A program made the position numbers and the translations under genes. The notes beneath the pieces were generated by a model. It was not told the origin of the DNA, ran no database searches, and saw only the letters and a program-made list of their open reading frames with translations. This document shows positions 1 through 64,000 of a stretch of 64,000 bases of DNA, in pieces. This DNA comes from Chloroflexota bacterium (GTDB lineage: Bacteria; Chloroflexota; Anaerolineae; J036; Brachytrichaceae), in assembly GCA_023382055.1 (NCBI GenBank), contig JAMCQN010000151.1, forward strand, positions 1 to 64,000. Reading direction: 5' to 3'. How positions within the stretch are numbered: position 1 is the first letter of the stretch; each line of letters starts with the position of its first letter.

Positions 1-94
1 TGTCGCCAAACTCGATGCCGACCGCATTCAGAAAGTTCGTCAACTCGTCCAGTGGTTCTTCTGGCGCATGCGCCTGTCGTTTCGACTTGCCCAT
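1..94 (-). CDS. N-terminus of an unidentified protein (runs off window)
   Basis: Only the first 31 codons are inside the window. They start at the ATG read from 94-92, giving MGKSKRQAHAPEEP followed by a short amphipathic-looking stretch. It lies 30 bases downstream of scpA on the same strand, so it may share its transcript. ScpB often follows ScpA, but this N-terminus does not resemble ScpB, and I do not recognise the family. No clear Shine-Dalgarno sequence precedes the ATG. Confidence 0.45.
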   Translation of the reverse strand, partial: MGKSKRQAHAPEEPLDELTNFLNAVGIEFGD

Positions 95-124
95 GCTATT
101 AGTCTAATCTGTGACAAAGTAGTA

Positions 125-934
125 CTAGTCAGTAAACACCTCATCTGTCATTATTTGATTGTCGCCATCCAATTCGACAGTATCCGGTGACGCCCATTCT
201 GCTTCCATTGGCGGCGCCTTCTCGATTGTGATATCGCCGAATGCCTGTTCCTGCCACGCGATGACCACGTTGCGTTTGAGTAACTCAAGCAACGCCAGCA
301 GGTTGATGACGATTTCAACGCGCAGATCTACTCCCAAGAGCACATCTGTAAACGTGATGCGCGGTTTTTGCGAGATGGCGGTTTCGATTCGCATGATGCA
401 ATCATTAACGGTAAACGGCAGCCGGGAAACTACGCCATCGACTGGCGGCGGCGGGAGCCACCGATCGACGACCCGTTGCATGGCGCGCGCCAGGATATCC
501 AGTGTCACGTCATCCAGCGGCAACTGGCGCGACTGGGGGCGTTCAAGCGGAGGCGGCTGTACCGGGAATGCGCGTATTCCCGCGATCTCTCGAGCCAGCA
601 GCCAGCGCGCAGTGCGCTTGTAGAGCTGGTATGCCCGTAGCTGAGAGACGAGATCGTCCTCATTCTGGTCGGATTCGTCCGCGTCATCGATGCGGTTGAA
701 CTGCGGCAATAGGGCCCGGCTTTTCAAGACGATCAAGCGGGCGGCAACGGCGACGAAATTGCTCAGCGTCTTGGGATCTCGACTCTGCATGGCGCTCATG
801 TATCCAAGGAACTGGTCTGCCACGCTCGCGATAGAGACAGCCGTAATCTCAAGGCGGCGCTCCTCAATCAGGTGAAGCAGCACGTCGAGCGGCCCTTCGT
901 AATTCGGCAGCCGTAAGGTGAAGTCCTCAGTCAT
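125..934 (-). CDS. scpA: Segregation and condensation protein A
   Basis: ScpA is the kleisin subunit of the bacterial SMC-ScpA-ScpB condensin, bridging the SMC heads to compact and segregate chromosomes in the cytoplasm. The 269-residue product has the family hallmark near its N-terminus (NYEGPLDVLLHLIEE, about residues 11-25). The helix ending in ARLIVLKSRALLP follows at about 65-78, and a C-terminal part fits the winged-helix region (RITFTDVLLGV). Length is typical. Its ATG overlaps the stop of the upstream membrane-protein gene as TAATG, which suggests translational coupling. ScpB is not visible in the window. Family assignment is secure. Confidence 0.93.
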   Translation of the reverse strand: MTEDFTLRLPNYEGPLDVLLHLIEERRLEITAVSIASVADQFLGYMSAMQSRDPKTLSNFVAVAARLIVLKSRALLPQFNRIDDADESDQNEDDLVSQLRAYQLYKRTARWLLAREIAGIRAFPVQPPPLERPQSRQLPLDDVTLDILARAMQRVVDRWLPPPPVDGVVSRLPFTVNDCIMRIETAISQKPRITFTDVLLGVDLRVEIVINLLALLELLKRNVVIAWQEQAFGDITIEKAPPMEAEWASPDTVELDGDNQIMTDEVFTD

Positions 935-2670
935 TATTTTCCATTTGGATAGAGCACTTGATAATCAAAGCCATTCATATGCACAGCCCGCACCCAATGA
1001 TAGTTCTGACCGAACGCGATCATCACATCCTGTGGGTAAAACTGCGCCCTGAAAATCGCCGCTCCAAAGGCTTTCTGTCTGATCATCGCTATCATCTTCG
1101 TCGTGTCAAGCATATCGTTCTTGGAGAGGTTCAGCAGTTGTGTTGGGTTGGTGACAACATCCTTGCCCGCGTTCAATGTCAGCATAGCCTCTTCGCTCCA
1201 GACCGGACCATTCACACTGCGGGCGATCTGAACCAGATCCCAGCCATTCTGGATATCCGCGGGATCGAGTAGATGTCCCAGTTGGGTATAACCGATCGAG
1301 TCGTAATAAGGGTATGGCGGATAGGATGATCGACCTGCCACACCGATGACATCAGCAACCTTCCCCAGCAGTCTGCCGCTGGTCGGCAGATGAATGTTGA
1401 GTGCAGCCTGCCACACAAACACACCGGCGCACAATATGGCCATAACGTTTGCGGCGAATCGCGCATTCTGTCTGTTTGTTTCCCCTCTCGCAGACGCTTT
1501 TTCGGCGAGTAGATCAGCGGTGCGTCGGACAAGACCGACTGTACATATACAGGAGGCGGCAATCGCCGCGATCAGGTAGGTTGGGCCGGCGCCCCACTTG
1601 CCTGTGAGCATACCCATCGCCGATCCAGAGAGGAAATAAAGCGACCAGGCTGTAATCTCGTTGAATGAACGCGCTCGGATGGCTCTAGCCGCATCCCACA
1701 CAACGTAAGCGGCGCTACAGACGATCAGCACGCCCTGCAACTGAAACCACTGGCCGTAGTAAAACCAGGTGCGTTGTATATCGTACTCATTGACATTAGC
1801 CAGCACCACGTTCAACCAGAAGTTTCCACCGGTCGCGGCGTTAAGCAATACGACTGCCAACAACGAAACCGCAGCGCTGGCTGCCAGTGCGATAAGAAAC
1901 CAGCGCGGCTTGCGCAAGAGTAGAAACAGGAAACCTGCCGCAAGCGCATCGACTGCCTGTAGCTTCGTAAATCCGGCGACGATTAGAAACGTAATGCCGG
2001 CCATGACATACCTGCGGGAATGTGGCGAATAATCGACAACGCGCTCGCCACTTGGTGGATCAAATGCGCGGTCGAGCAGATAAATCCCCGCGAATGCGAA
2101 CATCACCATCGGCATGTGAGCGCGCGCCAGCGGAGCAATTTCGTACACGTAATTCGCGGCGAAGAATGCCAGCGCAGCGATTAACGGGACGACGACACCG
2201 ATAATTCGCACGACACTAAACTGGCGATCCGACGCGTCAGCCCTGCGCATCTGGCGGCGCGCGGCCATGTAGATGAATACGCCTGTTATCAACGTCATGG
2301 CGAAGGCCACCACGCGCCCGACCCACAAATGAGGACCAAACAACCAGATCAAAGGGACGAGGATCAGCCGGTATACGGGCGGATAGTTGGATGAATAAAA
2401 AGGGAACGCAGCATTATCAAGATAGATGCTCTGCCCGCGCGCCAGGCGAATGGCATCGTATAACTCAAATCCTTCGCCCTGATCGTAGTCGAACGGGAAC
2501 CTGAACAATGACTGGCCATACGCCAGCAGCACCGCGAAATAACCCAGAAAGAGAGCCAGTACAAATAGCAGCGGTATTAATGAGAGCAGCTCATCAATGC
2601 CGACTCTTCCAGTCACGTGCCTTGCGCCGGACTGATGCATGGAATCTTCGTTTGTGCCAGGGATCGTCAT
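934..2670 (-). CDS. Polytopic membrane glycosyltransferase-like protein (GT39/ArnT-like)
   Basis: The 578-residue protein has a first membrane helix at about 27-50 and many further hydrophobic segments. It has the loop DYDQGEGFELYDAIRLARGQ, followed by SSNYPPVYRLIL. This acidic first loop and YPP motif are typical of the dolichyl- or polyprenyl-phosphate-sugar-dependent glycosyltransferases of the RgtA/ArnT/PMT type (GT39/GT83 clan), which move sugars to lipids or proteins at the outer face of the membrane. The C-terminal part is mostly soluble. It is coupled to scpA by a TAATG overlap. The donor and acceptor cannot be read from sequence. The start has only a weak AAGG upstream. Confidence 0.7.
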   Translation of the reverse strand: MTIPGTNEDSMHQSGARHVTGRVGIDELLSLIPLLFVLALFLGYFAVLLAYGQSLFRFPFDYDQGEGFELYDAIRLARGQSIYLDNAAFPFYSSNYPPVYRLILVPLIWLFGPHLWVGRVVAFAMTLITGVFIYMAARRQMRRADASDRQFSVVRIIGVVVPLIAALAFFAANYVYEIAPLARAHMPMVMFAFAGIYLLDRAFDPPSGERVVDYSPHSRRYVMAGITFLIVAGFTKLQAVDALAAGFLFLLLRKPRWFLIALAASAAVSLLAVVLLNAATGGNFWLNVVLANVNEYDIQRTWFYYGQWFQLQGVLIVCSAAYVVWDAARAIRARSFNEITAWSLYFLSGSAMGMLTGKWGAGPTYLIAAIAASCICTVGLVRRTADLLAEKASARGETNRQNARFAANVMAILCAGVFVWQAALNIHLPTSGRLLGKVADVIGVAGRSSYPPYPYYDSIGYTQLGHLLDPADIQNGWDLVQIARSVNGPVWSEEAMLTLNAGKDVVTNPTQLLNLSKNDMLDTTKMIAMIRQKAFGAAIFRAQFYPQDVMIAFGQNYHWVRAVHMNGFDYQVLYPNGK

Positions 2671-2830
2671 CGAGCCTTGACTTTACCACGTGCTCGCGCT
2701 TTCTGTGTTGCTTCGCCCCATGACAGCCGTGACTCAGTCATCATCGGGCGCATTTCTTTGAAGGAGACACACCCAGTCTTGCAGCAATGCCTATATCGAT
2801 ACGAACGCAGCCGCCACTTACCGTTGCTGG

Positions 2831-3589
2831 CTACTCTTCTGAAATCTGGCCGCCATCGATTACTACGGCGTCACCGGTGATGAAGGATGCTTCGTCGGAT
2901 GCCAGGTAGGCGAACAGGTTTGCCACTTCATCGGGCGCGCCGTGGCGCCGCATGGGTATTTTTTGTAGATAGGCCTGCACGAATGACTCGTCAACACCGC
3001 CTTCAATCGCCATATCCGTCCGAATCGAACCTGGCGCGACGCTATTGACTCGAATGTTGTATGGCGCGAGCTCGATTGCCATGGTTTTTGTCAGCAGAAC
3101 CACAGCGCCTTTGGATGCGTTATACGCAACAAGGTCGCGTTCGCCGAGCAGCCCATTGGTCGATGCCATATTTATGATCGCGCCGCCCTGTCCGTGCTCG
3201 ATCATGACGCGTGCGACGCGCTGACCCAGCAGGAACATCGACTTCACGTTGACAGCCATCGTACGATCCCAGTCCGCTTCCGTCTGCTGAAGAAACGGCG
3301 CGAACAAAGCAATGCCGGCGTTATTCGCCAGGACATTAACCGTACCGAGTACGCTTGTCGCATACTGAACCAGTTGATCGCAAAACGATGCCTGGCTCAC
3401 ATCCCCGGCCAGGGCATACACATCACCCAACTCGCCCAACTCAGATGCTGCGGTTTCGAGCCGATCCCGGGCGATGTCGCACACCACGATGCGCGCGCCT
3501 TCGAGCAGGAACTTGCGGGCGATGGCTTTCCCGATGCCGCGTCCCGCCCCGGTGATGATCGCGTGTTTGCCCTGCAACCTGAGCGTCAT
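2831..3589 (-). CDS. Short-chain dehydrogenase/reductase (FabG-like)
   Basis: A classical SDR of 252 residues. It has the dinucleotide-binding TGAGRGIG at 13-20, NNAG at about 89-92, and a catalytic Ser near 143 with the Tyr-x-x-x-Lys triad YNASK at 156-160. The C-terminal SFITGDAVVIDGG is usual for 3-oxoacyl-ACP reductase or sugar/alcohol dehydrogenase relatives. It catalyses NAD(P)-dependent oxidation or reduction of a hydroxyl/carbonyl pair. Its place at the end of a nine-gene catabolic run on the minus strand favours a sugar or polyol substrate over fatty acids. The start follows AGAAGGTG. Substrate unknown. Confidence 0.85.
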   Translation of the reverse strand: MTLRLQGKHAIITGAGRGIGKAIARKFLLEGARIVVCDIARDRLETAASELGELGDVYALAGDVSQASFCDQLVQYATSVLGTVNVLANNAGIALFAPFLQQTEADWDRTMAVNVKSMFLLGQRVARVMIEHGQGGAIINMASTNGLLGERDLVAYNASKGAVVLLTKTMAIELAPYNIRVNSVAPGSIRTDMAIEGGVDESFVQAYLQKIPMRRHGAPDEVANLFAYLASDEASFITGDAVVIDGGQISEE

Positions 3590-3656
3590 TGAGCACCTTC
3601 TGCGCTATGTGGCGCCAAGTGAGTATGCCCTTTCACTTGAACCACTCTCCTGTGAT

Positions 3657-4586
3657 TCAATGCATCTCCGCTTCCACACGGCCAAGTCCCTTGCGATAAT
3701 AATGGAAATGGACGTTGGGGTGGTCTGCCAGCAGCGACATCGGAACCGCAGCATCCGGTACTCTCCTGGAAATCATCAGGGCGGTAAGGCGCATACCGAA
3801 TGGATTGTCATGCATGCCCGCCTGCCAGATGGATACCTTTTCCGCCTTCCACGTCTCTACAGGACCTACCGAGGCTGCCTGCAGCGGCACCATAGACACA
3901 TTGCCGCCGCCGGACGTGCGCGCGTTCTGGATCACGGTCATGGGGTGCAGATCGACGATCCGTGTTTTCAGGCTTCGATATTCAGCCGGAGACGGCGGCG
4001 CTTCCTGATAAGGCCCTTTGCGCTGCGGCGGATCGTTGAATGCCCAGTGCTTCACCTCGCCTTGCCCACCCTGCATGACCATACAGCGGACGGCATCGTA
4101 ACTCCTGCTGTACGCATCCAGATCGCCCGTCGGGAAGTGCAGGTTGGAGGCCGGCATGCGTAAAGCCGGCTCGATACGGTTGAAACACATTTCGAGATCG
4201 GCGCGCGCGAAGGACAGTGGATGTGTTATTGGCACGGGCTGGCCATGCTCCACCCACTCATCCATGCCCCAGAAATGGGCATTCCGCAGGTCCAGTTCAA
4301 GCGCGTTTACGATACGCGCAACCAGCGGCAGTTGCTCAGTCGGCCCGATCGGTCCGCAGATTCCGGCTGGCCGGCTGGGCGTGGCTTGTTTCCAGGCCTG
4401 GATATACTCCAATGCTTCTGCCAGGTAGAAATCTTCCAGAGACTCGTAGAACGAAACCTGGAAACCGGGGCGCGCCAGTTGCATGAGATCGTGTTCATCA
4501 AGGCGTGCGGCATCGTTCAGGATAGCCGTATCCAGGGTGGTGTAGTCCCACCACCCTGGTGCGACTTTGCTGACTGTGCGAGACAT
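3657..4586 (-). CDS. Glucosamine-6-phosphate deaminase-like protein (NagB superfamily, altered active site)
   Basis: The 309-residue protein aligns by eye with NagB, the enzyme turning glucosamine-6-P into fructose-6-P and ammonia. FWGMDEW at 105-111 matches the FNMDEY block that holds the proton-transfer Asp, ITHPLSFA matches the HPxSY segment, and [14 protein letters not shown] at 173-186 matches GGVGNDGHIAFNEP. In that block the family's catalytic Asp corresponds to Val178 and the Glu to Asp185, while His180 is kept. The enzyme may therefore do a different isomerase or lactonase-type reaction. AGGAGG precedes the ATG. It sits beside a PIG-L deacetylase, consistent with amino-sugar metabolism. 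Confidence 0.72.
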
Positions 4587-4612
4587 CGTGTTCCTCCTGT
4601 GTCGAGATCGGG

Positions 4613-5428
4613 TTATGCGATGCTGTCCAATTCACGCTCGGTAGCAGAATCCACCCAACAGTCAGGGCCCAACAACAAACTCAGCGGATCCGCCTGGGCT
4701 GAGGCAAAACCGAGATGTGAATGGCGCCGCCATCCCTCCGCATACACAAAACGCTTTGACATGGCGCCTACCTGGCTCGCCATACTCTCCATTTCATACA
4801 AATACGAGTCCATGCCCTGGCTGACATCAAGCCAGTCTTTCTGCGTGCGATGCCGCCTGAGCATTTCCCGCTTATATTCCATCACAGAACGGACATTGAC
4901 ATACTGGCCTGGATGGATCAACCGTCTCAGTCCATCGCGCAGACCGTGCGGCATGGCGTGATAGATAACGGTTTCTCCATTCCATGGCGCAACCGGTGGA
5001 TCAACGGGGTAGTTGCGCATGCCGCGCGCGAAGGCGGCTGTTACCGCCAGCCTGCACGCATTGACATGATCCTCCATATAGTCCTGCGGGGACGGAACAA
5101 GCAATATGGAGGGTCTCACCTCTCGGATGACCGAAGCGACGCGTGCGAGCAGATGCGCCTCATACAGGATGCCCAGATCGTCGACCAGCGGCGGATGAAT
5201 GACAGCGCCGGCAATACGGGCAGAATCCGCAGCTTCGGCCATGCGCAGGCGGACGATTTCGTCGCGCTCATGTTCTGCAGTGCCGCAGGATCCATTGGCC
5301 AGATTCCACATATGAATCTCAGCGCCGGCGCCTTTCAACAGCAACAGAGTGCCTGCCATGGTGAACTCGATATCGTCCGGATGCGCCGCGATGGCCATGG
5401 CTACCCCTCTGTCGCCTGATCTATCCAC
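4613..5428 (-). CDS. PIG-L family N-deacetylase
   Basis: Zinc-dependent deacetylase of the PIG-L/LmbE family, which removes N-acetyl groups from GlcNAc-type substrates. The metal and catalytic motif AHPDD is at 15-19, and the second metal-ligand region appears in [12 protein letters not shown]. Length (271) is normal. I keep the GTG start at 5428 because AGGAG lies 8 bases upstream; an internal ATG ten codons in lacks that support. It is 26 bases upstream of the NagB-like gene on the same strand, a typical arrangement for handling an N-acetylated sugar. Substrate not determined. Confidence 0.85.
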
Positions 5429-5476
5429 GCGTGTGACTCCTGCGAGGCGATGTGCACCTGCGCACCGCTTGTGCTG

Positions 5477-5860
5477 CTATTTGTCGCCGACGTAGGCGAT
5501 GACGTCGATCTCGACCATGATGCCCATCAACTGGCTTCCGACGGTGGTGCGCACCGGCTTCGGATCAGGAAAGTAGGATTCATAGACCTTGTTGAAACGA
5601 CTGAATAAGCTGAGGTCGCTCAGATGGACGGTGGTTTTTACGACATCGGCCATGGAGGCGCCTGCCGCCTCAAGTATCGCTCTTACATTCAGCAGCGTTT
5701 GTGCAGTCTGTTCCTCGATGGTTTCGCCTGCCAACTTGCGTGTAACCGGGTCATTCGGACCCTGTCCGGCCACGAATACGAAGTCGCCGACGCGAAGGCC
5801 CTGTGAATAGGGACCAGCGGGAATAGGCGCCTTCTCTGTGCGTATCTGTTGTTTAGCCAT
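5477..5860 (-). CDS. RidA family enamine/imine deaminase
   Basis: RidA (YjgF/YER057c/UK114) proteins hydrolyse reactive enamine or imine intermediates, such as 2-aminoacrylate, released by PLP enzymes. The 127-residue product shows the N-terminal APIPAGPYSQGLRVGDFVFVAG and the C-terminal PVRTTVGSQL, with the Arg that binds the substrate carboxylate, and a Glu in MVEIDVIAYV. I moved the start from the ORF track's 5887 to ATG 5860 because AAGGAG lies 6 bases upstream and family alignment begins there. It sits two genes downstream of a D-serine dehydratase-like PLP enzyme, a plausible source of its substrate. Confidence 0.92.
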   Translation of the reverse strand: MAKQQIRTEKAPIPAGPYSQGLRVGDFVFVAGQGPNDPVTRKLAGETIEEQTAQTLLNVRAILEAAGASMADVVKTTVHLSDLSLFSRFNKVYESYFPDPKPVRTTVGSQLMGIMVEIDVIAYVGDK

Positions 5861-5905
5861 TTGTTTCTCCTTATCGGTGTAAGACACTCACGAATCAACC
5901 TGATG

Positions 5906-7186
5906 TCATGCGAGCCCACACCACTCGATCGCTGCATGTATGAATATCTCAACGAGCTGCAGGTAGTCTTTGATCTTGATATATTCGTCCGGCGAATGCG
6001 GCTGCCCGCCGCTGGGACCCAGCAGAATCATCGGTGTAGGGCTGAATAGATTGAAGATATGCCCATCGCATGCGAACAACGCGCCCTGCACAGTGGCCGG
6101 TCGGCGGCACACATCGGTTGTCAAGCGTATAAGCAGTTCGATACCTGGATGGCCGTCGGCGATATGGCTGCCGTCCAGCCAACGCACGGGCTGCCAGACC
6201 GGTTCAAATGCCGCCAGCACAGGATCATTCGCTTGCGCCTGGCGATAGTACGCCTGTATATCACGCAGCACGGCGTCTTCTGCCATACCCGGGTAGGTCT
6301 CCAGCCACACCGTTAACCAGGCCTGTGCCGGAACACGGTCGCCGAAGAATGGCAGTGTCACATCGCCGGCCTTCACCTGGTTGACCAGGATCGGCAACGT
6401 TGGATTGTCTTGATAGATCCCGGGTACGCTGCTGGCTTGCTGTCGATGCAATGCATAGTCATTCAACATAGAGATGAAACGCGCCACAGCGATGACCGGA
6501 TCGATTGGTCGATCGGGGCTGAAGCCCCAACCCGGTTTGCCGACAAACGTCACGCGCAGCATGAGACCGCCATGATGGGCCGGGCATACCGCCATATTGG
6601 TCGGTTCCGGCACAATCGCCAGATCGGCGTTGTACTTCAGACGGCCGGCAATCGTTCCGTTACAGCCTCCATATTCTTCGTCAACAACGCTCTCAACCAG
6701 CAGGTCGCCCTGCAACCGGATGCCAAGATCGTTCAGCGCCTTGACGGCCATGATCGAGGCGACCAGCCCTCCTTTCATATCATAAGCGCCCAATCCATAC
6801 AAACGTCCATCTGCTATCTCCCCACCCCACGGATCGTGCTGCCAGATATCCGGACCAACCGGCACCGTATCCATGTGACTGGAGAACAACAGCGAACGGC
6901 CCTTCCCAAGGCCGCGCCGGATCGCCATGACATTGGGCCGTCCCGTACACGGTCTGGCCGGCCAGTAGCGAGGGTGTTGGGCCAGGCCAGGCGCTGAACT
7001 AACGTCGTACACATCGACTTCGCACCCGAGCATGCGGAGCATGGCCGCGACCGCGAGCTGACCTTCGGTCTCATTGCCGCCAGGCGCCAGGTTCTCGGTG
7101 TTGATCGCAACGATGTACCTGAGGCTATCCAGCATGGTCTGCCTTTCGCGCTGTATCCATTCGCGTATCTGCTCATGCAACTGCAT
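5906..7186 (-). CDS. M20 family metallohydrolase (ArgE/DapE-like)
   Basis: Cytoplasmic di-zinc amidohydrolase of 426 residues, related to acetylornithine deacetylase and succinyl-diaminopimelate desuccinylase. Metal ligands are seen in SSHMDTVP (His104, Asp106), GLGAYDMKGG (Asp136) and the catalytic Glu pair VVDEEYGG (170-171). A lid/dimerisation domain lies in the middle. Such enzymes cut an acyl group from the alpha-nitrogen of an amino acid or peptide. It begins 10 bases after the stop of the PLP-enzyme gene, with a TGAGGT ribosome site, so the two are probably co-translated. It may supply deacylated amino acid to that enzyme. Exact substrate unknown. Confidence 0.88.
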   Translation of the reverse strand: MQLHEQIREWIQRERQTMLDSLRYIVAINTENLAPGGNETEGQLAVAAMLRMLGCEVDVYDVSSAPGLAQHPRYWPARPCTGRPNVMAIRRGLGKGRSLLFSSHMDTVPVGPDIWQHDPWGGEIADGRLYGLGAYDMKGGLVASIMAVKALNDLGIRLQGDLLVESVVDEEYGGCNGTIAGRLKYNADLAIVPEPTNMAVCPAHHGGLMLRVTFVGKPGWGFSPDRPIDPVIAVARFISMLNDYALHRQQASSVPGIYQDNPTLPILVNQVKAGDVTLPFFGDRVPAQAWLTVWLETYPGMAEDAVLRDIQAYYRQAQANDPVLAAFEPVWQPVRWLDGSHIADGHPGIELLIRLTTDVCRRPATVQGALFACDGHIFNLFSPTPMILLGPSGGQPHSPDEYIKIKDYLQLVEIFIHAAIEWCGLA

Positions 7187-7195
7187 CAGTCAACC

Positions 7196-8305
7196 TCAGG
7201 TTCGTTTCCCGCGTGCAAGAATGGGCCAGACTGTCGCAACACGCCCATTGCGCACGCCGATTAATTCATCCGCAAGGTTTACGGTCGTACAGACATGGAT
7301 GGGATAGAAGGCTACTTTATCGCCGATGCTGTAGCTCACGTCCGGACCCAGTTCTACAACGCCGTGTTCCTCGGACATGCTGACCACATAGGCATCCTGG
7401 CCGACGGCGCGTGCGTAACCTTTCAGATTCAACCGGGCGGGATTGCTGTCGCCGCAGAATGTTTTTGATCCGCCGTCGACGGTGGCCTTATTTCCAGCCG
7501 GGCGACTTACAACAGTGCACAGTATCGATAATGCGATGTCTTCGTATCGGATCGCGCCAATCTCGGCCATCATGTAGTCGCCGAAAATGTACGTGCCCGG
7601 CCTGACCTCGGTGACTCCCGGCGCCGCGGCCGCATAACGCGCCGTTGGGGTTGAGCCTACACTGATGTTGTCGATCGCAATACCGGCAGCGCGTAACTGA
7701 TCTGCAACCGCAACATAGAACTGGCCCTCTTCCCTGCCGAGTTCGGATGCCGGTCGTCCGCCTGCGCCGGCATAGAAGACACTGCGGAATCCAAAAATCC
7801 CGTCCAGCTTCAATCCCGGCAGTTGGGCGACCAGGCGGCATAGCGATTCCGCACGGTCAACAGGTACGCCCGACCGGTTCAGCCCGCCGTCGATCTCAAT
7901 GCGTACACCCAGCGTTGTGCCCGCCGCAACCGCAGCTTCGCTGAGTCCGCGCGCGCCAGTCTCGCTGTCTACACCAGCAATGATCTTGCACGTCTGCGCC
8001 AGGGCTGCAGCACGCCGCCATTTCTCACTGCCGATGATGGGGTAAGCGATAAAAATATCGCGAGCGCCGCCGGCGGCAAAGACTTCAGCTTCGGACACCT
8101 TGGCGACCGTGATGCCGGTCGCGCCTGCAGCCAATTGCATCCTGGCGATGTCCGGCGCCTTATGAGTCTTCACATGCGGACGCAGTCCAACGCCATGCGC
8201 GTGGATTGCCGATTGCCAGTCGCGGATGTTGTGTTCCATGCGGTCCAGGTCGACCAGCATTGCAGGCGTGTCCAGATCTTCTACCCGTGTTCCGACAGGT
8301 ACCAT
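7196..8305 (-). CDS. D-serine dehydratase / D-threonine aldolase-like PLP enzyme
   Basis: Fold-type III PLP enzyme (alanine-racemase N-domain) of 369 residues. LRPHVKTHK at about 41-49 carries the Schiff-base lysine (Lys46). The C-terminal domain has SEEHG and YPIHVCTTVN, which match the His and Cys metal ligands of eukaryotic-type D-serine dehydratase and D-threonine aldolase. It therefore likely deaminates or cleaves a D-3-hydroxy amino acid, using a divalent metal. AGGAGG precedes the ATG. It is followed by an M20 hydrolase and RidA, a set that fits deacylation, dehydration and imine clean-up. Which of the two reactions it performs cannot be decided here. Confidence 0.85.
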   Translation of the reverse strand: MVPVGTRVEDLDTPAMLVDLDRMEHNIRDWQSAIHAHGVGLRPHVKTHKAPDIARMQLAAGATGITVAKVSEAEVFAAGGARDIFIAYPIIGSEKWRRAAALAQTCKIIAGVDSETGARGLSEAAVAAGTTLGVRIEIDGGLNRSGVPVDRAESLCRLVAQLPGLKLDGIFGFRSVFYAGAGGRPASELGREEGQFYVAVADQLRAAGIAIDNISVGSTPTARYAAAAPGVTEVRPGTYIFGDYMMAEIGAIRYEDIALSILCTVVSRPAGNKATVDGGSKTFCGDSNPARLNLKGYARAVGQDAYVVSMSEEHGVVELGPDVSYSIGDKVAFYPIHVCTTVNLADELIGVRNGRVATVWPILARGKRT

Positions 8306-8423
8306 CGCAGTGATCCTCCTGATGGCATTGTGCCACGTTGCGGCGGGAATGCAAGAGCACTAAATCGCACTCGTTACGCCCATCAACGTTTCACTTTATC
8401 GACGACCACCCGGTCCTGGCGTG

Positions 8424-9383
8424 TCAGGCGAATTTGCGCGGGTGCTCGTGTCTGGAGACTTCGTCCAGTTCAACCCGTTCCTGTGACGACAGGTTCCAGC
8501 CTAACGCACCCAGGTTCTCATCGACATGCTCGGGACGATCGGGCCCAATGATGATCGAAGTGATTTCCGGATGACTCAGTATCCAGGCCATGGCAACTTG
8601 CCCCGGCGTTTTACCGCGGGTGGCTGCCAGGTAGATCAGCTTCTGAACGATCTGGTCCGCCTGCTCTGACATTGCCAGTTCGAAATCATAAGAGCGAGAC
8701 CCGCCCGCCCAGGGAGTGCCAGCCGGCGGAGGTTGACCGCGCCGGAAAAGCCCGGTTAACAATCCGATTGCCAACGGGCTGTAGGTCATCATCCCCAGGC
8801 CGTATTTCCTGCACAGCGGCATAAGCTCCGGTTCAACCTCGGCGCGGTTCAGCAGGTTGTATTGCGGCTGGATTCCGATGAATGAATCCAGACCCCAGGC
8901 TTCACACTTCCAGAGAGCCTCGCATACCTGCCAGGCGTTGAAGTTGCAAGCGCCAAAGTAACGGATTTTGCCCTGCCGCGCCAGGTCGTCCATCGCTCGC
9001 ACGGTTTCTTCAATGGGCGTCGTTTCATCGAACCCGTGCAGCAGGTAGATGTCAATATGGTCCACCTCAAGCCGTTTCAGGCTGCGCTCCGCTTCGCGCA
9101 TGATGTGATACCGCGATGAACTGCGGTCATTCGGACCGGGCCCGATGCGGCTGTGCACCTTTGTAGTTAACACGATGTCGTCGCGTTTGCCTTTCAACGC
9201 TTTGGCGACAATCGATTCCGTGCCGTACACATTCGCGCAGTCGATAAAGTTAATGCCCTGTTCAATGGCTCGTTCGATTGTTCGAATGCACAACCCCTCG
9301 TCATTACGGCTGCCACGGAAGGCTGTGCCCAGACAGACAGGTGATACCTTCACACCGGCTTTACCTAAATTCCTGTACTCCAT
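8424..9383 (-). CDS. Aldo/keto reductase
   Basis: NAD(P)H-dependent (beta/alpha)8 oxidoreductase of 319 residues. The catalytic tetrad is visible as Asp48 and Tyr53 (NFIDCANVYG), Lys75 (LTTKVHS) and His116 (YLLHGFD). The C-terminal IIIGPDRPEHVDENL binds the cofactor phosphate region. It resembles the YakC/Kv-beta-like group acting on sugars and small aldehydes. GGGGAG lies 5 bases before the ATG. It follows an SDR in the same minus-strand run, so both could act on the same carbonyl series. Substrate unknown. Confidence 0.88.
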   Translation of the reverse strand: MEYRNLGKAGVKVSPVCLGTAFRGSRNDEGLCIRTIERAIEQGINFIDCANVYGTESIVAKALKGKRDDIVLTTKVHSRIGPGPNDRSSSRYHIMREAERSLKRLEVDHIDIYLLHGFDETTPIEETVRAMDDLARQGKIRYFGACNFNAWQVCEALWKCEAWGLDSFIGIQPQYNLLNRAEVEPELMPLCRKYGLGMMTYSPLAIGLLTGLFRRGQPPPAGTPWAGGSRSYDFELAMSEQADQIVQKLIYLAATRGKTPGQVAMAWILSHPEITSIIIGPDRPEHVDENLGALGWNLSSQERVELDEVSRHEHPRKFA

Positions 9384-9423
9384 ACAACTCCCCGCTTATG
9401 TCGGTATCGGTTCGCAATTGCAT

Positions 9424-10176
9424 TCAACCTGTCGCGCCCTTGACGCTCCACACAGAACCGGTTGTATAAGTATTGCGCTCCGAAGTGAGTATTTCGACAA
9501 CTTCCGCAACCTCTTCCGGGTCAGAGTACCTTCCCAATGGCACGGGCGGATTGGCGATGTGTTCTGCGGAAAAACGCGGAACCACCATCTGCGTCAGCGC
9601 CCGGCCTGGTTCAACGCCATTCACGAAGATGCCCTGCTTGGAGTAGGCGTTGCCCAGTGAAGAAACGATGGACGTCACGGCGCCTTTCGAGGTGCTGTAG
9701 GGAACCTGGTTGGGAGAACCGAAGCGCGCGCCCGACGTGATGGTCACACAGCGGCCCCAGCCGCGCTCCAGCATATAGGGAATGGCCGCATGATGGGCAT
9801 AAAACACGCCATAGACATTGATTTTCAGCACGCGGTCAAAAAGCTCCGAAGTTTGCTCCAGGAAGGACAACTCCTTGCCCAGGATGCCCGCACAGCACAC
9901 CAGGATATCCAGGCGCCCGAAGGTCTCAACAGCCTTTGCCATCAACGCATTGACCGCAGATTCATCGGTCACATCCGTGTTCACGAAGATGGCCTTCTGG
10001 CCCAGCGCCTCAACTTCCTTGACAACATCATGACCGATATCCAGAACATCGGCGATTACGATATCGCGTCCTGCTTCGGCAATCCGTAATGCGCAGGCGC
10101 GCCCCAACCCGCGCGCTCCGCCGGTAACAACTGCGACACGCCGCTCTTTGGGCGCGGCAAAACGTAGATTTGGCAT
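9424..10176 (-). CDS. Short-chain dehydrogenase/reductase
   Basis: SDR of 250 residues with TGGARGLG at 18-25, VCCAG replacing the usual NNAG, and a catalytic ITSGAR...YSTSKGA triad region. The C-terminal end TYTTGSVWSVKGATG is slightly unlike the standard GxxxxVDGG tail. It sits between a sugar-isomerase gene and an aldo/keto reductase on the same strand, so a polyol or keto-sugar substrate is likely. AGGA precedes the start. The Cys-rich NNAG variant is unusual but seen in related SDRs. Confidence 0.85.
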   Translation of the reverse strand: MPNLRFAAPKERRVAVVTGGARGLGRACALRIAEAGRDIVIADVLDIGHDVVKEVEALGQKAIFVNTDVTDESAVNALMAKAVETFGRLDILVCCAGILGKELSFLEQTSELFDRVLKINVYGVFYAHHAAIPYMLERGWGRCVTITSGARFGSPNQVPYSTSKGAVTSIVSSLGNAYSKQGIFVNGVEPGRALTQMVVPRFSAEHIANPPVPLGRYSDPEEVAEVVEILTSERNTYTTGSVWSVKGATG

Positions 10177-10193
10177 GGTTATCCTGCTTTTGT

Positions 10194-11060
10194 TTAGTTT
10201 TCCAGCAACTTAATGCCCAACTCGTCAGCCACTGTGTGAAACAGGGCGCTCACCTGCGGAAGCTCGTCGGTCGTGTTTCCTTCGGCAATGACCGGGTAGG
10301 AGGAATCCAAAGCCTCCATCCTCCGGAATAGCGTTCGGAAATCCATCAAGCCTTTGCCCGGGCAACCATCATGCAGATGCAGGGCGAGACGGTTCTCGAT
10401 CCAGATATCTTTTGCATGGCAACTGACGATATATTTACCCAACACATCGAAATGATGGTTGACAGCCGCGCCGGTGTTATACACGGTTTCTCGCGTGATC
10501 CAGTTTGCGGAGTCATAGTCGCTGCGTACCCATGGAGAGTTGACTTCAGCGAGGATGTCCCGCGTCACCTCAGCCGACTCGAGTACGACCAACTGATGGC
10601 CCTCCAGACTCAAGTAGACGCCGGAATCTTCCGCAGCGTGGGCGCACTCTTTCAGGCTCTTAACAAGTTGCGCGCGGCTGACGGTCGTCCAGTTATCCGG
10701 ATGAGGGAACCACGGGCCGGCGGTATTCATCGATCCCGGTCCGGTGTCGATCCCGCGCGCGCCCATCCAGCCCGCCAGTCTCAACGCAGCCTGAACGGTC
10801 TTAACGCCCTCGCGGCGCAATGTTTCATCGGGCGTAACCAGGTTCTGCCAGAAGCCGGTTGCCTGATACAACCGTACTCCATTATCGGCCAGGACCTGGC
10901 GCAGCCGGTCAGCCTTCGCCTTCGGCGTGTCATTCGGGTTATTCCTGCGGAAACGAGTAAAGATTCCGCTGAAACCCAGTTGCCTGACGCGACCGCACAT
11001 TTCCGGCGTCACAGCGTCCATATCATCAGGCAGAAAACAACCGCTCATACCTAAACGCAT
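10194..11060 (-). CDS. Sugar phosphate isomerase/epimerase-type TIM barrel (AP endonuclease 2 family)
   Basis: Xylose-isomerase-like TIM barrel of 288 residues. Metal ligands of the family appear as the Glu of YLSLEGHQL, the Asp of VRSDYDSANW, the His of SCHAKDIW and the Glu of PVIAEGN. The ORF track starts it at 11216, but AGGAGG at 11066-11071 lies just before the ATG at 11060 and the family fold begins at MRLGMSGCF, so the upstream 52 codons are rejected. It is first in the minus-strand catabolic run, facing a divergent class II aldolase gene. Probably isomerises or dehydrates a sugar or inosose-like intermediate. Confidence 0.84.
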   Translation of the reverse strand: MRLGMSGCFLPDDMDAVTPEMCGRVRQLGFSGIFTRFRRNNPNDTPKAKADRLRQVLADNGVRLYQATGFWQNLVTPDETLRREGVKTVQAALRLAGWMGARGIDTGPGSMNTAGPWFPHPDNWTTVSRAQLVKSLKECAHAAEDSGVYLSLEGHQLVVLESAEVTRDILAEVNSPWVRSDYDSANWITRETVYNTGAAVNHHFDVLGKYIVSCHAKDIWIENRLALHLHDGCPGKGLMDFRTLFRRMEALDSSYPVIAEGNTTDELPQVSALFHTVADELGIKLLEN

Positions 11061-11316
11061 ATCGACCTCCTGAGACTGCTCAGTATAGGATGAAGAAGAC
11101 GACGTAAGTATATGGATGCATCGAGAATGATGCAATCGGTTGTCATTAGCGCAACAGCAATGTTTCCAGACCCAAGCACAAACGTGTTGCCGGGTGCTAG
11201 AATTTCTGCATTCCACCGGCGGAACTCATGTAGTGCGCATACATTATTATGCCGAGTCACAAGGCAAAAGCACATAAACTATTGCCTTGCAGGATCATTA
11301 ACAGGAGACACATCCT

Positions 11317-12141
11317 ATGCCAATCGAAGCACCCTACCCTGAGCTGGACGAGTTAATGGAGTTGATCGGACTCGCTGGACGTCGGCTTTCTGAGATTGAG
11401 GCAAGCGAAGGCGCGGCTGGTAATATTTCGGTCTATATCGGCTGGCCAGTAGACCCACGCCGTAAGTTCCCCAACATCGAGGTCATTCCCCTTCCCGACT
11501 CATACCCGGAAATAGCGGGGGCATCTTTTCTGGTGAGTGGTTCCGGCCGGCGACTGCGCGAGATCATCGATGATCCTGGCGCAAACCTGGGATACGTCAC
11601 AGTTAATCCTGACGGAAAGACCGCAAATCTGTATACATCCGGCCGGCGGTTATTCGCACATGTGACGAGTGAATTCAACTCTCATCTAGCCGTACATCGC
11701 GATCAGATCATCAGAACAGGGACCAATTTTCATGCCGTCATCCATGCACAGCCGTTGCATTTAACTTACCTCAGCCATATTGCCCGCTATAGAGATGAGA
11801 GCTATCTCAATCGCCACATCCTGCGCTGGCAACCGGAGACTATCGTCAACCTGCCTGAAGGTGTTGGACTCTTGCCGTTTATCCTTCCGGGTTCGCCCGA
11901 GTTGATGGCGGGCACAGTCGAAAAACTGCGCCGTCACCGCGTCGTCGTATGGTCCAAACACGGTGTCATGTCGCGCTCGGACAATTCGGTAAAGCGCGCT
12001 GGTGACCGCATCGAGTATGCCGAAACCGGCGCACGTTACGAATACTTGAACCTGGCGAACAACGAACAAGGCGAAGGTTTGAGTGTTGAGGATATCCAAT
12101 CAATCTGTATGGCTTTCAGCATCGATCAGAGCATATTTTGA
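11317..12141 (+). CDS. Class II aldolase, rhamnulose-1-phosphate aldolase-like
   Basis: The 274-residue product matches the zinc class II aldolase/adducin family, close to RhaD in length and layout. EGAAGNISVYIG near the N-terminus binds substrate phosphate, FLVSGSGRRLREI follows, and zinc ligands are expected in VIHAQPLHLTYL and WSKHGVMSRS. RhaD splits rhamnulose-1-P into DHAP and lactaldehyde. AGGAG lies upstream of the ATG. It is transcribed divergently from the minus-strand catabolic run, with about 256 bases between, where shared regulation could sit. No rhamnose isomerase or kinase is in the window, so I leave the symbol blank. Confidence 0.82.
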   Translation: MPIEAPYPELDELMELIGLAGRRLSEIEASEGAAGNISVYIGWPVDPRRKFPNIEVIPLPDSYPEIAGASFLVSGSGRRLREIIDDPGANLGYVTVNPDGKTANLYTSGRRLFAHVTSEFNSHLAVHRDQIIRTGTNFHAVIHAQPLHLTYLSHIARYRDESYLNRHILRWQPETIVNLPEGVGLLPFILPGSPELMAGTVEKLRRHRVVVWSKHGVMSRSDNSVKRAGDRIEYAETGARYEYLNLANNEQGEGLSVEDIQSICMAFSIDQSIF

Positions 12142-12556
12142 TTCGTCAAAGCACGTTACTGTATAGGGCATCAATCACTTGCACTACACTTGTTGCTATG
12201 GCGAATGATTATCCATTACAATTCTTTGTGCCAGCAGTAAAACATGCAATGCCACAACCAAAGGTGGCAATGCTGTTAGATGTCAGCGAGATATCACTGG
12301 TAAATCGCCGAGAAGTCATGAGCAAACCTCTGACATAAGCAACACAGTCGTTGTACGATGGGCTAGACCTCTTACACTACCAAAAATACAATATTAAGGT
12401 ATACTTCGCTCTGGCTACAAAGTCAGTTGGAATGCTAGATTGCGGCGTTATGGTAATGCGCTCAACATAACATATTCATCAATTACTGAGCGCTTTCCAC
12501 GTTAAACCTACGCTCGTATGCATCTGTATACGGGTCATTCTGTATAAGGAGTATCA
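12142..12556 (+). other. 415-base intergenic stretch without a supported gene
   Basis: Lies between the RhaD-like aldolase and a small zinc-ribbon ORF. It looks more AT-rich than its neighbours by eye. A 66-codon ORF (12138-12338) starts from TTG with no ribosome site and overlaps the aldolase stop, so I do not call it. I see no tRNA, hairpin terminator or clear promoter. It may hold a decayed gene or the promoter for the small ORF that follows. Confidence 0.4.
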
Positions 12557-12820
12557 GTGAAAACTGCTCTGGCAAATTGGAGACGCCCAGGAGATCCCGA
12601 GTACCGCCTCACTATCCAGCGCAATGCACCAACATTGATCATCTATGTCTGTCAGACGTGCAGCGCTACCACATGCAGCCGGCACCACGATCATCTGACC
12701 GAACTCGGTTGGATTGCCGACAAACCGCCCAAAAACGCTGTTGAATTTCAACGCGTCAACGGCACTTGCCCCAAGTGTGCCCAGTTAATCAAGACCGCTT
12801 CTCCATCCAGGAGAAAGTAG
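12557..12820 (+). CDS. Small putative zinc-ribbon protein
   Basis: An 87-codon ORF with a GTG start preceded by AAGGAG five bases upstream, a strong sign that it is translated. It has a CQTC pair followed by another Cys in the middle and CPKC near the C-terminus, so four or more cysteines could bind zinc. The tail is basic (SPSRRK). A 10-bp hairpin lies just after its stop, as expected for a one-gene transcript. I do not recognise the family. It could be a small regulatory or nucleic-acid-binding protein. Confidence 0.55.
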   Translation: MKTALANWRRPGDPEYRLTIQRNAPTLIIYVCQTCSATTCSRHHDHLTELGWIADKPPKNAVEFQRVNGTCPKCAQLIKTASPSRRK

Positions 12821-12834
12821 CCATTTTATCAATG

Positions 12835-12870
12835 AGCCGCTGGCAACACCCAAAGATGATGCCAGCGGCT
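12835..12870 (+). terminator. Hairpin after the small zinc-ribbon gene
   Basis: Perfect 10-bp inverted repeat AGCCGCTGGC / GCCAGCGGCT with a 16-base loop, 14 bases after the stop of the preceding ORF. It is followed by only a weak TTAC tract. Likely a transcription end or RNA-stabilising structure. Confidence 0.55.
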
Positions 12871-12985
12871 TTACACCCTCTTCACGCTGGCAGCCGACCC
12901 GGCAATTTTCCCTCATTTCCCCATCTCCCAGGCCGATTTCTGCTCGCCTTTTGCCTATAGCTTCCAGACTACCTTACCAGCCGAC

Positions 12986-13013
12986 TTGACCGTTTCAGAA
13001 CGGGGCGTATAAC
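12986..13013 (+). promoter_or_regulatory. Sigma-70-type promoter before the UroD-like operon
   Basis: TTGACC, a 16-base spacer and TATAAC make a near-consensus -35/-10 pair, each matching five of six positions. It lies about 60 bases upstream of the GTG start at 13075. It probably drives the co-directional genes from 13075 onwards. Confidence 0.6.
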
Positions 13014-13074
13014 AAGACACGCAGTGATTTCGTCTCGCAGTCAATATTGCATCGATTGAAGACAAGGAGACAGC

Positions 13075-14163
13075 GTGGTCAATACATTCGAGGTCCAGGT
13101 CACACCGGACTGGCGTGGTTTCGTGAACTCCATCACACGAAGAAGCAAGCCGCGGCGCGTACATTTCATCGAATTGTTCCTTGACTCGGAAGTGCAGGTC
13201 GCCGTCTGCGAGCGTTTTCACCTGCTTGACGAACTGGATAATCGCGATCCCCACTTCGAACTGAAACGCCAGGTTCTTCTACAGCGTTTCCTCGGTTATG
13301 ACTATGTGCGCTGCGGTCTCGATGACTTTGATATGACGCTGAACCGGCAGGCTGTTGGCGACACGGCTGCGCTTGAACGCGCCGGCGGGCGAAGCTATGT
13401 TGACGAACACGCCGGGCCGATCACGTCCTGGAAGGAATTCAAAAGCTACCCCTGGCCGGACCCACTGACTGCCGGCACGCGCTCCATTGAATGGTACGAC
13501 AGCAATCTTCCCGATGACATGTGCATCATCGCCAGCGGTGGTTTCGCCCATTTCGCCGAATACTTGAACTGGCTGATGGGCTATGAGACATTGTGTTATG
13601 CCCTTCACGACCAGCGCGACCTGGTCGCTGCGATCAGCCGCAAACTGATCGATCTATATTCCGTCGTCATAAAGCGCCTGCTGCAGTTTAAGCGCGTGAA
13701 GGTGGTCTGGGGCAGCGACGACATGGGATTTCGCTCCGGCACCTTAATCAGCCCCTACGACTTGCGCGAGTTCGTGCTACCCGGGCATAAACTGATGGCG
13801 GACATCGCACACCAGGCGGGATGTCCATACCTGCTGCATTCCTGCGGCAAACTGGATGCAATCATGGACGATCTCATCGATGATGTGCACATCGATGCGC
13901 GACATTCCTTCGAGGATACGATCGAACCGGTAACACTGGCCATGAGACGATACGGCGACCGCATTGCCATGCTGGGCGGGATTGACCTTGACTTTTTGTG
14001 CCGCGCCGACGAGCAAATGGTGCGCCAGCGCGTGCGCGAAACGCTGGACACATGCTTACCGCTGGGCGGGTATTGCCTGGGCACAGGCAACAGTGTCGCG
14101 AACTATATCCCTCTCGATAATTATCTGGCAATGCTGGACGAAGGGCGGAAATATCAGGTATAG
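13075..14163 (+). CDS. UroD-like protein 1 (methyltransferase-type, HxCG...C metal motif)
   Basis: Belongs to the uroporphyrinogen decarboxylase fold family (COG0407), which includes heme-pathway HemE and cobamide methyltransferases MtaA, MtbA and CmuA. The 362-residue protein has HSCG at 255-258 and Cys334 in GGYCLGTGN, the His-x-Cys...Cys arrangement that binds zinc in the methyltransferases. Other family landmarks are VVWGSDDMGFRSG and IAMLGGIDLDFL. The GTG start has AAGGAGA upstream and a good promoter precedes it. True HemE is unlikely, given this motif and the sugar-catabolic context. No corrinoid protein gene is nearby, so its acceptor is unknown. Confidence 0.8.
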   Translation: MVNTFEVQVTPDWRGFVNSITRRSKPRRVHFIELFLDSEVQVAVCERFHLLDELDNRDPHFELKRQVLLQRFLGYDYVRCGLDDFDMTLNRQAVGDTAALERAGGRSYVDEHAGPITSWKEFKSYPWPDPLTAGTRSIEWYDSNLPDDMCIIASGGFAHFAEYLNWLMGYETLCYALHDQRDLVAAISRKLIDLYSVVIKRLLQFKRVKVVWGSDDMGFRSGTLISPYDLREFVLPGHKLMADIAHQAGCPYLLHSCGKLDAIMDDLIDDVHIDARHSFEDTIEPVTLAMRRYGDRIAMLGGIDLDFLCRADEQMVRQRVRETLDTCLPLGGYCLGTGNSVANYIPLDNYLAMLDEGRKYQV

Positions 14164-14175
14164 AGGAAAAACAAC

Positions 14176-15231
14176 ATGCATGAATATCGAATCGCGGTCT
14201 ATCCTGGAGACGGCATCGGCATCGATGTCATTGCCGAAGGTGTCAAGGCGCTGAAAGCATCAGCCGGCCGGTTTGGGTTTTTGCTGAAGATGACGGAGTA
14301 TAACTGGGGTCATCGTTATTGGCGCGAGACCGGCCAAGTCGCGCCTGACGACTTCCTGGAGATACTGAAACCGTACGACGCCATCTACCTTGGAGCGGTC
14401 GGCGACCCGCAAAATCTACCAGACCATATTACGCTTGTTCCGCTGATCAAGCTGCGTCAAACGTTCGACCAGTATGTGTGTCTTCGCCCAGTGCAACTGC
14501 TTCCCGGCGTCACCACTCCGCTCTGCGACAAGCAGCCCGGCCAGATCGACATGATGGTTGTAAGGGAAAACTCGGAAGGGGAATATATCGATGCCGGCGG
14601 AGCGTTCAAGGTGGGTCGCGACGACGAGTTGAGCATGCAGACAGCCATCCACACCCGCAAGGGGGTCGAGCGCATCCTGCGTTACTCGTTTGAACTGGCG
14701 CGCAAACGGCGCCGGCATATCACTATGGCGACTAAATCAAACGCGATGAAGTATGCCATGGTCATGTGGGATCGCATCCTCGCGGAAGTGGCGCCGGATT
14801 TTCCCGATGTGCGTTTCGACAAGTGCCATATCGACGCGCTCTCGATGAATTTCGTGCGCCAGCCCGAGCAATATGATGTTGTCGTCGGCTCTAATTTGTT
14901 CGGCGACATACTGAGCGATCTGGGCGGCGCGATCGTAGGCAGTCTGGGATTGGCGCCCAGCGCAAACATACGGCCTGATCGTCAATACCCTTCTCTATTC
15001 GAGCCGGTACACGGGTCTGCCCCCGATATTGCCGGGAAGGGGATTGCCAATCCCATTGCGGCGATACGCAGCGCGGCGATGCTGCTCGATTTTCTGGGAG
15101 AACCTGGAGCAGCGCAGGCTGTTGAGGCGGCAGTAATAGCCAACCTGGCCGAGGGCCGCGTCCGCACGCCGGATATCGGCGGCCGTCATACGACGAGTGA
15201 TGTGGGCGATGACATCGCGGCACGCATTTAG
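14176..15231 (+). CDS. Tartrate / D-malate dehydrogenase-like (isocitrate/isopropylmalate dehydrogenase family)
   Basis: A 351-residue beta-decarboxylating dehydrogenase that oxidises a 2-hydroxy acid and usually releases CO2, with NAD and a divalent metal. It starts with [15 protein letters not shown] and has [19 protein letters not shown]...[12 protein letters not shown] follows, then the Asp metal ligands in [11 protein letters not shown] and the [18 protein letters not shown] cofactor loop. The substrate loop and the FDQY-LRPV block resemble tartrate dehydrogenase/D-malate decarboxylase more than LeuB or Icd. It is 12 bases after UroD-like 1, with AGAGGAAA before the ATG, so it is in the same operon. 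Substrate choice is inference. Confidence 0.82.
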
Positions 15232-15269
15232 AAAGTCCGGAGCCTGGACGCCGATTACGCCCAACACAC

Positions 15270-16331
15270 ATGGAGAACTCACAAGAGCTGATAACGCAGG
15301 CATGCAATGGGATTCGCCCTGCGCGCACGCCCATCTTTGACCTGTTGTTGAACGATGCGGTTATCGCGCACTTTGCAGGGAAAGCCTTTGACGGCACGGA
15401 CGATGAGGATGTGTCAATCCGCGCCATCAACAGAGCACTCGACGGCAGCCGCCACATCGCCGTGCCCGACATCGCAGGGCGCACCTGGACGGATGAGCAG
15501 GGCAACGAGCACGTCGCCGATCGTTGGACAAGTTGGATCCAGCATCATGCGCTGACGACCTCCGACGAATGGGCCGCATGGATAAAGACAGACATCGATC
15601 GTCTTGAGTCGCAGAGCTGGCCGACCGGTGAGCAGCGTGAGTGCGCGAGAAAAGATCAGCAGCGTCTGAACCAGAGACTGGGCGGCGCCGCGTTCATCCA
15701 TTGCACGCCGTCCACCGGCATCAACGATATGCTGTTCGGGCGGAATATCGGGCTGGCAACGTTCTCCTATCTCTGGGCGGATGAGCGTGATCTGATGTTG
15801 CGCTGGATGCGCGCTATCGAGAAAGAACAGCGCCGCTATATCGATCTGACAGCCCATCGTGATACCAGTAACCTTGCCATGATCTACTCGGATGTGGCAT
15901 ACAAGCAGCACGCCATGTTCAGCAAACACACATTCCGTGCCTTCGGCTTCTTCGACGATGTAGCCGGTATCTGCGCCAGTTGCCATGCCAAGGGCTTGCA
16001 GGTGATCTTTCATTCGGACGGCGACATCATGGCGATCGTCGATGACCTGGTTGCCGCCGGGATTGATGGCCTTAACCCGCTTGAGAAGGCCGCCGGCATG
16101 GATGTGTACGCGCTGCGCAGACGCTACCCGCAACTGATCCTGGTCGGCGGTGTCGATGTGACGCATCTTCTGAGCGAGGGCAGCCCGGCGGAAATTCGCA
16201 GTGAGACCCGCCGCATGATTCGCGAACTGGGCAGTGAGGGTCGTTTACTGATCGGCAGCTCGACGGAGGTCAGCGATCACGTCCCGCTGGCAAACTACCT
16301 GGCCTTTCGCGATGAAGTCATGCTTGGCTGA
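15270..16331 (+). CDS. UroD-like protein 2 (lacks the cysteine metal motif)
   Basis: Second UroD-fold protein of the cluster, 353 residues. It keeps family landmarks such as QVIFHSDGDIMAIVDDLVAAGIDGLNP and LILVGGVDVTHLL. At the metal site it has HSDG (248-251) instead of HSCG, and the C-terminal cysteine position reads LLIGSSTEVSD, with no Cys. It therefore cannot bind zinc the way paralogues 1 and 3 may. Start ATG at 15270 has no good ribosome site, but the spacing to the upstream stop (38 bases) suits an operon. It may be a decarboxylase-like or hydrolytic variant. Function unknown. Confidence 0.75.
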   Translation: MENSQELITQACNGIRPARTPIFDLLLNDAVIAHFAGKAFDGTDDEDVSIRAINRALDGSRHIAVPDIAGRTWTDEQGNEHVADRWTSWIQHHALTTSDEWAAWIKTDIDRLESQSWPTGEQRECARKDQQRLNQRLGGAAFIHCTPSTGINDMLFGRNIGLATFSYLWADERDLMLRWMRAIEKEQRRYIDLTAHRDTSNLAMIYSDVAYKQHAMFSKHTFRAFGFFDDVAGICASCHAKGLQVIFHSDGDIMAIVDDLVAAGIDGLNPLEKAAGMDVYALRRRYPQLILVGGVDVTHLLSEGSPAEIRSETRRMIRELGSEGRLLIGSSTEVSDHVPLANYLAFRDEVMLG

Positions 16332-16343
16332 CAGGCCAACTCC

Positions 16344-17276
16344 ATGAACGCCAAAGAAAACTATCTCGCAGCAATCACCTTCAGGGAACCGGAGTATGTC
16401 CCGCTTGGCAACGAACCGGTCTGGCATACTTTCCAGTTCGAAGGCAATTTCCGACAAGCCACCTGGACGGATCATTGGGGTGTGGACTGGGAGGTTGGCC
16501 TTGCCGATACCGTGCCATTCCCAAGGGGAAATCCGCTACCCGGCCTGGAGCGCCTGGACGACTACCAATTCCCCGATCCGAACCAGCTTCAATATACGGA
16601 CGAGATGAAAGACGCGCTGCAGGATGTGGATCATGGCGCACAACTGGTCAAGGGGGAGCTGACTTATCTGCTCTTTGAACGCGCCTGGGCCATAACGGGC
16701 ATGGAAAACCTGATGATGGGTTTCGTCAGCCACCCCGCCGAGATGCACCGCTTCCTGCACGGCATCGCCGGTTACGCGCGGGCTGTATTTGACCGCTACC
16801 TGGGCCTCGGCGTCGACGCCATCGGATTCTCGGAAGACCTCGGTTCACAGCGCGCGCTGATGATATCACCCGCCATGTTTCGCGAGTTCATCCTGCCGGA
16901 GTACCGCTACTGCTTCGAAAACGTATTGAAGGCGGGTAAGATCGTGCATTTCCACAGTTGCGGCTGTATCCATGCCATCGCGAAGGATCTGGCCGGTATC
17001 GGCGTCTCCATCCTCAATCCGATCCAGGCGCGCGCCAATGACCTGCCCAGGATCAAGGCAGACACGCTGGGGAAAATGGCTCTGCACGGCGGTATTGACA
17101 CGGCATTGCTCGCCAGCGGCACACCGGAAGATGTGCGATCCGAAGTCGCCCGAATCATGGCGATACTCAAACCGGGCGGCGGCTATATCTGCGCGCCCGA
17201 CCAGGACATTCCGGGCATACCGGAAATCAACCTGCAAACGCTGTGGCAGACGGCCAGACAGTTAGGCCGTTATTGA
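16344..17276 (+). CDS. UroD-like protein 3 (HxCG...C metal motif)
   Basis: Third UroD-fold paralogue, 310 residues. HSCG at 204-207 and Cys283 in GGYICAPDQD repeat the possible zinc site, with the same 77-residue spacing between the two cysteines as in paralogue 1. DAIGFSEDLGSQRALMISP and MALHGGIDTALL are family landmarks. It follows paralogue 2 after 12 bases, so the three are surely co-transcribed with the dehydrogenase. It is shorter at the N-terminus than paralogue 1. It could form a complex with the others, or act on the same compound. Confidence 0.78.
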   Translation: MNAKENYLAAITFREPEYVPLGNEPVWHTFQFEGNFRQATWTDHWGVDWEVGLADTVPFPRGNPLPGLERLDDYQFPDPNQLQYTDEMKDALQDVDHGAQLVKGELTYLLFERAWAITGMENLMMGFVSHPAEMHRFLHGIAGYARAVFDRYLGLGVDAIGFSEDLGSQRALMISPAMFREFILPEYRYCFENVLKAGKIVHFHSCGCIHAIAKDLAGIGVSILNPIQARANDLPRIKADTLGKMALHGGIDTALLASGTPEDVRSEVARIMAILKPGGGYICAPDQDIPGIPEINLQTLWQTARQLGRY

Positions 17277-17319
17277 CCCTATAATCCAGGTTGGATACCA
17301 AACGATAAGGAGTGCTAGC

Positions 17320-18186
17320 ATGACCCAATTTCCCAGAACCATCGTCGGCGGCGTTTCGCTATCGCGCATGATCATCGGAACAAACTGGTTCCTCGGTTGG
17401 AGCCACACAACCCGCGCCAAGGACGATTTCATCAAGGAGAATATTGCAGACCGCAGGAAGATCGCCGATATCGTCGAAGTCTATCTGAAAGCCGGTGTCG
17501 ATACCATCATGGGGCAGATTGCGCATCCGCCCCTGGCGGAGGGCATCAAAGAAGCCGAGGATCGCACCGGAAAGCGCGTCATCATCATATCGACGCCTGC
17601 GTTCCCGATAGTCCCGGAGACGCCATCCAAGGGCTTTGATCTTGGCGCTGTAGAAAAGATACTGGATAAGGAAGTCAAGTACGGTGCGACATTCTGCATG
17701 CCGCATCAGATGACCACCGATGCGATGGTGGACCGCTGCACGCGCAGCATCCGCCACATGGATCAGTTGTGCCGTCTGATCCGCGAGCGCGGAATGATCC
17801 CCGGCTTGAGCACGCACATGCCGGAAAGCATCATCTATGCCGATGAGACAAAGCTGGATGTCGAAACGTATATATCCATTTACAACTCCATGGGCTTCCT
17901 CATGCAGGTCGAGGTGGACTGGATCGCCAAAGTGATACGCGAAGCAAAGAAGCCGGTCATGACAATCAAGCCGATGGCAGCCGGCCAACTGCGCCCCTTC
18001 CAGGGCTTGACATTCGTCTGGAATACGCTGCGGCCGCAGGATATGGTAACCGTTGGAACGATGACACCGAAGGAAGCCGCTGAAGTGATCGAGATGTCGC
18101 TGAGTATCCTGGACAATCGTCAGGCTGAGCTGCAATTGCAGGAGACACGCTCCAAGACGTCCGTCAAGCAAAGAGTCCCGGCCTGA
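17320..18186 (+). CDS. Conserved TIM-barrel protein of unknown function
   Basis: Protein of 288 residues with an AAGGAG site before its ATG. The start TIVGGVSLSRMIIGTNWFLG recalls the first strand of aldo/keto reductases, and later segments (MGFLMQVEVDWIAKVIREAKKPVMTIKPMAAGQ, split here for reading) look like successive barrel strands. I cannot find an AKR catalytic tetrad. It is 43 bases after the third UroD-like gene and is followed by a terminator, so it looks like the last gene of that operon. I suspect a lyase or hydrolase-type TIM barrel, but the function is not known to me. Confidence 0.65.
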   Translation: MTQFPRTIVGGVSLSRMIIGTNWFLGWSHTTRAKDDFIKENIADRRKIADIVEVYLKAGVDTIMGQIAHPPLAEGIKEAEDRTGKRVIIISTPAFPIVPETPSKGFDLGAVEKILDKEVKYGATFCMPHQMTTDAMVDRCTRSIRHMDQLCRLIRERGMIPGLSTHMPESIIYADETKLDVETYISIYNSMGFLMQVEVDWIAKVIREAKKPVMTIKPMAAGQLRPFQGLTFVWNTLRPQDMVTVGTMTPKEAAEVIEMSLSILDNRQAELQLQETRSKTSVKQRVPA

Positions 18187-18207
18187 AACACACGCCAGTT
18201 ATTGAAC

Positions 18208-18250
18208 ACGCGAAGCGCAACATTTCATTGCTGCGCTTCGCGTTTGTTTT
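18208..18250 (+). terminator. Rho-independent terminator after the UroD-like operon
   Basis: Stem ACGCGAAGCGCA / TGCGCTTCGCGT (12 bp), a 12-base loop and the T-rich tail TTGTTTT. It comes 20 bases after the stop at 18186. It also rules out the ORF track's early start (18202) for the next gene, which would lie inside the stem. Confidence 0.8.
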
Positions 18251-18270
18251 GTGAAGCGGGAGTTGATGAC

Positions 18271-19527
18271 ATGACAGGATCGAAAATCCGCCTGGGGATT
18301 GTAAGTTGCGGGTATATCACCGGCGCGCATCTGCGCGGCCTGAAGATTCTGCGCGATAGCGGATACGGCCAGTTCGAGCTGACTGCATTGTGCTCGCGGA
18401 AAGCGGAGAACGCGGAGCGCTGGATCGAGCGCGGCAAAGGCCCTGCCCCACTGCCTCAGGTCTCGGACTGGCCGGACGATCCGTTGAACGTTCGCGATGT
18501 ATGGGTGCGGGATTTCCAACCGAACACTCCGCGTGTCTACACCGATCATCGCGACATGCTGCGCGATCGCGCTGTCGATGCGATCGTCGTTCTGTCAGCG
18601 GTCTCCGCCCACTACCCGATTGCTTCAGATGCACTGGATTACGGGGTGCACGTCTTCATGGAGAAACCTTTTACCATCACCGCCCGCGCCGCAATGCGCC
18701 TGATCGAGAAAGCGGCTGCGCGCGGTCTGTCGCTGGGCGTCGCGGAGAACCTGCGTTACCAGGAAGGCACGCGTGCGAACGGATGGGTTATCCAGTCTGG
18801 TATGCTTGGCAAGTTACAGATGGTGGTCATGGGTGGTATCGGCAGTGTCTGGTCCCCAGACCATATCGTTGCGCGCACCGCGTGGCGACATCTCATGAAC
18901 GAAGCCGGTGGCGGCGGCACGATGGACGTCGGCGCTCATCTATTCGATAAGCTGAGGTACGAATGCGGAGAAATTGAGGAAGTATCTGCTCTGGCGCGCA
19001 CCATAGAGCCCGACCGTTATACGCGCGATGCAAATGGCCAGGTGGCGGCGCATGTGGCATGCGACGCCGACGACACCTTCTTCGCACTCCTGCAGTTTGC
19101 CAATGGCGCGATCGGCAATGTCGTGTTCTCCTGGGCCGGTCACGGCGAACACACACAATTTGACGCCGGTGGAGCCATCTATGGGCAGAAGGGCTGCCTG
19201 AAAGGGGGCCGCGTCTTCATCGCCGGCAATGATCCAAAAGACGTGCTGTCGTTGTTTCGCGATCAGGCTGACCGCTCGGTCACAAACCGATTCTTCCCTC
19301 ATCAGATCAAGGATAGCTTCGCGCTGGAACTGGGCGAATTCCTGAGCGCTATCGAAGCAGGGCGCCAGCCGGAGACCAGCGGCACGGAGGGTCTAAAGGA
19401 CATTGCACCTGGTCTGGCTATTCTGGAATCATCACTGCTTCATCGACCCGTACGGGTAGCCGATGTGGAAGCCTGCCGCATTGAAACTTATCAGCAGGCG
19501 ATCAACGAGCGCTGGAATATCACGTGA
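18271..19527 (+). CDS. Gfo/Idh/MocA family oxidoreductase
   Basis: NAD(P)-dependent sugar or polyol dehydrogenase family with a Rossmann N-domain (IRLGIVSCGYITGAHLRG) and the EKP motif in VHVFMEKPFT, whose Lys is catalytic in relatives. GGGTMDVGAHLFD carries the family Asp/His pair. I start it at ATG 18271 (418 residues) with GGGAG upstream, because the longer form overlaps a terminator. The N-domain has an insertion (PLPQVSDWPDDPLNVRDVW) not common in the family. It is followed by an SMP-30-type lactonase and an SDR, together fitting an oxidative sugar route. Substrate unknown. Confidence 0.87.
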   Translation: MTGSKIRLGIVSCGYITGAHLRGLKILRDSGYGQFELTALCSRKAENAERWIERGKGPAPLPQVSDWPDDPLNVRDVWVRDFQPNTPRVYTDHRDMLRDRAVDAIVVLSAVSAHYPIASDALDYGVHVFMEKPFTITARAAMRLIEKAAARGLSLGVAENLRYQEGTRANGWVIQSGMLGKLQMVVMGGIGSVWSPDHIVARTAWRHLMNEAGGGGTMDVGAHLFDKLRYECGEIEEVSALARTIEPDRYTRDANGQVAAHVACDADDTFFALLQFANGAIGNVVFSWAGHGEHTQFDAGGAIYGQKGCLKGGRVFIAGNDPKDVLSLFRDQADRSVTNRFFPHQIKDSFALELGEFLSAIEAGRQPETSGTEGLKDIAPGLAILESSLLHRPVRVADVEACRIETYQQAINERWNIT

Positions 19528-19531
19528 GTTG

Positions 19532-19560
19532 GTGTCAACCATAAAGAAAGTGGTTATAGT
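19532..19560 (+). promoter_or_regulatory. Possible promoter before the SMP-30-like gene
   Basis: GTGTCA, a 17-base spacer and TATAGT. The -10 is good and the -35 matches four of six. It is about 43 bases before the ATG at 19603. Tentative. Confidence 0.35.
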
Positions 19561-19602
19561 AGAGTCCTCGGTCGAGTGCAATCAATGAGCCAGGAGGTAT
19601 TC

Positions 19603-20463
19603 ATGGAACCGCAGTTGATAGCTGATTATGCATGTGTGGTGGGCGAAGGCCCAATGTGGCATCCGTATGAAAAGAAAGTGTACTGGGTTGACATCGTGAC
19701 TGGACGCATGTTTCGCTACGATCCAGCCACACAGCACCACGAACAGATTTACCAGGGCGACCCGATCGGGGGATACACCATCCAGGATGACGGCGCATTA
19801 TTGTTATTTATGAACAAGGGCGCAGTGAAGATCTGGCGCGAAGGTGCACTCAAGACGGTCATCGACGAAATTCCCGATGAACGCGAAACGCGCTTCAATG
19901 ATGTCTTTGCCGATCCGGTCGGGCGAGTGTTCTGTGGCACAATGCCCACAGCGGATCGTAAAGGGCGCCTGTACCGTCTTGACACGGATGGGAAACTGAC
20001 CATCCTGCTCGAAGGCATTGGCACTTCTAACGGGATGGGCCTCACGCCCGATCGCAAACACCTGTACTATACCGACTCAGAAGCCCATTCGATCTACATC
20101 TTTGACTACGATCAAGCCAGCGGATCGATCAGCAATCAGCGCATATTCAAGCAGACACCGCCGCAAGAAGGATTGCCGGATGGCATGACCGTCGATGCAG
20201 AAGGCTGTGTGTGGTCAGCGCATTGGGATGGCGGTTTCCTGGTCCGTTTCTCCCCGGCCGGTGAGGAGCTGATGCGCATCCAGTTCCCTGCGCGCAAGGT
20301 ATCCAGTGTCATATTCGGCGGCGATGATTACACGGATATGTATGTGACAACCGCCGGCGGGGATCACAAGGAAACGGATGGCCCGCTGGCCGGCAGCCTG
20401 TTCAAACTGAACCTCGGCATCCGCGGCGTTCCGGAATTCTTCTCACGCATCAAAGCATCTTAA
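19603..20463 (+). CDS. SMP-30/gluconolactonase-like beta-propeller
   Basis: A 286-residue six-bladed propeller lactonase of the SMP-30/regucalcin family, which hydrolyses sugar lactones using one divalent metal. The start CVVGEGPMWHPYEKKVYWVDI carries the metal Glu. TRFNDVFADPVGRVFCGTM and GTSNGMGLTPDRKHLYYTDS supply the Asn/Asp ligands, followed by PDGMTVDAEGCVWSAHW. AGGAGGT lies just before ATG 19603; the ORF track's GTG start is not supported. It follows a Gfo/Idh/MocA dehydrogenase, a natural source of a lactone. The precise lactone is unknown. Confidence 0.9.
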   Translation: MEPQLIADYACVVGEGPMWHPYEKKVYWVDIVTGRMFRYDPATQHHEQIYQGDPIGGYTIQDDGALLLFMNKGAVKIWREGALKTVIDEIPDERETRFNDVFADPVGRVFCGTMPTADRKGRLYRLDTDGKLTILLEGIGTSNGMGLTPDRKHLYYTDSEAHSIYIFDYDQASGSISNQRIFKQTPPQEGLPDGMTVDAEGCVWSAHWDGGFLVRFSPAGEELMRIQFPARKVSSVIFGGDDYTDMYVTTAGGDHKETDGPLAGSLFKLNLGIRGVPEFFSRIKAS

Positions 20464-20480
20464 CGCGGAGGCAGAGCACA

Positions 20481-21263
20481 ATGGCGGAAAGCACGGGGAA
20501 ACTGGCCGGGAAACGGGCGCTTGTCACAGGCGCCGGGACCGGGATCGGTCGCGAGGTGGCGCTGGAATTCGCCCGACAGGGCGCCGACGTCGTGTTGCAC
20601 TACGCTGCCAGCCGTAAGGGTGCAGACAGCGCTGTTGTCGAGATCAGCAGCACAGGGCGCAAGGCTTGCGCGATGCAGGCCGATCTGGGCAAGGTTGATG
20701 AGTGCTTTCGCCTGGTGGACTCAGCATATGAATTCCTGGGCGGACTCGATATCCTGGTCAATAACGCCGGCGTCACCGAGGTGTGGGACTTCATGGATGT
20801 CACGCCGCAACAGTTCGACAGCCTTTACAGCGTCAATATTCGCGGAGAGTTTTTCTGCGCCCAGCGCGCGGTGTCGCACATGTTGAAGTCGGGCGGCGGC
20901 GCCATCGTGAACCTGACCTCGGTGCACGGTTTTGCCGGTATGCCGGGACACTCCGTCTATGCAGGCACGAAAGGCGCCATCATAGCCTGGACGCGCGAGG
21001 TCGGCATTGAACTGGCTGCAAAGAATATCCGCGTCAATGCGGTAGCGCCGGGCTGGATAGAGGTCGAGAGTCACTACACCAAATACGCGGACTATGACGT
21101 GAGCGCCGCAGGACGGCAGATACCGCGAGGCCGCGTCGGCCAGCCGATTGACGTCGCGAAAGCCTGCGTCTACCTCGCTTCAGACGATGCCGACTTCGTC
21201 GTCGGCCATGTCATGCTGGTCGATGGCGGAACCATTGCGCTCATGTCGCTGGCTGCGTTGTAG
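20481..21263 (+). CDS. Short-chain dehydrogenase/reductase
   Basis: SDR of 260 residues with TGAGTGIG at 17-24, NNAG, NLTSVHG and the YAGTKGA active-site block, and a FVVGHVMLVDGG tail. NAD(P)-dependent. GGAGG precedes the ATG, 17 bases after the SMP-30 gene, so they are in one unit. Likely a glucose-, galactose- or fucose-type dehydrogenase acting before or after the lactonase; which of these cannot be told. Confidence 0.87.
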   Translation: MAESTGKLAGKRALVTGAGTGIGREVALEFARQGADVVLHYAASRKGADSAVVEISSTGRKACAMQADLGKVDECFRLVDSAYEFLGGLDILVNNAGVTEVWDFMDVTPQQFDSLYSVNIRGEFFCAQRAVSHMLKSGGGAIVNLTSVHGFAGMPGHSVYAGTKGAIIAWTREVGIELAAKNIRVNAVAPGWIEVESHYTKYADYDVSAAGRQIPRGRVGQPIDVAKACVYLASDDADFVVGHVMLVDGGTIALMSLAAL

Positions 21264-21272
21264 CTTTTCGTT

Positions 21273-22652
21273 ATGAGCATCTACAAGGCATGTGATATTC
21301 GTGGCAAGTACGGCGACGAATTGCGCAATGAGCACGCCGTCCGTTTAGGACTGGCGCTTGCGCAATACTGCGGAAAAGTTGACGTTTTAGTCGGCGGCGA
21401 TGGACGTCTGTCAACGCCTGCGTTGCAGTCCCACCTTGTTGCAGCGCTGAGATCAGCGGGATGTCGTGCCGTCAACCTCGGCAGCGTGCCGACTCCGGCG
21501 CTTTACTTTGCCCGCAGACACCTGGGAATTCCAACGGCCGTCATGGTGACTGCTTCTCACAACCCGGCTGCCGACAATGGTTTCAAGCTCTCGCTGGGTA
21601 CATTACCCATCACGCCTGAGGATATCGTCACCCTGTCACAGATCATGGAGAACCTGCCCGATTCACGCATCCATTCGGCCCAGCAGACGGTGGCTCCGGT
21701 AGGCGGCGTTCGTTCATTCAATGTACTGCCGGATTACATCGCCTTCGCGCAAAGCCAGGCGCGCGCACTGGATGACATGCGGGTCGTCGTTGATTGCGCG
21801 AATGGCGCCGCTGCGCTGGTTGCGCGCGATGTATGGCAAAACACCGGCGCACGTGTGAGTTACCTCTTCGACGCAGTGGATGGGACCTTCCCCAACCATG
21901 CTCCCGATCCCAGTAACGCCGGAAGCCTGCACGCTCTACAGAAGGAAGTTGTCGCACAACAGGCGGATCTCGGCGTCGCCTACGATGGGGACGGTGACCG
22001 GGTCGTGTTCGTCGACGAGCATGGACAGCCGCTCTCCGGCGACCGCGCCATCGTGCTGTTTGCACGAGAAGCACTGCGGGCAGGACCCGCACCCATCGTG
22101 TACGACCAGAAATGTTCGCTGATCGTGGCTGAGGCCATTCGCAACGCCGGAGGACAGCCGATTATCGAGCGCTCGGGGCACACCTTCATCAAAACTTCCT
22201 TCCTGAAACAGGGTGCGCCGTATGCGGGTGAGATCAGCGGGCATCACTTTTTCCGGCTCCTGCAGGGCGACGATGGCATCATCGCGTCCCTCTATATGGC
22301 AAACATGCTGCAGAAGTCCGGCACGAGCCTGGCGCGCCTGGCTGAATCCATCAAAACATACCCTATCACGCCCGACATCCGACTGAAGATGGACAGCGCG
22401 ACGGCGAACCGCGTGCTGAACGATCTGGAGCGCGAACTAATCGGTGAAGCGCAACTGGTCAAACTGGACGGTCTGCGCGCGGAGTTTACCGATGGCTGGG
22501 GCATTGCCCGCCTGTCCGTGACGGAACCGGCTATGACATTGCGCTTCGAGGGAAAGGACACGGCCAGCTTGAATCGCGTGATGCATCGCTTCATGCAGGC
22601 CGCTCCGGACCTGGCGGGACGGCTGCCCATCGCTAATTCGGTATCCGGGTGA
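21273..22652 (+). CDS. Phosphomannomutase/phosphoglucomutase
   Basis: Alpha-D-phosphohexomutase of 459 residues, interconverting hexose 1- and 6-phosphates through a phosphoserine. It shows the N-terminal YKACDIRGKYG, the phosphoserine loop VTASHNPAADNG, the metal loop AYDGDGDRVVF and the sugar-binding GEISGHHFF. The C-terminal phosphate-binding FTDGWGIARLSVTEP reads as RxSxTEP. All four domains are present. It follows the SDR after 9 bases without an obvious ribosome site, suggesting coupling. It may link the sugar route to nucleotide-sugar synthesis. Symbol withheld because manB and pgm cannot be told apart. Confidence 0.9.
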   Translation: MSIYKACDIRGKYGDELRNEHAVRLGLALAQYCGKVDVLVGGDGRLSTPALQSHLVAALRSAGCRAVNLGSVPTPALYFARRHLGIPTAVMVTASHNPAADNGFKLSLGTLPITPEDIVTLSQIMENLPDSRIHSAQQTVAPVGGVRSFNVLPDYIAFAQSQARALDDMRVVVDCANGAAALVARDVWQNTGARVSYLFDAVDGTFPNHAPDPSNAGSLHALQKEVVAQQADLGVAYDGDGDRVVFVDEHGQPLSGDRAIVLFAREALRAGPAPIVYDQKCSLIVAEAIRNAGGQPIIERSGHTFIKTSFLKQGAPYAGEISGHHFFRLLQGDDGIIASLYMANMLQKSGTSLARLAESIKTYPITPDIRLKMDSATANRVLNDLERELIGEAQLVKLDGLRAEFTDGWGIARLSVTEPAMTLRFEGKDTASLNRVMHRFMQAAPDLAGRLPIANSVSG

Positions 22653-22812
22653 GTACCTCAAGCGCCGCAGCGGATTGGATACCTCATTCATAAGGATTCC
22701 TGTCAAATCCGCGTATACTTGGGACACTGTCCGTTTAGCCGCACTCCACTGCGCCCGATATGGTCTGTAATATTGGTTGATGTTGTTGTGTAACGTTTTG
22801 AGACGAGGTCAT

Positions 22813-23649
22813 ATGGCAGATAGACTGAACGACCAGCAGATGGCTTTCTACCGCGCCTTTGGTTACCTGCACTTTCCAGGATTGCTCAACGACCGCATCG
22901 AGCAGATCACAGCGGAATTTGAAGCTTTGTTTGCCAGCAAAGGCGGCGGACACTACGGTAAACCGCACGATGGGAAGGCGCGCTCATGTATCGTGCCATT
23001 CATCGATCAGAACGAATACCTCTGCAGCCTGCTCGATGACCCGCGCATCCTGGCAATCGCGTGCAGCCTGTGCGGAGATGACTTCGTCTATTCCGGCAGC
23101 GACGGGAATTACTATGTCGGCGATACCGGTTGGCATTCCGACGCCCGCTCCGCCAGATACCCCTATGTCAAAATCGCTTTCTACCTCGACCCTTTAATAC
23201 GCGACACTGGAGCGCTGCGAGTTATACCGGGCAGTCATCTCATGGGTGACCGGTTCAGCGACCAACTGCAGCAGGAGATCGGTCGAAGCGATACGAACTG
23301 GGGAATAGCGGGCAAAGATGTTCCGGCTGTAGCGCTCGAAACCAGGCCGGGCGATCTGGTTTGTTTCAATCAGAACCTGAAGCACGCGTCTTTTGGCGGG
23401 GGACAATCGCGGCGCATGTTCACCATCAACCTGACTTCGCGCTTCACCGAAGAGCGCATGGATGACATGCATGCCTACATCAGTTCGTTTGCGCGCTTCT
23501 GGGTCGACCGCGTATACGGTGAGGCGATGATTCGCACGGCGACTCCGGAGCGGCTCAAGCACCTTGAACAGGTCATGGCAAACGATGGATTTCTGGCGGA
23601 TCTTTCGCGCAAGGCGCGCGAGACGATGCCGGAGCCCGCGCGCGGCTGA
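22813..23649 (+). CDS. Phytanoyl-CoA dioxygenase (PhyH) family protein
   Basis: Non-heme Fe(II)/2-oxoglutarate oxygenase of 278 residues. The iron triad is visible as the His and Asp of GWHSDARSARYPYV and the His of NLKHASFGGGQSRRM. The Arg shortly after binds 2-oxoglutarate, and YLDPLIRDTGALRVIPGSH is a typical PhyH strand. Start ATG 22813 has GACGAGGT upstream; the ORF track's longer start has no support. It hydroxylates an unknown small molecule. The next gene encodes a diiron protein, so two iron oxygenase-type genes are adjacent. Confidence 0.87.
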   Translation: MADRLNDQQMAFYRAFGYLHFPGLLNDRIEQITAEFEALFASKGGGHYGKPHDGKARSCIVPFIDQNEYLCSLLDDPRILAIACSLCGDDFVYSGSDGNYYVGDTGWHSDARSARYPYVKIAFYLDPLIRDTGALRVIPGSHLMGDRFSDQLQQEIGRSDTNWGIAGKDVPAVALETRPGDLVCFNQNLKHASFGGGQSRRMFTINLTSRFTEERMDDMHAYISSFARFWVDRVYGEAMIRTATPERLKHLEQVMANDGFLADLSRKARETMPEPARG

Positions 23650-23739
23650 TCTATACAGCCACTGTAGTTGAGGTCGATTTCCAGCCAGGTCTCGCGATGT
23701 ATTGGTCTGGATGATATAGGAGTCAGTGAGGATTAGAAA

Positions 23740-25134
23740 ATGGCGGATGTAAATAACCTGAGCATTACCGGTCAAACGATTGAACCCGTGTCGCGCCCTG
23801 ATCAACGACAGGCTGCGATAGAACGGCGCAAAGCGTACCCATACAAGTTCCCGCGCGAACGGCGGAAGATAGGCGGAAAATACAACGTCGCGGAGAATTC
23901 GCGGCGCCTGCTGCGTTGGTTCTACTTCGAGCGCCGGCTGGCGCATGGACTAGGGTCCTGGACACTCACGATCCCCGACTTTGAAGTGAAGATTGAAACC
24001 GGACGGCACATCTTCTGGCATATGGACGCGGCGCGCAGGCTGCGCGACCGTCTTCTGGAACAGGAGATGCGCAAGGCGCATGTCGACGACTTCCGCGATG
24101 CTGAGATCGATACCTTCATGGATGAACTGCTGTCAGCCAAGGACCCGCCCGAATTGCTGGTGGGGGTTCATCAGGTCATCGGCCGCGCCCTGGAGATTGC
24201 CTACCGCCATCATGTAGACGATACATGCCCGATCACGGACGCGCCGACAATCCGCATGATCCGGCAGATCCTGCTGGATTACGAGCCGATGCTGGCGTGG
24301 GCGGAACAGGCGCTCGCGGCCTATATCGATGGCGGTGTGGATGAATCGCGGCTGGAACGGTGGCGCTGGCATCTGGCCCGTTTGCTCGTCAGTATCGGCG
24401 GCGCAACCGGCGCTGATGAGCGCGGCCAGAGCCCTGCCCCTCTGCGTATCGATACGAAACCTTACGAACGCAAAACGGCGCCATGCCGCGACAGCCGTTT
24501 TGATACCTTTCGCACTACCGGCGACTACAACCTTGCGGACGGCCAACCGCGTTACGAGATCGGAAGTTATGAGGACGCTCGCCTGCGTTTCGTGCGCACC
24601 CAGCGCGATGAAGTGGATGCGATCGAGGCGTTCGGCACGTTTTTATGGGACATCCGCTTCAAGGATTTCCAGGCTGAATATGATCTGGCCCGTATCACAT
24701 GGGACGAAGCGCGCCACACCGAAATCGGCCACCAAACGCTGCTGGCATTCGGTTACGATCCCTATGAACTGCCAAACCGATTGACCAGCAGCACCTGCCG
24801 CGGCCCGATGGAACCTGCCTACGCGATGGCGGAGATCAACCTGTTTGGGGAGGTCGGCGTGTTGAAGACCATCAACGATCTGGTAGACAAGGCGCGCGAT
24901 CGCAACGACTCGCTCCTCTTGCATATCAGCGACTTCGTCCGCGCCGACGAGCGCACGCACGTCCGCAAAGGCCAGCATATCCTGCACGTAATGACTGATT
25001 TGGGCATGCAAGACCTGGAATTCCGCACCCGCGAACTGTTCACCGAATGCCTGGTCAACCTGGGCGTCGTAAAAACTGAAGCAAACTTCGGCATCATCAC
25101 GCGCGAGGAACTCGAGCACTACATCGGCGAATGA
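23740..25134 (+). CDS. Ferritin-like diiron protein, two-part
   Basis: A 464-residue protein whose C-terminal half has the full diiron four-helix pattern: a Glu in RDEVDAIEAF, ExxH in WDEARHTEIG, a Glu in AMAEINLFGEVG and a second ExxH in RADERTHVRKG. The N-terminal half is also helical (FWHMDAARRLRDRL, VHQVIGRALEIAYRHH) but lacks a clear second iron set. It resembles the DUF455/MiaE-like ferritin relatives. It may be an oxygenase or oxidase. GAGGA precedes the ATG, 90 bases after the PhyH gene. Function unknown; the iron-binding call is firm. Confidence 0.75.
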   Translation: MADVNNLSITGQTIEPVSRPDQRQAAIERRKAYPYKFPRERRKIGGKYNVAENSRRLLRWFYFERRLAHGLGSWTLTIPDFEVKIETGRHIFWHMDAARRLRDRLLEQEMRKAHVDDFRDAEIDTFMDELLSAKDPPELLVGVHQVIGRALEIAYRHHVDDTCPITDAPTIRMIRQILLDYEPMLAWAEQALAAYIDGGVDESRLERWRWHLARLLVSIGGATGADERGQSPAPLRIDTKPYERKTAPCRDSRFDTFRTTGDYNLADGQPRYEIGSYEDARLRFVRTQRDEVDAIEAFGTFLWDIRFKDFQAEYDLARITWDEARHTEIGHQTLLAFGYDPYELPNRLTSSTCRGPMEPAYAMAEINLFGEVGVLKTINDLVDKARDRNDSLLLHISDFVRADERTHVRKGQHILHVMTDLGMQDLEFRTRELFTECLVNLGVVKTEANFGIITREELEHYIGE

Positions 25135-25141
25135 TCACACA

Positions 25142-25178
25142 GGAGTGAGGTGGTCAGGCTGAGCCTGAACCTCACTCC
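25142..25178. terminator. Bidirectional hairpin between convergent genes
   Basis: GGAGTGAGGT pairs with ACCTCACTCC, and an inner TCAGGCT pairs with AGCCTGA around one G, with a two-G bulge. This gives about 17 bp in all. It sits between the diiron gene (+) and ettA (-). There is no U-tract on either side. Confidence 0.65.
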
Positions 25179-25193
25179 GATCCACGACGATTG

Positions 25194-26870
25194 TCAGCGC
25201 GTCAGCTTGCGATGCACCAGCCGGTGCGGCGTATCCGCACCCGTGCCGAGGCGCTTGCGCCGATCCGCTTCATAGTCGCTCACGTTGCCGGTGAACCATG
25301 TGACGCTGCCGTCCTCTTCGAACGCCAGCACATGCGTGCAGATGCGGTCAAGGAACCAGCGGTCATGGCTGACGATCAGCGCGCTTCCGGCAAAATCATC
25401 CAGCGCTTCTTCCAGTGCGCGCAGTGTGTTGACATCCAGGTCATTCGTCGGTTCGTCCAACAGCAGCACGTTAGCGCCGGTTTTCAGCATCTTCGCCAGA
25501 TGTACCCGATTGCGCTCGCCGCCGGAGAGCGCCTTTACTTTCTTCTGCTGATCCGAACCGAGAAAGTTGAAACCTGCCACATAAGCCCGCGAGTTAACTT
25601 TGCGTGCGCCCAGCGTGATGATGTCATCCCCTCCCGATATCTCTTCCCACACATTGTGCTCGCCGTTCAACGAATCTCGGCTCTGGTCGATATAGCCGAG
25701 TTTGACTGTTTCGCCGACGCGTGTTGTCCCTGCGTCCGGCTGTTCCTGCCCGGTGATCATTTTCAACATCGTGGTCTTGCCGACCCCGTTCGGGCCGATG
25801 ATACCCACCATCGCGCCGGGCGGCACGCTCATGCGGAGGTGCTCATAAAGCAACCTGTCGCCGTAAGATTTCGATACATCCTGAAACTCAATAACCACGT
25901 CGCCCAGCCGAGGTCCAGGCGGGATGTAGATCTGCATATCCTCGCGGCGCTTCTCCATCTCCTGGCTCAGCAGTTTCTCATACGCGGACACGCGCGCCTT
26001 CCCTTTGGCTTGCCTGGCGCGCGGAGACATGTGGATCCATTCCAGTTCGCGCTGCAGCGTATTGATGCGTTTTTCGTCGGCTTTCTCTTCCAGGCGCAGG
26101 CGTTCCTGTTTCTGCTCCAGCCAGGAAGAGTAATTGCCCTTCCATGGAATACCGTAACCGCGATCCAGTTCCAGTATCCAACCTGCCACGTTGTCCAGAA
26201 AGTAGCGGTCGTGGGTAACGGCGATCACGGTGCCGGGATACTCGCGCAGATGCCGTTCCAGCCAGGCCACGGATTCCGCATCGAGGTGGTTGGTCGGCTC
26301 ATCCAGCAGCAGGATATCCGGTTCGGTTAATAGCAGTCGGCACAGCGCCACCCGTCGGCGTTCGCCGCCCGACAATATCGCGACAGGGGTATCGGGCGGC
26401 GGGCAGCGCAACGCATCCATCGCCAGTTCGAGTTTGCTGTCAAGCGTCCAGGCGTCGTGTTTGTCCAGTTGTTCCTGCAGGCGTCCCTGCTCCTCGATCA
26501 GCTTATCGAAATCGGCGTCGGGATCGCTGAATTTGTTGTTGATATCCTCGAATTGCTTAAGCATATCAACCAGCGGCTGCACCGCTTCTTCGACAACCTG
26601 CCTGACCGTCTTGGCTGGATCGAGCTGCGGTTCCTGTTCCAGCAGGCCGCGCGTATACCCCGGCGATAGCATAGTCTGGCCGAGATAGTCGTCGTCGACG
26701 CCGGCCATGATGCGAAGCAGTGTGCTCTTGCCCGCGCCGTTCAAGCCGAGTACGCCGATCTTGGCGCCGTAATAAAAGCCGAGCGATATATCGCGCAGGA
26801 CCTGGCGGTTCGGTGGATGGACGCGCCCGACGCGAACCATCGAGTAGATGACTTGTTGTGTTTCGGTCAT
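25194..26870 (-). CDS. ettA: Energy-dependent translational throttle protein EttA (ABC-F)
   Basis: Cytoplasmic ABC-F ATPase without membrane segments. It binds the ribosomal E site and gates entry into elongation according to ATP/ADP. The 558-residue protein has two ATPase domains: Walker A GLNGAGKST and GPNGVGKTT, signatures LSGGERRRVAL and LSGGERNRVHL, and Walker B LLLDEPTNHLD and LLLDEPTNDLD. The arm and linker typical of EttA (YSSWLEQKQERLRLEEK, WIHMSPRARQAKGKAR) and the start QQVIYSMVRVGRVHPP place it in EttA rather than Uup or YheS. Length matches the family. Confidence 0.95.
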   Translation of the reverse strand: MTETQQVIYSMVRVGRVHPPNRQVLRDISLGFYYGAKIGVLGLNGAGKSTLLRIMAGVDDDYLGQTMLSPGYTRGLLEQEPQLDPAKTVRQVVEEAVQPLVDMLKQFEDINNKFSDPDADFDKLIEEQGRLQEQLDKHDAWTLDSKLELAMDALRCPPPDTPVAILSGGERRRVALCRLLLTEPDILLLDEPTNHLDAESVAWLERHLREYPGTVIAVTHDRYFLDNVAGWILELDRGYGIPWKGNYSSWLEQKQERLRLEEKADEKRINTLQRELEWIHMSPRARQAKGKARVSAYEKLLSQEMEKRREDMQIYIPPGPRLGDVVIEFQDVSKSYGDRLLYEHLRMSVPPGAMVGIIGPNGVGKTTMLKMITGQEQPDAGTTRVGETVKLGYIDQSRDSLNGEHNVWEEISGGDDIITLGARKVNSRAYVAGFNFLGSDQQKKVKALSGGERNRVHLAKMLKTGANVLLLDEPTNDLDVNTLRALEEALDDFAGSALIVSHDRWFLDRICTHVLAFEEDGSVTWFTGNVSDYEADRRKRLGTGADTPHRLVHRKLTR

Positions 26871-26917
26871 GGTATCAGGTGCTTTAGATTATCACAGTGA
26901 GTCCGGCGATCGATTGA

Positions 26918-27856
26918 TCATTCATCCAGAAACGCAATGCGTTTGACGAACAGGACGCGCGTATCCAGCGTTGGTGCAAAACCGTATTCTTTGTACTGCG
27001 GCACGGCTGACCGTAAATGACCGTCGCTACCCAGTCGAACGTCCATTCCTGCAGTCGTCCCCTTCAAGGTGTTCAACACGGTTCGCAAACAGGCGAATTC
27101 CGCCGGCGTACCCCATACGCCGGAATCCAGCCACAGCGTGATAATGGGATGATCTTTCACACGTGCGCTATGCGCACAGCCGATCTCGTTACCGGACAAG
27201 CTCAAGCGCCACACCTGCCCGCCTGACGGAATCAGCACCGGCATCAGGTCGCTCAGAACCAGGGGTTGCACCCAGGCGTCTCCATCGGATACTTCCGCGC
27301 TCAACCAGTACAGGACAAGCCGCTCAGACTCACTGCCTCGCACAGCATCCAGTTGGATGTGTATCCCGCCCATAGGGATGGCTGTTCCATGTTCGCGGCG
27401 CAGGAACTGGGGGCAATAACGCCGGAAAGCGCGCTCACGAGCGCATTTGGTGGCGGCGACATTTTCTGCAGGTATCTGCATCCACAGCCACTCAATATGG
27501 CGATTCCTGGCGCGCTGCTCGGCCTCAATCAGCAGGGTGCGCGCCAGACCTTTACGCCGCATGTCCGGTGAAATTGCGAGAGCGCGTATCCGGGCGGCCG
27601 TATCACTGCGATGCAGCACCATCAAACCGGACGGTTCCAGATTATATAGACAGATGAATACCGAGTCCGATACCGGCAGCGTCGCAGCCAGCAGTTCGCG
27701 TCCCAGCGGATGGTCCATGACAGCGGCAAGGTGAGGATCGAGTTGCGACATGTCGTCTACGCTGAGATCGAGCAGCACACGTCGCAATTCGTTGACTCGC
27801 GCCGAGACTATTTGCGTTCCGAGGGTGCGCATCATGCAGATTGTACAGGCTCCCAT
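26918..27856 (-). CDS. GNAT-type acetyltransferase with C-terminal extension
   Basis: The 312-residue protein has a GNAT core. AARIRALAISPDMRRKGLARTLL contains the acetyl-CoA-binding R/Q-x-x-G-x-G/A loop (RRKGLA), followed by AEQRARNRHIEWLWMQ. It would transfer an acetyl group from acetyl-CoA to an amine. The second half, after about residue 170, looks like a degenerate second GNAT domain (LWLDSGVWGTPAEFACLRTVL). The start is unsure: ATG 27856 or the ATG pair at 27835/27832. None has a good ribosome site. It is a single gene between ettA and a divergent isomerase operon. Confidence 0.7.
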   Translation of the reverse strand: MGACTICMMRTLGTQIVSARVNELRRVLLDLSVDDMSQLDPHLAAVMDHPLGRELLAATLPVSDSVFICLYNLEPSGLMVLHRSDTAARIRALAISPDMRRKGLARTLLIEAEQRARNRHIEWLWMQIPAENVAATKCARERAFRRYCPQFLRREHGTAIPMGGIHIQLDAVRGSESERLVLYWLSAEVSDGDAWVQPLVLSDLMPVLIPSGGQVWRLSLSGNEIGCAHSARVKDHPIITLWLDSGVWGTPAEFACLRTVLNTLKGTTAGMDVRLGSDGHLRSAVPQYKEYGFAPTLDTRVLFVKRIAFLDE

Positions 27857-27870
27857 AGTTGAGTTATAAA
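27841..27870 (+). promoter_or_regulatory. Possible promoter for the isomerase/Gfo-Idh pair
   Basis: TTGTAC, an 18-base spacer and TATAAA lie about 60 bases upstream of ATG 27931, within the divergent gap. The -35 is weak, so this is tentative. Confidence 0.33.
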
Positions 27871-27930
27871 TATGGGAGTCGGCGCATTTAGATTTGTCAT
27901 CAAATCAGATTGGATTTAAGGAGAAAAGCA

Positions 27931-28932
27931 ATGGCTAGACCCGTTACGCTCTTCACAGGACAGTGGGCAGACCTTTCTCTCGATGTTGTAGCCGAGAAGG
28001 CCAGGTCATTCGGATATGACGGCCTTGAACTGGCTTGCTGGGGCGACCATTTCGACGTGGAACGCGCCCTCAGTGATGACGGTTACTGCCAGTCGCGTTG
28101 GGACATTCTCAATAAACACGGTTTGAAGTGTTTCGCCATCAGCAACCATCTGGTTGGTCAGGCAGTCTGTGACATCATTGACGAGCGTCACAAGGGCATA
28201 CTTCCATCCAGGCTATGGGGCGACGGCAAACCGGATGGCATCAACCGGCGCGCCGCAGAGGAGATGGCCAATACGGCGCGCGCAGCCAGGAAGATGGGCG
28301 TCAAGGTCGTGCCCGGTTTCACCGGCTCGAGCATATGGCGGTATGTATACTCTTTCCCGGCTGTGTCGGCGGAGATGATTGACGCTGGCTACAGAGAATT
28401 CGCCGATCGATGGAATCCGATCCTGGATGTATTTGACGAGGCCGGAGTGGTTTTTGCGCTCGAAGTGCATCCCACGGAGATTGCCTTCGATATAGCCTCT
28501 GCGCAGCGCGCACTGCAGGCTCTGAACCAGCGTTCAACGTTCGGCTTTAACTACGATCCATCGCACCTGGGCTACCAGGGAGTCGATTACGTCGGCTTTA
28601 TCCGCACCTTCCGCGACCGCATCTACCACGTGCACATGAAGGATGTCGGCTGGTCCAGCGTGCCGATGCAAGCGGGCGTCTTCGGCGGCCATATCGCGTT
28701 CGGCGATTCGCGCCGTTACTGGGACTTCCGCTCGCTCGGGCACGGCAACATCCGATTCGAGGAAATCATCCGTGCGCTGAACGAGATCGGCTATCAAGGC
28801 CCGCTCTCGGTAGAGTGGGAGGATAGCGGAATGGACCGCGAACATGGCGCCACCGAAGCCGCTGCATTCGTTAAGCGCAGCGATTTCAAACCCAGCGCCG
28901 TGGCATTCGATGCAGCCTTCGAGAAGAAGTAA
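27931..28932 (+). CDS. Sugar phosphate isomerase/epimerase-type TIM barrel
   Basis: AP endonuclease 2-type TIM barrel, 333 residues, with metal ligands in [13 protein letters not shown] (Glu), [14 protein letters not shown] (Asp, His), [10 protein letters not shown] (His) and [10 protein letters not shown] (Glu). Such proteins isomerise, epimerise or dehydrate sugars and keto-inositols. AAGGAG is seven bases before ATG 27931; the ORF track's start 21 bases upstream is not needed. It is followed 19 bases later by a Gfo/Idh/MocA dehydrogenase, a pairing common in inositol and 3-keto-sugar pathways. Large inserts ([16 protein letters not shown]) are usual in this subgroup. Confidence 0.87.
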
Positions 28933-28951
28933 ATATCAGGAGATACTTCCA

Positions 28952-30148
28952 ATGAGCGATCCACAAGTTGGTTTTGTGACGATGGCCGGCCCAAAGGCCA
29001 CAGGTGAAGCCCCCGAACTGGGCATAGGAATGCTCGGTTACGCCTTCATGGGCAAAGCCCATGTCAACGGCATGAAGAAGATACCCTACATGATGTACCC
29101 GCCGGCGGCTATCCCGAAACTGGTCGCTATAGCGGGACGCAACGAAGATGCCGTAAAGGAAGCTGCCAGGAGATACGGGTTTGCCAGGTCGTATACCGAC
29201 TGGCGCCGATTACTGGATGATCCCGATGTTCAGGTACTCGACAATTGCGGTCCGAATAACATGCACCTTGAGCCGAACGTAGCAGCGGCCAAGGCCGGCA
29301 AGCACATCATCTCCGAAAAACCTCTGGGACGAACGGCTGCAGAGTGCAAAGAGATGTGGGATGCCGCCGTTAAGGCGGGCATCAAACATCAGGTCGCATT
29401 TAACTATCGCTTCGTGCCGGCGGTGCGACTCGTGAAGCAACTGATCGACCAGGGAAAACTGGGCAAAATCTACCACTTCCGCGCCTCCTACCTGCAGGAG
29501 TGGATCGCCGACCCCGACTTCCCGATGGTCTGGCGGTTGGATGCGTCAATCGCCGGCAGCGGTACCATCGGCGATCTCGGATCGCACATCCTGGATCTGG
29601 GCCGGTACCTTATCGGCGAACCCAGGAGCCTCATGGCGCGTACCGAAACCTTTATTCCAGAACGCAAAGGGGCAGACGGTAAGCTCGAAAAAGTTACCGT
29701 TGACGATGCATTCCAGGCCATCGTGGAATACGACAACGGCGCCGTCGGCACACTCGAGGCATCGCGCTTCTGCCCGGGTCGCAAGAACTTCAACACGTTC
29801 GAGATCAACGCCGAACACGGCAGCATCCGCTTCAACCTGGAGGAACTCAACGAACTGGAGGTGTTCTGGAAGCATGGCGCAACCGACAAGGACACGATGG
29901 GCTTCACCAAGGTGCTGGTGTCCGAGTCCTATCATCCTTTCTGGAGCAACTGGTGGCCTCAAGGACACTTCATCGGCTGGGAGCACACCTTCACGCACGA
30001 ACTTGCCCACTTCTTTGATGCCATCGTGAACAACAAACCGGTCACACCGCATGCCGCCGACTTCGAGGACGGGTATAAGAACGCCGTCGTGTGCGATGCG
30101 ATACTGGAGTCGGCACGCAATCGCAAGCAGGTGGACATCAAGTACTGA
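28952..30148 (+). CDS. Gfo/Idh/MocA family oxidoreductase
   Basis: A 398-residue NAD(P)-dependent dehydrogenase with GIGMLGYAFMGKAHVNG as Rossmann motif, SEKPLGRT carrying the EKP catalytic lysine, and GSGTIGDLGSHILDLGRY with the active-site Asp and His. The extra stretch YHPFWSNWWPQGHFIGWEHTF is typical of the larger members that oxidise glycosides or inositol derivatives. CAGGAG precedes ATG 28952; the ORF track's start inside the upstream gene is rejected. It is translationally close to the isomerase before it, and the two probably act in sequence on one sugar. Confidence 0.9.
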   Translation: MSDPQVGFVTMAGPKATGEAPELGIGMLGYAFMGKAHVNGMKKIPYMMYPPAAIPKLVAIAGRNEDAVKEAARRYGFARSYTDWRRLLDDPDVQVLDNCGPNNMHLEPNVAAAKAGKHIISEKPLGRTAAECKEMWDAAVKAGIKHQVAFNYRFVPAVRLVKQLIDQGKLGKIYHFRASYLQEWIADPDFPMVWRLDASIAGSGTIGDLGSHILDLGRYLIGEPRSLMARTETFIPERKGADGKLEKVTVDDAFQAIVEYDNGAVGTLEASRFCPGRKNFNTFEINAEHGSIRFNLEELNELEVFWKHGATDKDTMGFTKVLVSESYHPFWSNWWPQGHFIGWEHTFTHELAHFFDAIVNNKPVTPHAADFEDGYKNAVVCDAILESARNRKQVDIKY

Positions 30149-30181
30149 ACCAGCGCATGGGATGATAAAATCGAAGTCAAC

Positions 30182-30595
30182 ATGATGGATGCAAAACAAA
30201 TCGAGCTTGTACAGCGCACCTTTGAGCAGCGCGTGCGTCCCATTGCACAGGAAGCCGGAGAGATGATGTATCTGCGTCTCTTCGAGATGGACCCATCGCT
30301 AAAGCCACTGTTCAAGGGCGATATCAAGCTTCAGAGCGAGATGCTCATGACTGCAATCGGGTTGGCTATACACAACCTGGATAACCCGGAACAGGTGAAG
30401 ATAGAAACACAGCAACTCGGGAAACGCCATGCCGGCTATGGCGTGCAGTCATCGTACTTCAATATCTTTGGCGCGGCATTGATGTGGGCGCTGGAACAGG
30501 TTATCGGCGCGGACTTCACACCGGAAGTCAAAGAGGCCTGGGGGGAAGCGTACGCATTGCTTGCCAAAGCAATGCGCGAGAACACGCACAACTGA
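30182..30595 (+). CDS. Single-domain globin (flavohemoglobin-like heme domain)
   Basis: A 137-residue heme protein. The proximal His is His83 in GKRHAGYGV, Phe44 fits the CD1 position (PLFKGD), and a Gln near 51 could be the distal residue. The order and spacing match the heme domain of flavohemoglobin and other single-domain globins, with no FAD or NAD domain. Such proteins bind O2 or detoxify NO when given a reductase. The next gene, after a terminator, encodes a Rieske protein that might donate electrons, but that is only inference. Start at ATG 30182 or the next codon. Confidence 0.88.
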   Translation: MMDAKQIELVQRTFEQRVRPIAQEAGEMMYLRLFEMDPSLKPLFKGDIKLQSEMLMTAIGLAIHNLDNPEQVKIETQQLGKRHAGYGVQSSYFNIFGAALMWALEQVIGADFTPEVKEAWGEAYALLAKAMRENTHN

Positions 30596-30604
30596 CATAT
30601 ATGC

Positions 30605-30638
30605 ACCCGGGATCCATTGTGATCCCGGGTTTATTTTT
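30605..30638 (+). terminator. Rho-independent terminator after the globin gene
   Basis: Perfect 10-bp stem ACCCGGGATC / GATCCCGGGT, 6-base loop, tail TTATTTTT. It lies 10 bases after the globin stop and 19 bases before the Rieske gene. Confidence 0.9.
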
Positions 30639-30656
30639 CCCGCCCGCAATACAGTT

Positions 30657-31025
30657 ATGGATACCACTCAGGCAAAGAATGACGGCGCGCCCGAGATACC
30701 CCGTCTTCAGCGAAACGAATTTATCGCCAGCCAGCTACATCCAGGACAGATTTTACTGGTGCATGTGGGCGATGAGCGTGTCGCTGTGTATAACGCCGAT
30801 GGGGCATACTACGCAACACAGGACCGCTGTTCGCACACGGGCTGGCCTCTCAGCGATGGTGGCGAACTGATCGGGAATCAAGTAACCTGTCCCTTGCACG
30901 GCTGGTGTTATGACGTCACTACCGGCGCCGTTATACGCGGTGGTAAAAGCCTGAACCTGAAAACTTATCGCATTGTAGTCGAGGGAGAAATCGGCCGCGT
31001 ACTGCCGTCGGATTCGATTGCGTAA
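30657..31025 (+). CDS. Rieske [2Fe-2S] ferredoxin
   Basis: A 122-residue soluble Rieske protein. The cluster ligands are Cys58 and His60 (CSHTGWPLSDG) and Cys78 and His81 (CPLHGWCYD). It lacks a signal or membrane segment, so it is a cytoplasmic electron carrier of the kind that serves dioxygenases or nitrite reductase-like enzymes. I start it at ATG 30657; the ORF track's start would run through the terminator and the globin stop. Only weak ribosome-site signal is seen. The partner could be the globin upstream or the PhyH and diiron genes elsewhere. Confidence 0.9.
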   Translation: MDTTQAKNDGAPEIPRLQRNEFIASQLHPGQILLVHVGDERVAVYNADGAYYATQDRCSHTGWPLSDGGELIGNQVTCPLHGWCYDVTTGAVIRGGKSLNLKTYRIVVEGEIGRVLPSDSIA

Positions 31026-31125
31026 GGTATAGTTAGCCTGTCCGTTGCGGGTTCGCTGCAAGTGTTGGTTATCATACGGTTGAATGTTCATTGTCTAAAA
31101 CAGTCTATGGAATGGGAGGTCGGCA

Positions 31126-32058
31126 ATGTTTATTGGCAGTAATGGAATGACTTACGAGTGGATTGAGAATTGGGCGCGCATTCCCGATACGGTTAGCGGA
31201 CGCGAGAATGGACGCACACATGGCGTGGTAGTGACTGACTCCGGCAACGTCATGGTGTTTAACCAGGCTGACCCCGCTGTCCTGACCTTCGACAAACAAG
31301 GCAAATTGATTGATAGCTGGGGTGACCGCTTTGCAGGCGCCCATGGCATGACGCTGGTCAAGGAAGGCGACACCGAGTATTTATGGTTGACTGACCAGAG
31401 CTCGCGCGAGGTGGTAAAGACTACCCTGGATGGTATAGCAGTATTGAAAATCGAGCGCCCTGAAATCCCCGCGTACCAGAAGGGCAATTACTCGCCGACC
31501 TGGGTAGCCGTCAATGAAGAGCGGCATGGCGGCAACGGCGATATATGGGTTACGGATGGCTATGGTTCCAGCTATGTACATCGTTATGACCGAACCGGAC
31601 GTTATCTGAACAGCATCAATGGCGAGGAAGGTAAAACTGGCGCATTTAGTTGCCCGCATGGCATCTGGGTGGATACGCGCAAAAGCGAACCCGGGTTATA
31701 CGTCGCCGACCGCAGCAATCACCGCATCCAGATTTACAGTGTGGAGGGTGAATACAAACGCGCATTCGGCCAGGATATCCTCACCAGCCCGGACGGTTTC
31801 GTCACGCACGGTGAGTTCCTGCTGATTCCGGAACTGTATGCTCGCGTCACGATTCTGGACGCAAACGATCAACTGGTGTGTCACATTGGGTCAAACGAGG
31901 ATGTTGTGAAGGTAAAGGGTTGGCCTAACCTGCCTCAGGATATGATCCATGCCGGCAAGTTCAACAGCCCGCACGGCCTGGCGGCTGATACCGCCGGCAA
32001 TCTCTATGTGGTCGAATGGATCGTCGGCGGCCGAATCACCAAACTCGTAAAGCAATAA
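31126..32058 (+). CDS. NHL-repeat beta-propeller protein
   Basis: A 310-residue six-bladed propeller. Repeats include GRTHGVVVTDSGNVMVF, FAGAHGMTLVKEGDTEYLWLTD, GDIWVTDGYGSSYVHRYD, CPHGIWVDTRKSEPGLYVAD and SPHGLAADTAGNLYVVEW. They resemble peptidylglycine alpha-amidating lyase and SMP-30-like folds. It has no signal peptide. GGGAGG is just before the ATG. The regularly placed His-Gly pairs could be metal ligands, as in PAL. Function unclear: a lactonase, a lyase or a binding protein are all possible. Confidence 0.8.
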   Translation: MFIGSNGMTYEWIENWARIPDTVSGRENGRTHGVVVTDSGNVMVFNQADPAVLTFDKQGKLIDSWGDRFAGAHGMTLVKEGDTEYLWLTDQSSREVVKTTLDGIAVLKIERPEIPAYQKGNYSPTWVAVNEERHGGNGDIWVTDGYGSSYVHRYDRTGRYLNSINGEEGKTGAFSCPHGIWVDTRKSEPGLYVADRSNHRIQIYSVEGEYKRAFGQDILTSPDGFVTHGEFLLIPELYARVTILDANDQLVCHIGSNEDVVKVKGWPNLPQDMIHAGKFNSPHGLAADTAGNLYVVEWIVGGRITKLVKQ

Positions 32059-32081
32059 CGCTTCAGGCCAGTGAGCAAGTT

Positions 32082-32111
32082 TGCCTGCGCTTACCAGGGG
32101 CAGCGCAGGCA
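32082..32111. terminator. Bidirectional hairpin between convergent genes
   Basis: Perfect 10-bp stem TGCCTGCGCT / AGCGCAGGCA with a 10-base loop, between the NHL gene (+) and the emfourin-like gene (-). No U-tract. Confidence 0.6.
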
Positions 32112-32118
32112 TCGACTA

Positions 32119-32418
32119 TTAACCGCGCCTGGCGATCCGGGTCAACCAATCGATCAGCGGGCGCACGTTAGCCGGTAATGCCGCTTCGCTGGCGGTTACG
32201 GTGTGCTTGTCGCCGTTGTTTTCGATGGTCAGTGTATATTGAAAGCGGTCTGGTTGCGGTTTCTGCGGCGCGAGTTGAGCAGGCAAGCGGAAGAAATCAC
32301 TGCTCTCCACCAGTTGCTCGAATCGTTTCGCGTCGTTATCTCCCAGCGTATCAGAATCTACCGTGGCTGTCAGTCGCATCCCCGCAAATCCACCGGTTCG
32401 TTCGAGTGAAGCTCGCAT
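32119..32418 (-). CDS. Emfourin-like small protein (protealysin inhibitor family)
   Basis: A 99-residue protein with the pattern of protealysin inhibitor emfourin: ERTGGFAGMRL near the start, a middle SSDFFRLPA, then PDRFQYTLTIE and the closing strand plus helix (HTVTASEAALPANVRPLIDWL). Members inhibit M4 metalloproteases or occur beside them. No M4 protease gene is in this window. It lies downstream of sbcC on the same strand, with 71 bases between, so it may be read from that transcript. The family call is good, but inhibitory activity is not established. Confidence 0.75.
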   Translation of the reverse strand: MRASLERTGGFAGMRLTATVDSDTLGDNDAKRFEQLVESSDFFRLPAQLAPQKPQPDRFQYTLTIENNGDKHTVTASEAALPANVRPLIDWLTRIARRG

Positions 32419-32489
32419 AGTTCACACTCTCCAGCCTCGACGCGAATAAGCATGTCGAAGGCTACATAGACACTATACCAAATCGCGCA

Positions 32490-35063
32490 TTAAATAATGC
32501 GCGCCAGGCTGCCATTCATTGCTTTGGTCACATCGATTCGAGCTGGGAAAGCATCCTTCAGTTCATCTATATGCGTGATGACGACGATCAATTCGAACTC
32601 ATTCTGGATGGATTGTATCGCCTCCACCAGCCGCTCGCGCCCCTGCGAATCCTGAGTGCCAAAGCCTTCATCGATGAACAGCGTCTGCAGCCGCGCGCCG
32701 GCGCGATTAGCCAGCAATTTACTGAGCGCAACGCGCACTGCGAAATTGATGCGGAACGCCTCGCCGCCGCTGAACAGCTCATAGGGTCGTTCGCCGAGTT
32801 CGTCGCTGATGCGCAACTCGAGTGTCTCGCTTACGTCGCCCTTCTGCGTCTGGCGCTGTGTTTCGAAACGGACCGTCATACGTTCATTGGTCATGCGGCC
32901 GAGCAGTCTCTTGGCCGTTTCCTCCAGTTCCGGCAGGATGGCTTCTATGATCATGGCCGGCACGCCGTTTTTTCCGAACGCAAGCCGCAATTCGCCCAAC
33001 ATCGCCTTCTGCTTATTCAGCCTGTCGATCTCGCCGATCAAGCGTTCGCGTTTGCCTTCCAGTGCGCGGCAGGATTGCACGCGCTGATTGGCCTCGCCGA
33101 CCTTACGCTGGGCCGCAAAGAAGTCCAGTCGCGCGCGGTCAGCGATCGTCGCAACCTGCGCGGCGCGTTGAAGGGTTTTATCACACTCATCAAGCGCCGC
33201 GCCCAATTGCGCCAGCGATGCAGTTTCCTGCTCCTGGCGCTGCAACAAGGCGCTCTCGCGCAGCACCAGTGATTCCAACGCGCGCTGCTCAGATTCGATG
33301 CCAATCTCTGCGCGATCAAGCTGGACTTTACGATCGACAAACACCTGCAACTGTGGCATGCGCTCTTCGCGTACCCGCCGGTGCTCGGCGGCGTCATACC
33401 CCAGCAGGGACAGCTCCTGCGTCACCCGTTGCAGCGCTGTCCGTCCTTCGTGGGCGAAGTCCTGTGTGGAAAGCAGACTGTCCAGCCTTTCAAGTGTAGT
33501 GCGGACCTCCGGCAACCGTGCGGCGGCCTCACTTGACCGCGCGATACGTTCTTCCAGCGCGGCTGCTTCACGCTGCACGGCCGGCAGTCTGGCAAGCGCT
33601 TTGTCCAGCTCCACGATATGGGCTTCGATGGCAGAACGAGCATTATTGAGCGCCCGCGCCTGCTCTTCGCCGCCGCGGTATGCGTCACCCCACTGACGTC
33701 CCTGCTCATTCCAGGTTTCCAGAAGACGCTGGCGATCGACTTCAGCCAATTCGCGGCCGCACGTCGGGCAGATCGCGCCGACAGATGAGAGCGCATCGAT
33801 GCGCGCCTTCAATTCCTTCATCTTGCGGCGCAGTTCGTCATTCTGAGCCTTTAGTTCTGCCTGTTTCTCGCGCGACTCCACCAGTTCGCGCGATTGATGC
33901 TCGCGGCCGCCTTGCTGGTTGAGCAGTTCTTCGTGCTGCGCCTTGACGCGGGTAAGTTGCTCAACCAGGTTGCGATCATCGGCCAATGCCTGCAATTCGG
34001 CAGACAGGCGATATGCTGCATCTCGTTCGCTCTCTATGCGCCGCCGCGCGTCCGCGATTTGATTCTCCGCGCCCGACTTGCGAGCGTTCAGCTCTACCAG
34101 GCTGGCAAGTTTGAGGTTGAACCGGTCATTCAGGTTTACAGCGTCTTTATAATCCGCTACCCCGCGCTCTATATCCTCGCGCTGCTCAAGCGCCGTCTGA
34201 TAGGTACCCAGTATATTTTGATGTTTCGCGCGGTCCGCAAGTACAGCCTCGATTTCCGCCAGTATCGTTTTCAGGCGCGCCTCAGATTGACCGCGCTGCG
34301 CGCGCAGCGTTTTGGCTCGCTCGCGTGTGCGATCCATCTCTGCCATTTCGGCGTCCGCGCTTTCCAGCGCGCGCGATGCAGCCTCGGCCGATACCTGAGC
34401 CGCAGCGAGTTCCGCCTCATAAACAGGCAGACGCGAGATCTCCTCCTCGGCATTTTTAAGCTCGAAGGCGTGCAGTTCAAGAGAACGCTCGATTTCGACC
34501 TGCTGCAATTTGACCTTCTCCTCATACTCGACCCACACATTGAGGGACAGGATTTCCGCCAGTAAAGCCTTGCGCTCCGCTGGCGTCTTCAACGTGAACT
34601 CATCCGCCCTTCCCTGTTTCAGGAATGCAGAGTTCACGAAAGTATCGTAGGTGAGATTGAGGATTTCAATGATCTTTGCCTGGGTCTCCGACTGCCTCGT
34701 CTCACTCAGAGTGCGCCACGAACCGTTGTCGTCCACCAGCAGTTCGAGCGTTCCGGTAGAGGCCGGCGCCCTGGAGCGCGCCGCAGCACGGCCGATCTTG
34801 CGCGAGCGCACAACCTGGTATGTATTGCTCCCCTCGGTGAAAGTGAGACTGACGCGCATTTCCGTCTCACCCTGGCTGATCAACTCATCGTCACGTCTGG
34901 CGCGCGCCTGCCCCCACAATGCCCAGGTAACCGCATCAAGCAGCGTGCTCTTGCCAGCGCCGTTCTCACCGGTCAGGCAGACGACGTGAAGCCCGCTCAG
35001 GTCAAGAGCCGGGCCATCGCGATAGGCCATGAAGTTCTTAAGCTCTAGTCGTATAGGTATCAT
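32490..35063 (-). CDS. SbcC/Rad50-type DNA repair ATPase
   Basis: An 857-residue SMC-like ATPase that, with the nuclease SbcD/Mre11, processes DNA ends and hairpins. The N-terminal Walker A is GENGAGKSTLL. Two long coiled-coil arms flank the zinc hook CPTC at about residue 435. The C-terminus has the signature YELFSGGEAFRINFA and Walker B LFIDEGFGTQD. It is shorter than E. coli SbcC and closer to archaeal Rad50 in size. No sbcD is adjacent; the upstream gene is a histidine phosphatase. I leave the symbol blank because sbcC and rad50 naming is ambiguous. Confidence 0.92.
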   Translation of the reverse strand: MIPIRLELKNFMAYRDGPALDLSGLHVVCLTGENGAGKSTLLDAVTWALWGQARARRDDELISQGETEMRVSLTFTEGSNTYQVVRSRKIGRAAARSRAPASTGTLELLVDDNGSWRTLSETRQSETQAKIIEILNLTYDTFVNSAFLKQGRADEFTLKTPAERKALLAEILSLNVWVEYEEKVKLQQVEIERSLELHAFELKNAEEEISRLPVYEAELAAAQVSAEAASRALESADAEMAEMDRTRERAKTLRAQRGQSEARLKTILAEIEAVLADRAKHQNILGTYQTALEQREDIERGVADYKDAVNLNDRFNLKLASLVELNARKSGAENQIADARRRIESERDAAYRLSAELQALADDRNLVEQLTRVKAQHEELLNQQGGREHQSRELVESREKQAELKAQNDELRRKMKELKARIDALSSVGAICPTCGRELAEVDRQRLLETWNEQGRQWGDAYRGGEEQARALNNARSAIEAHIVELDKALARLPAVQREAAALEERIARSSEAAARLPEVRTTLERLDSLLSTQDFAHEGRTALQRVTQELSLLGYDAAEHRRVREERMPQLQVFVDRKVQLDRAEIGIESEQRALESLVLRESALLQRQEQETASLAQLGAALDECDKTLQRAAQVATIADRARLDFFAAQRKVGEANQRVQSCRALEGKRERLIGEIDRLNKQKAMLGELRLAFGKNGVPAMIIEAILPELEETAKRLLGRMTNERMTVRFETQRQTQKGDVSETLELRISDELGERPYELFSGGEAFRINFAVRVALSKLLANRAGARLQTLFIDEGFGTQDSQGRERLVEAIQSIQNEFELIVVITHIDELKDAFPARIDVTKAMNGSLARII

Positions 35064-35123
35064 CTGTTCAGACGGACGGCAAATGAATCATCGAGCGGTA
35101 AATACCGCGCTCGGAGCAACCGG

Positions 35124-35645
35124 TTAAGCGTTGCGCAGGATAACCAGATCGGTAAATGCGGCGCCGTCATAGCTTAACCGCACACCTTCACAGTAATCGA
35201 AAGCAGCACCCCATGCAGCGTGGTCTGCATCAGGCAGGCATCCGATTGCGCCAAGCTCAAGCAACGTGCCATGCGTTATGACCAGAACTCTGCCGCCATC
35301 AGGAATACCCTCCACGATAGAATGCCACAGTTTAGCCATTCGTTTTGACTGCCTGGCGGCGGCTTTGCCTTTTCTGACCGCGCGTGCGATGCCTTGCATG
35401 TCCGGATCGCTGCTGATTTCAGCATCGACCTCATCATCGAAGCTTGCCAGTTCTTTCATCTGCTCATCAACGGCGTACCCCATGGCAATCGCCGTCTCAT
35501 ACGCACGCGGCGGGTCGCTGGTCACAACCCGGTCAAAAGGACCGGTTCCTTCACCGCTGCGCCGGGCCAGCACAACACCAGCCTGCGAGAGATGCTTGCC
35601 CGGTTTAACACGCACAGAATGACGGCGCACTTCTAAATATCGCAT
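35124..35645 (-). CDS. Histidine phosphatase family protein
   Basis: A 173-residue protein of the phosphoglycerate-mutase-like superfamily. VRRHSVR near the N-terminus supplies the RHG-type phosphoacceptor His (here RHS), RVVTSDPPRAYETA the conserved Arg, and VLVITHGTLLELG the second catalytic His. It would hydrolyse a phosphoester. The RHS variant in place of RHG is less common. It lies just upstream of sbcC on the same strand. Substrate unknown. Confidence 0.8.
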   Translation of the reverse strand: MRYLEVRRHSVRVKPGKHLSQAGVVLARRSGEGTGPFDRVVTSDPPRAYETAIAMGYAVDEQMKELASFDDEVDAEISSDPDMQGIARAVRKGKAAARQSKRMAKLWHSIVEGIPDGGRVLVITHGTLLELGAIGCLPDADHAAWGAAFDYCEGVRLSYDGAAFTDLVILRNA

Positions 35646-35694
35646 GCTTTACCTCAGTTAGTCACTGGGAATCCGTGACAACCATGTGTACTTT

Positions 35695-36471
35695 CTAACT
35701 GCCATCGTGGGATAACAGGTAACCCCGGTTGCGCGCGTAATCAACCACACGATAACCCCGTGTGAAATAGTAAGTAAACGCGGCGCTGGTGGCATCACGC
35801 CATGCTGCGAGCCTCTCAGGTTTCTCCAGACGAATCGCATCAATGTCATCTGGAATCTGGATAGCCATGTCAACCGTCTGCACACTCAGATCGGGTTGAG
35901 AAGGCCAGCCAGCGTCATCGCGGACCACCGTGATCGTATCGTCATTCCAGACAGGATGATTATCGTACAGCGGCTTGTCCAGGTCCCATTCGACCCACAA
36001 CCGGTCAATTGACGCGCCCGCATCGCGTTCGCTGGTCGATGCAGCATAATAGCGTCGCATATAAAGGCGGCTGGTGGCTCCCAGTTTGTGAATGTTAAGG
36101 TTTGCATTGATCGAGCGCAGTGGGTCGTAAGTCCAGCACATCAAGCTGAGTTTGTACCTGCGTGCAACATCGGCCTGCTTTCGCTTCAAAGCTTCGCCGA
36201 TGCCTTGACCGCGATAAGCCGATAGAACCGCCATGCGCTGCGAGCGATGATAAGGCGTGCCATCCGCCAGCAGCCCGGGATAACCCATCACGACACCGAT
36301 CATCCGGGCTCCTGAAAACGCGCCAACTACGGCCCCGCCGGATGTGGCGAATGACTGCAGCAGCGCATAAGGCACGATATCCAGCGGGTCAAATCCAAGT
36401 CCGACAGCCTGGAGTTGCTCCGCCGATTTGAAGTCTTCGTATGCTGTCAGTTCGCGAATCTCAACCGTCAT
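35695..36471 (-). CDS. GNAT acetyltransferase (COG3375-like)
   Basis: The 258-residue protein has SQRMAVLSAYRGQGIGEALKRKQ, the acetyl-CoA loop RGQGIG, followed by LMCWTYDPLRSINANLNIHKLGA, which is the hallmark of the COG3375 predicted GNAT group. The Trp-Thr-Tyr-Asp-Pro block is conserved in this group. Function and substrate are unknown. It stands 27 bases downstream of the metallophosphodiesterase gene on the same strand, so the two may be co-transcribed. Confidence 0.78.
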   Translation of the reverse strand: MTVEIRELTAYEDFKSAEQLQAVGLGFDPLDIVPYALLQSFATSGGAVVGAFSGARMIGVVMGYPGLLADGTPYHRSQRMAVLSAYRGQGIGEALKRKQADVARRYKLSLMCWTYDPLRSINANLNIHKLGATSRLYMRRYYAASTSERDAGASIDRLWVEWDLDKPLYDNHPVWNDDTITVVRDDAGWPSQPDLSVQTVDMAIQIPDDIDAIRLEKPERLAAWRDATSAAFTYYFTRGYRVVDYARNRGYLLSHDGS

Positions 36472-36498
36472 AGTGCGCGCCTGCTGTTGCCAGACTGT

Positions 36499-37080
36499 TC
36501 AGCCAACGGGAAACCACTCGAGTCCGATATTCCTGTCATTAGAAATGACCAGCCGCCCGATGCTTGGCGAGACATGTCGCACCTCGGTGTAACACACGGC
36601 GCCAGGATTGAAGTAGAGCGCGCCATCGACCCATTCAGCGCATGGTTTATGGGTGTGCCCAAAGACCACGATATCCGCGTCGCGCGGTTTGATCCTGGCC
36701 AGTCGAACGATGATGCTTTTGTTGATTTCATCCAGCGTCGGTTGTGTGCTGACGTGGACAAGCTTATCCAGCATCGTGCGCGCGAAGTTGATATGACCAT
36801 GAGTCATATAGATGACATGACCGCCAACCGGCAAGGTCAGCGATGCCGGAAGATCCTGATCGTGCGAGCCCATGCTCGATTGCCAGTGCACGTTTCCGCG
36901 CACGGCATACACCGGCGCCAGCGCGCGCAATGGATCCAGCACGTGCACATCTTCCAGGTCGCCGGCATGAAGAATTACATCGCAGCCTTTCAGCAGTTCG
37001 TAGACCCGTGGAGGCATTTCCTTGAGACGATGTGGAATATGGGTATCTGAAATAACACCGATGAGAAACTGATGAGACAT
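36499..37080 (-). CDS. YfcE/MJ0936-type metallophosphodiesterase
   Basis: A 193-residue two-metal phosphodiesterase with all motifs: SDTH (Asp12, His14), HAGDLED, RGNVHW, THGH and FGHTHKP. The length fits the YfcE/MJ0936 family, which cleaves small phosphodiesters and possibly cyclic nucleotides. GNVHW replaces the usual GNCD/GNHD. It faces trpC divergently with about 60 bases between. Not an SbcD: it is too short and lacks the DNA-binding cap. Confidence 0.87.
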   Translation of the reverse strand: MSHQFLIGVISDTHIPHRLKEMPPRVYELLKGCDVILHAGDLEDVHVLDPLRALAPVYAVRGNVHWQSSMGSHDQDLPASLTLPVGGHVIYMTHGHINFARTMLDKLVHVSTQPTLDEINKSIIVRLARIKPRDADIVVFGHTHKPCAEWVDGALYFNPGAVCYTEVRHVSPSIGRLVISNDRNIGLEWFPVG

Positions 37081-37140
37081 ACAATTGCAGGAATATTATC
37101 ATGCCGGCATGCTGATCAGCCAGACGGATATGCCGTTACA

Positions 37141-37983
37141 ATGAATGCCCCAATGACACATACTGAAAGCAAGTCCTTTCTGGAAACCATTCTCCGGCGC
37201 AAGCGCGAGGAGGAAGTACCCGAGCGTAAGCGCAGGATCGGCATTGCACAGATACGATCAATGGCTGAGGCGGCTCCGGCAATTACACATGACTTTGAGA
37301 CGGCGCTCAGGCGAAGCGATTCAAGAGTGGCGTTAATCGCCGAAATCAAGCGCGCTTCACCGTCGAAAGGCGATCTGGTGACCGGCGAGTTTAGGCCGCT
37401 GGACCTGGCGCAAACCTATCAGGCGAACGGCGCCTCAGCCATCAGTGTCCTGACGGATGAGCGTTTCTTCAAAGGTTCACTCGACACACTCACGCAGGTA
37501 AAACATTCCGTAAACATCCCGGTGCTTCGCAAAGATTTCATCATCGACCCCTATCAAATCTATGAAGCGCGCGCTGCCGGAGCGGATGCCGTATTGTTAA
37601 TCGTTGCGGCGCTGGACAATGATTCGTTGAAAGATTACTATGTGCTCGCACGGGAGTTAGCGCTCACGCCGCTGGTTGAGGTGCACGATGAGCATGAAAC
37701 AGATCGCGCCCTGCAGATCGGCGCGCGCGTCATTGGCGTTAATAACCGCGATTTGCGCACTTTTGTCACCGACATCCACACGACGATGAAGTGCGCCCGC
37801 ATGACAGGCCCCGACTGCGTGTTAGTATCGGAGAGCGGAATATACACCGTAGACGATGTAAAGCGAGTCGCCGCCATGGGCGCTCAGGCGGTCCTGGTAG
37901 GCGAGTCAATCATCACATCCAGCGACAGAGCCGCCCAGGTACGCGCACTGTCGGGCGTTGCGCTCAATGACGATATGTTATGA
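37141..37983 (+). CDS. trpC: Indole-3-glycerol phosphate synthase
   Basis: Tryptophan pathway TIM barrel that closes the indole ring of CdRP with loss of CO2. Motifs include LIAEIKRASPSKGDL with catalytic Lys, PVLRKDFIIDPYQIYEARAAGAD, LTPLVEVHDEHE, GVNNRDLRTF and LVSESGIYT. About 280 residues from ATG 37141; a second ATG four codons later is also possible. The ORF track's start at 37072 would overlap the divergent phosphodiesterase gene and is rejected. It overlaps trpF by the ATGA arrangement. Confidence 0.95.
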   Translation: MNAPMTHTESKSFLETILRRKREEEVPERKRRIGIAQIRSMAEAAPAITHDFETALRRSDSRVALIAEIKRASPSKGDLVTGEFRPLDLAQTYQANGASAISVLTDERFFKGSLDTLTQVKHSVNIPVLRKDFIIDPYQIYEARAAGADAVLLIVAALDNDSLKDYYVLARELALTPLVEVHDEHETDRALQIGARVIGVNNRDLRTFVTDIHTTMKCARMTGPDCVLVSESGIYTVDDVKRVAAMGAQAVLVGESIITSSDRAAQVRALSGVALNDDML

Positions 37984-38633
37984 CTATTGTGAAGATCTGC
38001 GGGTTGACGAATCTGGAAGACGCATTGTGCGCAGTTGAGGCGGGCGCAGACTTGCTGGGGTTCATTTTGTACCCGCGCAGCCCCCGCTATATAGAACCAC
38101 AGAACTTGTCTGCAATCGTGGCAGCAGTGCACACGGTCAAGCCTGAGATAACGACTGTCGGGGTGTTCGTGAACGAGACGCCGGAACGGATACGCGATAT
38201 TCTATCGACGACCGGCCTCGCGCTGGCGCAACTCAGCGGCGACGAACCCTTGAGCCACCTGACTGCGTTGCAGGGACGCGCCTACAAAGTGGTGCGCACC
38301 CGTGAACAGGCCGATGCTGTCATCAGCGCACTCACGCCGTTACACCGTCCACCGAGGTTGCCTTGCCCTGACCTGATGCTCGACGCGGATCACCCTGCGC
38401 TCTATGGCGGCAGCGGCGCCAAAGCGGATGAATCGCTTGCCGCATCGCTGGGACGGAGTCGCCGCCTGTTGCTGGCCGGCGGCCTGACGCCGGCCAATGT
38501 TGCGCACGCTGTTCAACAGGCGCAGCCCTGGGGCGTCGATGTCTCCAGCGGCGTTGAGGCGAGCCCGGGCAGGAAAGACCACGACCGTATCCGCAGCTTC
38601 ATACAGGCAGTGCGCCGCCAGGATGGGCGTTAG
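37980..38633 (+). CDS. trpF: Phosphoribosylanthranilate isomerase
   Basis: A 217-residue TIM barrel performing the Amadori rearrangement of PRA to CdRP, the step before TrpC. It has VKICGLTNLEDALCAVEAGAD with the catalytic Cys, LGFILYPRSPRYI, and LLLAGGLTPANV with the catalytic Asp region slightly further on (WGVDVSSGVEASPGRKDHDRI). The start overlaps the trpC stop as ATGA, so translation is coupled. A stretch around LPCPDLMLDADHP is a little longer than usual. Confidence 0.94.
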   Translation: MTIVKICGLTNLEDALCAVEAGADLLGFILYPRSPRYIEPQNLSAIVAAVHTVKPEITTVGVFVNETPERIRDILSTTGLALAQLSGDEPLSHLTALQGRAYKVVRTREQADAVISALTPLHRPPRLPCPDLMLDADHPALYGGSGAKADESLAASLGRSRRLLLAGGLTPANVAHAVQQAQPWGVDVSSGVEASPGRKDHDRIRSFIQAVRRQDGR

Positions 38634-38671
38634 CCGCACCATAAAAGATCAAAGGTAATATAGACGTTGAG

Positions 38672-39934
38672 ATGCAAAACAAATCGCATGCACCTGAACC
38701 ACAGATTTCCGTTCCTGATGCCAGTGGCAAATTCGGCATATACGGCGGTCGATATGTCCCGGAGACGTTGATGCCGGCGCTCGACGATCTCATCGACGCG
38801 TACGAGGAGCTGCGCGACGATCGGACATTTCGCGCCGAGTTTGATCACCTGCTTGCCACCTATGTAGGACGCCCTACCCCAATCAGCCACGCCAAACGAC
38901 TGAGCGAGCATCTGGGCGGCGCGCAGATCTACCTGAAGCGCGAAGACCTGGCGCATACTGGAGCGCATAAAATCAACAATGCCCTGGGTCAGGCGCTCCT
39001 CGCCAAGCGCATGGGCAAACACCGTATCATCGCGGAGACAGGCGCGGGACAACACGGCGTCGCCACAGCCACAGCTTGCGCATTGCTGGGACTGCAATGC
39101 GTGGTATACATGGGCGCCGTTGATATGGCGCGCCAGGAGCCAAACGTATTCCGCATGAGGTTGCTGGGCGCTGAAGTGCGCGGTGTGGATAGCGGGTCGA
39201 AGACACTGAAGGACGCGGTCAATGAAGCGATACGCGACTGGGTCGCCAATGTCGGAGATACGTATTACATCATCGGCAGCGCGCTCGGGCCGCATCCTTA
39301 CCCGTTGATTTGCCGGGATTTTCAGTCGGTCATCGGTCGCGAGGCGCGCGCTCAGATCCTCGACGAAGTCGGGCGCTTGCCCGATCAAGTGATCGCCTGC
39401 GTGGGCGGCGGCAGCAATGCCATCGGCATTTTCCAGTCATTCTTCGAAGATCCCGTGCAGCTTGTCGGCGTTGAAGCCGGGGGATACGGAATCGAAACCG
39501 GCAAACACGCGGCGCGTTTGGCCGGCACAGAAGGCGGCGCCGCCGTAACGAATGCCAGCCCGGAATTGCCGCTGGCGCGAGTAGGCGTCTTCCAGGGCAT
39601 GAAGACCTATGTACTGCAAAACGCCGACGGCCAGATAGCAGAAACACATTCCATTTCAGCCGGGCTGGATTATGCCGGCGTCGGACCGGAGCATGTTTAT
39701 CTGCGCGAGCGAGGGCGCGTTGAGTACACCAGCGCAACCGACGAGGCCGTCCTGCAGGCATTCCACACCCTGTGCCGGTATGAGGGCATTATTCCTGCGC
39801 TGGAGTCATCCCACGCCGTTGCAGAAGCCATCCGGCGGGCGCCGTCATTGTCGCGGGACACGATACTGCTCGTGAACCTGAGCGGACGCGGCGACAAGGA
39901 CCTGAACACCGTACTGAGCGCCGGAATGCCATAA
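38672..39934 (+). CDS. trpB: Tryptophan synthase beta subunit
   Basis: PLP enzyme of 420 residues, condensing indole and serine. It is the TrpB1 type: [41 protein letters not shown] with the Schiff-base lysine in [21 protein letters not shown], and [14 protein letters not shown] for PLP phosphate. It follows trpF after 38 bases. The usual partner trpA does not follow; the next gene is udk. TrpA must lie elsewhere if this organism makes tryptophan in the standard way. Confidence 0.96.
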
Positions 39935-39985
39935 AGCTCAAAACATTGCGCCACAATTGCATCTATGGAACAAGGAAGATAATCA

Positions 39986-40606
39986 ATGCGCCCAGTGATA
40001 TTCGGCGTTGCCGGCGGTACTGGATCAGGGAAGACCACCGTCGCACGCGCTATTCTGCAGCGCATAGGCCAGGAGCATATCGCCTATGTTCCCCACGATG
40101 CCTATTACCGGCATCAAAGCCACCTGACGCTTGAGGAGAGACGCAGGACCAATTACGACCATCCTGACTCGCTCGAAACGACCTTGATGATCGAGCACCT
40201 CCAGCAACTTGCAACAGGTAAAGCAGCCGAGATTCCGGTGTATGACTTTACGATCCACCTGCGAACTAACCGGACGCTCCGTGTTGAGCCTGCGCCGATC
40301 ATCCTGGTGGAGGGCATCCTGATATTCGCCGAGCCGGAACTGCGCCGCCTGTTCGATATCAAGCTGTACGTGGATACCGATGTGGATATCCGGCTCATCA
40401 GGCGACTGCAGCGCGACGTTCAGCAGCGCGGTCGCACATTCGAATCGGTCATCAATCAATATCTGACCACCGTCCGGCCGATGCACATGGAATTTGTCGA
40501 ACCCAGCAAGCGGTTCGCCGATGTCATCATCCCTGAAGGTGGATTCAACGAAGTCGCTATCGAAATGGTTGCGGCGCGTATCCGAGGACTCCTGGAACAA
40601 CAATGA
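39986..40606 (+). CDS. udk: Uridine kinase
   Basis: A 206-residue P-loop kinase of pyrimidine salvage, phosphorylating uridine and cytidine. GGTGSGKTT is the Walker A, HDAYYRHQSHLTLEERRRTNYDHPDS the uridine-binding region, VYDFTIHLR and LVEGILIF follow, and RRLQRDVQQRGR is the lid. AAGGAAG precedes the ATG. It overlaps trmI by ATGA, so the two are translated together. Confidence 0.94.
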   Translation: MRPVIFGVAGGTGSGKTTVARAILQRIGQEHIAYVPHDAYYRHQSHLTLEERRRTNYDHPDSLETTLMIEHLQQLATGKAAEIPVYDFTIHLRTNRTLRVEPAPIILVEGILIFAEPELRRLFDIKLYVDTDVDIRLIRRLQRDVQQRGRTFESVINQYLTTVRPMHMEFVEPSKRFADVIIPEGGFNEVAIEMVAARIRGLLEQQ

Positions 40607-41493
40607 CAACTGTTTTGATCAACGATAAGGACACCGCACTCATCATCGATAATGCCGGCAAGGAGCACCTGATTGCCATTCAGGCCGGCAGGAAATTCGA
40701 AACGCACCATGGCTTTATCCTGTATGACGCCATGATCGGACGTGAATGGGGCACGATCATCTATTCTTCGCTGGGACATCCCTACCTGGTTGTTCAACCG
40801 GGCACCGCCGACCTGATCCGCCACATCAAGCGCAGTTCGCAGGTGATCTTCCCGAAGGACAGCGCTTACATCCTGATGCGGCTCGATGTCAAGCCAGGCA
40901 GCCGGGTGCTGGAATCGGGCTGCGGCAGCGGGGGCTTGACCCTGGCGCTCGCGCAGGCCGTATGCCCCACCGGCATGGTCTACAGCCAGGAAATCCGCGA
41001 CGACTTTATCGCGCTGGCCAGGCGGAATATGGAACGCGTCGGGCTGGCCCAGTATGTGACTTTTATCCCCGGCGATGCCACACTTGGGCTGAATGTGAGT
41101 GAGCCGGTAGACGCGGTTTTCATCGATATGCCTGCACCGCAAACGGTTCTTCAGCAGGCGCGTGCCGTGCTCAAAAACGGCGGTTTTTTCGGTTCACTGG
41201 TTCCAACGACCAACCAGGTGCAGGATATTCTGCGCGGCATGGAAGCTATGGGAGAAATGGCTTTCGGTTTGATCGAGGTGGAGGAGATCATGTTGCGCGC
41301 TTATAAACCCGTCCCTGACAGGTTGCGGCCGCGCGACCGCATGATCGCGCACACGGGATATCTGATATTCGCGCGCGCAGTCATCAGGAAGCCTAACCTG
41401 CCACAGCACACCGAGTCGCCATTGCAGAACGCAGAGCCAATTCACGAAGAAGAGATATCAGTCAGCGACAATGACCTGCAGGATGCCGAGTAG
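40603..41493 (+). CDS. trmI: tRNA (adenine-58-N1)-methyltransferase TrmI
   Basis: SAM-dependent enzyme making m1A58 in the T-loop of tRNA. The 296-residue protein has VLESGCGSGGLTLALA as SAM motif I after an N-terminal beta domain (HHGFILYDAMIGREWGT), then PKDSAYILMRLDVKPG, VFIDMPAPQ as motif IV, and the C-terminal RPRDRMIAHTGYLIFARAV. This is the usual TrmI layout of Actinobacteria, Thermus and Chloroflexota. The C-terminal 25 residues are acidic and variable. It is coupled to udk. Confidence 0.93.
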   Translation: MTTVLINDKDTALIIDNAGKEHLIAIQAGRKFETHHGFILYDAMIGREWGTIIYSSLGHPYLVVQPGTADLIRHIKRSSQVIFPKDSAYILMRLDVKPGSRVLESGCGSGGLTLALAQAVCPTGMVYSQEIRDDFIALARRNMERVGLAQYVTFIPGDATLGLNVSEPVDAVFIDMPAPQTVLQQARAVLKNGGFFGSLVPTTNQVQDILRGMEAMGEMAFGLIEVEEIMLRAYKPVPDRLRPRDRMIAHTGYLIFARAVIRKPNLPQHTESPLQNAEPIHEEEISVSDNDLQDAE

Positions 41494-41559
41494 AGGTCGA
41501 ACGACTTACAATCACTGAGACCAGTCGAGATTTAACCGATTGTTACTACGGAGGGATTC

Positions 41560-42543
41560 ATGAACAAACGAGTATTGCGTTGGGGCTTGTTGAGCACGGC
41601 TCACATCAATCGTTCTGTCATACCGCCGCTGCGGATGTCGCCGCGTAACGAGCTAATCGCTGTTGCCAGTCGCGATAAAGCGCGCGCCGACGAATACGCC
41701 CGCCAGTGGGCGGTTCCACGCACCTATGGCAGTTATGAGGAGATGCTGGCTGCGCCGGATATCGACGTCATCTACAACTCGCTCCCCAATAGCTTGCATG
41801 CCCATTGGACGATCAAGGCAATGCAGGCCGGCAAGCATGTACTATGCGAGAAACCCATCGCTATATCGCCTGAGGAAGTCGATGCCATGGCTGAGGCCGC
41901 CAGAAAAGCGGGTGTCTACCTGACTGAGGCGTTCATGTACCGTCATCACCCTCAGACGCTCAAGGTAAAAGAGCTTGTCCAGAACGGGGCGATAGGCGCA
42001 CTGCGCCTCGTGCGCGGCGCGTTCACATTCAGCATCGCGCGCGAGGACGACATCCGGCTAAACAAGGAATTGGTCGGAGGCAGTATCTGGGATGTAGGAT
42101 GTTACCCGATCAGTTACACACGCTACGTCGTGGGAGCAGAACCCGAGGAGGTTTTTGGCTGGCAGGTAACCAGCCGGAGCGGCGTCGATGAAACATTTAC
42201 CGGCGTGATGCGGTTCCCCGGTAACGTCTACGGCAGTTTTGACAGCGGATTCCGCGCGCCGTTTCGCACTCACATCGAAATCGTCGGGAGTGAGGGCATC
42301 ATCACCGTGCCAAAACCATTCAAACCCGACACCGCCGGGCAATTCACTCTGACCAGAGGCGACCAGGTAGACACAATCACCAGCGATGCGCAGGAGCTGT
42401 ATCTGGGCGAGGTCGAGGATATCGCCGACGCGATATTGTCGGGAAAGAGCCCGCGCATCAACCTGGTCGATAGCCGCGCCGACGTCGCAACGATCGTGGC
42501 CCTGCTGCACTCGGCGCAATCGGGTCAGCCCGTAAAACTCTAG
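41560..42543 (+). CDS. Gfo/Idh/MocA family oxidoreductase
   Basis: A 327-residue NAD(P)-dependent dehydrogenase. RWGLLSTAHINRSVI is the Rossmann start, HVLCEKPIAISPEEVD carries the EKP lysine, and LVGGSIWDVGCYPISYTRYV the active-site Asp. EAFMYRHHPQ is the family pattern seen in xylose and trans-dihydrodiol dehydrogenases. GGAGGG precedes the ATG. It stands alone between trmI and a hairpin, opposite a zinc alcohol dehydrogenase. Substrate unknown. Confidence 0.9.
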   Translation: MNKRVLRWGLLSTAHINRSVIPPLRMSPRNELIAVASRDKARADEYARQWAVPRTYGSYEEMLAAPDIDVIYNSLPNSLHAHWTIKAMQAGKHVLCEKPIAISPEEVDAMAEAARKAGVYLTEAFMYRHHPQTLKVKELVQNGAIGALRLVRGAFTFSIAREDDIRLNKELVGGSIWDVGCYPISYTRYVVGAEPEEVFGWQVTSRSGVDETFTGVMRFPGNVYGSFDSGFRAPFRTHIEIVGSEGIITVPKPFKPDTAGQFTLTRGDQVDTITSDAQELYLGEVEDIADAILSGKSPRINLVDSRADVATIVALLHSAQSGQPVKL

Positions 42544-42572
42544 CCCTCTAGTAACTTCCGCAACGTTCTACT

Positions 42573-42604
42573 CCGTTGCGCCAGGAAAGACCCTGGCGCA
42601 ACGG
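42573..42604. terminator. Bidirectional hairpin between convergent genes
   Basis: Perfect 13-bp stem CCGTTGCGCCAGG / CCTGGCGCAACGG, loop AAAGAC, between the Gfo/Idh gene (+) and the alcohol dehydrogenase gene (-). No U-tract follows on either strand. Confidence 0.7.
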
Positions 42605-42644
42605 CTGTGACTGACGATTCATCGACCAGCCCTGTTCTCAGATT

Positions 42645-43661
42645 CTAGAATTCGACAATTCCCTTGATCAGCCCCGCCTGAGGTTCCAGCCATGAAGGGA
42701 ACAGGCCGACTATATCGGCATAGGAGGCGCGATGTGTAATCCAGGGCGCCGTATTCACCCTGCCCTCTTCCATGAGTGCGATGATGCGCGTGAAATTCGA
42801 CGGCAGCGAATTCCGGCTGGCGTACAGCGTCATCTCACGGCGATGAAAGAATGGATCGTTGAAGGTGATGTCGCCCTGCATCAGTCCGACAAACACCAAC
42901 CGACAGCCGTGCGCCACGTACTGGAATGCCCCCATCATTGATTCAGCGCTGCCGGTTGCGTCAAAGACGACGGTCGGCAGATCGCCGCCGGTGATCGACA
43001 TGACTTTTTCCAGCGGTTTATCGTTGGCGTTCACAATGTAGTCCACGCCAAACTGACGGCGCGCAAATTCAAGGCGCTGCTCATTGATATCCAGGACAAT
43101 CAACTTGACATCCGCGAGTTTCGCGAACTGGATCACCGACAAACCGATAGGGCCCGCGCCGATCACAAGGGCAAACTCGCCAGTCCCGAGCATGGCGCGA
43201 TCCACCGCGTGAGAACCGATGCCGAGCGTCTCAACCAGCGCCAGTTGGTCGAGTGTCAGTTTCTCAGATTTATGCAGTTTAGTGATGGGTACCTTGATGA
43301 ACTCGCGCATACCGCCATCGGTGTGGACACCCAGCACCTGCAAGTTCGTGCAGCAGTTGCTTTTGCCATGCCGGCAGGCGATGCAATGACCGCAGTTCAG
43401 ATAGGGTTCGACTGAGCAACGATCGCCGGCCTTCAACCCGCGTTCATTCGCTCCGATTTCCACGATCTCAACACCCAACTCGTGCCCGATAATGCGCGGG
43501 TAACTGAAAAACGGCTGGCGCCCGCGATACGCGTGTATGTCGCTGCCGCAGATTCCGACACGGTGTACCCGCACCAGCGCCTCGCCTGCTGAGATTGCGC
43601 CCGGCTCGTCCGTATCGCCTAAAGAAAACTTAAACGGTTCATCCAGAATTACTGTTTTCAT
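42645..43661 (-). CDS. Zinc-dependent alcohol/polyol dehydrogenase (MDR family)
   Basis: A 338-residue medium-chain dehydrogenase. Catalytic zinc ligands are in VGICGSDIHAY (Cys38) and GHELG (His60, Glu61). The structural zinc cysteines are in YLNCGHCIACRHGKSNCC. ALVIGAGPIGLSVIQFAKLAD is the NAD-binding Rossmann turn. It resembles sorbitol, threonine and L-galactonate dehydrogenases, so a polyol or sugar acid is likely. No clear ribosome site. A 383-base gap separates it from the divergent molybdenum hydroxylase. Confidence 0.9.
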   Translation of the reverse strand: MKTVILDEPFKFSLGDTDEPGAISAGEALVRVHRVGICGSDIHAYRGRQPFFSYPRIIGHELGVEIVEIGANERGLKAGDRCSVEPYLNCGHCIACRHGKSNCCTNLQVLGVHTDGGMREFIKVPITKLHKSEKLTLDQLALVETLGIGSHAVDRAMLGTGEFALVIGAGPIGLSVIQFAKLADVKLIVLDINEQRLEFARRQFGVDYIVNANDKPLEKVMSITGGDLPTVVFDATGSAESMMGAFQYVAHGCRLVFVGLMQGDITFNDPFFHRREMTLYASRNSLPSNFTRIIALMEEGRVNTAPWITHRASYADIVGLFPSWLEPQAGLIKGIVEF

Positions 43662-44044
43662 GGTTCGTATCTGTTATTGACAGGATGTCAGCACTTTGAC
43701 GTATCTCACTACTGCGTCATGCAGATTCTAAGTTAACTGCCGGAAGTTCCTGACCCTGCTTGACACTCCGAGACGGATTCTGTTGGCGAATCCCATTCGG
43801 TCGTCGATGATCGCGCATAGACTCCCGGAATCTCGGAGATTCCGGGAGTCTGGGTTTTCTAGTTACATCTCGAACCTATCAGGTATATATGAACAGCCAC
43901 TATATTGCGTCGCAACTGAGAGCTGAAACGCTCAAGCCGGTTTTGCCAAGAGTGCGGTAGATCATAGCAGAGTAATCATACTCAGAATAAGCGACGAGGC
44001 GCGCTTATAATCATGGCGGCCTTTATCTATCCGAGGTGGTATCG
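43662..44044. other. 383-base divergent intergenic region
   Basis: Separates the zinc dehydrogenase (-) from the molybdenum hydroxylase (+). It contains a 15-bp hairpin (43819-43851) and a perfect TTGACA at about 43760 that lacks a good -10. A TATAAT lies about 35 bases before the GTG start of the hydroxylase without a good -35. I see no ORF with a ribosome site, no tRNA and no riboswitch I recognise. Confidence 0.5.
43819..43859 (+). terminator. Strong orphan hairpin with T-rich tail
   Basis: AGACTCCCGGAATCT pairs perfectly with AGATTCCGGGAGTCT (15 bp, 3-base loop) and is followed by GGGTTTTCT. It looks like a plus-strand terminator, but no gene ends upstream on that strand. It could end a small RNA or act as an attenuator for the hydroxylase gene. 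Confidence 0.6.
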
Positions 44045-47000
44045 GTGAACATCCAACTGACAATCAACGGGACAGACAAAAGCGTAAGCATAGAGCCAGA
44101 GGAAACCCTGCTGCAACTGCTGCGTCGAGAAGGGTACTACAGCGTCAAACACGGTTGCGAGACCGGTGAGTGCGGGGCTTGCAGCGTGATCTACAAACCT
44201 CCAGCCTCTGAAGGCGCAGCGCCGCCGTCTCCGCGCATGGTCAACACCTGTGTCATGCTGGCGAGCCAGGCGGATGGCGCCGAGGTAACCACCGTTGAGT
44301 CGTTGGGCAACCGCACGCAGCTCAGCGCCCTGCAACAGGCTTTTATCGAGAATGGCGCCATCCAATGCGGGTACTGCACGCCGTCGCAGTTGCTGGCTGC
44401 CAAAGTGCTGCTCGATAAGAACCCCAGGCCCACGGAAGCGGAAGTGCGCGATGCGCTGAGCGGCGTGTTATGCCGTTGCACCGGCTACGTAAAACCCGTA
44501 CAGGCCGTGCTGAATGCTGCTGCCATATTGCGCGGAGATGATCAGGGAAAACGTCCGGCGCTGTTCACGCGCGTGATGGCGCCAGGCGGTTCCGTCGCGC
44601 CCCCCACAACCGGCGATATACCGTGGGGCGCGAAACCTCATGACGATACGGAGGCAAAGCGGCAGGGGCAGACGCAGACCGATACACTGACGACTGCGTT
44701 ACCGCCCTTTGTGCTTGCCCCGGAACCTCAGACCAGCGTGGTCGGCAAAGCGGAGAAAAAGGTTGACGCCGCCAAACTGGCGCAGGGCAAGCAGGCGTTC
44801 GTCGATGACTATCCGATGCCGGGAATGCTTTATGCCGCCATGCTGACCAGCCCGCATGCGCACGCCCGCATCAAGGATATCCGAACCGCGCGAGCCAGAG
44901 CGCTTCAAGGCGTCCATGCAGTCCTGACCTATAAGGATGTGAAACGGGTCCTGTATGCATCGGGCGGGCAATCCTATCCGAATCCGCCGCCATACGATCA
45001 GGTCAGCCTCGACAACAAAGTCCGGCATGTCGGGGACCGTGTCGCGGTCGTGGCTGCCGAGAGCATGGAGATTGCCAACCGCGCGTTGGAATTGATCGAA
45101 GTGGACTACGAACCTCTCCCGGCGGTATTCGACCCTGACGAGGCATTCAAGGTCGGCGCACCCGTCATTCACGACGAGCCTGATGCCATCGGTATAAAAG
45201 ACCCCGCGCGGAATCTGGTGGCCGAAGTCCATGCGCTGGTCGGGGATATCAGAACGGGGCTGGCGGAGAGCGACGTTGTCATCGAGCGCGAGTATCGCGT
45301 GCCGCAGGCTCAGCAAGCCAGTATCGAGCCGCATATCTGCATGACGTGGTTCGACGAGGATGATCGGCTGGTCGTGCGCACCAGCACGCAGGTGCCGTTT
45401 CACGTCCGCCGTATGCTGGCTCCGTTAATCGGCCTGCCGGTCAAACGCATTCGTGTGATCAAGCCGCGCATTGGCGGCGGCTTTGGCGGCAAACAGGAGA
45501 TGCTGATCGAGGATTTATGCGCGCATCTGACCCTGGCCACCGGCCGGCCGGTGCGATTTGAGTACACGCGCGAGCAGGAGTTTATCTCGGCCCGCTCGCG
45601 CCACCCGCAGCGAATGGTGTATACGGCTGGATTTACCAAAGCCGGCATCCTGCATGCGCTGCGCCTGTATGTTCTGGGCAACACCGGCGCGTATGGGACA
45701 CATGGCATCACCGTGCAGACGGTCAGTGGGCTGCGCGGTTTGAGCACGTATCGTTGCCCGCACATGGAATTCGACTGCGATATCGTTTACACCAATATCC
45801 CTACGCCGGGTGCATTTCGAGGCTATGGCGCGCCACAGGCGGAGTTCGGATTGGAGTGCCTCATGGATGAGGCGGCAGAGCGATTCCACATGGACCCCGT
45901 GGAGTTCCGCCGCCGGAACTGGGTGCGCATCGGCGACAGCCTGCCATTAGCCAAAGCATTGGGAGAAGCAAAGGAAGGCTTCGACCAGGTGATCAAAACC
46001 TGCGCGCTGGAGGAATGCCACCAGCAGGGCATGGCTGCGATCGGCTGGCACAAGCGCGATCAGTTGCGTATTGATCCCAAACGCCCGACTAAACGGCGCG
46101 GCATCGGTGTTGCCACCTGTATGCATGGCACGGCCATTGCCGGGCTGGATATGGGCGCCGCCAGCATCAAGATGAACGACGACGGCTCGTTCAATGTGCT
46201 TGTCGGCGGCACGGATATTGGCACCGGCAGCGACACCGTGATCGGGCAGATCGCCGCGGAAACGCTCGGCGTTCCGCTTGAGGACATCATCGTGTATTCC
46301 TCGGATACCGACTTCACACCTTTCGACGTGGGCGCGTATGCATCGTCAACGACGTTTATCACGGGAGGCGCCGCCAAGAAAACCGCCGAACAGGTATTGC
46401 GACAGATCCAGGAAGTAGCCGCGCGAATGTTCAGCAAGGGCTATGGTCAGGCGCTGGGCGGAGCCGCCGTGTCATTAAAGCAGGGAGAGACAGTCAATCT
46501 GCAAGACATTACACTCCATGACCGCAAAGCCTGGGCGCCTGACGGTCGCAGTATCACACTGGAGCAGATTGCGCTGTTCGCTACGCATCAGGAAGATCAG
46601 CATCAAATCATGGCGACGGCTTCGCACATGAGCTACGACTCGCCGCCGCCGTTCGGCGCTCAGTTTGCCGATGTGGAAGTCGATATGGAGACCGGCGAGG
46701 TTACGGTGAATCGCCTGGTCATGGCGGTGGATTGCGGCGTCGCGATCAACCCGGCTACGGCGAGCGGGCAGATTGAGGGCGGCAACTTGCAGGCGTGCGG
46801 TTACGGCATTTCCGAAGAGATGGTTTATGACAAAGACGGCTCACTGCTTAACCGTCAGTTCGGACCCTATCGTATCTACAGCGCAGATGAAACGCCCGAT
46901 CTTCAGGCGATTCTCGTCCAGACTTACGAGCCTTCGGGGCCATACGGCGCGAAAGCGGTTGCAGAGATACCCATGGATGGCGTAGCTCCGGCCATTGCGA

Positions 47001-47104
47001 ATGCAGTATTCCACGCGACCGGTCACCGTTTCTACCAGATACCGCTGACTCCCGAAAGGGTGTGGCGCGGCTTGCGATCAGCAGCACATCAAAGCAAAGG
47101 ATAA
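44045..47104 (+). CDS. Fused [2Fe-2S]/molybdopterin hydroxylase (xanthine dehydrogenase/aldehyde oxidoreductase family)
   Basis: A 1019-residue fusion. The N-terminal 150 residues hold two [2Fe-2S] clusters: CETGECGAC (38-46) and Cys69, then CGYC (108-111) and CRC (143-145). After a Pro/Thr-rich linker comes the molybdopterin part, with RIGGGFGGKQEM, GAFRGYGAPQAEFGLE and the catalytic Glu in GPYGAKAVAEIP. No FAD domain is present, as in Desulfovibrio aldehyde oxidoreductase, so an outside electron acceptor is needed. I chose GTG 44045 because GAGGTG lies 6 bases before it; the ORF track uses GTG 44036. Substrate may be an aldehyde, purine or N-heterocycle. Confidence 0.9.
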   Translation: MNIQLTINGTDKSVSIEPEETLLQLLRREGYYSVKHGCETGECGACSVIYKPPASEGAAPPSPRMVNTCVMLASQADGAEVTTVESLGNRTQLSALQQAFIENGAIQCGYCTPSQLLAAKVLLDKNPRPTEAEVRDALSGVLCRCTGYVKPVQAVLNAAAILRGDDQGKRPALFTRVMAPGGSVAPPTTGDIPWGAKPHDDTEAKRQGQTQTDTLTTALPPFVLAPEPQTSVVGKAEKKVDAAKLAQGKQAFVDDYPMPGMLYAAMLTSPHAHARIKDIRTARARALQGVHAVLTYKDVKRVLYASGGQSYPNPPPYDQVSLDNKVRHVGDRVAVVAAESMEIANRALELIEVDYEPLPAVFDPDEAFKVGAPVIHDEPDAIGIKDPARNLVAEVHALVGDIRTGLAESDVVIEREYRVPQAQQASIEPHICMTWFDEDDRLVVRTSTQVPFHVRRMLAPLIGLPVKRIRVIKPRIGGGFGGKQEMLIEDLCAHLTLATGRPVRFEYTREQEFISARSRHPQRMVYTAGFTKAGILHALRLYVLGNTGAYGTHGITVQTVSGLRGLSTYRCPHMEFDCDIVYTNIPTPGAFRGYGAPQAEFGLECLMDEAAERFHMDPVEFRRRNWVRIGDSLPLAKALGEAKEGFDQVIKTCALEECHQQGMAAIGWHKRDQLRIDPKRPTKRRGIGVATCMHGTAIAGLDMGAASIKMNDDGSFNVLVGGTDIGTGSDTVIGQIAAETLGVPLEDIIVYSSDTDFTPFDVGAYASSTTFITGGAAKKTAEQVLRQIQEVAARMFSKGYGQALGGAAVSLKQGETVNLQDITLHDRKAWAPDGRSITLEQIALFATHQEDQHQIMATASHMSYDSPPPFGAQFADVEVDMETGEVTVNRLVMAVDCGVAINPATASGQIEGGNLQACGYGISEEMVYDKDGSLLNRQFGPYRIYSADETPDLQAILVQTYEPSGPYGAKAVAEIPMDGVAPAIANAVFHATGHRFYQIPLTPERVWRGLRSAAHQSKG

Positions 47105-47106
47105 CC

Positions 47107-48156
47107 ATGAGTCTTAATAATTACATCGACCTGCGTTCTGATACGGTGACCATCCCTACGGATGCCATGCGCGAAGCGATGGCCAAAGCAGTCGTTGGCG
47201 ACGATGTTTTCGAAGAAGATCCCACGATCAACCGGTTGCAGGAACTGGCGGCCGAACGCATGGGTAAGGAGGCCGGTCTGTTTGTTTCCAGCGGCACGAT
47301 GGGCAACCTGGTGGCCATGCTGACCCACTGCCAGCGCGGCGACGAGATCATCGTCGGAGATCAGGCCCATATCTTCTACTACGAAGCCGGTAGTTCCTCC
47401 GCCGTTGGCGGTATCCACCCGCACACAATTCCCAACCAGCGGGATGGCTCGTTAAAGATGGAGGATATCGAGGATGCCATACGCTCGGACGATGAGCACT
47501 TCCCCATCACGCGCATGCTCGCGCTTGAGAATACACACAACCGCATGGGCGGCACTTACCTGACGCCTGCCTATACAAAACAGGTCGCCGACTTTGTGCA
47601 TGCTCGCGGCATCAAGCTGCATATCGACGGCGCGCGCATCTTTAACGCGGCGGTGGCGCAGGGAATTAACGTGCGTGAACTGGCACAGGCAGCCGATAGC
47701 GTCACGTTCTGCCTCAGTAAAGGCCTCAGCGCACCCGTAGGTTCAGTGCTCTGCGGCAGCAGGGAGTTTATCCGGCTGGCGCGACGGCGGCGCAAGGTTA
47801 TCGGCGGCGGCATGCGCCAGGCGGGTATTCTGGCCGCAGCCGGCATCGTCGCCATGGAGCAGATGGTGGATCGCCTGAGCGAAGACCATGCCAATGCAAC
47901 AAAACTCGCGCTGGGCATCGCGGGTACCCCGGGGCTGTCTATAGACCTCGCCAGCGTGCAGACCAATATGGTCTACTTCAATATCGACCCCGCACTGCCC
48001 TTCGACGCCGTAGAACTGTGTCGCCGGGCGTGGGCCGGCAAGGTCAAGATGCTTGATACCGGAACTCGCCGAATCCGAGCTGTAACCCATGCCTGGGTCA
48101 GCGGCGATGAAATCGATACGGCGATCCAGGTGCTGCAGGAAGCAGTCAGACGTTGA
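47107..48156 (+). CDS. ltaE: Low-specificity L-threonine aldolase
   Basis: Fold-type I PLP enzyme of 349 residues, cleaving threonine or allo-threonine to glycine and acetaldehyde. The start [22 protein letters not shown] and [16 protein letters not shown] are family signatures. [12 protein letters not shown] carries the PLP Asp and [13 protein letters not shown] the Schiff-base lysine. It starts 2 bases after the stop of the molybdenum hydroxylase with AAAGGA upstream, so it is in the same unit. The ORF track's start 45 bases earlier lies inside that gene. Acetaldehyde made here could be a substrate of the hydroxylase, as inference. Confidence 0.93.
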
Positions 48157-48237
48157 CCATTCGTGCCGTCGCCCCCTGGTTTACTCTTTACGGTTCACGA
48201 TGAGTGTCATTGGTCTGTAATGCAGGGACATCGTATT

Positions 48238-49110
48238 ATGAAAACACTGGTCGCCATTTTCGCTCATCCCGACGATGAATCATTCGGCATCGGGGGAACG
48301 CTGGCACGTTATTCGAAGCAGGGCGTTTCAACCTATTACCTGTGCGCAACGCGCGGCGAGTCCGGCACGGTGGACCCGGAAATGATGAAAGGGTACGACA
48401 CAGTCGCCGAACTGCGCAGCAATGAACTTGAATGTGCTTCGCGCGAACTGGGTCTGGCAGGCGTGCACTACCTGAATTATCGCGACTCCGGTATGCTGGG
48501 CTCAGAAGATAACCGCAATGCGGCGTCGCTGTTTGCTGCGGCAACCGACGACGTCGCCAGGCGAATCATCGGGCACATCGAGGAACTGCACCCTGATGTG
48601 GTCATCACTCATGACCAGTTCGGCGGTTACGGCCATCCCGACCATATCAAATTGCACCAGGCTACCATGCGCGCTTATGAGTTGATGTATGGCATTCAAT
48701 TCGGCACAAATGAAAAAGGTCTGACGACAGTCGTCAGCACGGCCGCTGGATCGTCGCAGGCAATCCCCAGGTTGTACGTGACGGCGTTCTCGCGCAAGTT
48801 TCTGGCGCTGGCGGTGCGCCTATTACCCCTCGCGGGACAGGACCCGCATAAGTTCGGGCGCAATAAGGATATCGATCTGGTGCAGATATCTTCGTGGTTT
48901 GTGCCAATCACTACGACTCTGAATGTCAGGGATTACATTCCATATAAGGAGCGCGCATCGGCCTGCCATATCAGCCAGCGCCCGCCTACCCAACAGCCGA
49001 ACCTGGTTGCACGGCTGGCATTCCGGCGCGCGCAGCATCTGGAAACATTCTCGAGAATATACCCGCCGCTGAAAAAGGGGGAGCACGAAGAGACCGATCT
49101 CTTTGCATGA
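48238..49110 (+). CDS. PIG-L family N-deacetylase (MshB/BshB-like)
   Basis: Zinc deacetylase of 290 residues starting MKTLVAIFAHPDDESFGIGG, with the second metal motif GYGHPDHIKLHQ. It is longer than the copy at 4613 and closer to MshB, BshB and Mca, which deacetylate GlcN-linked thiol precursors or conjugates. No other mycothiol or bacillithiol gene is present here, so thiol function is not shown. ATG 48238 is preferred over the upstream start because the family begins there. It overlaps the start region of the HAD gene. Confidence 0.86.
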   Translation: MKTLVAIFAHPDDESFGIGGTLARYSKQGVSTYYLCATRGESGTVDPEMMKGYDTVAELRSNELECASRELGLAGVHYLNYRDSGMLGSEDNRNAASLFAAATDDVARRIIGHIEELHPDVVITHDQFGGYGHPDHIKLHQATMRAYELMYGIQFGTNEKGLTTVVSTAAGSSQAIPRLYVTAFSRKFLALAVRLLPLAGQDPHKFGRNKDIDLVQISSWFVPITTTLNVRDYIPYKERASACHISQRPPTQQPNLVARLAFRRAQHLETFSRIYPPLKKGEHEETDLFA

Positions 49111-49114
49111 AATC

Positions 49115-49762
49115 ATGAGCATCGCTTTCTTCGATATGGATAAAACGCTGCTGACCAAAAGCAGCGGGCTGCTTTATGTTAAATATCTGCTCGGCAGACG
49201 ACTGATTAAGCTGGATGAAGTTGTCAATGTACTGGTCATCAGTACCCAGTACTCGCTGAACTTCCTGAACTTCCCCAGGGCTATCGCCCGGATGAGCCGC
49301 AGAATCAAAGGGGGCGATGCAACTGCAACGAAGCGCCTGACTGATCAATGGTTTGAGGATTCGCTGATCCACTACATCGCGCCGAAGGCCGTGGAGCGCG
49401 TACGCGAACACGAAAAACGCGGCGATCAGCCGTTGTTGCTGTCAGCTTCCTCTCAGTTCGCCGTAGAGCCTGTTGCTCGATACCTCAACATCCCCTATTG
49501 TTGTACTGAGCTGGAAATCGTCAACAACCGATTTACCGGCAAAGTCGTTGGCATGCATTGTTACGCGGAAGGGAAGAAATACTGGGGCGAACGGATCGCA
49601 CGCGAGCGCGGCGCCGACATCCAGGACTGCACTTTCTACAGCGACAGTTACTCCGATCACTGGCTCATGGATGTTGTAGGGCGCCCGGTGGCTGTGAATC
49701 CGGACAGGAAATTGGCCGCATTAGCCAGGGCAAAGGGCTGGCCGATCGAGTATTTCTATTAA
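49115..49762 (+). CDS. HAD-IB family phosphatase (SerB-like)
   Basis: A 215-residue haloacid-dehalogenase hydrolase, subfamily IB. IAFFDMDKTLL has the nucleophile Asp and acid Asp, LLLSASSQF the motif II Ser, KYWGERIARERGA fits motif III, and YSDSYSDHWLMDVVGRPVAVNPD the metal-binding motif IV. It is similar to phosphoserine phosphatase-like and lysophosphatidate phosphatase-like members. The ATG is 4 bases after the PIG-L stop, and the TTG start in the ORF track is rejected. Substrate unknown. Confidence 0.87.
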   Translation: MSIAFFDMDKTLLTKSSGLLYVKYLLGRRLIKLDEVVNVLVISTQYSLNFLNFPRAIARMSRRIKGGDATATKRLTDQWFEDSLIHYIAPKAVERVREHEKRGDQPLLLSASSQFAVEPVARYLNIPYCCTELEIVNNRFTGKVVGMHCYAEGKKYWGERIARERGADIQDCTFYSDSYSDHWLMDVVGRPVAVNPDRKLAALARAKGWPIEYFY

Positions 49763-49794
49763 AGATGATGGCATACAAATCGGCACACTGACCA

Positions 49795-49823
49795 TTGAAC
49801 AATAGATGCGCGTCGGTTATAGT
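49795..49823 (+). promoter_or_regulatory. Sigma-70-type promoter for ftsY-prfB
   Basis: TTGAAC, an exact 17-base spacer and TATAGT lie about 80 bases upstream of the ftsY ATG, in the only gap in this stretch. Good match at both boxes and in spacing. Confidence 0.65.
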
Positions 49824-49902
49824 TAAGCAATCAGGCTCAGGTGCAGCTCCGCGAACTACAGCCTGACGAGATACCGAATGAAGAGGAATAACGAGATCGA
49901 GC

Positions 49903-50811
49903 ATGCCATCGCTACGTGAAACACTGGCCAGAACCCGAAACAGTATCTTCGGCCGCATCCAGACAGTACTCGGTCAAGCCGATATTACAACGGAGACATG
50001 GGATGATCTGGAGGCGCTGCTGCTGCAGGCTGACGTCGGCGCGCCGACCACGGAGAAACTGCTGGTCAGTCTGCGTAAGCGTGCGACCGATGAGGGCATT
50101 ATCCAAGCTGCGGCGTTGCGCAAGGTCCTGAAGGAGGAGCTGGTCACTCTCCTGGGCGGCGTAACGCTTGCCCACTACACATCGGATCGCGTCCTTGAAG
50201 TCATCATGGTCGTCGGCGTGAATGGTTCAGGCAAGACAACCAGCATTGCCAAACTCAGCAGTCTGTATGTGCGCCATGGTCGCAAGGTGCTATTGGCCGC
50301 CGCAGATACTTTCCGCGCTGCTGCCATCGACCAGCTTCAGGTATGGGGCGAACGCGGCGGCATACCCGTGATCGCGGGAAAACCGAACAGCGATCCCGGC
50401 GCCGTTGTTTACGATGCAGTACAGGCGGCATTTAACCGCAAGGCAGACTTGTTGATTGTCGATACGGCCGGGCGCCTGCATACCAAGCACAACCTGATGC
50501 AGGAGTTGAAGAAGCTCCGCAATGTGCTCAGTCGGTCCGTTCACGATGCGCCGCACCAGACCCTGCTGGTCATCGACGCAACGAACGGCCAGAACGCCAT
50601 CAGCCAGGCCAAAGGATTTGCTGAGGCGGTCGGCGTCACGGGCGTCATTCTCACTAAACTGGACGGCACGCCCAAGGGCGGTGTGACGTTTGCGATCGTC
50701 AATGAGCTGGGCATACCGATAAGCTATATCGGCACCGGTGAAAAAGTGGGCGACCTGCAGGAGTTCGACCCCAAACAATTTGTGGACAATCTCTTCGATG
50801 ACAAGGAATAA
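49903..50811 (+). CDS. ftsY: Signal recognition particle receptor FtsY
   Basis: SRP-type GTPase docking ribosome-SRP complexes at the membrane. The 302-residue product has the helical N domain, then GVNGSGKTT (105-113), [39 protein letters not shown] and the end GVGEKV-like [23 protein letters not shown]. It lacks the long acidic A domain of enteric FtsY, as in many Gram-positive-type and Chloroflexota forms. prfB follows 11 bases after its stop. Confidence 0.96.
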
Positions 50812-50822
50812 CGGAATTAGTG

Positions 50823-51933
50823 ATGATGGTACAACTAACTGAACAGAAAGACAGGTTGGCGGCTGCGACCGAGCGGTTCGACAATCTGCGGAGGCGTCTT
50901 TGACATCGCTGCCAAGAAAACGCGCATCCGCGAGCTAGAGCAGCAAACCGAAGACGCTAACTTTTGGAACGACTCCGCCCGCGCGCAAGCCACTATGCGC
51001 GAATTGGTATCGTTGCGCCAGTCGGTCGAGAGTTTCAATGCGTTGGATCAGCGCAGGCAGGACGCCGGAGTGATGATCGATCTGGTGGAGGAGAGCGCTG
51101 ATGAATCATCGCTTGCAGATCTGGACGCCGAGATCGACTCAATAGAGAAGGCCATCGACCAGCAGGAAATCGACCTGATGTTCTCAGGACCGCACGACCA
51201 TCGCGATGCCATCATGACCATCCAGCCGGGCGCCGGCGGCACCGACGCTCAGGACTGGGCGCAGATGCTATATCGCATGTATCTGCGCTGGGCTGAGCAA
51301 CATGAATACAAAGTATCGGAGATCGACTACACGCCCGGCGATGAAGCCGGGATCAAGAATGCCACGCTGTCGATACAGGGCGATCGCGCTTTTGGCTACC
51401 TGCGCGGCGAGAAAGGCATCCATCGTCTGGTTCGACTGTCGCCATTCAATTCCGGCAGCACGCGCGAGACGTCATTTGCGCGCGTCGAGGTCTATCCCGA
51501 CGTGCAGGATGACGAGATCGACATAGAAATCAACGCGCGCGACATGGAGATCGAAACGTATAAGTCACAAGGTGCCGGCGGGCAGAATGTGCAGAAAAAC
51601 GAGACGGCTGTGCGCATTCGCCATATTCCCAGCGGGTTGATCGTCACCTGCCAGGACCAGCGCAGCATGCGCCAGAACCGCGAACGCGCGCTGCACATCC
51701 TGAAGGTACGTCTGCAGGAGATCGAGGAACGCAAACGCGACGCGGAATTGCGCAAGCTGAAGGGCGAGTTCATGGAAGCCGAGTTCGGCAATCAGATCCG
51801 CAACTATGTGCTGCATCCTTACCAGTTGGTAAAGGATACCCGCACCGGCCTTGAAACGAGCAATACAGTCGCAGTTCTGGACGGCAATCTCGATATGTTT
51901 ATGGAAGCCTATCTCAAGGAGTACCCGGCCTAG
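50823..51933 (+). CDS. prfB: Peptide chain release factor 2, with programmed +1 frameshift
   Basis: RF2 recognises UAA and UGA. The gene is split in two frames. A 26-codon zero frame from ATG 50823 ends at CTT TGA (50898-50903), and the +1 frame runs from GAC 50902 to the stop at 51933. GGAGG lies three bases before CTT, as in the E. coli site. Together they give 369 residues, with the stop-codon-reading SPF motif (RLSPFNSGS) and GGQ (GAGGQNVQKNETAVRI). The ORF track shows only the +1 part, from 50995. The frameshift is autoregulatory: low RF2 favours the shift at UGA. Confidence 0.95.
50890..50903 (+). promoter_or_regulatory. prfB: RF2 recoding site (Shine-Dalgarno-like plus slippery CTT TGA C)
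   Basis: GGAGG at 50890-50894, spacer CGT, slippery CTT at 50898-50900, in-frame TGA at 50901-50903 followed by C. The arrangement and 3-base spacing equal those known in E. coli prfB. Confidence 0.93.
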
Positions 51934-52001
51934 ACCAATGACCACGCATCCAGCCTCCCCGTGCAGGGCGCATCGGGTGGAAAGCGCTGCCTGAGCCAGC
52001 C

Positions 52002-52628
52002 ATGAAACTTCTGGCGATCAGCGACGAGGTTGTAGAGTGGATCTACAGCCCGGCGTTACTGCAGCGTTGCGCAGGCGTGGATTTTGTCATCAGTTGCGGC
52101 GACTTGCCGATTCACTATCTTGAGTTTGTGACCTCGACGCTGAATGCGCCTAGCTTTTACGTGCGCGGCAATCATGATCTGTATGAATTCGGTCATGGCG
52201 GCGAGGTCGTCACCGAGCCGCAGGGATGGATCAATCTCGACCTGCAGCGCAAGCGCTGCAAGGGCATCACCATCGCCGGGCTTGAGGGCTGCATCCGTTA
52301 TAAACCCGGCGTACCGATTCAGTATACGCAGAGCGAGCAGTGGGTGCGCGCGTTCTGGCTGTCCCGTAGATTACTATTCAGCCGCATGCGCGGCAAACCG
52401 GGCGTCGATATCATGGCGACCCATTCGCCTGCGTATGGCATCCATGATGGTCCCGACCACGCCCACACAGGCTTCAAATCGTTTAACTGGCTGATTGAAA
52501 CGTTCAAGCCGCGCCTGTTCCTGCATGGTCATCAACACCGCAACTACGCCCCGATGCAGCGCGCGGAAACGGACCTTGGCGGCACGCGAGTCTTGAACAT
52601 CCAGCCGTACCGGATCATCGATGTGTGA
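52002..52628 (+). CDS. Calcineurin-like metallophosphoesterase with altered first motif
   Basis: A 208-residue protein with CGDLP (motif II, Asp34), RGNHDL (motif III), MATHSPAY and LHGHQH (motifs IV and V). Motif I, normally DxH, reads AISDEVVEW: Asp8 is kept, but the His position is Val10. This removes one expected metal ligand, so it may bind a single metal or use another residue. I believe this variant recurs in Chloroflexota proteins, but could not check. It starts 68 bases after prfB. Substrate unknown. Confidence 0.82.
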   Translation: MKLLAISDEVVEWIYSPALLQRCAGVDFVISCGDLPIHYLEFVTSTLNAPSFYVRGNHDLYEFGHGGEVVTEPQGWINLDLQRKRCKGITIAGLEGCIRYKPGVPIQYTQSEQWVRAFWLSRRLLFSRMRGKPGVDIMATHSPAYGIHDGPDHAHTGFKSFNWLIETFKPRLFLHGHQHRNYAPMQRAETDLGGTRVLNIQPYRIIDV

Positions 52629-52919
52629 CTTGGCGGTATCAACACGCCTGCCGCCCTTGTAGAACGGCGCCGTTGCAACTGCGGCGACTGTAGACTGTTG
52701 TGCGTTTTAACAGATTGCCTAAAATGGGGAGTGACATGATGCCTATCCACCTGCCGTTCGCTAATACACATTCCATATGGGTAACTGGCAGAAAAGTATC
52801 ATGTTGCAATCCCAAAGCAAGTCACTGGATGCTCATAGACGCCACCCGCGACACAGTATCAGGCACAGGTTCTGGCATACTGGCGATTTGCGCTGAGTAG
52901 ATAAGGTGAGGAATAAGAT
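52629..52919 (+). other. 291-base intergenic region before melA
   Basis: It contains TTGTGC, 16 bases and TAAAAT (about 52699-52726), a possible weak promoter, and a 54-codon ORF from ATG 52736 with GGGGAG before it. The peptide has no recognisable feature, so I do not call it as a gene. No hairpin or RNA gene is seen. Confidence 0.3.
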
Positions 52920-54248
<1,329 letters not shown>

Positions 54249-54254
54249 GCAGTC

Positions 54255-54542
54255 ATGAAAAACATACCACCGGATGACTGGGATGAATTCGACGCGCTTG
54301 ACGACGATGAGATGGACCTGATCGACATACCGTCATTGCAGCCTTCGTTTTTCGAGAACGATACGGCGCGACAACCACAGCCGAAGTACACCATATCGCT
54401 GCAGCTAGAACGGGACGTGCTGGTGTGGTTTAGAGCGCAAGGGCCTGGGTGGGAAAAGCATATGGCCGGCGCACTGCGGCAATATATGGAGGCTCACAAG
54501 AGCAACAATCACGATAAGCAAAAGCCTGACCGAGCGCCTTGA
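54255..54542 (+). CDS. BrnA-like antitoxin (orphan)
   Basis: A 95-residue protein. The second half, PKYTISLQLERDVLVWFRAQGPGWEKHMAGALRQYMEAH (split for reading), fits the BrnA/DUF4415 ribbon-helix-helix antitoxin pattern, with xSIxLDxDVxxWFxAxGxGxxxxxNxxLRxYM. The first half is acidic. BrnA normally follows and neutralises the ribonuclease toxin BrnT and represses the pair. Here the upstream gene is melA, 6 bases away, and no BrnT-size gene lies on either side. It may be a stand-alone regulator. No strong ribosome site. Confidence 0.7.
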   Translation: MKNIPPDDWDEFDALDDDEMDLIDIPSLQPSFFENDTARQPQPKYTISLQLERDVLVWFRAQGPGWEKHMAGALRQYMEAHKSNNHDKQKPDRAP

Positions 54543-54575
54543 TGTCGCCAGGCTGGTATAAATAGTAAAGCAATA

Positions 54576-54599
54576 CGAGAGCGCTAAATGGCGCTCTCG
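54576..54599 (+). terminator. Hairpin after the BrnA-like gene
   Basis: Perfect 9-bp stem CGAGAGCGC / GCGCTCTCG with loop TAAATG, 33 bases after the stop. There is no real U-tract. Confidence 0.5.
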
Positions 54600-54621
54600 C
54601 CTATTAGTCGAGCGATCATCC

Positions 54622-55581
54622 ATGGACTTACTCACCATTGAGAATCCATACCTGCGGTTGAGCGTGCTGCCCAACCCTGGAGCAAGCATTGCCGCCTTAA
54701 CCGCTAAACTGGGCGACAGGTGGATTCCTGTTATGCGCCCTACCCCTGCACAAGCGCTGGCATTACCGAAGTCGGGCCAGATGGCGTCGTTTAACCTGGC
54801 GCCGTGGTCCAATCGCATAGTCGGTGCTGCGTTTAGCTTCCAGGAAAAACCATACGCTCTGCGAGCGAATACCCCTCAGGGCTTTGCTATTCATGGCGAT
54901 GCGAGGGAGCGCCCCTGGCATGTTGATGATCACCGCGGCAACACGCTGACATGCAGCATCGACTCCCGTGAATTCCCGGATTTCAATTTTCCTTTTCCAT
55001 TCACAGCCGCCATCTGCTATGAACTGAACGAAGCCACGCTCGCGACGTCATTCCGTCTTAATAATGTCGGCAACAGCGCGATGCCAGCCGGCTGGGGATT
55101 CCATCCCTACTTCAACCGCCGTCTGAGCGACAGCGTGCAGGATCACGCACAACTGGAACTGTATGTAGAAGGTGTTTATCCACCCTTGCCCGGTATGACG
55201 GCATCAATGCCCCCAACGATCAAACGACGTCAAAAGCTGGGCGAGTTATCGCCGATGTTTGATGTTCCCGATGCGATGGATTTTTCGAAACCGGCTGAGA
55301 TCGGAGAGCGCGATATCGACCACTGTTTCGGCGGGTGGGACGGCCGCGCCGCCATCTCATATCCCTTGTCCGGCGTGAGGTTGGTTATCGACTGCGATCC
55401 GGTACTGGGTCATGTGATCGTTTACACCCCACCGGGCAAATCCTTCTTTGCCGTGGAGCCGGTTACTCATGCCAATGACGGCTTTAATATGCTGGCAAGA
55501 GGTATTGCCGGCAACGGCATCCGCGTGCTGCAACCTGGCGAGCAGTTGAACGGCGTATTCCGCATCCATGTTACAGCCTGA
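54622..55581 (+). CDS. Aldose 1-epimerase family protein
   Basis: A 319-residue galactose mutarotase-like protein of beta-sandwich fold, interconverting alpha and beta anomers of hexoses. Expected active-site residues are His in GFAIHGDARERPW, His in WGFHPYFN, and Glu in FFAVEPVTHANDGF. The start LENPYLRLSVLPNPGASIAAL-like segment (NPYLRLSVLPNPG) is normal. It lies near melA, consistent with galactose use. GalM and YeaD types are not separated, so no symbol. Confidence 0.87.
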   Translation: MDLLTIENPYLRLSVLPNPGASIAALTAKLGDRWIPVMRPTPAQALALPKSGQMASFNLAPWSNRIVGAAFSFQEKPYALRANTPQGFAIHGDARERPWHVDDHRGNTLTCSIDSREFPDFNFPFPFTAAICYELNEATLATSFRLNNVGNSAMPAGWGFHPYFNRRLSDSVQDHAQLELYVEGVYPPLPGMTASMPPTIKRRQKLGELSPMFDVPDAMDFSKPAEIGERDIDHCFGGWDGRAAISYPLSGVRLVIDCDPVLGHVIVYTPPGKSFFAVEPVTHANDGFNMLARGIAGNGIRVLQPGEQLNGVFRIHVTA

Positions 55582-55641
55582 CAACCCAGGTAGCGCATCG
55601 AACAGCGTTGTTCCACCAGTTGTCTGAACCAGAGGTGTGAG

Positions 55642-56496
55642 ATGTTGCCAATTGCCGTAATAACCGATAGCGATGCCAGTATCCCCGCCGACATTGCTGC
55701 GCAATATGACATCAGGCAGGTGCCTATCAGTGTACAGTTCGGTGCTCAGACCTTCGAGTCCGGCGTGAATATCAGCGATCAGGAGTTGTTTGAGCGGGTC
55801 GATCGGGATGGCAGGTTGCCGACGACCGCCGCACCCACTGCCGGTAAATACGTTGAGGCATTCGAGGCCGCCTTTGGCTCAGGAGCGCAGGCTGTCCTGT
55901 GTTTCTGCGTCAGCAGCAAGGTCAGCGCTTCGTACCAGGCCGCCATCACAGCGCGGGATCTGATGCCCAACCGCGATATCAACGTTATCGATTCCAACAC
56001 CCTCAGTATGGGGCAGGGATTCATGGCGATTGCGGCGCAGGAAGCCATCGCCGCCGGTAAGACGAAGGAAGCAGCTATGGCCATTGCGCAGGATGCCGGC
56101 AGGCGGACGCACCTGTTTGCGGCGCTGTCAACCTTGAAATACCTCGTGATGGGCGGCCGAGCCGGAGCGATATCCGCAGGCATGGCGACGCTGTTCAATG
56201 TCAAGCCCATCCTGACCATCAAGGACGGTAAACTCGAATTACTGGAGCGCGTACGCACGCAAAGTCGAGCCTGGTCGCACTTGATCGAACTCGTCGCACA
56301 GGCCAGCACCGGAAAGCCCATCGAGCGCATGGCGTTATTGCATGTCAATGCCCTGGCAGATTTGCAAAGGTTCCGCCAGCAGATCAGCGCCGGTGTTTCC
56401 TGTCCAGATGATACGTTTATAGCGGAACTGACGCCCGGTTTGTCAGTCCATGCCGGTTCCGGGGTTATCGGTGTCGTTTTTGTCGCTTCTGCATAA
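55642..56496 (+). CDS. DegV family fatty-acid-binding protein
   Basis: A 284-residue protein starting IAVITDSDASIPADIAAQY, with PTTAAPTAGKYVEAFEAAF and the C-terminal half that lines the acyl pocket (GGRAGAISAGMATLFNVKPILTI, split for reading; GSGVIGV at the end). DegV/FakB proteins bind a fatty acid and present it to the kinase FakA for phosphorylation. FakA is not seen here. GAGGTG precedes the ATG. Length is typical. Confidence 0.92.
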   Translation: MLPIAVITDSDASIPADIAAQYDIRQVPISVQFGAQTFESGVNISDQELFERVDRDGRLPTTAAPTAGKYVEAFEAAFGSGAQAVLCFCVSSKVSASYQAAITARDLMPNRDINVIDSNTLSMGQGFMAIAAQEAIAAGKTKEAAMAIAQDAGRRTHLFAALSTLKYLVMGGRAGAISAGMATLFNVKPILTIKDGKLELLERVRTQSRAWSHLIELVAQASTGKPIERMALLHVNALADLQRFRQQISAGVSCPDDTFIAELTPGLSVHAGSGVIGVVFVASA

Positions 56497-56613
56497 GCAT
56501 ATTCCCCCGCGCCTACACGGTTCGTATAACGTCGTCTGGCTCCAACAGCGCGATATCCGCACCGTAGATAATGGGTTGAACAGCATCGTTTCACACAACC
56601 TGTGAGAGTCATA

Positions 56614-58080
56614 ATGCCGATAAATCCTTCACTAAACACAGACGCGATTGAACCACTTGCGCCGGCCCACCCCGGCAGCGTCACCGATGCAGAAGCAGTT
56701 TTTCTGCGGGCCTATCCTGAGTATGCTTCCACCGGCTTGCTGGACGAACTCCGCACTTCAGAATATGCGCGCCTGGACCGCCAGGGGCACACCTATCTCG
56801 ATTACACCGGCGGCGGCTTGTACGCGGCTTCGCAGATCAGCGCCCACTTGAACCTGTTGCTTGAGAACGTTTACGGCAACCCACACTCATCGAACCCCAC
56901 TTCGCTTGCAATGACGCATCTGGTGGAGCAGACCCGCGCTTCCATCCTGGAGTATTTCAATGCATCGCCGGATGAATACCTCGTCATATTCACACTGAAT
57001 GCCAGCGGCGCGCTCAAACTTGTCGGTGAATCCTATCCTTTCGGCCCCGGCGATCGTTATCTGTTGACGTTTGACAACCACAATTCCGTCAACGGAATCC
57101 GCGAATTTGCGCGAGCCAGAGGCGCATCGGTCACCTACGCGCCGGTATTGCCGCCTGATCTTTATATCGATGCGGATAAATTGAGCGCATGCCTCAACCA
57201 GGCGCAGGTTCACCACAATAACCTGTTTGCGTATCCGGCGCAGTCCAATTTTTCGGGCGTGCAACACTCACTGGAGTGGATCGAACGCGCGCAATCAAAA
57301 GGCTGGGATGTGCTGCTGGACGCCGCCGCCTTTGTCCCTACAAACCAACTGGACCTGTCGCGCTGGCATCCCGATTTTGTGTGCATGTCGTTTTATAAGC
57401 TATTCGGATACCCAACGGGCGTCGGATGCCTGCTGGCGCGCAAGCAGGCTCTGGCAAAGCTGCGCCGTCCCTGGTTCGCCGGCGGCACTATCACCGTCGC
57501 TTCCGTCCAGGGTGACCGCTTTTATTTCCAGGAAGGATCGGAAGCGTTCGAAGATGGCACAATCAACTATCTGGCTTTGCCGGCTGTCGATATAGGCCTG
57601 CGCTTCATTCAAAATGTCGGTATCGAGCGCATTCACACTCGCGTGAAATGCCTGACAGGCTGGCTGTTGGATGAATTGACCTCACTTCGGCACGGCACAG
57701 GCGCCCCGGTCGTGCATATCTACGGGCCCATCCAGGCCGTTGCTCGCGGCGGTACCGTCACATTGAACTTCTATGATCCACAAGGGAGGTTCATCGATCA
57801 TCGCCTGGTGGAGCAGTTCGCCAATCAACGCAAGATTTCGCTGCGCACCGGCTGCTTTTGCAATCCAGGCGGCGGTGAGCTGGCGCTGGGCATTTCGGCG
57901 GAGGAACTCACGTCGTGCTTCATCCACAAGAACCGCCTGACTTTGGACGAATTCCGCCGCTGCATCGATGATAAAAGCACAGGCGCGGTGCGCGTGTCAC
58001 TCGGCATCGTTTCCACCTTTGCTGACGTTTACCGCTTTATCGAGTTTGCGCGCACATTCCAGGACAGGCAATTCGAATGA
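56614..58080 (+). CDS. Class V PLP enzyme resembling molybdenum cofactor sulfurase
   Basis: A 488-residue aminotransferase-fold PLP protein. YLDYTGGGLYAASQI opens the fold, and CMSFYKLFGYPTGVG carries the Schiff-base lysine (Lys262). SLRTGCFCNPGGGE holds Cys414 and Cys416 in a block shared with MOCOS/ABA3-type Moco sulfurases, followed by TGAVRVSLGI. Unlike SufS or NifS, the C-terminal pattern points to the sulfurase group. The MOSC domain is absent. If the call is right it could sulfurate the molybdenum centre of the hydroxylase at 44045. I start at ATG 56614; the GTG four codons earlier is possible. It overlaps the next gene by ATGA. Confidence 0.78.
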   Translation: MPINPSLNTDAIEPLAPAHPGSVTDAEAVFLRAYPEYASTGLLDELRTSEYARLDRQGHTYLDYTGGGLYAASQISAHLNLLLENVYGNPHSSNPTSLAMTHLVEQTRASILEYFNASPDEYLVIFTLNASGALKLVGESYPFGPGDRYLLTFDNHNSVNGIREFARARGASVTYAPVLPPDLYIDADKLSACLNQAQVHHNNLFAYPAQSNFSGVQHSLEWIERAQSKGWDVLLDAAAFVPTNQLDLSRWHPDFVCMSFYKLFGYPTGVGCLLARKQALAKLRRPWFAGGTITVASVQGDRFYFQEGSEAFEDGTINYLALPAVDIGLRFIQNVGIERIHTRVKCLTGWLLDELTSLRHGTGAPVVHIYGPIQAVARGGTVTLNFYDPQGRFIDHRLVEQFANQRKISLRTGCFCNPGGGELALGISAEELTSCFIHKNRLTLDEFRRCIDDKSTGAVRVSLGIVSTFADVYRFIEFARTFQDRQFE

Positions 58081-58946
58081 AGTACAGCGCACATTGCTAT
58101 ATCTTCACCGATCGCTGGTCTGACGCTCAGATCGGCTTGCTGGATACAGCGCGCGAACTGGGTCTTGACGGATTCGAGATAGCGGTTGGCGATGATGTCC
58201 TTTTCAAATCGGAACTGACGCGCAGGCGTGCTGAGAGCCTGGGGCTCGAACTCGCAGTCAGCCCCGGCGGCGCATGGCCTTATGAGTGCGATCTGTCAGC
58301 CCACGACCCCGGAAGCAGGAAGTTGGGGTTGGCATGGCATTGCCGTCAGATCGATATGGCTGCAGCACTGGGCGCGACAGCCTATACGGGCGCGCTCTAT
58401 GGGCATCCGGGTGTCCTCCTTTACCATCGACCCAGCGGCGATGAACTACGCTGGACCGCGGATGGCTTGAGGAGTCTCGCCGAGTATGGCCTGCGCAACG
58501 ATGTACAGGTCGTGATCGAGCCCATGAGCCATTTTCGAACGCACGTCGCGAACAACGCGACACAGGCGATGTCGCTTATCCAGGCCGCCGACCATCCGAA
58601 CCTCATGGTGTTGCTCGACACCTACCACCTGATAACCGAAGTACGCGATTACTGCGAGCAGATACGCGCAACACGCCATAAGCTATGGGGGATACACGCC
58701 TGCGAAAACGATCGCGGCGTGCCAGGAAACGGGTTAGTGCCGTGGCAGTCAGTCTTTCGCGCGTTGCATGACATCGCGTTTGACGGGCATATGGTTTTTG
58801 AGTCCTACAACTCGACCATCGGCGATCCTCCTGGCGACTTTGCCTTCCGACGTGGGATGATGCACAATGTCTGTGACGACGGTAGCGCATTTGTGAAAAC
58901 AGGCCTGGCATTCCTGAAGGCGGGCATGCAACAAGCCACAGCATAG
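58077..58946 (+). CDS. D-tagatose/D-psicose 3-epimerase-like TIM barrel
   Basis: A 289-residue xylose-isomerase-like barrel. Metal ligands fit as Glu in VVIEPMSHF, Asp in VLLDTYHLITE, His in WGIHACENDRGVPGNG and Glu in MVFESYNS. The His-x-x-Glu-x-x-Arg-x-x-Pro-Gly type loop recalls ketose 3-epimerases. It overlaps the class V enzyme gene by ATGA, so they are coupled, and DUF2071 follows 8 bases later. It probably epimerises a free ketose or keto-sugar. Actual substrate unknown. Confidence 0.84.
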   Translation: MKYSAHCYIFTDRWSDAQIGLLDTARELGLDGFEIAVGDDVLFKSELTRRRAESLGLELAVSPGGAWPYECDLSAHDPGSRKLGLAWHCRQIDMAAALGATAYTGALYGHPGVLLYHRPSGDELRWTADGLRSLAEYGLRNDVQVVIEPMSHFRTHVANNATQAMSLIQAADHPNLMVLLDTYHLITEVRDYCEQIRATRHKLWGIHACENDRGVPGNGLVPWQSVFRALHDIAFDGHMVFESYNSTIGDPPGDFAFRRGMMHNVCDDGSAFVKTGLAFLKAGMQQATA

Positions 58947-58954
58947 TATCGAGT

Positions 58955-59776
58955 ATGACCATCAAAGTGACGGACACTGGCGCCTTTCGCGAGTTGTTGC
59001 AGAAACGCCTGCAACCGCGTGCTGCGGGCCGCCTGGATGTGCGCACCACGCTGCGTCATTTTGCGTTGATCAACTATGCCGTGCCCATCAAGCTGTTACG
59101 GCCATTGATCCCGGAAGATCGTTTCGATATCGCGGAGTTCACGATCGATGGCAAGCGCATGGGCATGCTCAGCGTCGTGCCATTTGTCGATACCGAATTC
59201 AGTTTCCACCGTCTGGCGCCATGGCTGCGGTTCAGTTTCGCGCAAACCAATCATCGCGCTTATATCATCGACAGGCGCACCGGCGAATATGGCGTGTGGT
59301 TCTTCGGCACCACTTTGGGATCGCCAGTCGTCGAGTTTGCGCGTTCGGTGTGGCAGATACCATGGCACTACGCTCGGTATCGTGTCGATTGTCACTACAA
59401 CCCCATCAAGCACCGCTACAGCACGTATCGCATGTCGATATCATCCGCATGGTGTCGAGCGGACTTCACAATCTGGGACTCCGGCGAAGCTGTGACCCCA
59501 CAGGAAGGCTTTGAGTCGCTGGACGAGATGAAGCTTATACTCGCGCATCCGGTCGACGGGTTCTACAACCGCCTGGACGGACGGCCGGGCCGATACGCCA
59601 TCTGGCATGAGAAGATGGAACTGACCAGTGGCCAGGCCACGGAACTCTACTTCAGCCTGTATGAGGAGCTTGGGTTGTTGACGAAATACGAAATGAGGCA
59701 TCCCCATTCCATTTTTATCGCGCCCAGGGTGGACTTTGTGATCTATCTGCCCCCACAACTGGATAACACCCCATGA
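58955..59776 (+). CDS. DUF2071 (YqjF-like) protein
   Basis: A 273-residue protein with the family features: HFALINYAVPIKLLRPLIP early, ISMVPF-like MLSVVPFVDTEF, TNHRAYIIDRRTGEYGVWFFGT, and a late YAIWHEKMEL. The family fold is related to acetoacetate decarboxylase, but I see no catalytic lysine of that enzyme at the expected place. Function unknown. It overlaps the GH43-like gene by ATGA, so it likely works with that enzyme. No clear ribosome site. Confidence 0.75.
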   Translation: MTIKVTDTGAFRELLQKRLQPRAAGRLDVRTTLRHFALINYAVPIKLLRPLIPEDRFDIAEFTIDGKRMGMLSVVPFVDTEFSFHRLAPWLRFSFAQTNHRAYIIDRRTGEYGVWFFGTTLGSPVVEFARSVWQIPWHYARYRVDCHYNPIKHRYSTYRMSISSAWCRADFTIWDSGEAVTPQEGFESLDEMKLILAHPVDGFYNRLDGRPGRYAIWHEKMELTSGQATELYFSLYEELGLLTKYEMRHPHSIFIAPRVDFVIYLPPQLDNTP

Positions 59777-61662
59777 CACAAACACTCGACCTTGCCAGGG
59801 CGCAGTATCGGCATAAATGGCTGCACCATTTCGCCATCGGCGATCCCTCCTGGGATACATTCGTGCGCGAGCCAGGGAATCCCATCTACACTGGCCGCCC
59901 GCCTTATGAATGGCCGGTGAATGGTTTCCTGTTTCGCGATCCGCCTGCTGGCCGCTGGCTGGCTTACATTGGACTCTATCCTCGCGGATACTGGCCGGCT
60001 GGGCCATGCCTGACCTTGCGCGAACGAACCGGCGGCGGCTGGGACGAAGCCGGGTTGGCAGTGCAGGGAGACGCCATGACATTCGATGGCGATGGCACGC
60101 GGGCAGGCGCAACGCCGGATGTCTCGATCGTTTATGCCGGTGGTCGCTACCATATGGTTTATGACTGGGCCAGCCCGGATAACGCGCGCGGCGGTATTGC
60201 TTACGCGTGGGCGGAGCAGCCGGAGGGGCCGTTCCAGCGCGCCGCGACGCCAATCCATGAGGATACCCGCCAGTCACCGCTATTGGGCATCTACGTACGC
60301 GCTTATGCGCCCACACTGATACAGCGGCAGAACGACTGGATCATTCTGCACGCCATGAGCACTGCCGGCAACGCGGGCGGTTCCTGGGCGATGGCATGCA
60401 TGGCTTCCAGCGCCCCGGACGGGCCCTATACCAGCCCCACCCTGCTGCTTTACCCGCAGTCAGACCGCTACCTGCCGCCGTTGATGGAGTATTACCCGGC
60501 ATTTACGCACGCCGGGTATGTCTACGCTCCCGCAACGTCGGTGGCGTTGAACCGCACTTTCCAGTGCCTGTTTCGCGCGCCGCTTGAGCTGGCGCATAAT
60601 CCCGAAGCATGGGAGCTTTATCAGCATGGCTCGATGTGGCATGCTATAGATTTGCCGTCGGAAGCTCAGGGTCTGTGGGGACAGACGTTTTCGGCGCAGG
60701 TCAACCCAAACGGCGTCATGCGCGCGTACTACACCAGCAAAACACGCGACGATATCGGCACGGTACATCTGGCGCAACGCCCCTGGGATCAACCGTACCA
60801 CGACGGTTTTGTCCTGTCGGCGCCGAACACCGGCGCATACGGGATCGTTCGTCAACACTATCGAACTTTCCGCCTGAAGATGTCTGTGGCTGCCGCCGGC
60901 AACTGGTCGATCTGCTGGGGGTGTCAGGCGCCTTTAGGCCCGGATCGTGTCACTGCGAATGCAGGCACTCATCCATTGATGCACCCGCACAAGATACAGT
61001 GGGACCGATCCGGCAATGACTGGAAGCTGCAAACATTGGATGAGACCGGCGAGTCGAGTCGTCAGAACGGTTTCTTCCCTCACCCGGCAGAAGGCAATGA
61101 GCAGGTGGAGATTACACAGGATGAGTTCAGCGCGACGGTTGAACTGAACGGGCAACTCATTTGTGTGGTGGCATATCCCGCACAATGCGGCCGGCTGCAG
61201 CTCATCGCCGAACAGGGGGCTATCCTGCAGGTGCACCAGTTCGAACTGGCAGGTTCTTCCGTCCAGTCGTCTGATTCGTGGCTCTCAACCGAGGCGCTGG
61301 CCGGAGCAGCTGAGAGCGCCGATGGCCGTGATTGGTGTTATATCGAAAATAGCGATTTCCGCTATGGCTTTGGTTACTTGAGTCACGCTGCCAAGGCGCG
61401 CGCAAAGTGGAACTATCTGGGCGGTTCATTCAAGCTGTATTCGCCGCGCGGACCTCAGTATGGTTGCGCCGATGTTGTCGTCGATGGACTTCGCGTCGCG
61501 CAGATCAACCTGCGCGCAGATACGCCACAGCGTTCTACCATCGTGCTATCGCATGACCTGCAGGATGGCTATCATGCCGTCGCCCTCATCGCACGGGATG
61601 ATATCATCCCATGCGATACGCTCGAGGTCAGATTCACGGAACCAGACTCACCGCGCGGGTGA
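59773..61662 (+). CDS. GH43/GH32-like five-bladed propeller protein
   Basis: A 629-residue protein. The N-terminal 330 residues look like a five-bladed propeller of the GH43/GH32/GH68 clan: PVNGFLFRDPPAGRWLAYIGLY, TPDVSIVYAGGRYHMVYDWASP, YAPTLIQRQNDWIILHAM and YYPAFTHAGYVYAP. The C-terminal 290 residues look like beta-sandwich domains, possibly for carbohydrate binding. No signal peptide is seen, so it may act in the cytoplasm. I cannot assign the acid residues with certainty. It is coupled to DUF2071 by ATGA and converges on the next gene with only 16 bases between. Confidence 0.72.
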   Translation: MTQTLDLARAQYRHKWLHHFAIGDPSWDTFVREPGNPIYTGRPPYEWPVNGFLFRDPPAGRWLAYIGLYPRGYWPAGPCLTLRERTGGGWDEAGLAVQGDAMTFDGDGTRAGATPDVSIVYAGGRYHMVYDWASPDNARGGIAYAWAEQPEGPFQRAATPIHEDTRQSPLLGIYVRAYAPTLIQRQNDWIILHAMSTAGNAGGSWAMACMASSAPDGPYTSPTLLLYPQSDRYLPPLMEYYPAFTHAGYVYAPATSVALNRTFQCLFRAPLELAHNPEAWELYQHGSMWHAIDLPSEAQGLWGQTFSAQVNPNGVMRAYYTSKTRDDIGTVHLAQRPWDQPYHDGFVLSAPNTGAYGIVRQHYRTFRLKMSVAAAGNWSICWGCQAPLGPDRVTANAGTHPLMHPHKIQWDRSGNDWKLQTLDETGESSRQNGFFPHPAEGNEQVEITQDEFSATVELNGQLICVVAYPAQCGRLQLIAEQGAILQVHQFELAGSSVQSSDSWLSTEALAGAAESADGRDWCYIENSDFRYGFGYLSHAAKARAKWNYLGGSFKLYSPRGPQYGCADVVVDGLRVAQINLRADTPQRSTIVLSHDLQDGYHAVALIARDDIIPCDTLEVRFTEPDSPRG

Positions 61663-61678
61663 CGCCGCTTTCCGGACA

Positions 61679-62848
61679 CTAAGCCATTACCCCCTGCTGC
61701 CGCGCGTACTCCTTGATCGCATCCACAAAGATATCGACCTCCTCCGGCGTGTTGTAGGCCTGGATTGACAGGCGCGCCGACGGCCGCTCTCGCGATGGGT
61801 GAATGGGGATTTCCATCTTGTGCTCATCGAGCAACTGCTTGCCGAGATTACGCAGATCTACCGGCGGCAATGGCAGCGTCAACATCTGCGACCACCAGAG
61901 TGGCTGATGATCGACGGGACTGAGCGGTTGCAGATCGAAAGCCTCACAGATGCGCTGTTGCGCCTCGGCGGCCAATGCATGGCAGTCGGCGCGCACCTGC
62001 TCCCAGTGGTACTCCTTCTGGAAGCGGATGGCGTCCGGCACAGCCAGGAAGGCGGCGTTATCGCGCGTGCCCTGATACTGTTGGATATCGACGAAAGTCC
62101 TGGGATGGTCAGGGGTGCTGCGCCAGCCATGACTGACCACCAGAGGCTCCAGCATTCCCTGCGATTCGGGGCGCGCATAAAGGAACCCGGCGCCCTTGGG
62201 CGCGCATAGCCATTTGTGAAGGTTGCCGATATAGAAATCGGCGCCGATCTCATCCAGCCGCAGTGTCAACTGGCCCGGCGCGTGCGCGCCATCGATGAGC
62301 GTAATGATCCCCGCCTGCCTGGCGCGCCGGCAGATTTCCTGCGCCGGGAAAATCAGCGCCGTCGGCGAGGTGATATGGCTCATGGATATCACGCGCGTCT
62401 GCGGAGTTACGCCTTTCCAGAAGGTTTCGACAAAAGCTTCCTGCGTTGTCACAGGAAGCGGTATGGGATGGTTGATGTACTTGAATCCCAGCTTTTCCGC
62501 CATGAACTGCCAGTTGTTGTTCACAGCGCCATATTCGTGATCCGTAGTCAGGACTTCGTCGCCAGGTCCCAGCTTCAGGCTGCGAGTGACGACATTCATG
62601 CCGAAGGTTGCATTGGTTACAAACACCAGGTTATCAGCAGCGGCGCCGAGATAAGCCCCCAGATCCGCGCGCGCCTGAGCAAGCAGATCATTCACGCGGC
62701 GCTGGATGAACCTGACTGGATTGCGTTCCATCTCGCGTTGCCAGCGCTGGTAACTTTCGAACACGGGTCGAGGCGTAGCGCCAAATGAACCGTGGTTGAA
62801 GAAAATGACATCCTGATCCAGGAGAAATAACTGACGCAATGAATTCAT
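61679..62848 (-). CDS. Class V aminotransferase, isopenicillin N epimerase-like
   Basis: A 389-residue PLP enzyme. VIFFNHGSFGATPRPVFE is the family start, VTNATFGMNVV and LTTDHEYGAVNNNW follow, LIDGAHAPGQ carries the PLP Asp, and YIGNLHKWLCAPKGAGFLYAR the Schiff-base lysine. Members are named after isopenicillin N epimerase (CefD), but most act in cysteine or other amino-acid metabolism, and no beta-lactam genes are present. I use ATG 62848; the ORF track starts two codons earlier with TTG. No good ribosome site. Confidence 0.85.
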   Translation of the reverse strand: MNSLRQLFLLDQDVIFFNHGSFGATPRPVFESYQRWQREMERNPVRFIQRRVNDLLAQARADLGAYLGAAADNLVFVTNATFGMNVVTRSLKLGPGDEVLTTDHEYGAVNNNWQFMAEKLGFKYINHPIPLPVTTQEAFVETFWKGVTPQTRVISMSHITSPTALIFPAQEICRRARQAGIITLIDGAHAPGQLTLRLDEIGADFYIGNLHKWLCAPKGAGFLYARPESQGMLEPLVVSHGWRSTPDHPRTFVDIQQYQGTRDNAAFLAVPDAIRFQKEYHWEQVRADCHALAAEAQQRICEAFDLQPLSPVDHQPLWWSQMLTLPLPPVDLRNLGKQLLDEHKMEIPIHPSRERPSARLSIQAYNTPEEVDIFVDAIKEYARQQGVMA

Positions 62849-62970
62849 GTTCAATACACTTTTATTTGAGATATGCTGGCCTGATCAGCCCCCGCGCATT
62901 CCGTTAGTGGACGACACAGCGATGGCAGTATAAACCCAATCGGGGAACGCGGGTCTTGTTAAACGGGCGC

Positions 62971-63969
62971 TTAACTCAGCGGAAATTCCTCCGCAAGCGT
63001 TATCGGTCTGCCTTGTGCGATGGATCGTTTCAAACCCGCTTCGACCTGCAATTCCAGTAAGCCAAACCGACCGGGCACGGGAGGCGGCTCGCCATGCCGG
63101 ATTGATTCGAGATATGCCTGCACGGATTTGACAAACGAGCTGTTGTACTGGTCCCAGCGCGACCTGGCGCCATAGATGCGGTAACGCTCGATATCCATGC
63201 GCTTGTTATCCATGACTTCCAGATCGCCATCAAGGTCCTGCATGCGTATGCGTCCGCCTTCAAAGTTGAACGTCAACTCAAATAGCGGGAAGTCCCACGC
63301 CAGCGTTGTCGTACCGACCAGTGTGCCTGTAGCATCGTCCTGAGTCCGGAATGCGGCGGTGACGTCTCTGGCTCGCAGAAATGACATGCCGTGTTCGGTT
63401 GCGCCCTGTAGTGCGCTGATCTGTGCAATGGGACCGGCGAAGAAATGGACCAGGTCGATGCAGTGGCTCCAGCAGGCATAATGCACCAGCCCTGTCACAT
63501 TCAACACCTTGCCAAACTGGCGTTCGGAGACAATCCGGCGAGCCAGTTGCGAGTGTTCAAAAAAGCGGTAGTTGAACACCATCGCCGTCTGGCTGCCTTG
63601 TGCGTCAGCGCGTTGGATGATCTGGCGTCCATCGACAAAGTCCTGTTCGCTGACATGCTCCTGCCCTAACCGCGCCACCAGCGGTTTCTCGAAAAATAAC
63701 CGGCCTGGTTGTTGATCCAGGAGAGCGTTGGCAACATCAAAACGGTCGGTCTCGCGCGTCAACACAAGGATTGTCGCCGGGTTCCAATCGGCAAGCTCCT
63801 GTAACGAGCCAAACACTTCGCCGCCAAAGCGAGCGGCGCACGCATCGGCTTTGGCGCGGGTGCGGTTGTAATAACCCAGCGCAACATCCGGTTCAACTGC
63901 CAGGCACGGCAGGTAGTTATTCTCCGCAACTTTACCCGTTCCCACGACTGCTACTTTCAGTTTCGACAT
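62971..63969 (-). CDS. Gfo/Idh/MocA family oxidoreductase
   Basis: A 332-residue NAD(P)-dependent dehydrogenase with LKVAVVGTGKVAENNYLP as Rossmann start and RLFFEKPLVAR with the EKP lysine. The active-site region is CWSHCIDLVHFFAG, with the His-x-x-Asp-x-x-His form and no preceding Gly-rich loop. AGGAG is a few bases before the ATG. It is 122 bases upstream of the class V gene on the same strand and may share its transcript. Substrate unknown; it is the fourth such oxidoreductase in the window. Confidence 0.88.
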   Translation of the reverse strand: MSKLKVAVVGTGKVAENNYLPCLAVEPDVALGYYNRTRAKADACAARFGGEVFGSLQELADWNPATILVLTRETDRFDVANALLDQQPGRLFFEKPLVARLGQEHVSEQDFVDGRQIIQRADAQGSQTAMVFNYRFFEHSQLARRIVSERQFGKVLNVTGLVHYACWSHCIDLVHFFAGPIAQISALQGATEHGMSFLRARDVTAAFRTQDDATGTLVGTTTLAWDFPLFELTFNFEGGRIRMQDLDGDLEVMDNKRMDIERYRIYGARSRWDQYNSSFVKSVQAYLESIRHGEPPPVPGRFGLLELQVEAGLKRSIAQGRPITLAEEFPLS

Positions 63970-64000
63970 CCTGCTCCTGTTATACCCGCGTATTTCATGG

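Follow-up and report, generated by a model that had tools for sequence, protein, structure and literature searches.

An operon that combines three UroD-fold proteins (U1, U2 and U3) with genes of sugar-acid type was identified in an uncultured Chloroflexota bacterium. The three proteins belong to the UroD superfamily but are distinct from HemE and diverged from one another long ago, and none of them is predicted to make heme. Their predicted metal-site triads, H-C-N in U1, H-D-T/E in U2 and H-C-D/Q in U3, all differ from the H-C-C triad of MtaA. The operon lies in a 64,000-nucleotide stretch of DNA (hereafter, the window; contig C35) from a 3.88 Mb genome (G000) that is 83% complete and encodes 27 URO-D proteins. 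The number of UroD-fold proteins in a genome of this class can reach 55 or more, and a reaction is known for hardly any of them; the operon sets three in a defined sugar-acid context, with the reading of their metal sites corrected. The anatomy and conservation of the operon are solid; the earlier reading of an MtaA-type zinc site is not.

Nine genes on the same strand, headed by U1-IDH-U2-U3, extend from 13075 to 22652 with intergenic gaps of 9–81 bp (12–38 bp among the UroD genes and IDH), and the operon does not stop at the end of U3 (Table 1). The open reading frames and profile searches bore out the first-pass annotation in its account of three UroD-fold genes with an IDH-like gene: all three proteins scored above the PF01208 cut-off (23.9 bits), and IDH reached 481.2 bits against the tartrate dehydrogenase model TIGR02089 (curated cut-off 470.4), suggesting a tartrate/D-malate dehydrogenase-like enzyme with a putative substrate. 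Nearly all gene assignments in and around the operon point to sugar or sugar-acid chemistry, in agreement with the setting first proposed. P5 gave no Pfam match even at an E value of 1 and no NCBIfam match; its family occurs in 40 of 396 genomes of the class, is 55–60% conserved across it, and its sequence looks like a TIM barrel. The good promoter and terminator previously described did not stand out from shuffled sequence (promoter-like sites, 8 vs. 6.2 expected; terminator-like sites, 6 vs. 8.6), and no Rfam element was found at the locus. Downstream of the operon (22777–25134), the window encodes a PhyH-type oxygenase and a DUF455/diiron-like protein, in a genome that has an anaerobic acetyl-CoA pathway.

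Table 1 Genes of the UroD operon and its upstream neighbours in the window.
Feature	Position	Strand	Evidence or remark
U1, UroD-fold protein, 362 aa	13075..14163	+	PF01208, 57 bits; predicted triad H255-C257-N339
IDH, isocitrate/isopropylmalate-dehydrogenase family, tartrate/D-malate dehydrogenase-like, 351 aa	14176..15231	+	TIGR02089, PF00180
U2, UroD-fold protein, 353 aa	15270..16331	+	PF01208, 39 bits; H248-D250, predicted third residue Thr/Glu (HSDG...SSTE)
U3, UroD-fold protein, 310 aa	16344..17276	+	PF01208, 74 bits; H204-C206, predicted third residue Asp286/Gln287
P5, 288 aa, no Pfam/NCBIfam match	17320..18186	+	Profile searches
GFO/IDH/MocA sugar dehydrogenase, inositol-dehydrogenase-like	18268..19527	+	TIGR04380, below cut-off
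SGL, gluconolactonase-like lactonase (SMP-30/gluconolactonase)	19600..20463	+	PF08450, 251 bits
Short-chain dehydrogenase (SDR)	20481..21263	+	
Phosphohexomutase (PGM/PMM)	21273..22652	+	
Class II aldolase, rhamnulose-1-phosphate-aldolase-like	11317..12141	+	Conserved upstream neighbour in G284 and G302
Possible small Cys-rich protein, 87 aa, in the aldolase-U1 interval	12557..12820	+	Similar DNA in G284
Divergent sugar-type genes: xylose-isomerase-like TIM barrel, SDR, aldo/keto reductase	8424..11216	-	Conserved in G284

We compared the predicted metal sites with that of MtaA (4AY7; ligands H246/C248/C325, chain numbering). The first-pass annotation had assigned U1 and U3 the His-x-Cys...Cys zinc site of MtaA/MtbA/CmuA from an HSCG motif (residues 255–258 and 204–207, respectively) and a second Cys 77 residues after the first (Cys257 and Cys334 in U1, Cys206 and Cys283 in U3), and had set them apart from U2, with HSDG and no later Cys. 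The residues are as it described (U2 has HSDG at 248 and no Cys beyond 238), and the two ligand Cys of MtaA are also 77 apart; the site itself did not survive alignment. When a profile of 42 U1 orthologues was aligned to 4AY7, the three MtaA ligands fell on H255, C257 and N339 of U1, whereas U1 Cys334, five residues before Asn339, aligned on a Val. H255, C257 and N339 were invariant in all 42 orthologues, whereas Cys334 was replaced by V, V or F in three of them. Similarly, the third-ligand position fell on Asp286/Gln287 in U3. The predicted models place Cys334 (U1, 333–335) and Cys283 (U3, 281–285) in the last strand. Among 30 HxCG proteins, a Cys at +77 was found in U1 and U3 (and in MtaA itself), at alignment positions that differ between U1 and U3 and from that of MtaA's ligand; a zinc site based on the spacing of 77 was rejected on this mismatch. 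All 17 aligned U2-like sequences kept HSDG, and all kept the Glu in the S-[ST]-T-E stretch; the His-x-Asp site of U2 is conserved in its clade. The view that the operon contains two metal-site patterns was right in that the patterns differ, but alignment to 4AY7 and among the paralogues points to three rather than two; placement of the third residue is firm for U1 and less certain for U2 and U3. A full H-C-C triad was seen among the aligned proteins of this genome only in an MtaA-like protein (L052, contig C18), and also in one UroD protein of the corrinoid cluster of each of three congeners.

The U1 model (AF2; pLDDT 93.6) matched the UROD fold at a TM of about 0.70, and the PDB fold matches of the U3 model (AF2; pLDDT 78) included HemE and MtaA (4ay8, TMq 0.72); membership of U2 in the UroD superfamily follows from its profile score. 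Pairwise identities of 24–29% argue that the three are not recent duplicates. In the phylogenetic tree, the HemE proteins of congeners formed a clade of their own (100/100), and U1, U2 and U3 fell outside it in three separate clades, confirming that they belong to the superfamily but not to HemE, as first suggested. The best URO-D match of the genome is the MtaA-like L052; no HemE turned up among its proteins, the assembly being incomplete, whereas congeners encode HemE elsewhere than in the operon. One further UroD gene of the genome (L049, contig C67, 4906–6033) is broken by a TAG stop.

The UroD genes of the genome are not grouped by chance: of the 27, 12 lie within 5 kb of another, whereas 1.8 would be expected and none of 20,000 simulations gave more than 10; the probability of any three lying within 4 kb was about 0.01. 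Furthermore, U1-IDH-U2-U3 recurs in congeners. One congener (G302) keeps aldolase, U1, IDH, U2, U3, P5, an epimerase and SGL in order, and two others (G284 and G310) hold portions of the operon at contig ends. The P5-GFO-SGL-SDR-PMM half of G284 sits on another contig and other genes follow U3, indicating that U1-IDH-U2-U3 is the tighter module. In a genome of another family (G131, contig C100; L306, 2–6786), three UroD genes with H-C-N, H-D-T and H-C-H triads come after a sugar ABC importer, without a corrinoid gene, and in G007 a U2-like gene lies next to a 70% identical U1 orthologue in divergent orientation. UroD genes of the window's own genome often adjoin sugar-type dehydrogenases or importers (SDR, AKR, ADH, Gfo/Idh and tagaturonate epimerase among the neighbours).

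U1 belongs to a sharply defined family, with 59–71% identity among the best 80 of 208 loci, labelled as Chloroflexota, Planctomycetota, Armatimonadota, Hydrogenedentota, Verrucomicrobiota and others (these are MAG labels, and some may be misbinned). U1, conserved in many phyla, is a tractable target. Of the genomes sampled in the class, 28 contain an orthologue of U1 at 58–72% identity, as do genomes of other phyla; most lack U2 and U3, whose orthologues at 70% identity or more did not extend beyond the genus. Clustering of the 80 named loci (the best of 208) gave no common partner gene of U1 outside the genus, and a census of the adjacent genes revealed no methyl-transfer theme. A gene for an SHMT-GcvT fusion of about 1083 aa adjoins U1 orthologues in two family members (L084, 5352–8603; L094, 4627–7899). 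One U1 orthologue (L066; G043, contig C36) carries an in-frame DRKSTRLK insert that looks like sequencing adapter read as protein, and hence like an assembly artefact of that public genome.

We then considered the known systems. U1, U2 and U3 share with MtaA/MtbA/CmuA (TIGR01463) the fold and the positions of the His and the second ligand, and 4AY7 is the best PDB profile match of U1 by sequence; however, their matches to TIGR01463 are weak (E values of 9e-12, 4e-5 and 5e-10) and at 45, 23 and 39 bits, respectively, lie far under the cut-off of 235.4, placing them outside that family. The His and first Cys of the MtaA zinc triad are present in U1 and U3, but the third residue is not Cys, and the second residue of U2 is Asp. 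The corrinoid partner of MtaA/CmuA, fused or clustered, is absent from the operon, and with the genome 83% complete a partner in trans is possible. The O-demethylases/dehalogenases MtoB, OdmB, VdmB and CdmB belong to the same superfamily, but a corrinoid protein and MTII are usually encoded alongside them, whereas the window operon has none, and CdmB gave the sole, marginal sequence match (E value of 0.28). UroD-superfamily S-methyltransferases use His-Cys-Cys, whereas O-methyltransferases swap one or both Cys for carboxylates or non-ligands (PMC10418091), and CdmB, which has the UroD fold, can work without zinc (PMC13222342). U2 fits this trend, which makes it the best candidate for an O-substrate. 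Type 1 mlp gene clusters (Mlp1-3, corrinoid protein and RACE; PMC10418091) likewise bring three paralogous UroD proteins together, and a similar-looking cluster occurs in congeners (L256, L257 and L260); Mlps, however, retain His-Cys-Cys and the corrinoid and RACE genes, and the window operon, which has neither, falls outside this type. A literature search found almost nothing on UroD proteins outside corrinoid clades.

The first-pass annotation had reported no corrinoid-protein gene near the operon, and indeed neither a corrinoid protein nor a reductive activase is encoded on the contig. A search of the genome with PF02607 yielded two matches, both elsewhere: one in MetH, the other in an orphan cap domain of 81 aa (L051, contig C69, about 4720–4965), a stand-alone B12-binding helical cap with no cobalamin Rossmann domain behind it. 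The genome also contains a Wood-Ljungdahl cluster with a RACo-type activase (L034, contig C32, 2755–16368), whose remaining genes we take, from our own reading of their sequences, to encode CooS, AcsB (CODH/ACS), CFeSP subunits, AcsE, CooC-type ATPases and formate-THF ligase (FTHFS). Congeners have a separate corrinoid cluster of a corrinoid protein, a homocysteine S-methyltransferase-like protein (S-methyl_trans), DUF1638, three UroD proteins and RACo; such genuine corrinoid clusters of the genus, which include an H-C-C UroD protein, differ in look from the window operon.

UroD proteins outnumber corrinoid proteins (PF02607) by 41 to 1 in G036 and by at least 55 to 1 in G302, whose corrinoid protein is encoded on contig C117 (13693–14310). 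In G193 (contig C28), a sugar-type ABC transporter, UroD-A, a corrinoid protein and UroD-B are encoded consecutively; UroD-A is the best corrinoid-linked match of U1 (27% over 368 aa), and UroD-B is 36% identical to U3 and its sister in the tree (99/96). A close corrinoid-protein subfamily was present in 26 of 28 U1-bearing genomes and 77 of 368 others (Fisher P of 1e-14, from a hand tally and ignoring kinship). The lone corrinoid gene sits among housekeeping genes in G036 and G115 and adjoins a homocysteine-methyltransferase-like gene in G238, so that its product may be part of a methionine synthase in split form; since kinship is uncorrected and a split methionine synthase is a likely confounder, we do not take the co-occurrence as proof.

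Considering these results, we tentatively put first a putative O-demethylation in which a methylated sugar acid is the substrate and a corrinoid protein acts in trans. U2, with its carboxylate-type His-x-Asp site, would be the substrate-side O-demethylase for a methoxylated sugar or sugar acid, and U1 and U3 would act on a related methylated intermediate or on the receiving side of the transfer, each as a separate enzyme rather than part of one obligate complex. Each would bind one metal, probably Zn, by His and Cys/Asp at the barrel mouth; because CdmB functions without zinc, the metal itself, like these roles, is something we infer. A corrinoid protein encoded elsewhere would take up the methyl group and pass it on to tetrahydrofolate and so into the Wood-Ljungdahl pathway of this genome. 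Oxidation of the leftover skeleton would fall to the sugar dehydrogenase, the lactonase, the SDR and the decarboxylating dehydrogenase of IDH type, and its cleavage to the class II aldolase. This reading draws on the operon conserved in congeners (U1-IDH-U2-U3(-P5-...-SGL)), the corrinoid gene of G193, flanked downstream of a sugar importer by the nearest corrinoid-linked relatives of U1 and U3, the importer and triplet of G131, the gene pair of G007, the co-occurrence of U1 with the corrinoid subfamily, the published ligand trend, and the presumed CODH/ACS, CFeSP, AcsE and FTHFS with RACo in the genome. Against it are the lack of a stand-alone corrinoid protein in the 83% complete genome, the extreme UroD-to-corrinoid ratios, the possible split methionine synthase, the different look of the genuine corrinoid clusters of the genus and the absence of a methyl-transfer theme beside U1. 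If true, it would point to a way in which methylated sugars of plants or algae are used anaerobically.

A serious contender, only narrowly behind, is chemistry independent of corrinoids, in which a His/Cys/Asp-bound metal would prime a hydroxy acid or keto acid to lose its carboxyl group, or would promote C-O/C-C cleavage or isomerisation of sugar acids, the UroD steps running parallel to the dehydrogenases and lactonase; this would be new chemistry for the UroD fold. The excess of UroD genes over corrinoid proteins, the sugar-type neighbours of UroD genes in the genome, the replacement of the third ligand by Asn, Thr/Glu, Asp/Gln or His, and the fact that U1 orthologues occur in phyla and surroundings that show no corrinoid theme all argue for it, whereas the corrinoid-linked relatives of U3 and U1 argue against it. 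Furthermore, the characterised UroD-fold members with a His-x-Cys/Asp signature are known for methyl transfer or for the opening of epoxides.

O-demethylation might also operate, though we consider this unlikely, as a dispersed network in which dozens of UroD proteins with interchangeable triads (H-C-N, H-D-T, H-C-H and D-x-D...H), many encoded in sugar-import or sugar-acid operons, share one corrinoid protein in trans and act on a wide range of methylated sugars; its unit would be the mixed triplet seen in the window and in G131. Less probable still is a corrinoid-free transfer, of the kind catalysed by MetE or epoxyalkane:CoM transferase, in which a methyl or alkyl group goes to a thiol or to folate: among fold matches, MetE ranks directly behind UROD/MtaA, and the SHMT-GcvT fusion gene lies near U1 orthologues, but at two loci only, and U1, U2 and U3 have neither a thiol-type H-C-C site nor a folate domain. 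The heteromeric enzyme of all three proteins, earlier raised as a possibility, is improbable. Their closely adjacent genes around IDH and the second mixed triplet in G131 would suit it; however, U1 orthologues (about 60–71% identical) occur in many phyla without U2 and U3, whose orthologues at 70% identity or more are confined to the genus, which argues against an obligate complex, as do the low pairwise identities. A role for the three as genuine HemE or as redundant enzymes of heme synthesis, as their PF01208 matches might suggest, is refuted to near certainty by the separate 100/100 HemE clade, together with the missing NCBIfam hemE match and the H-x-C/D motif.
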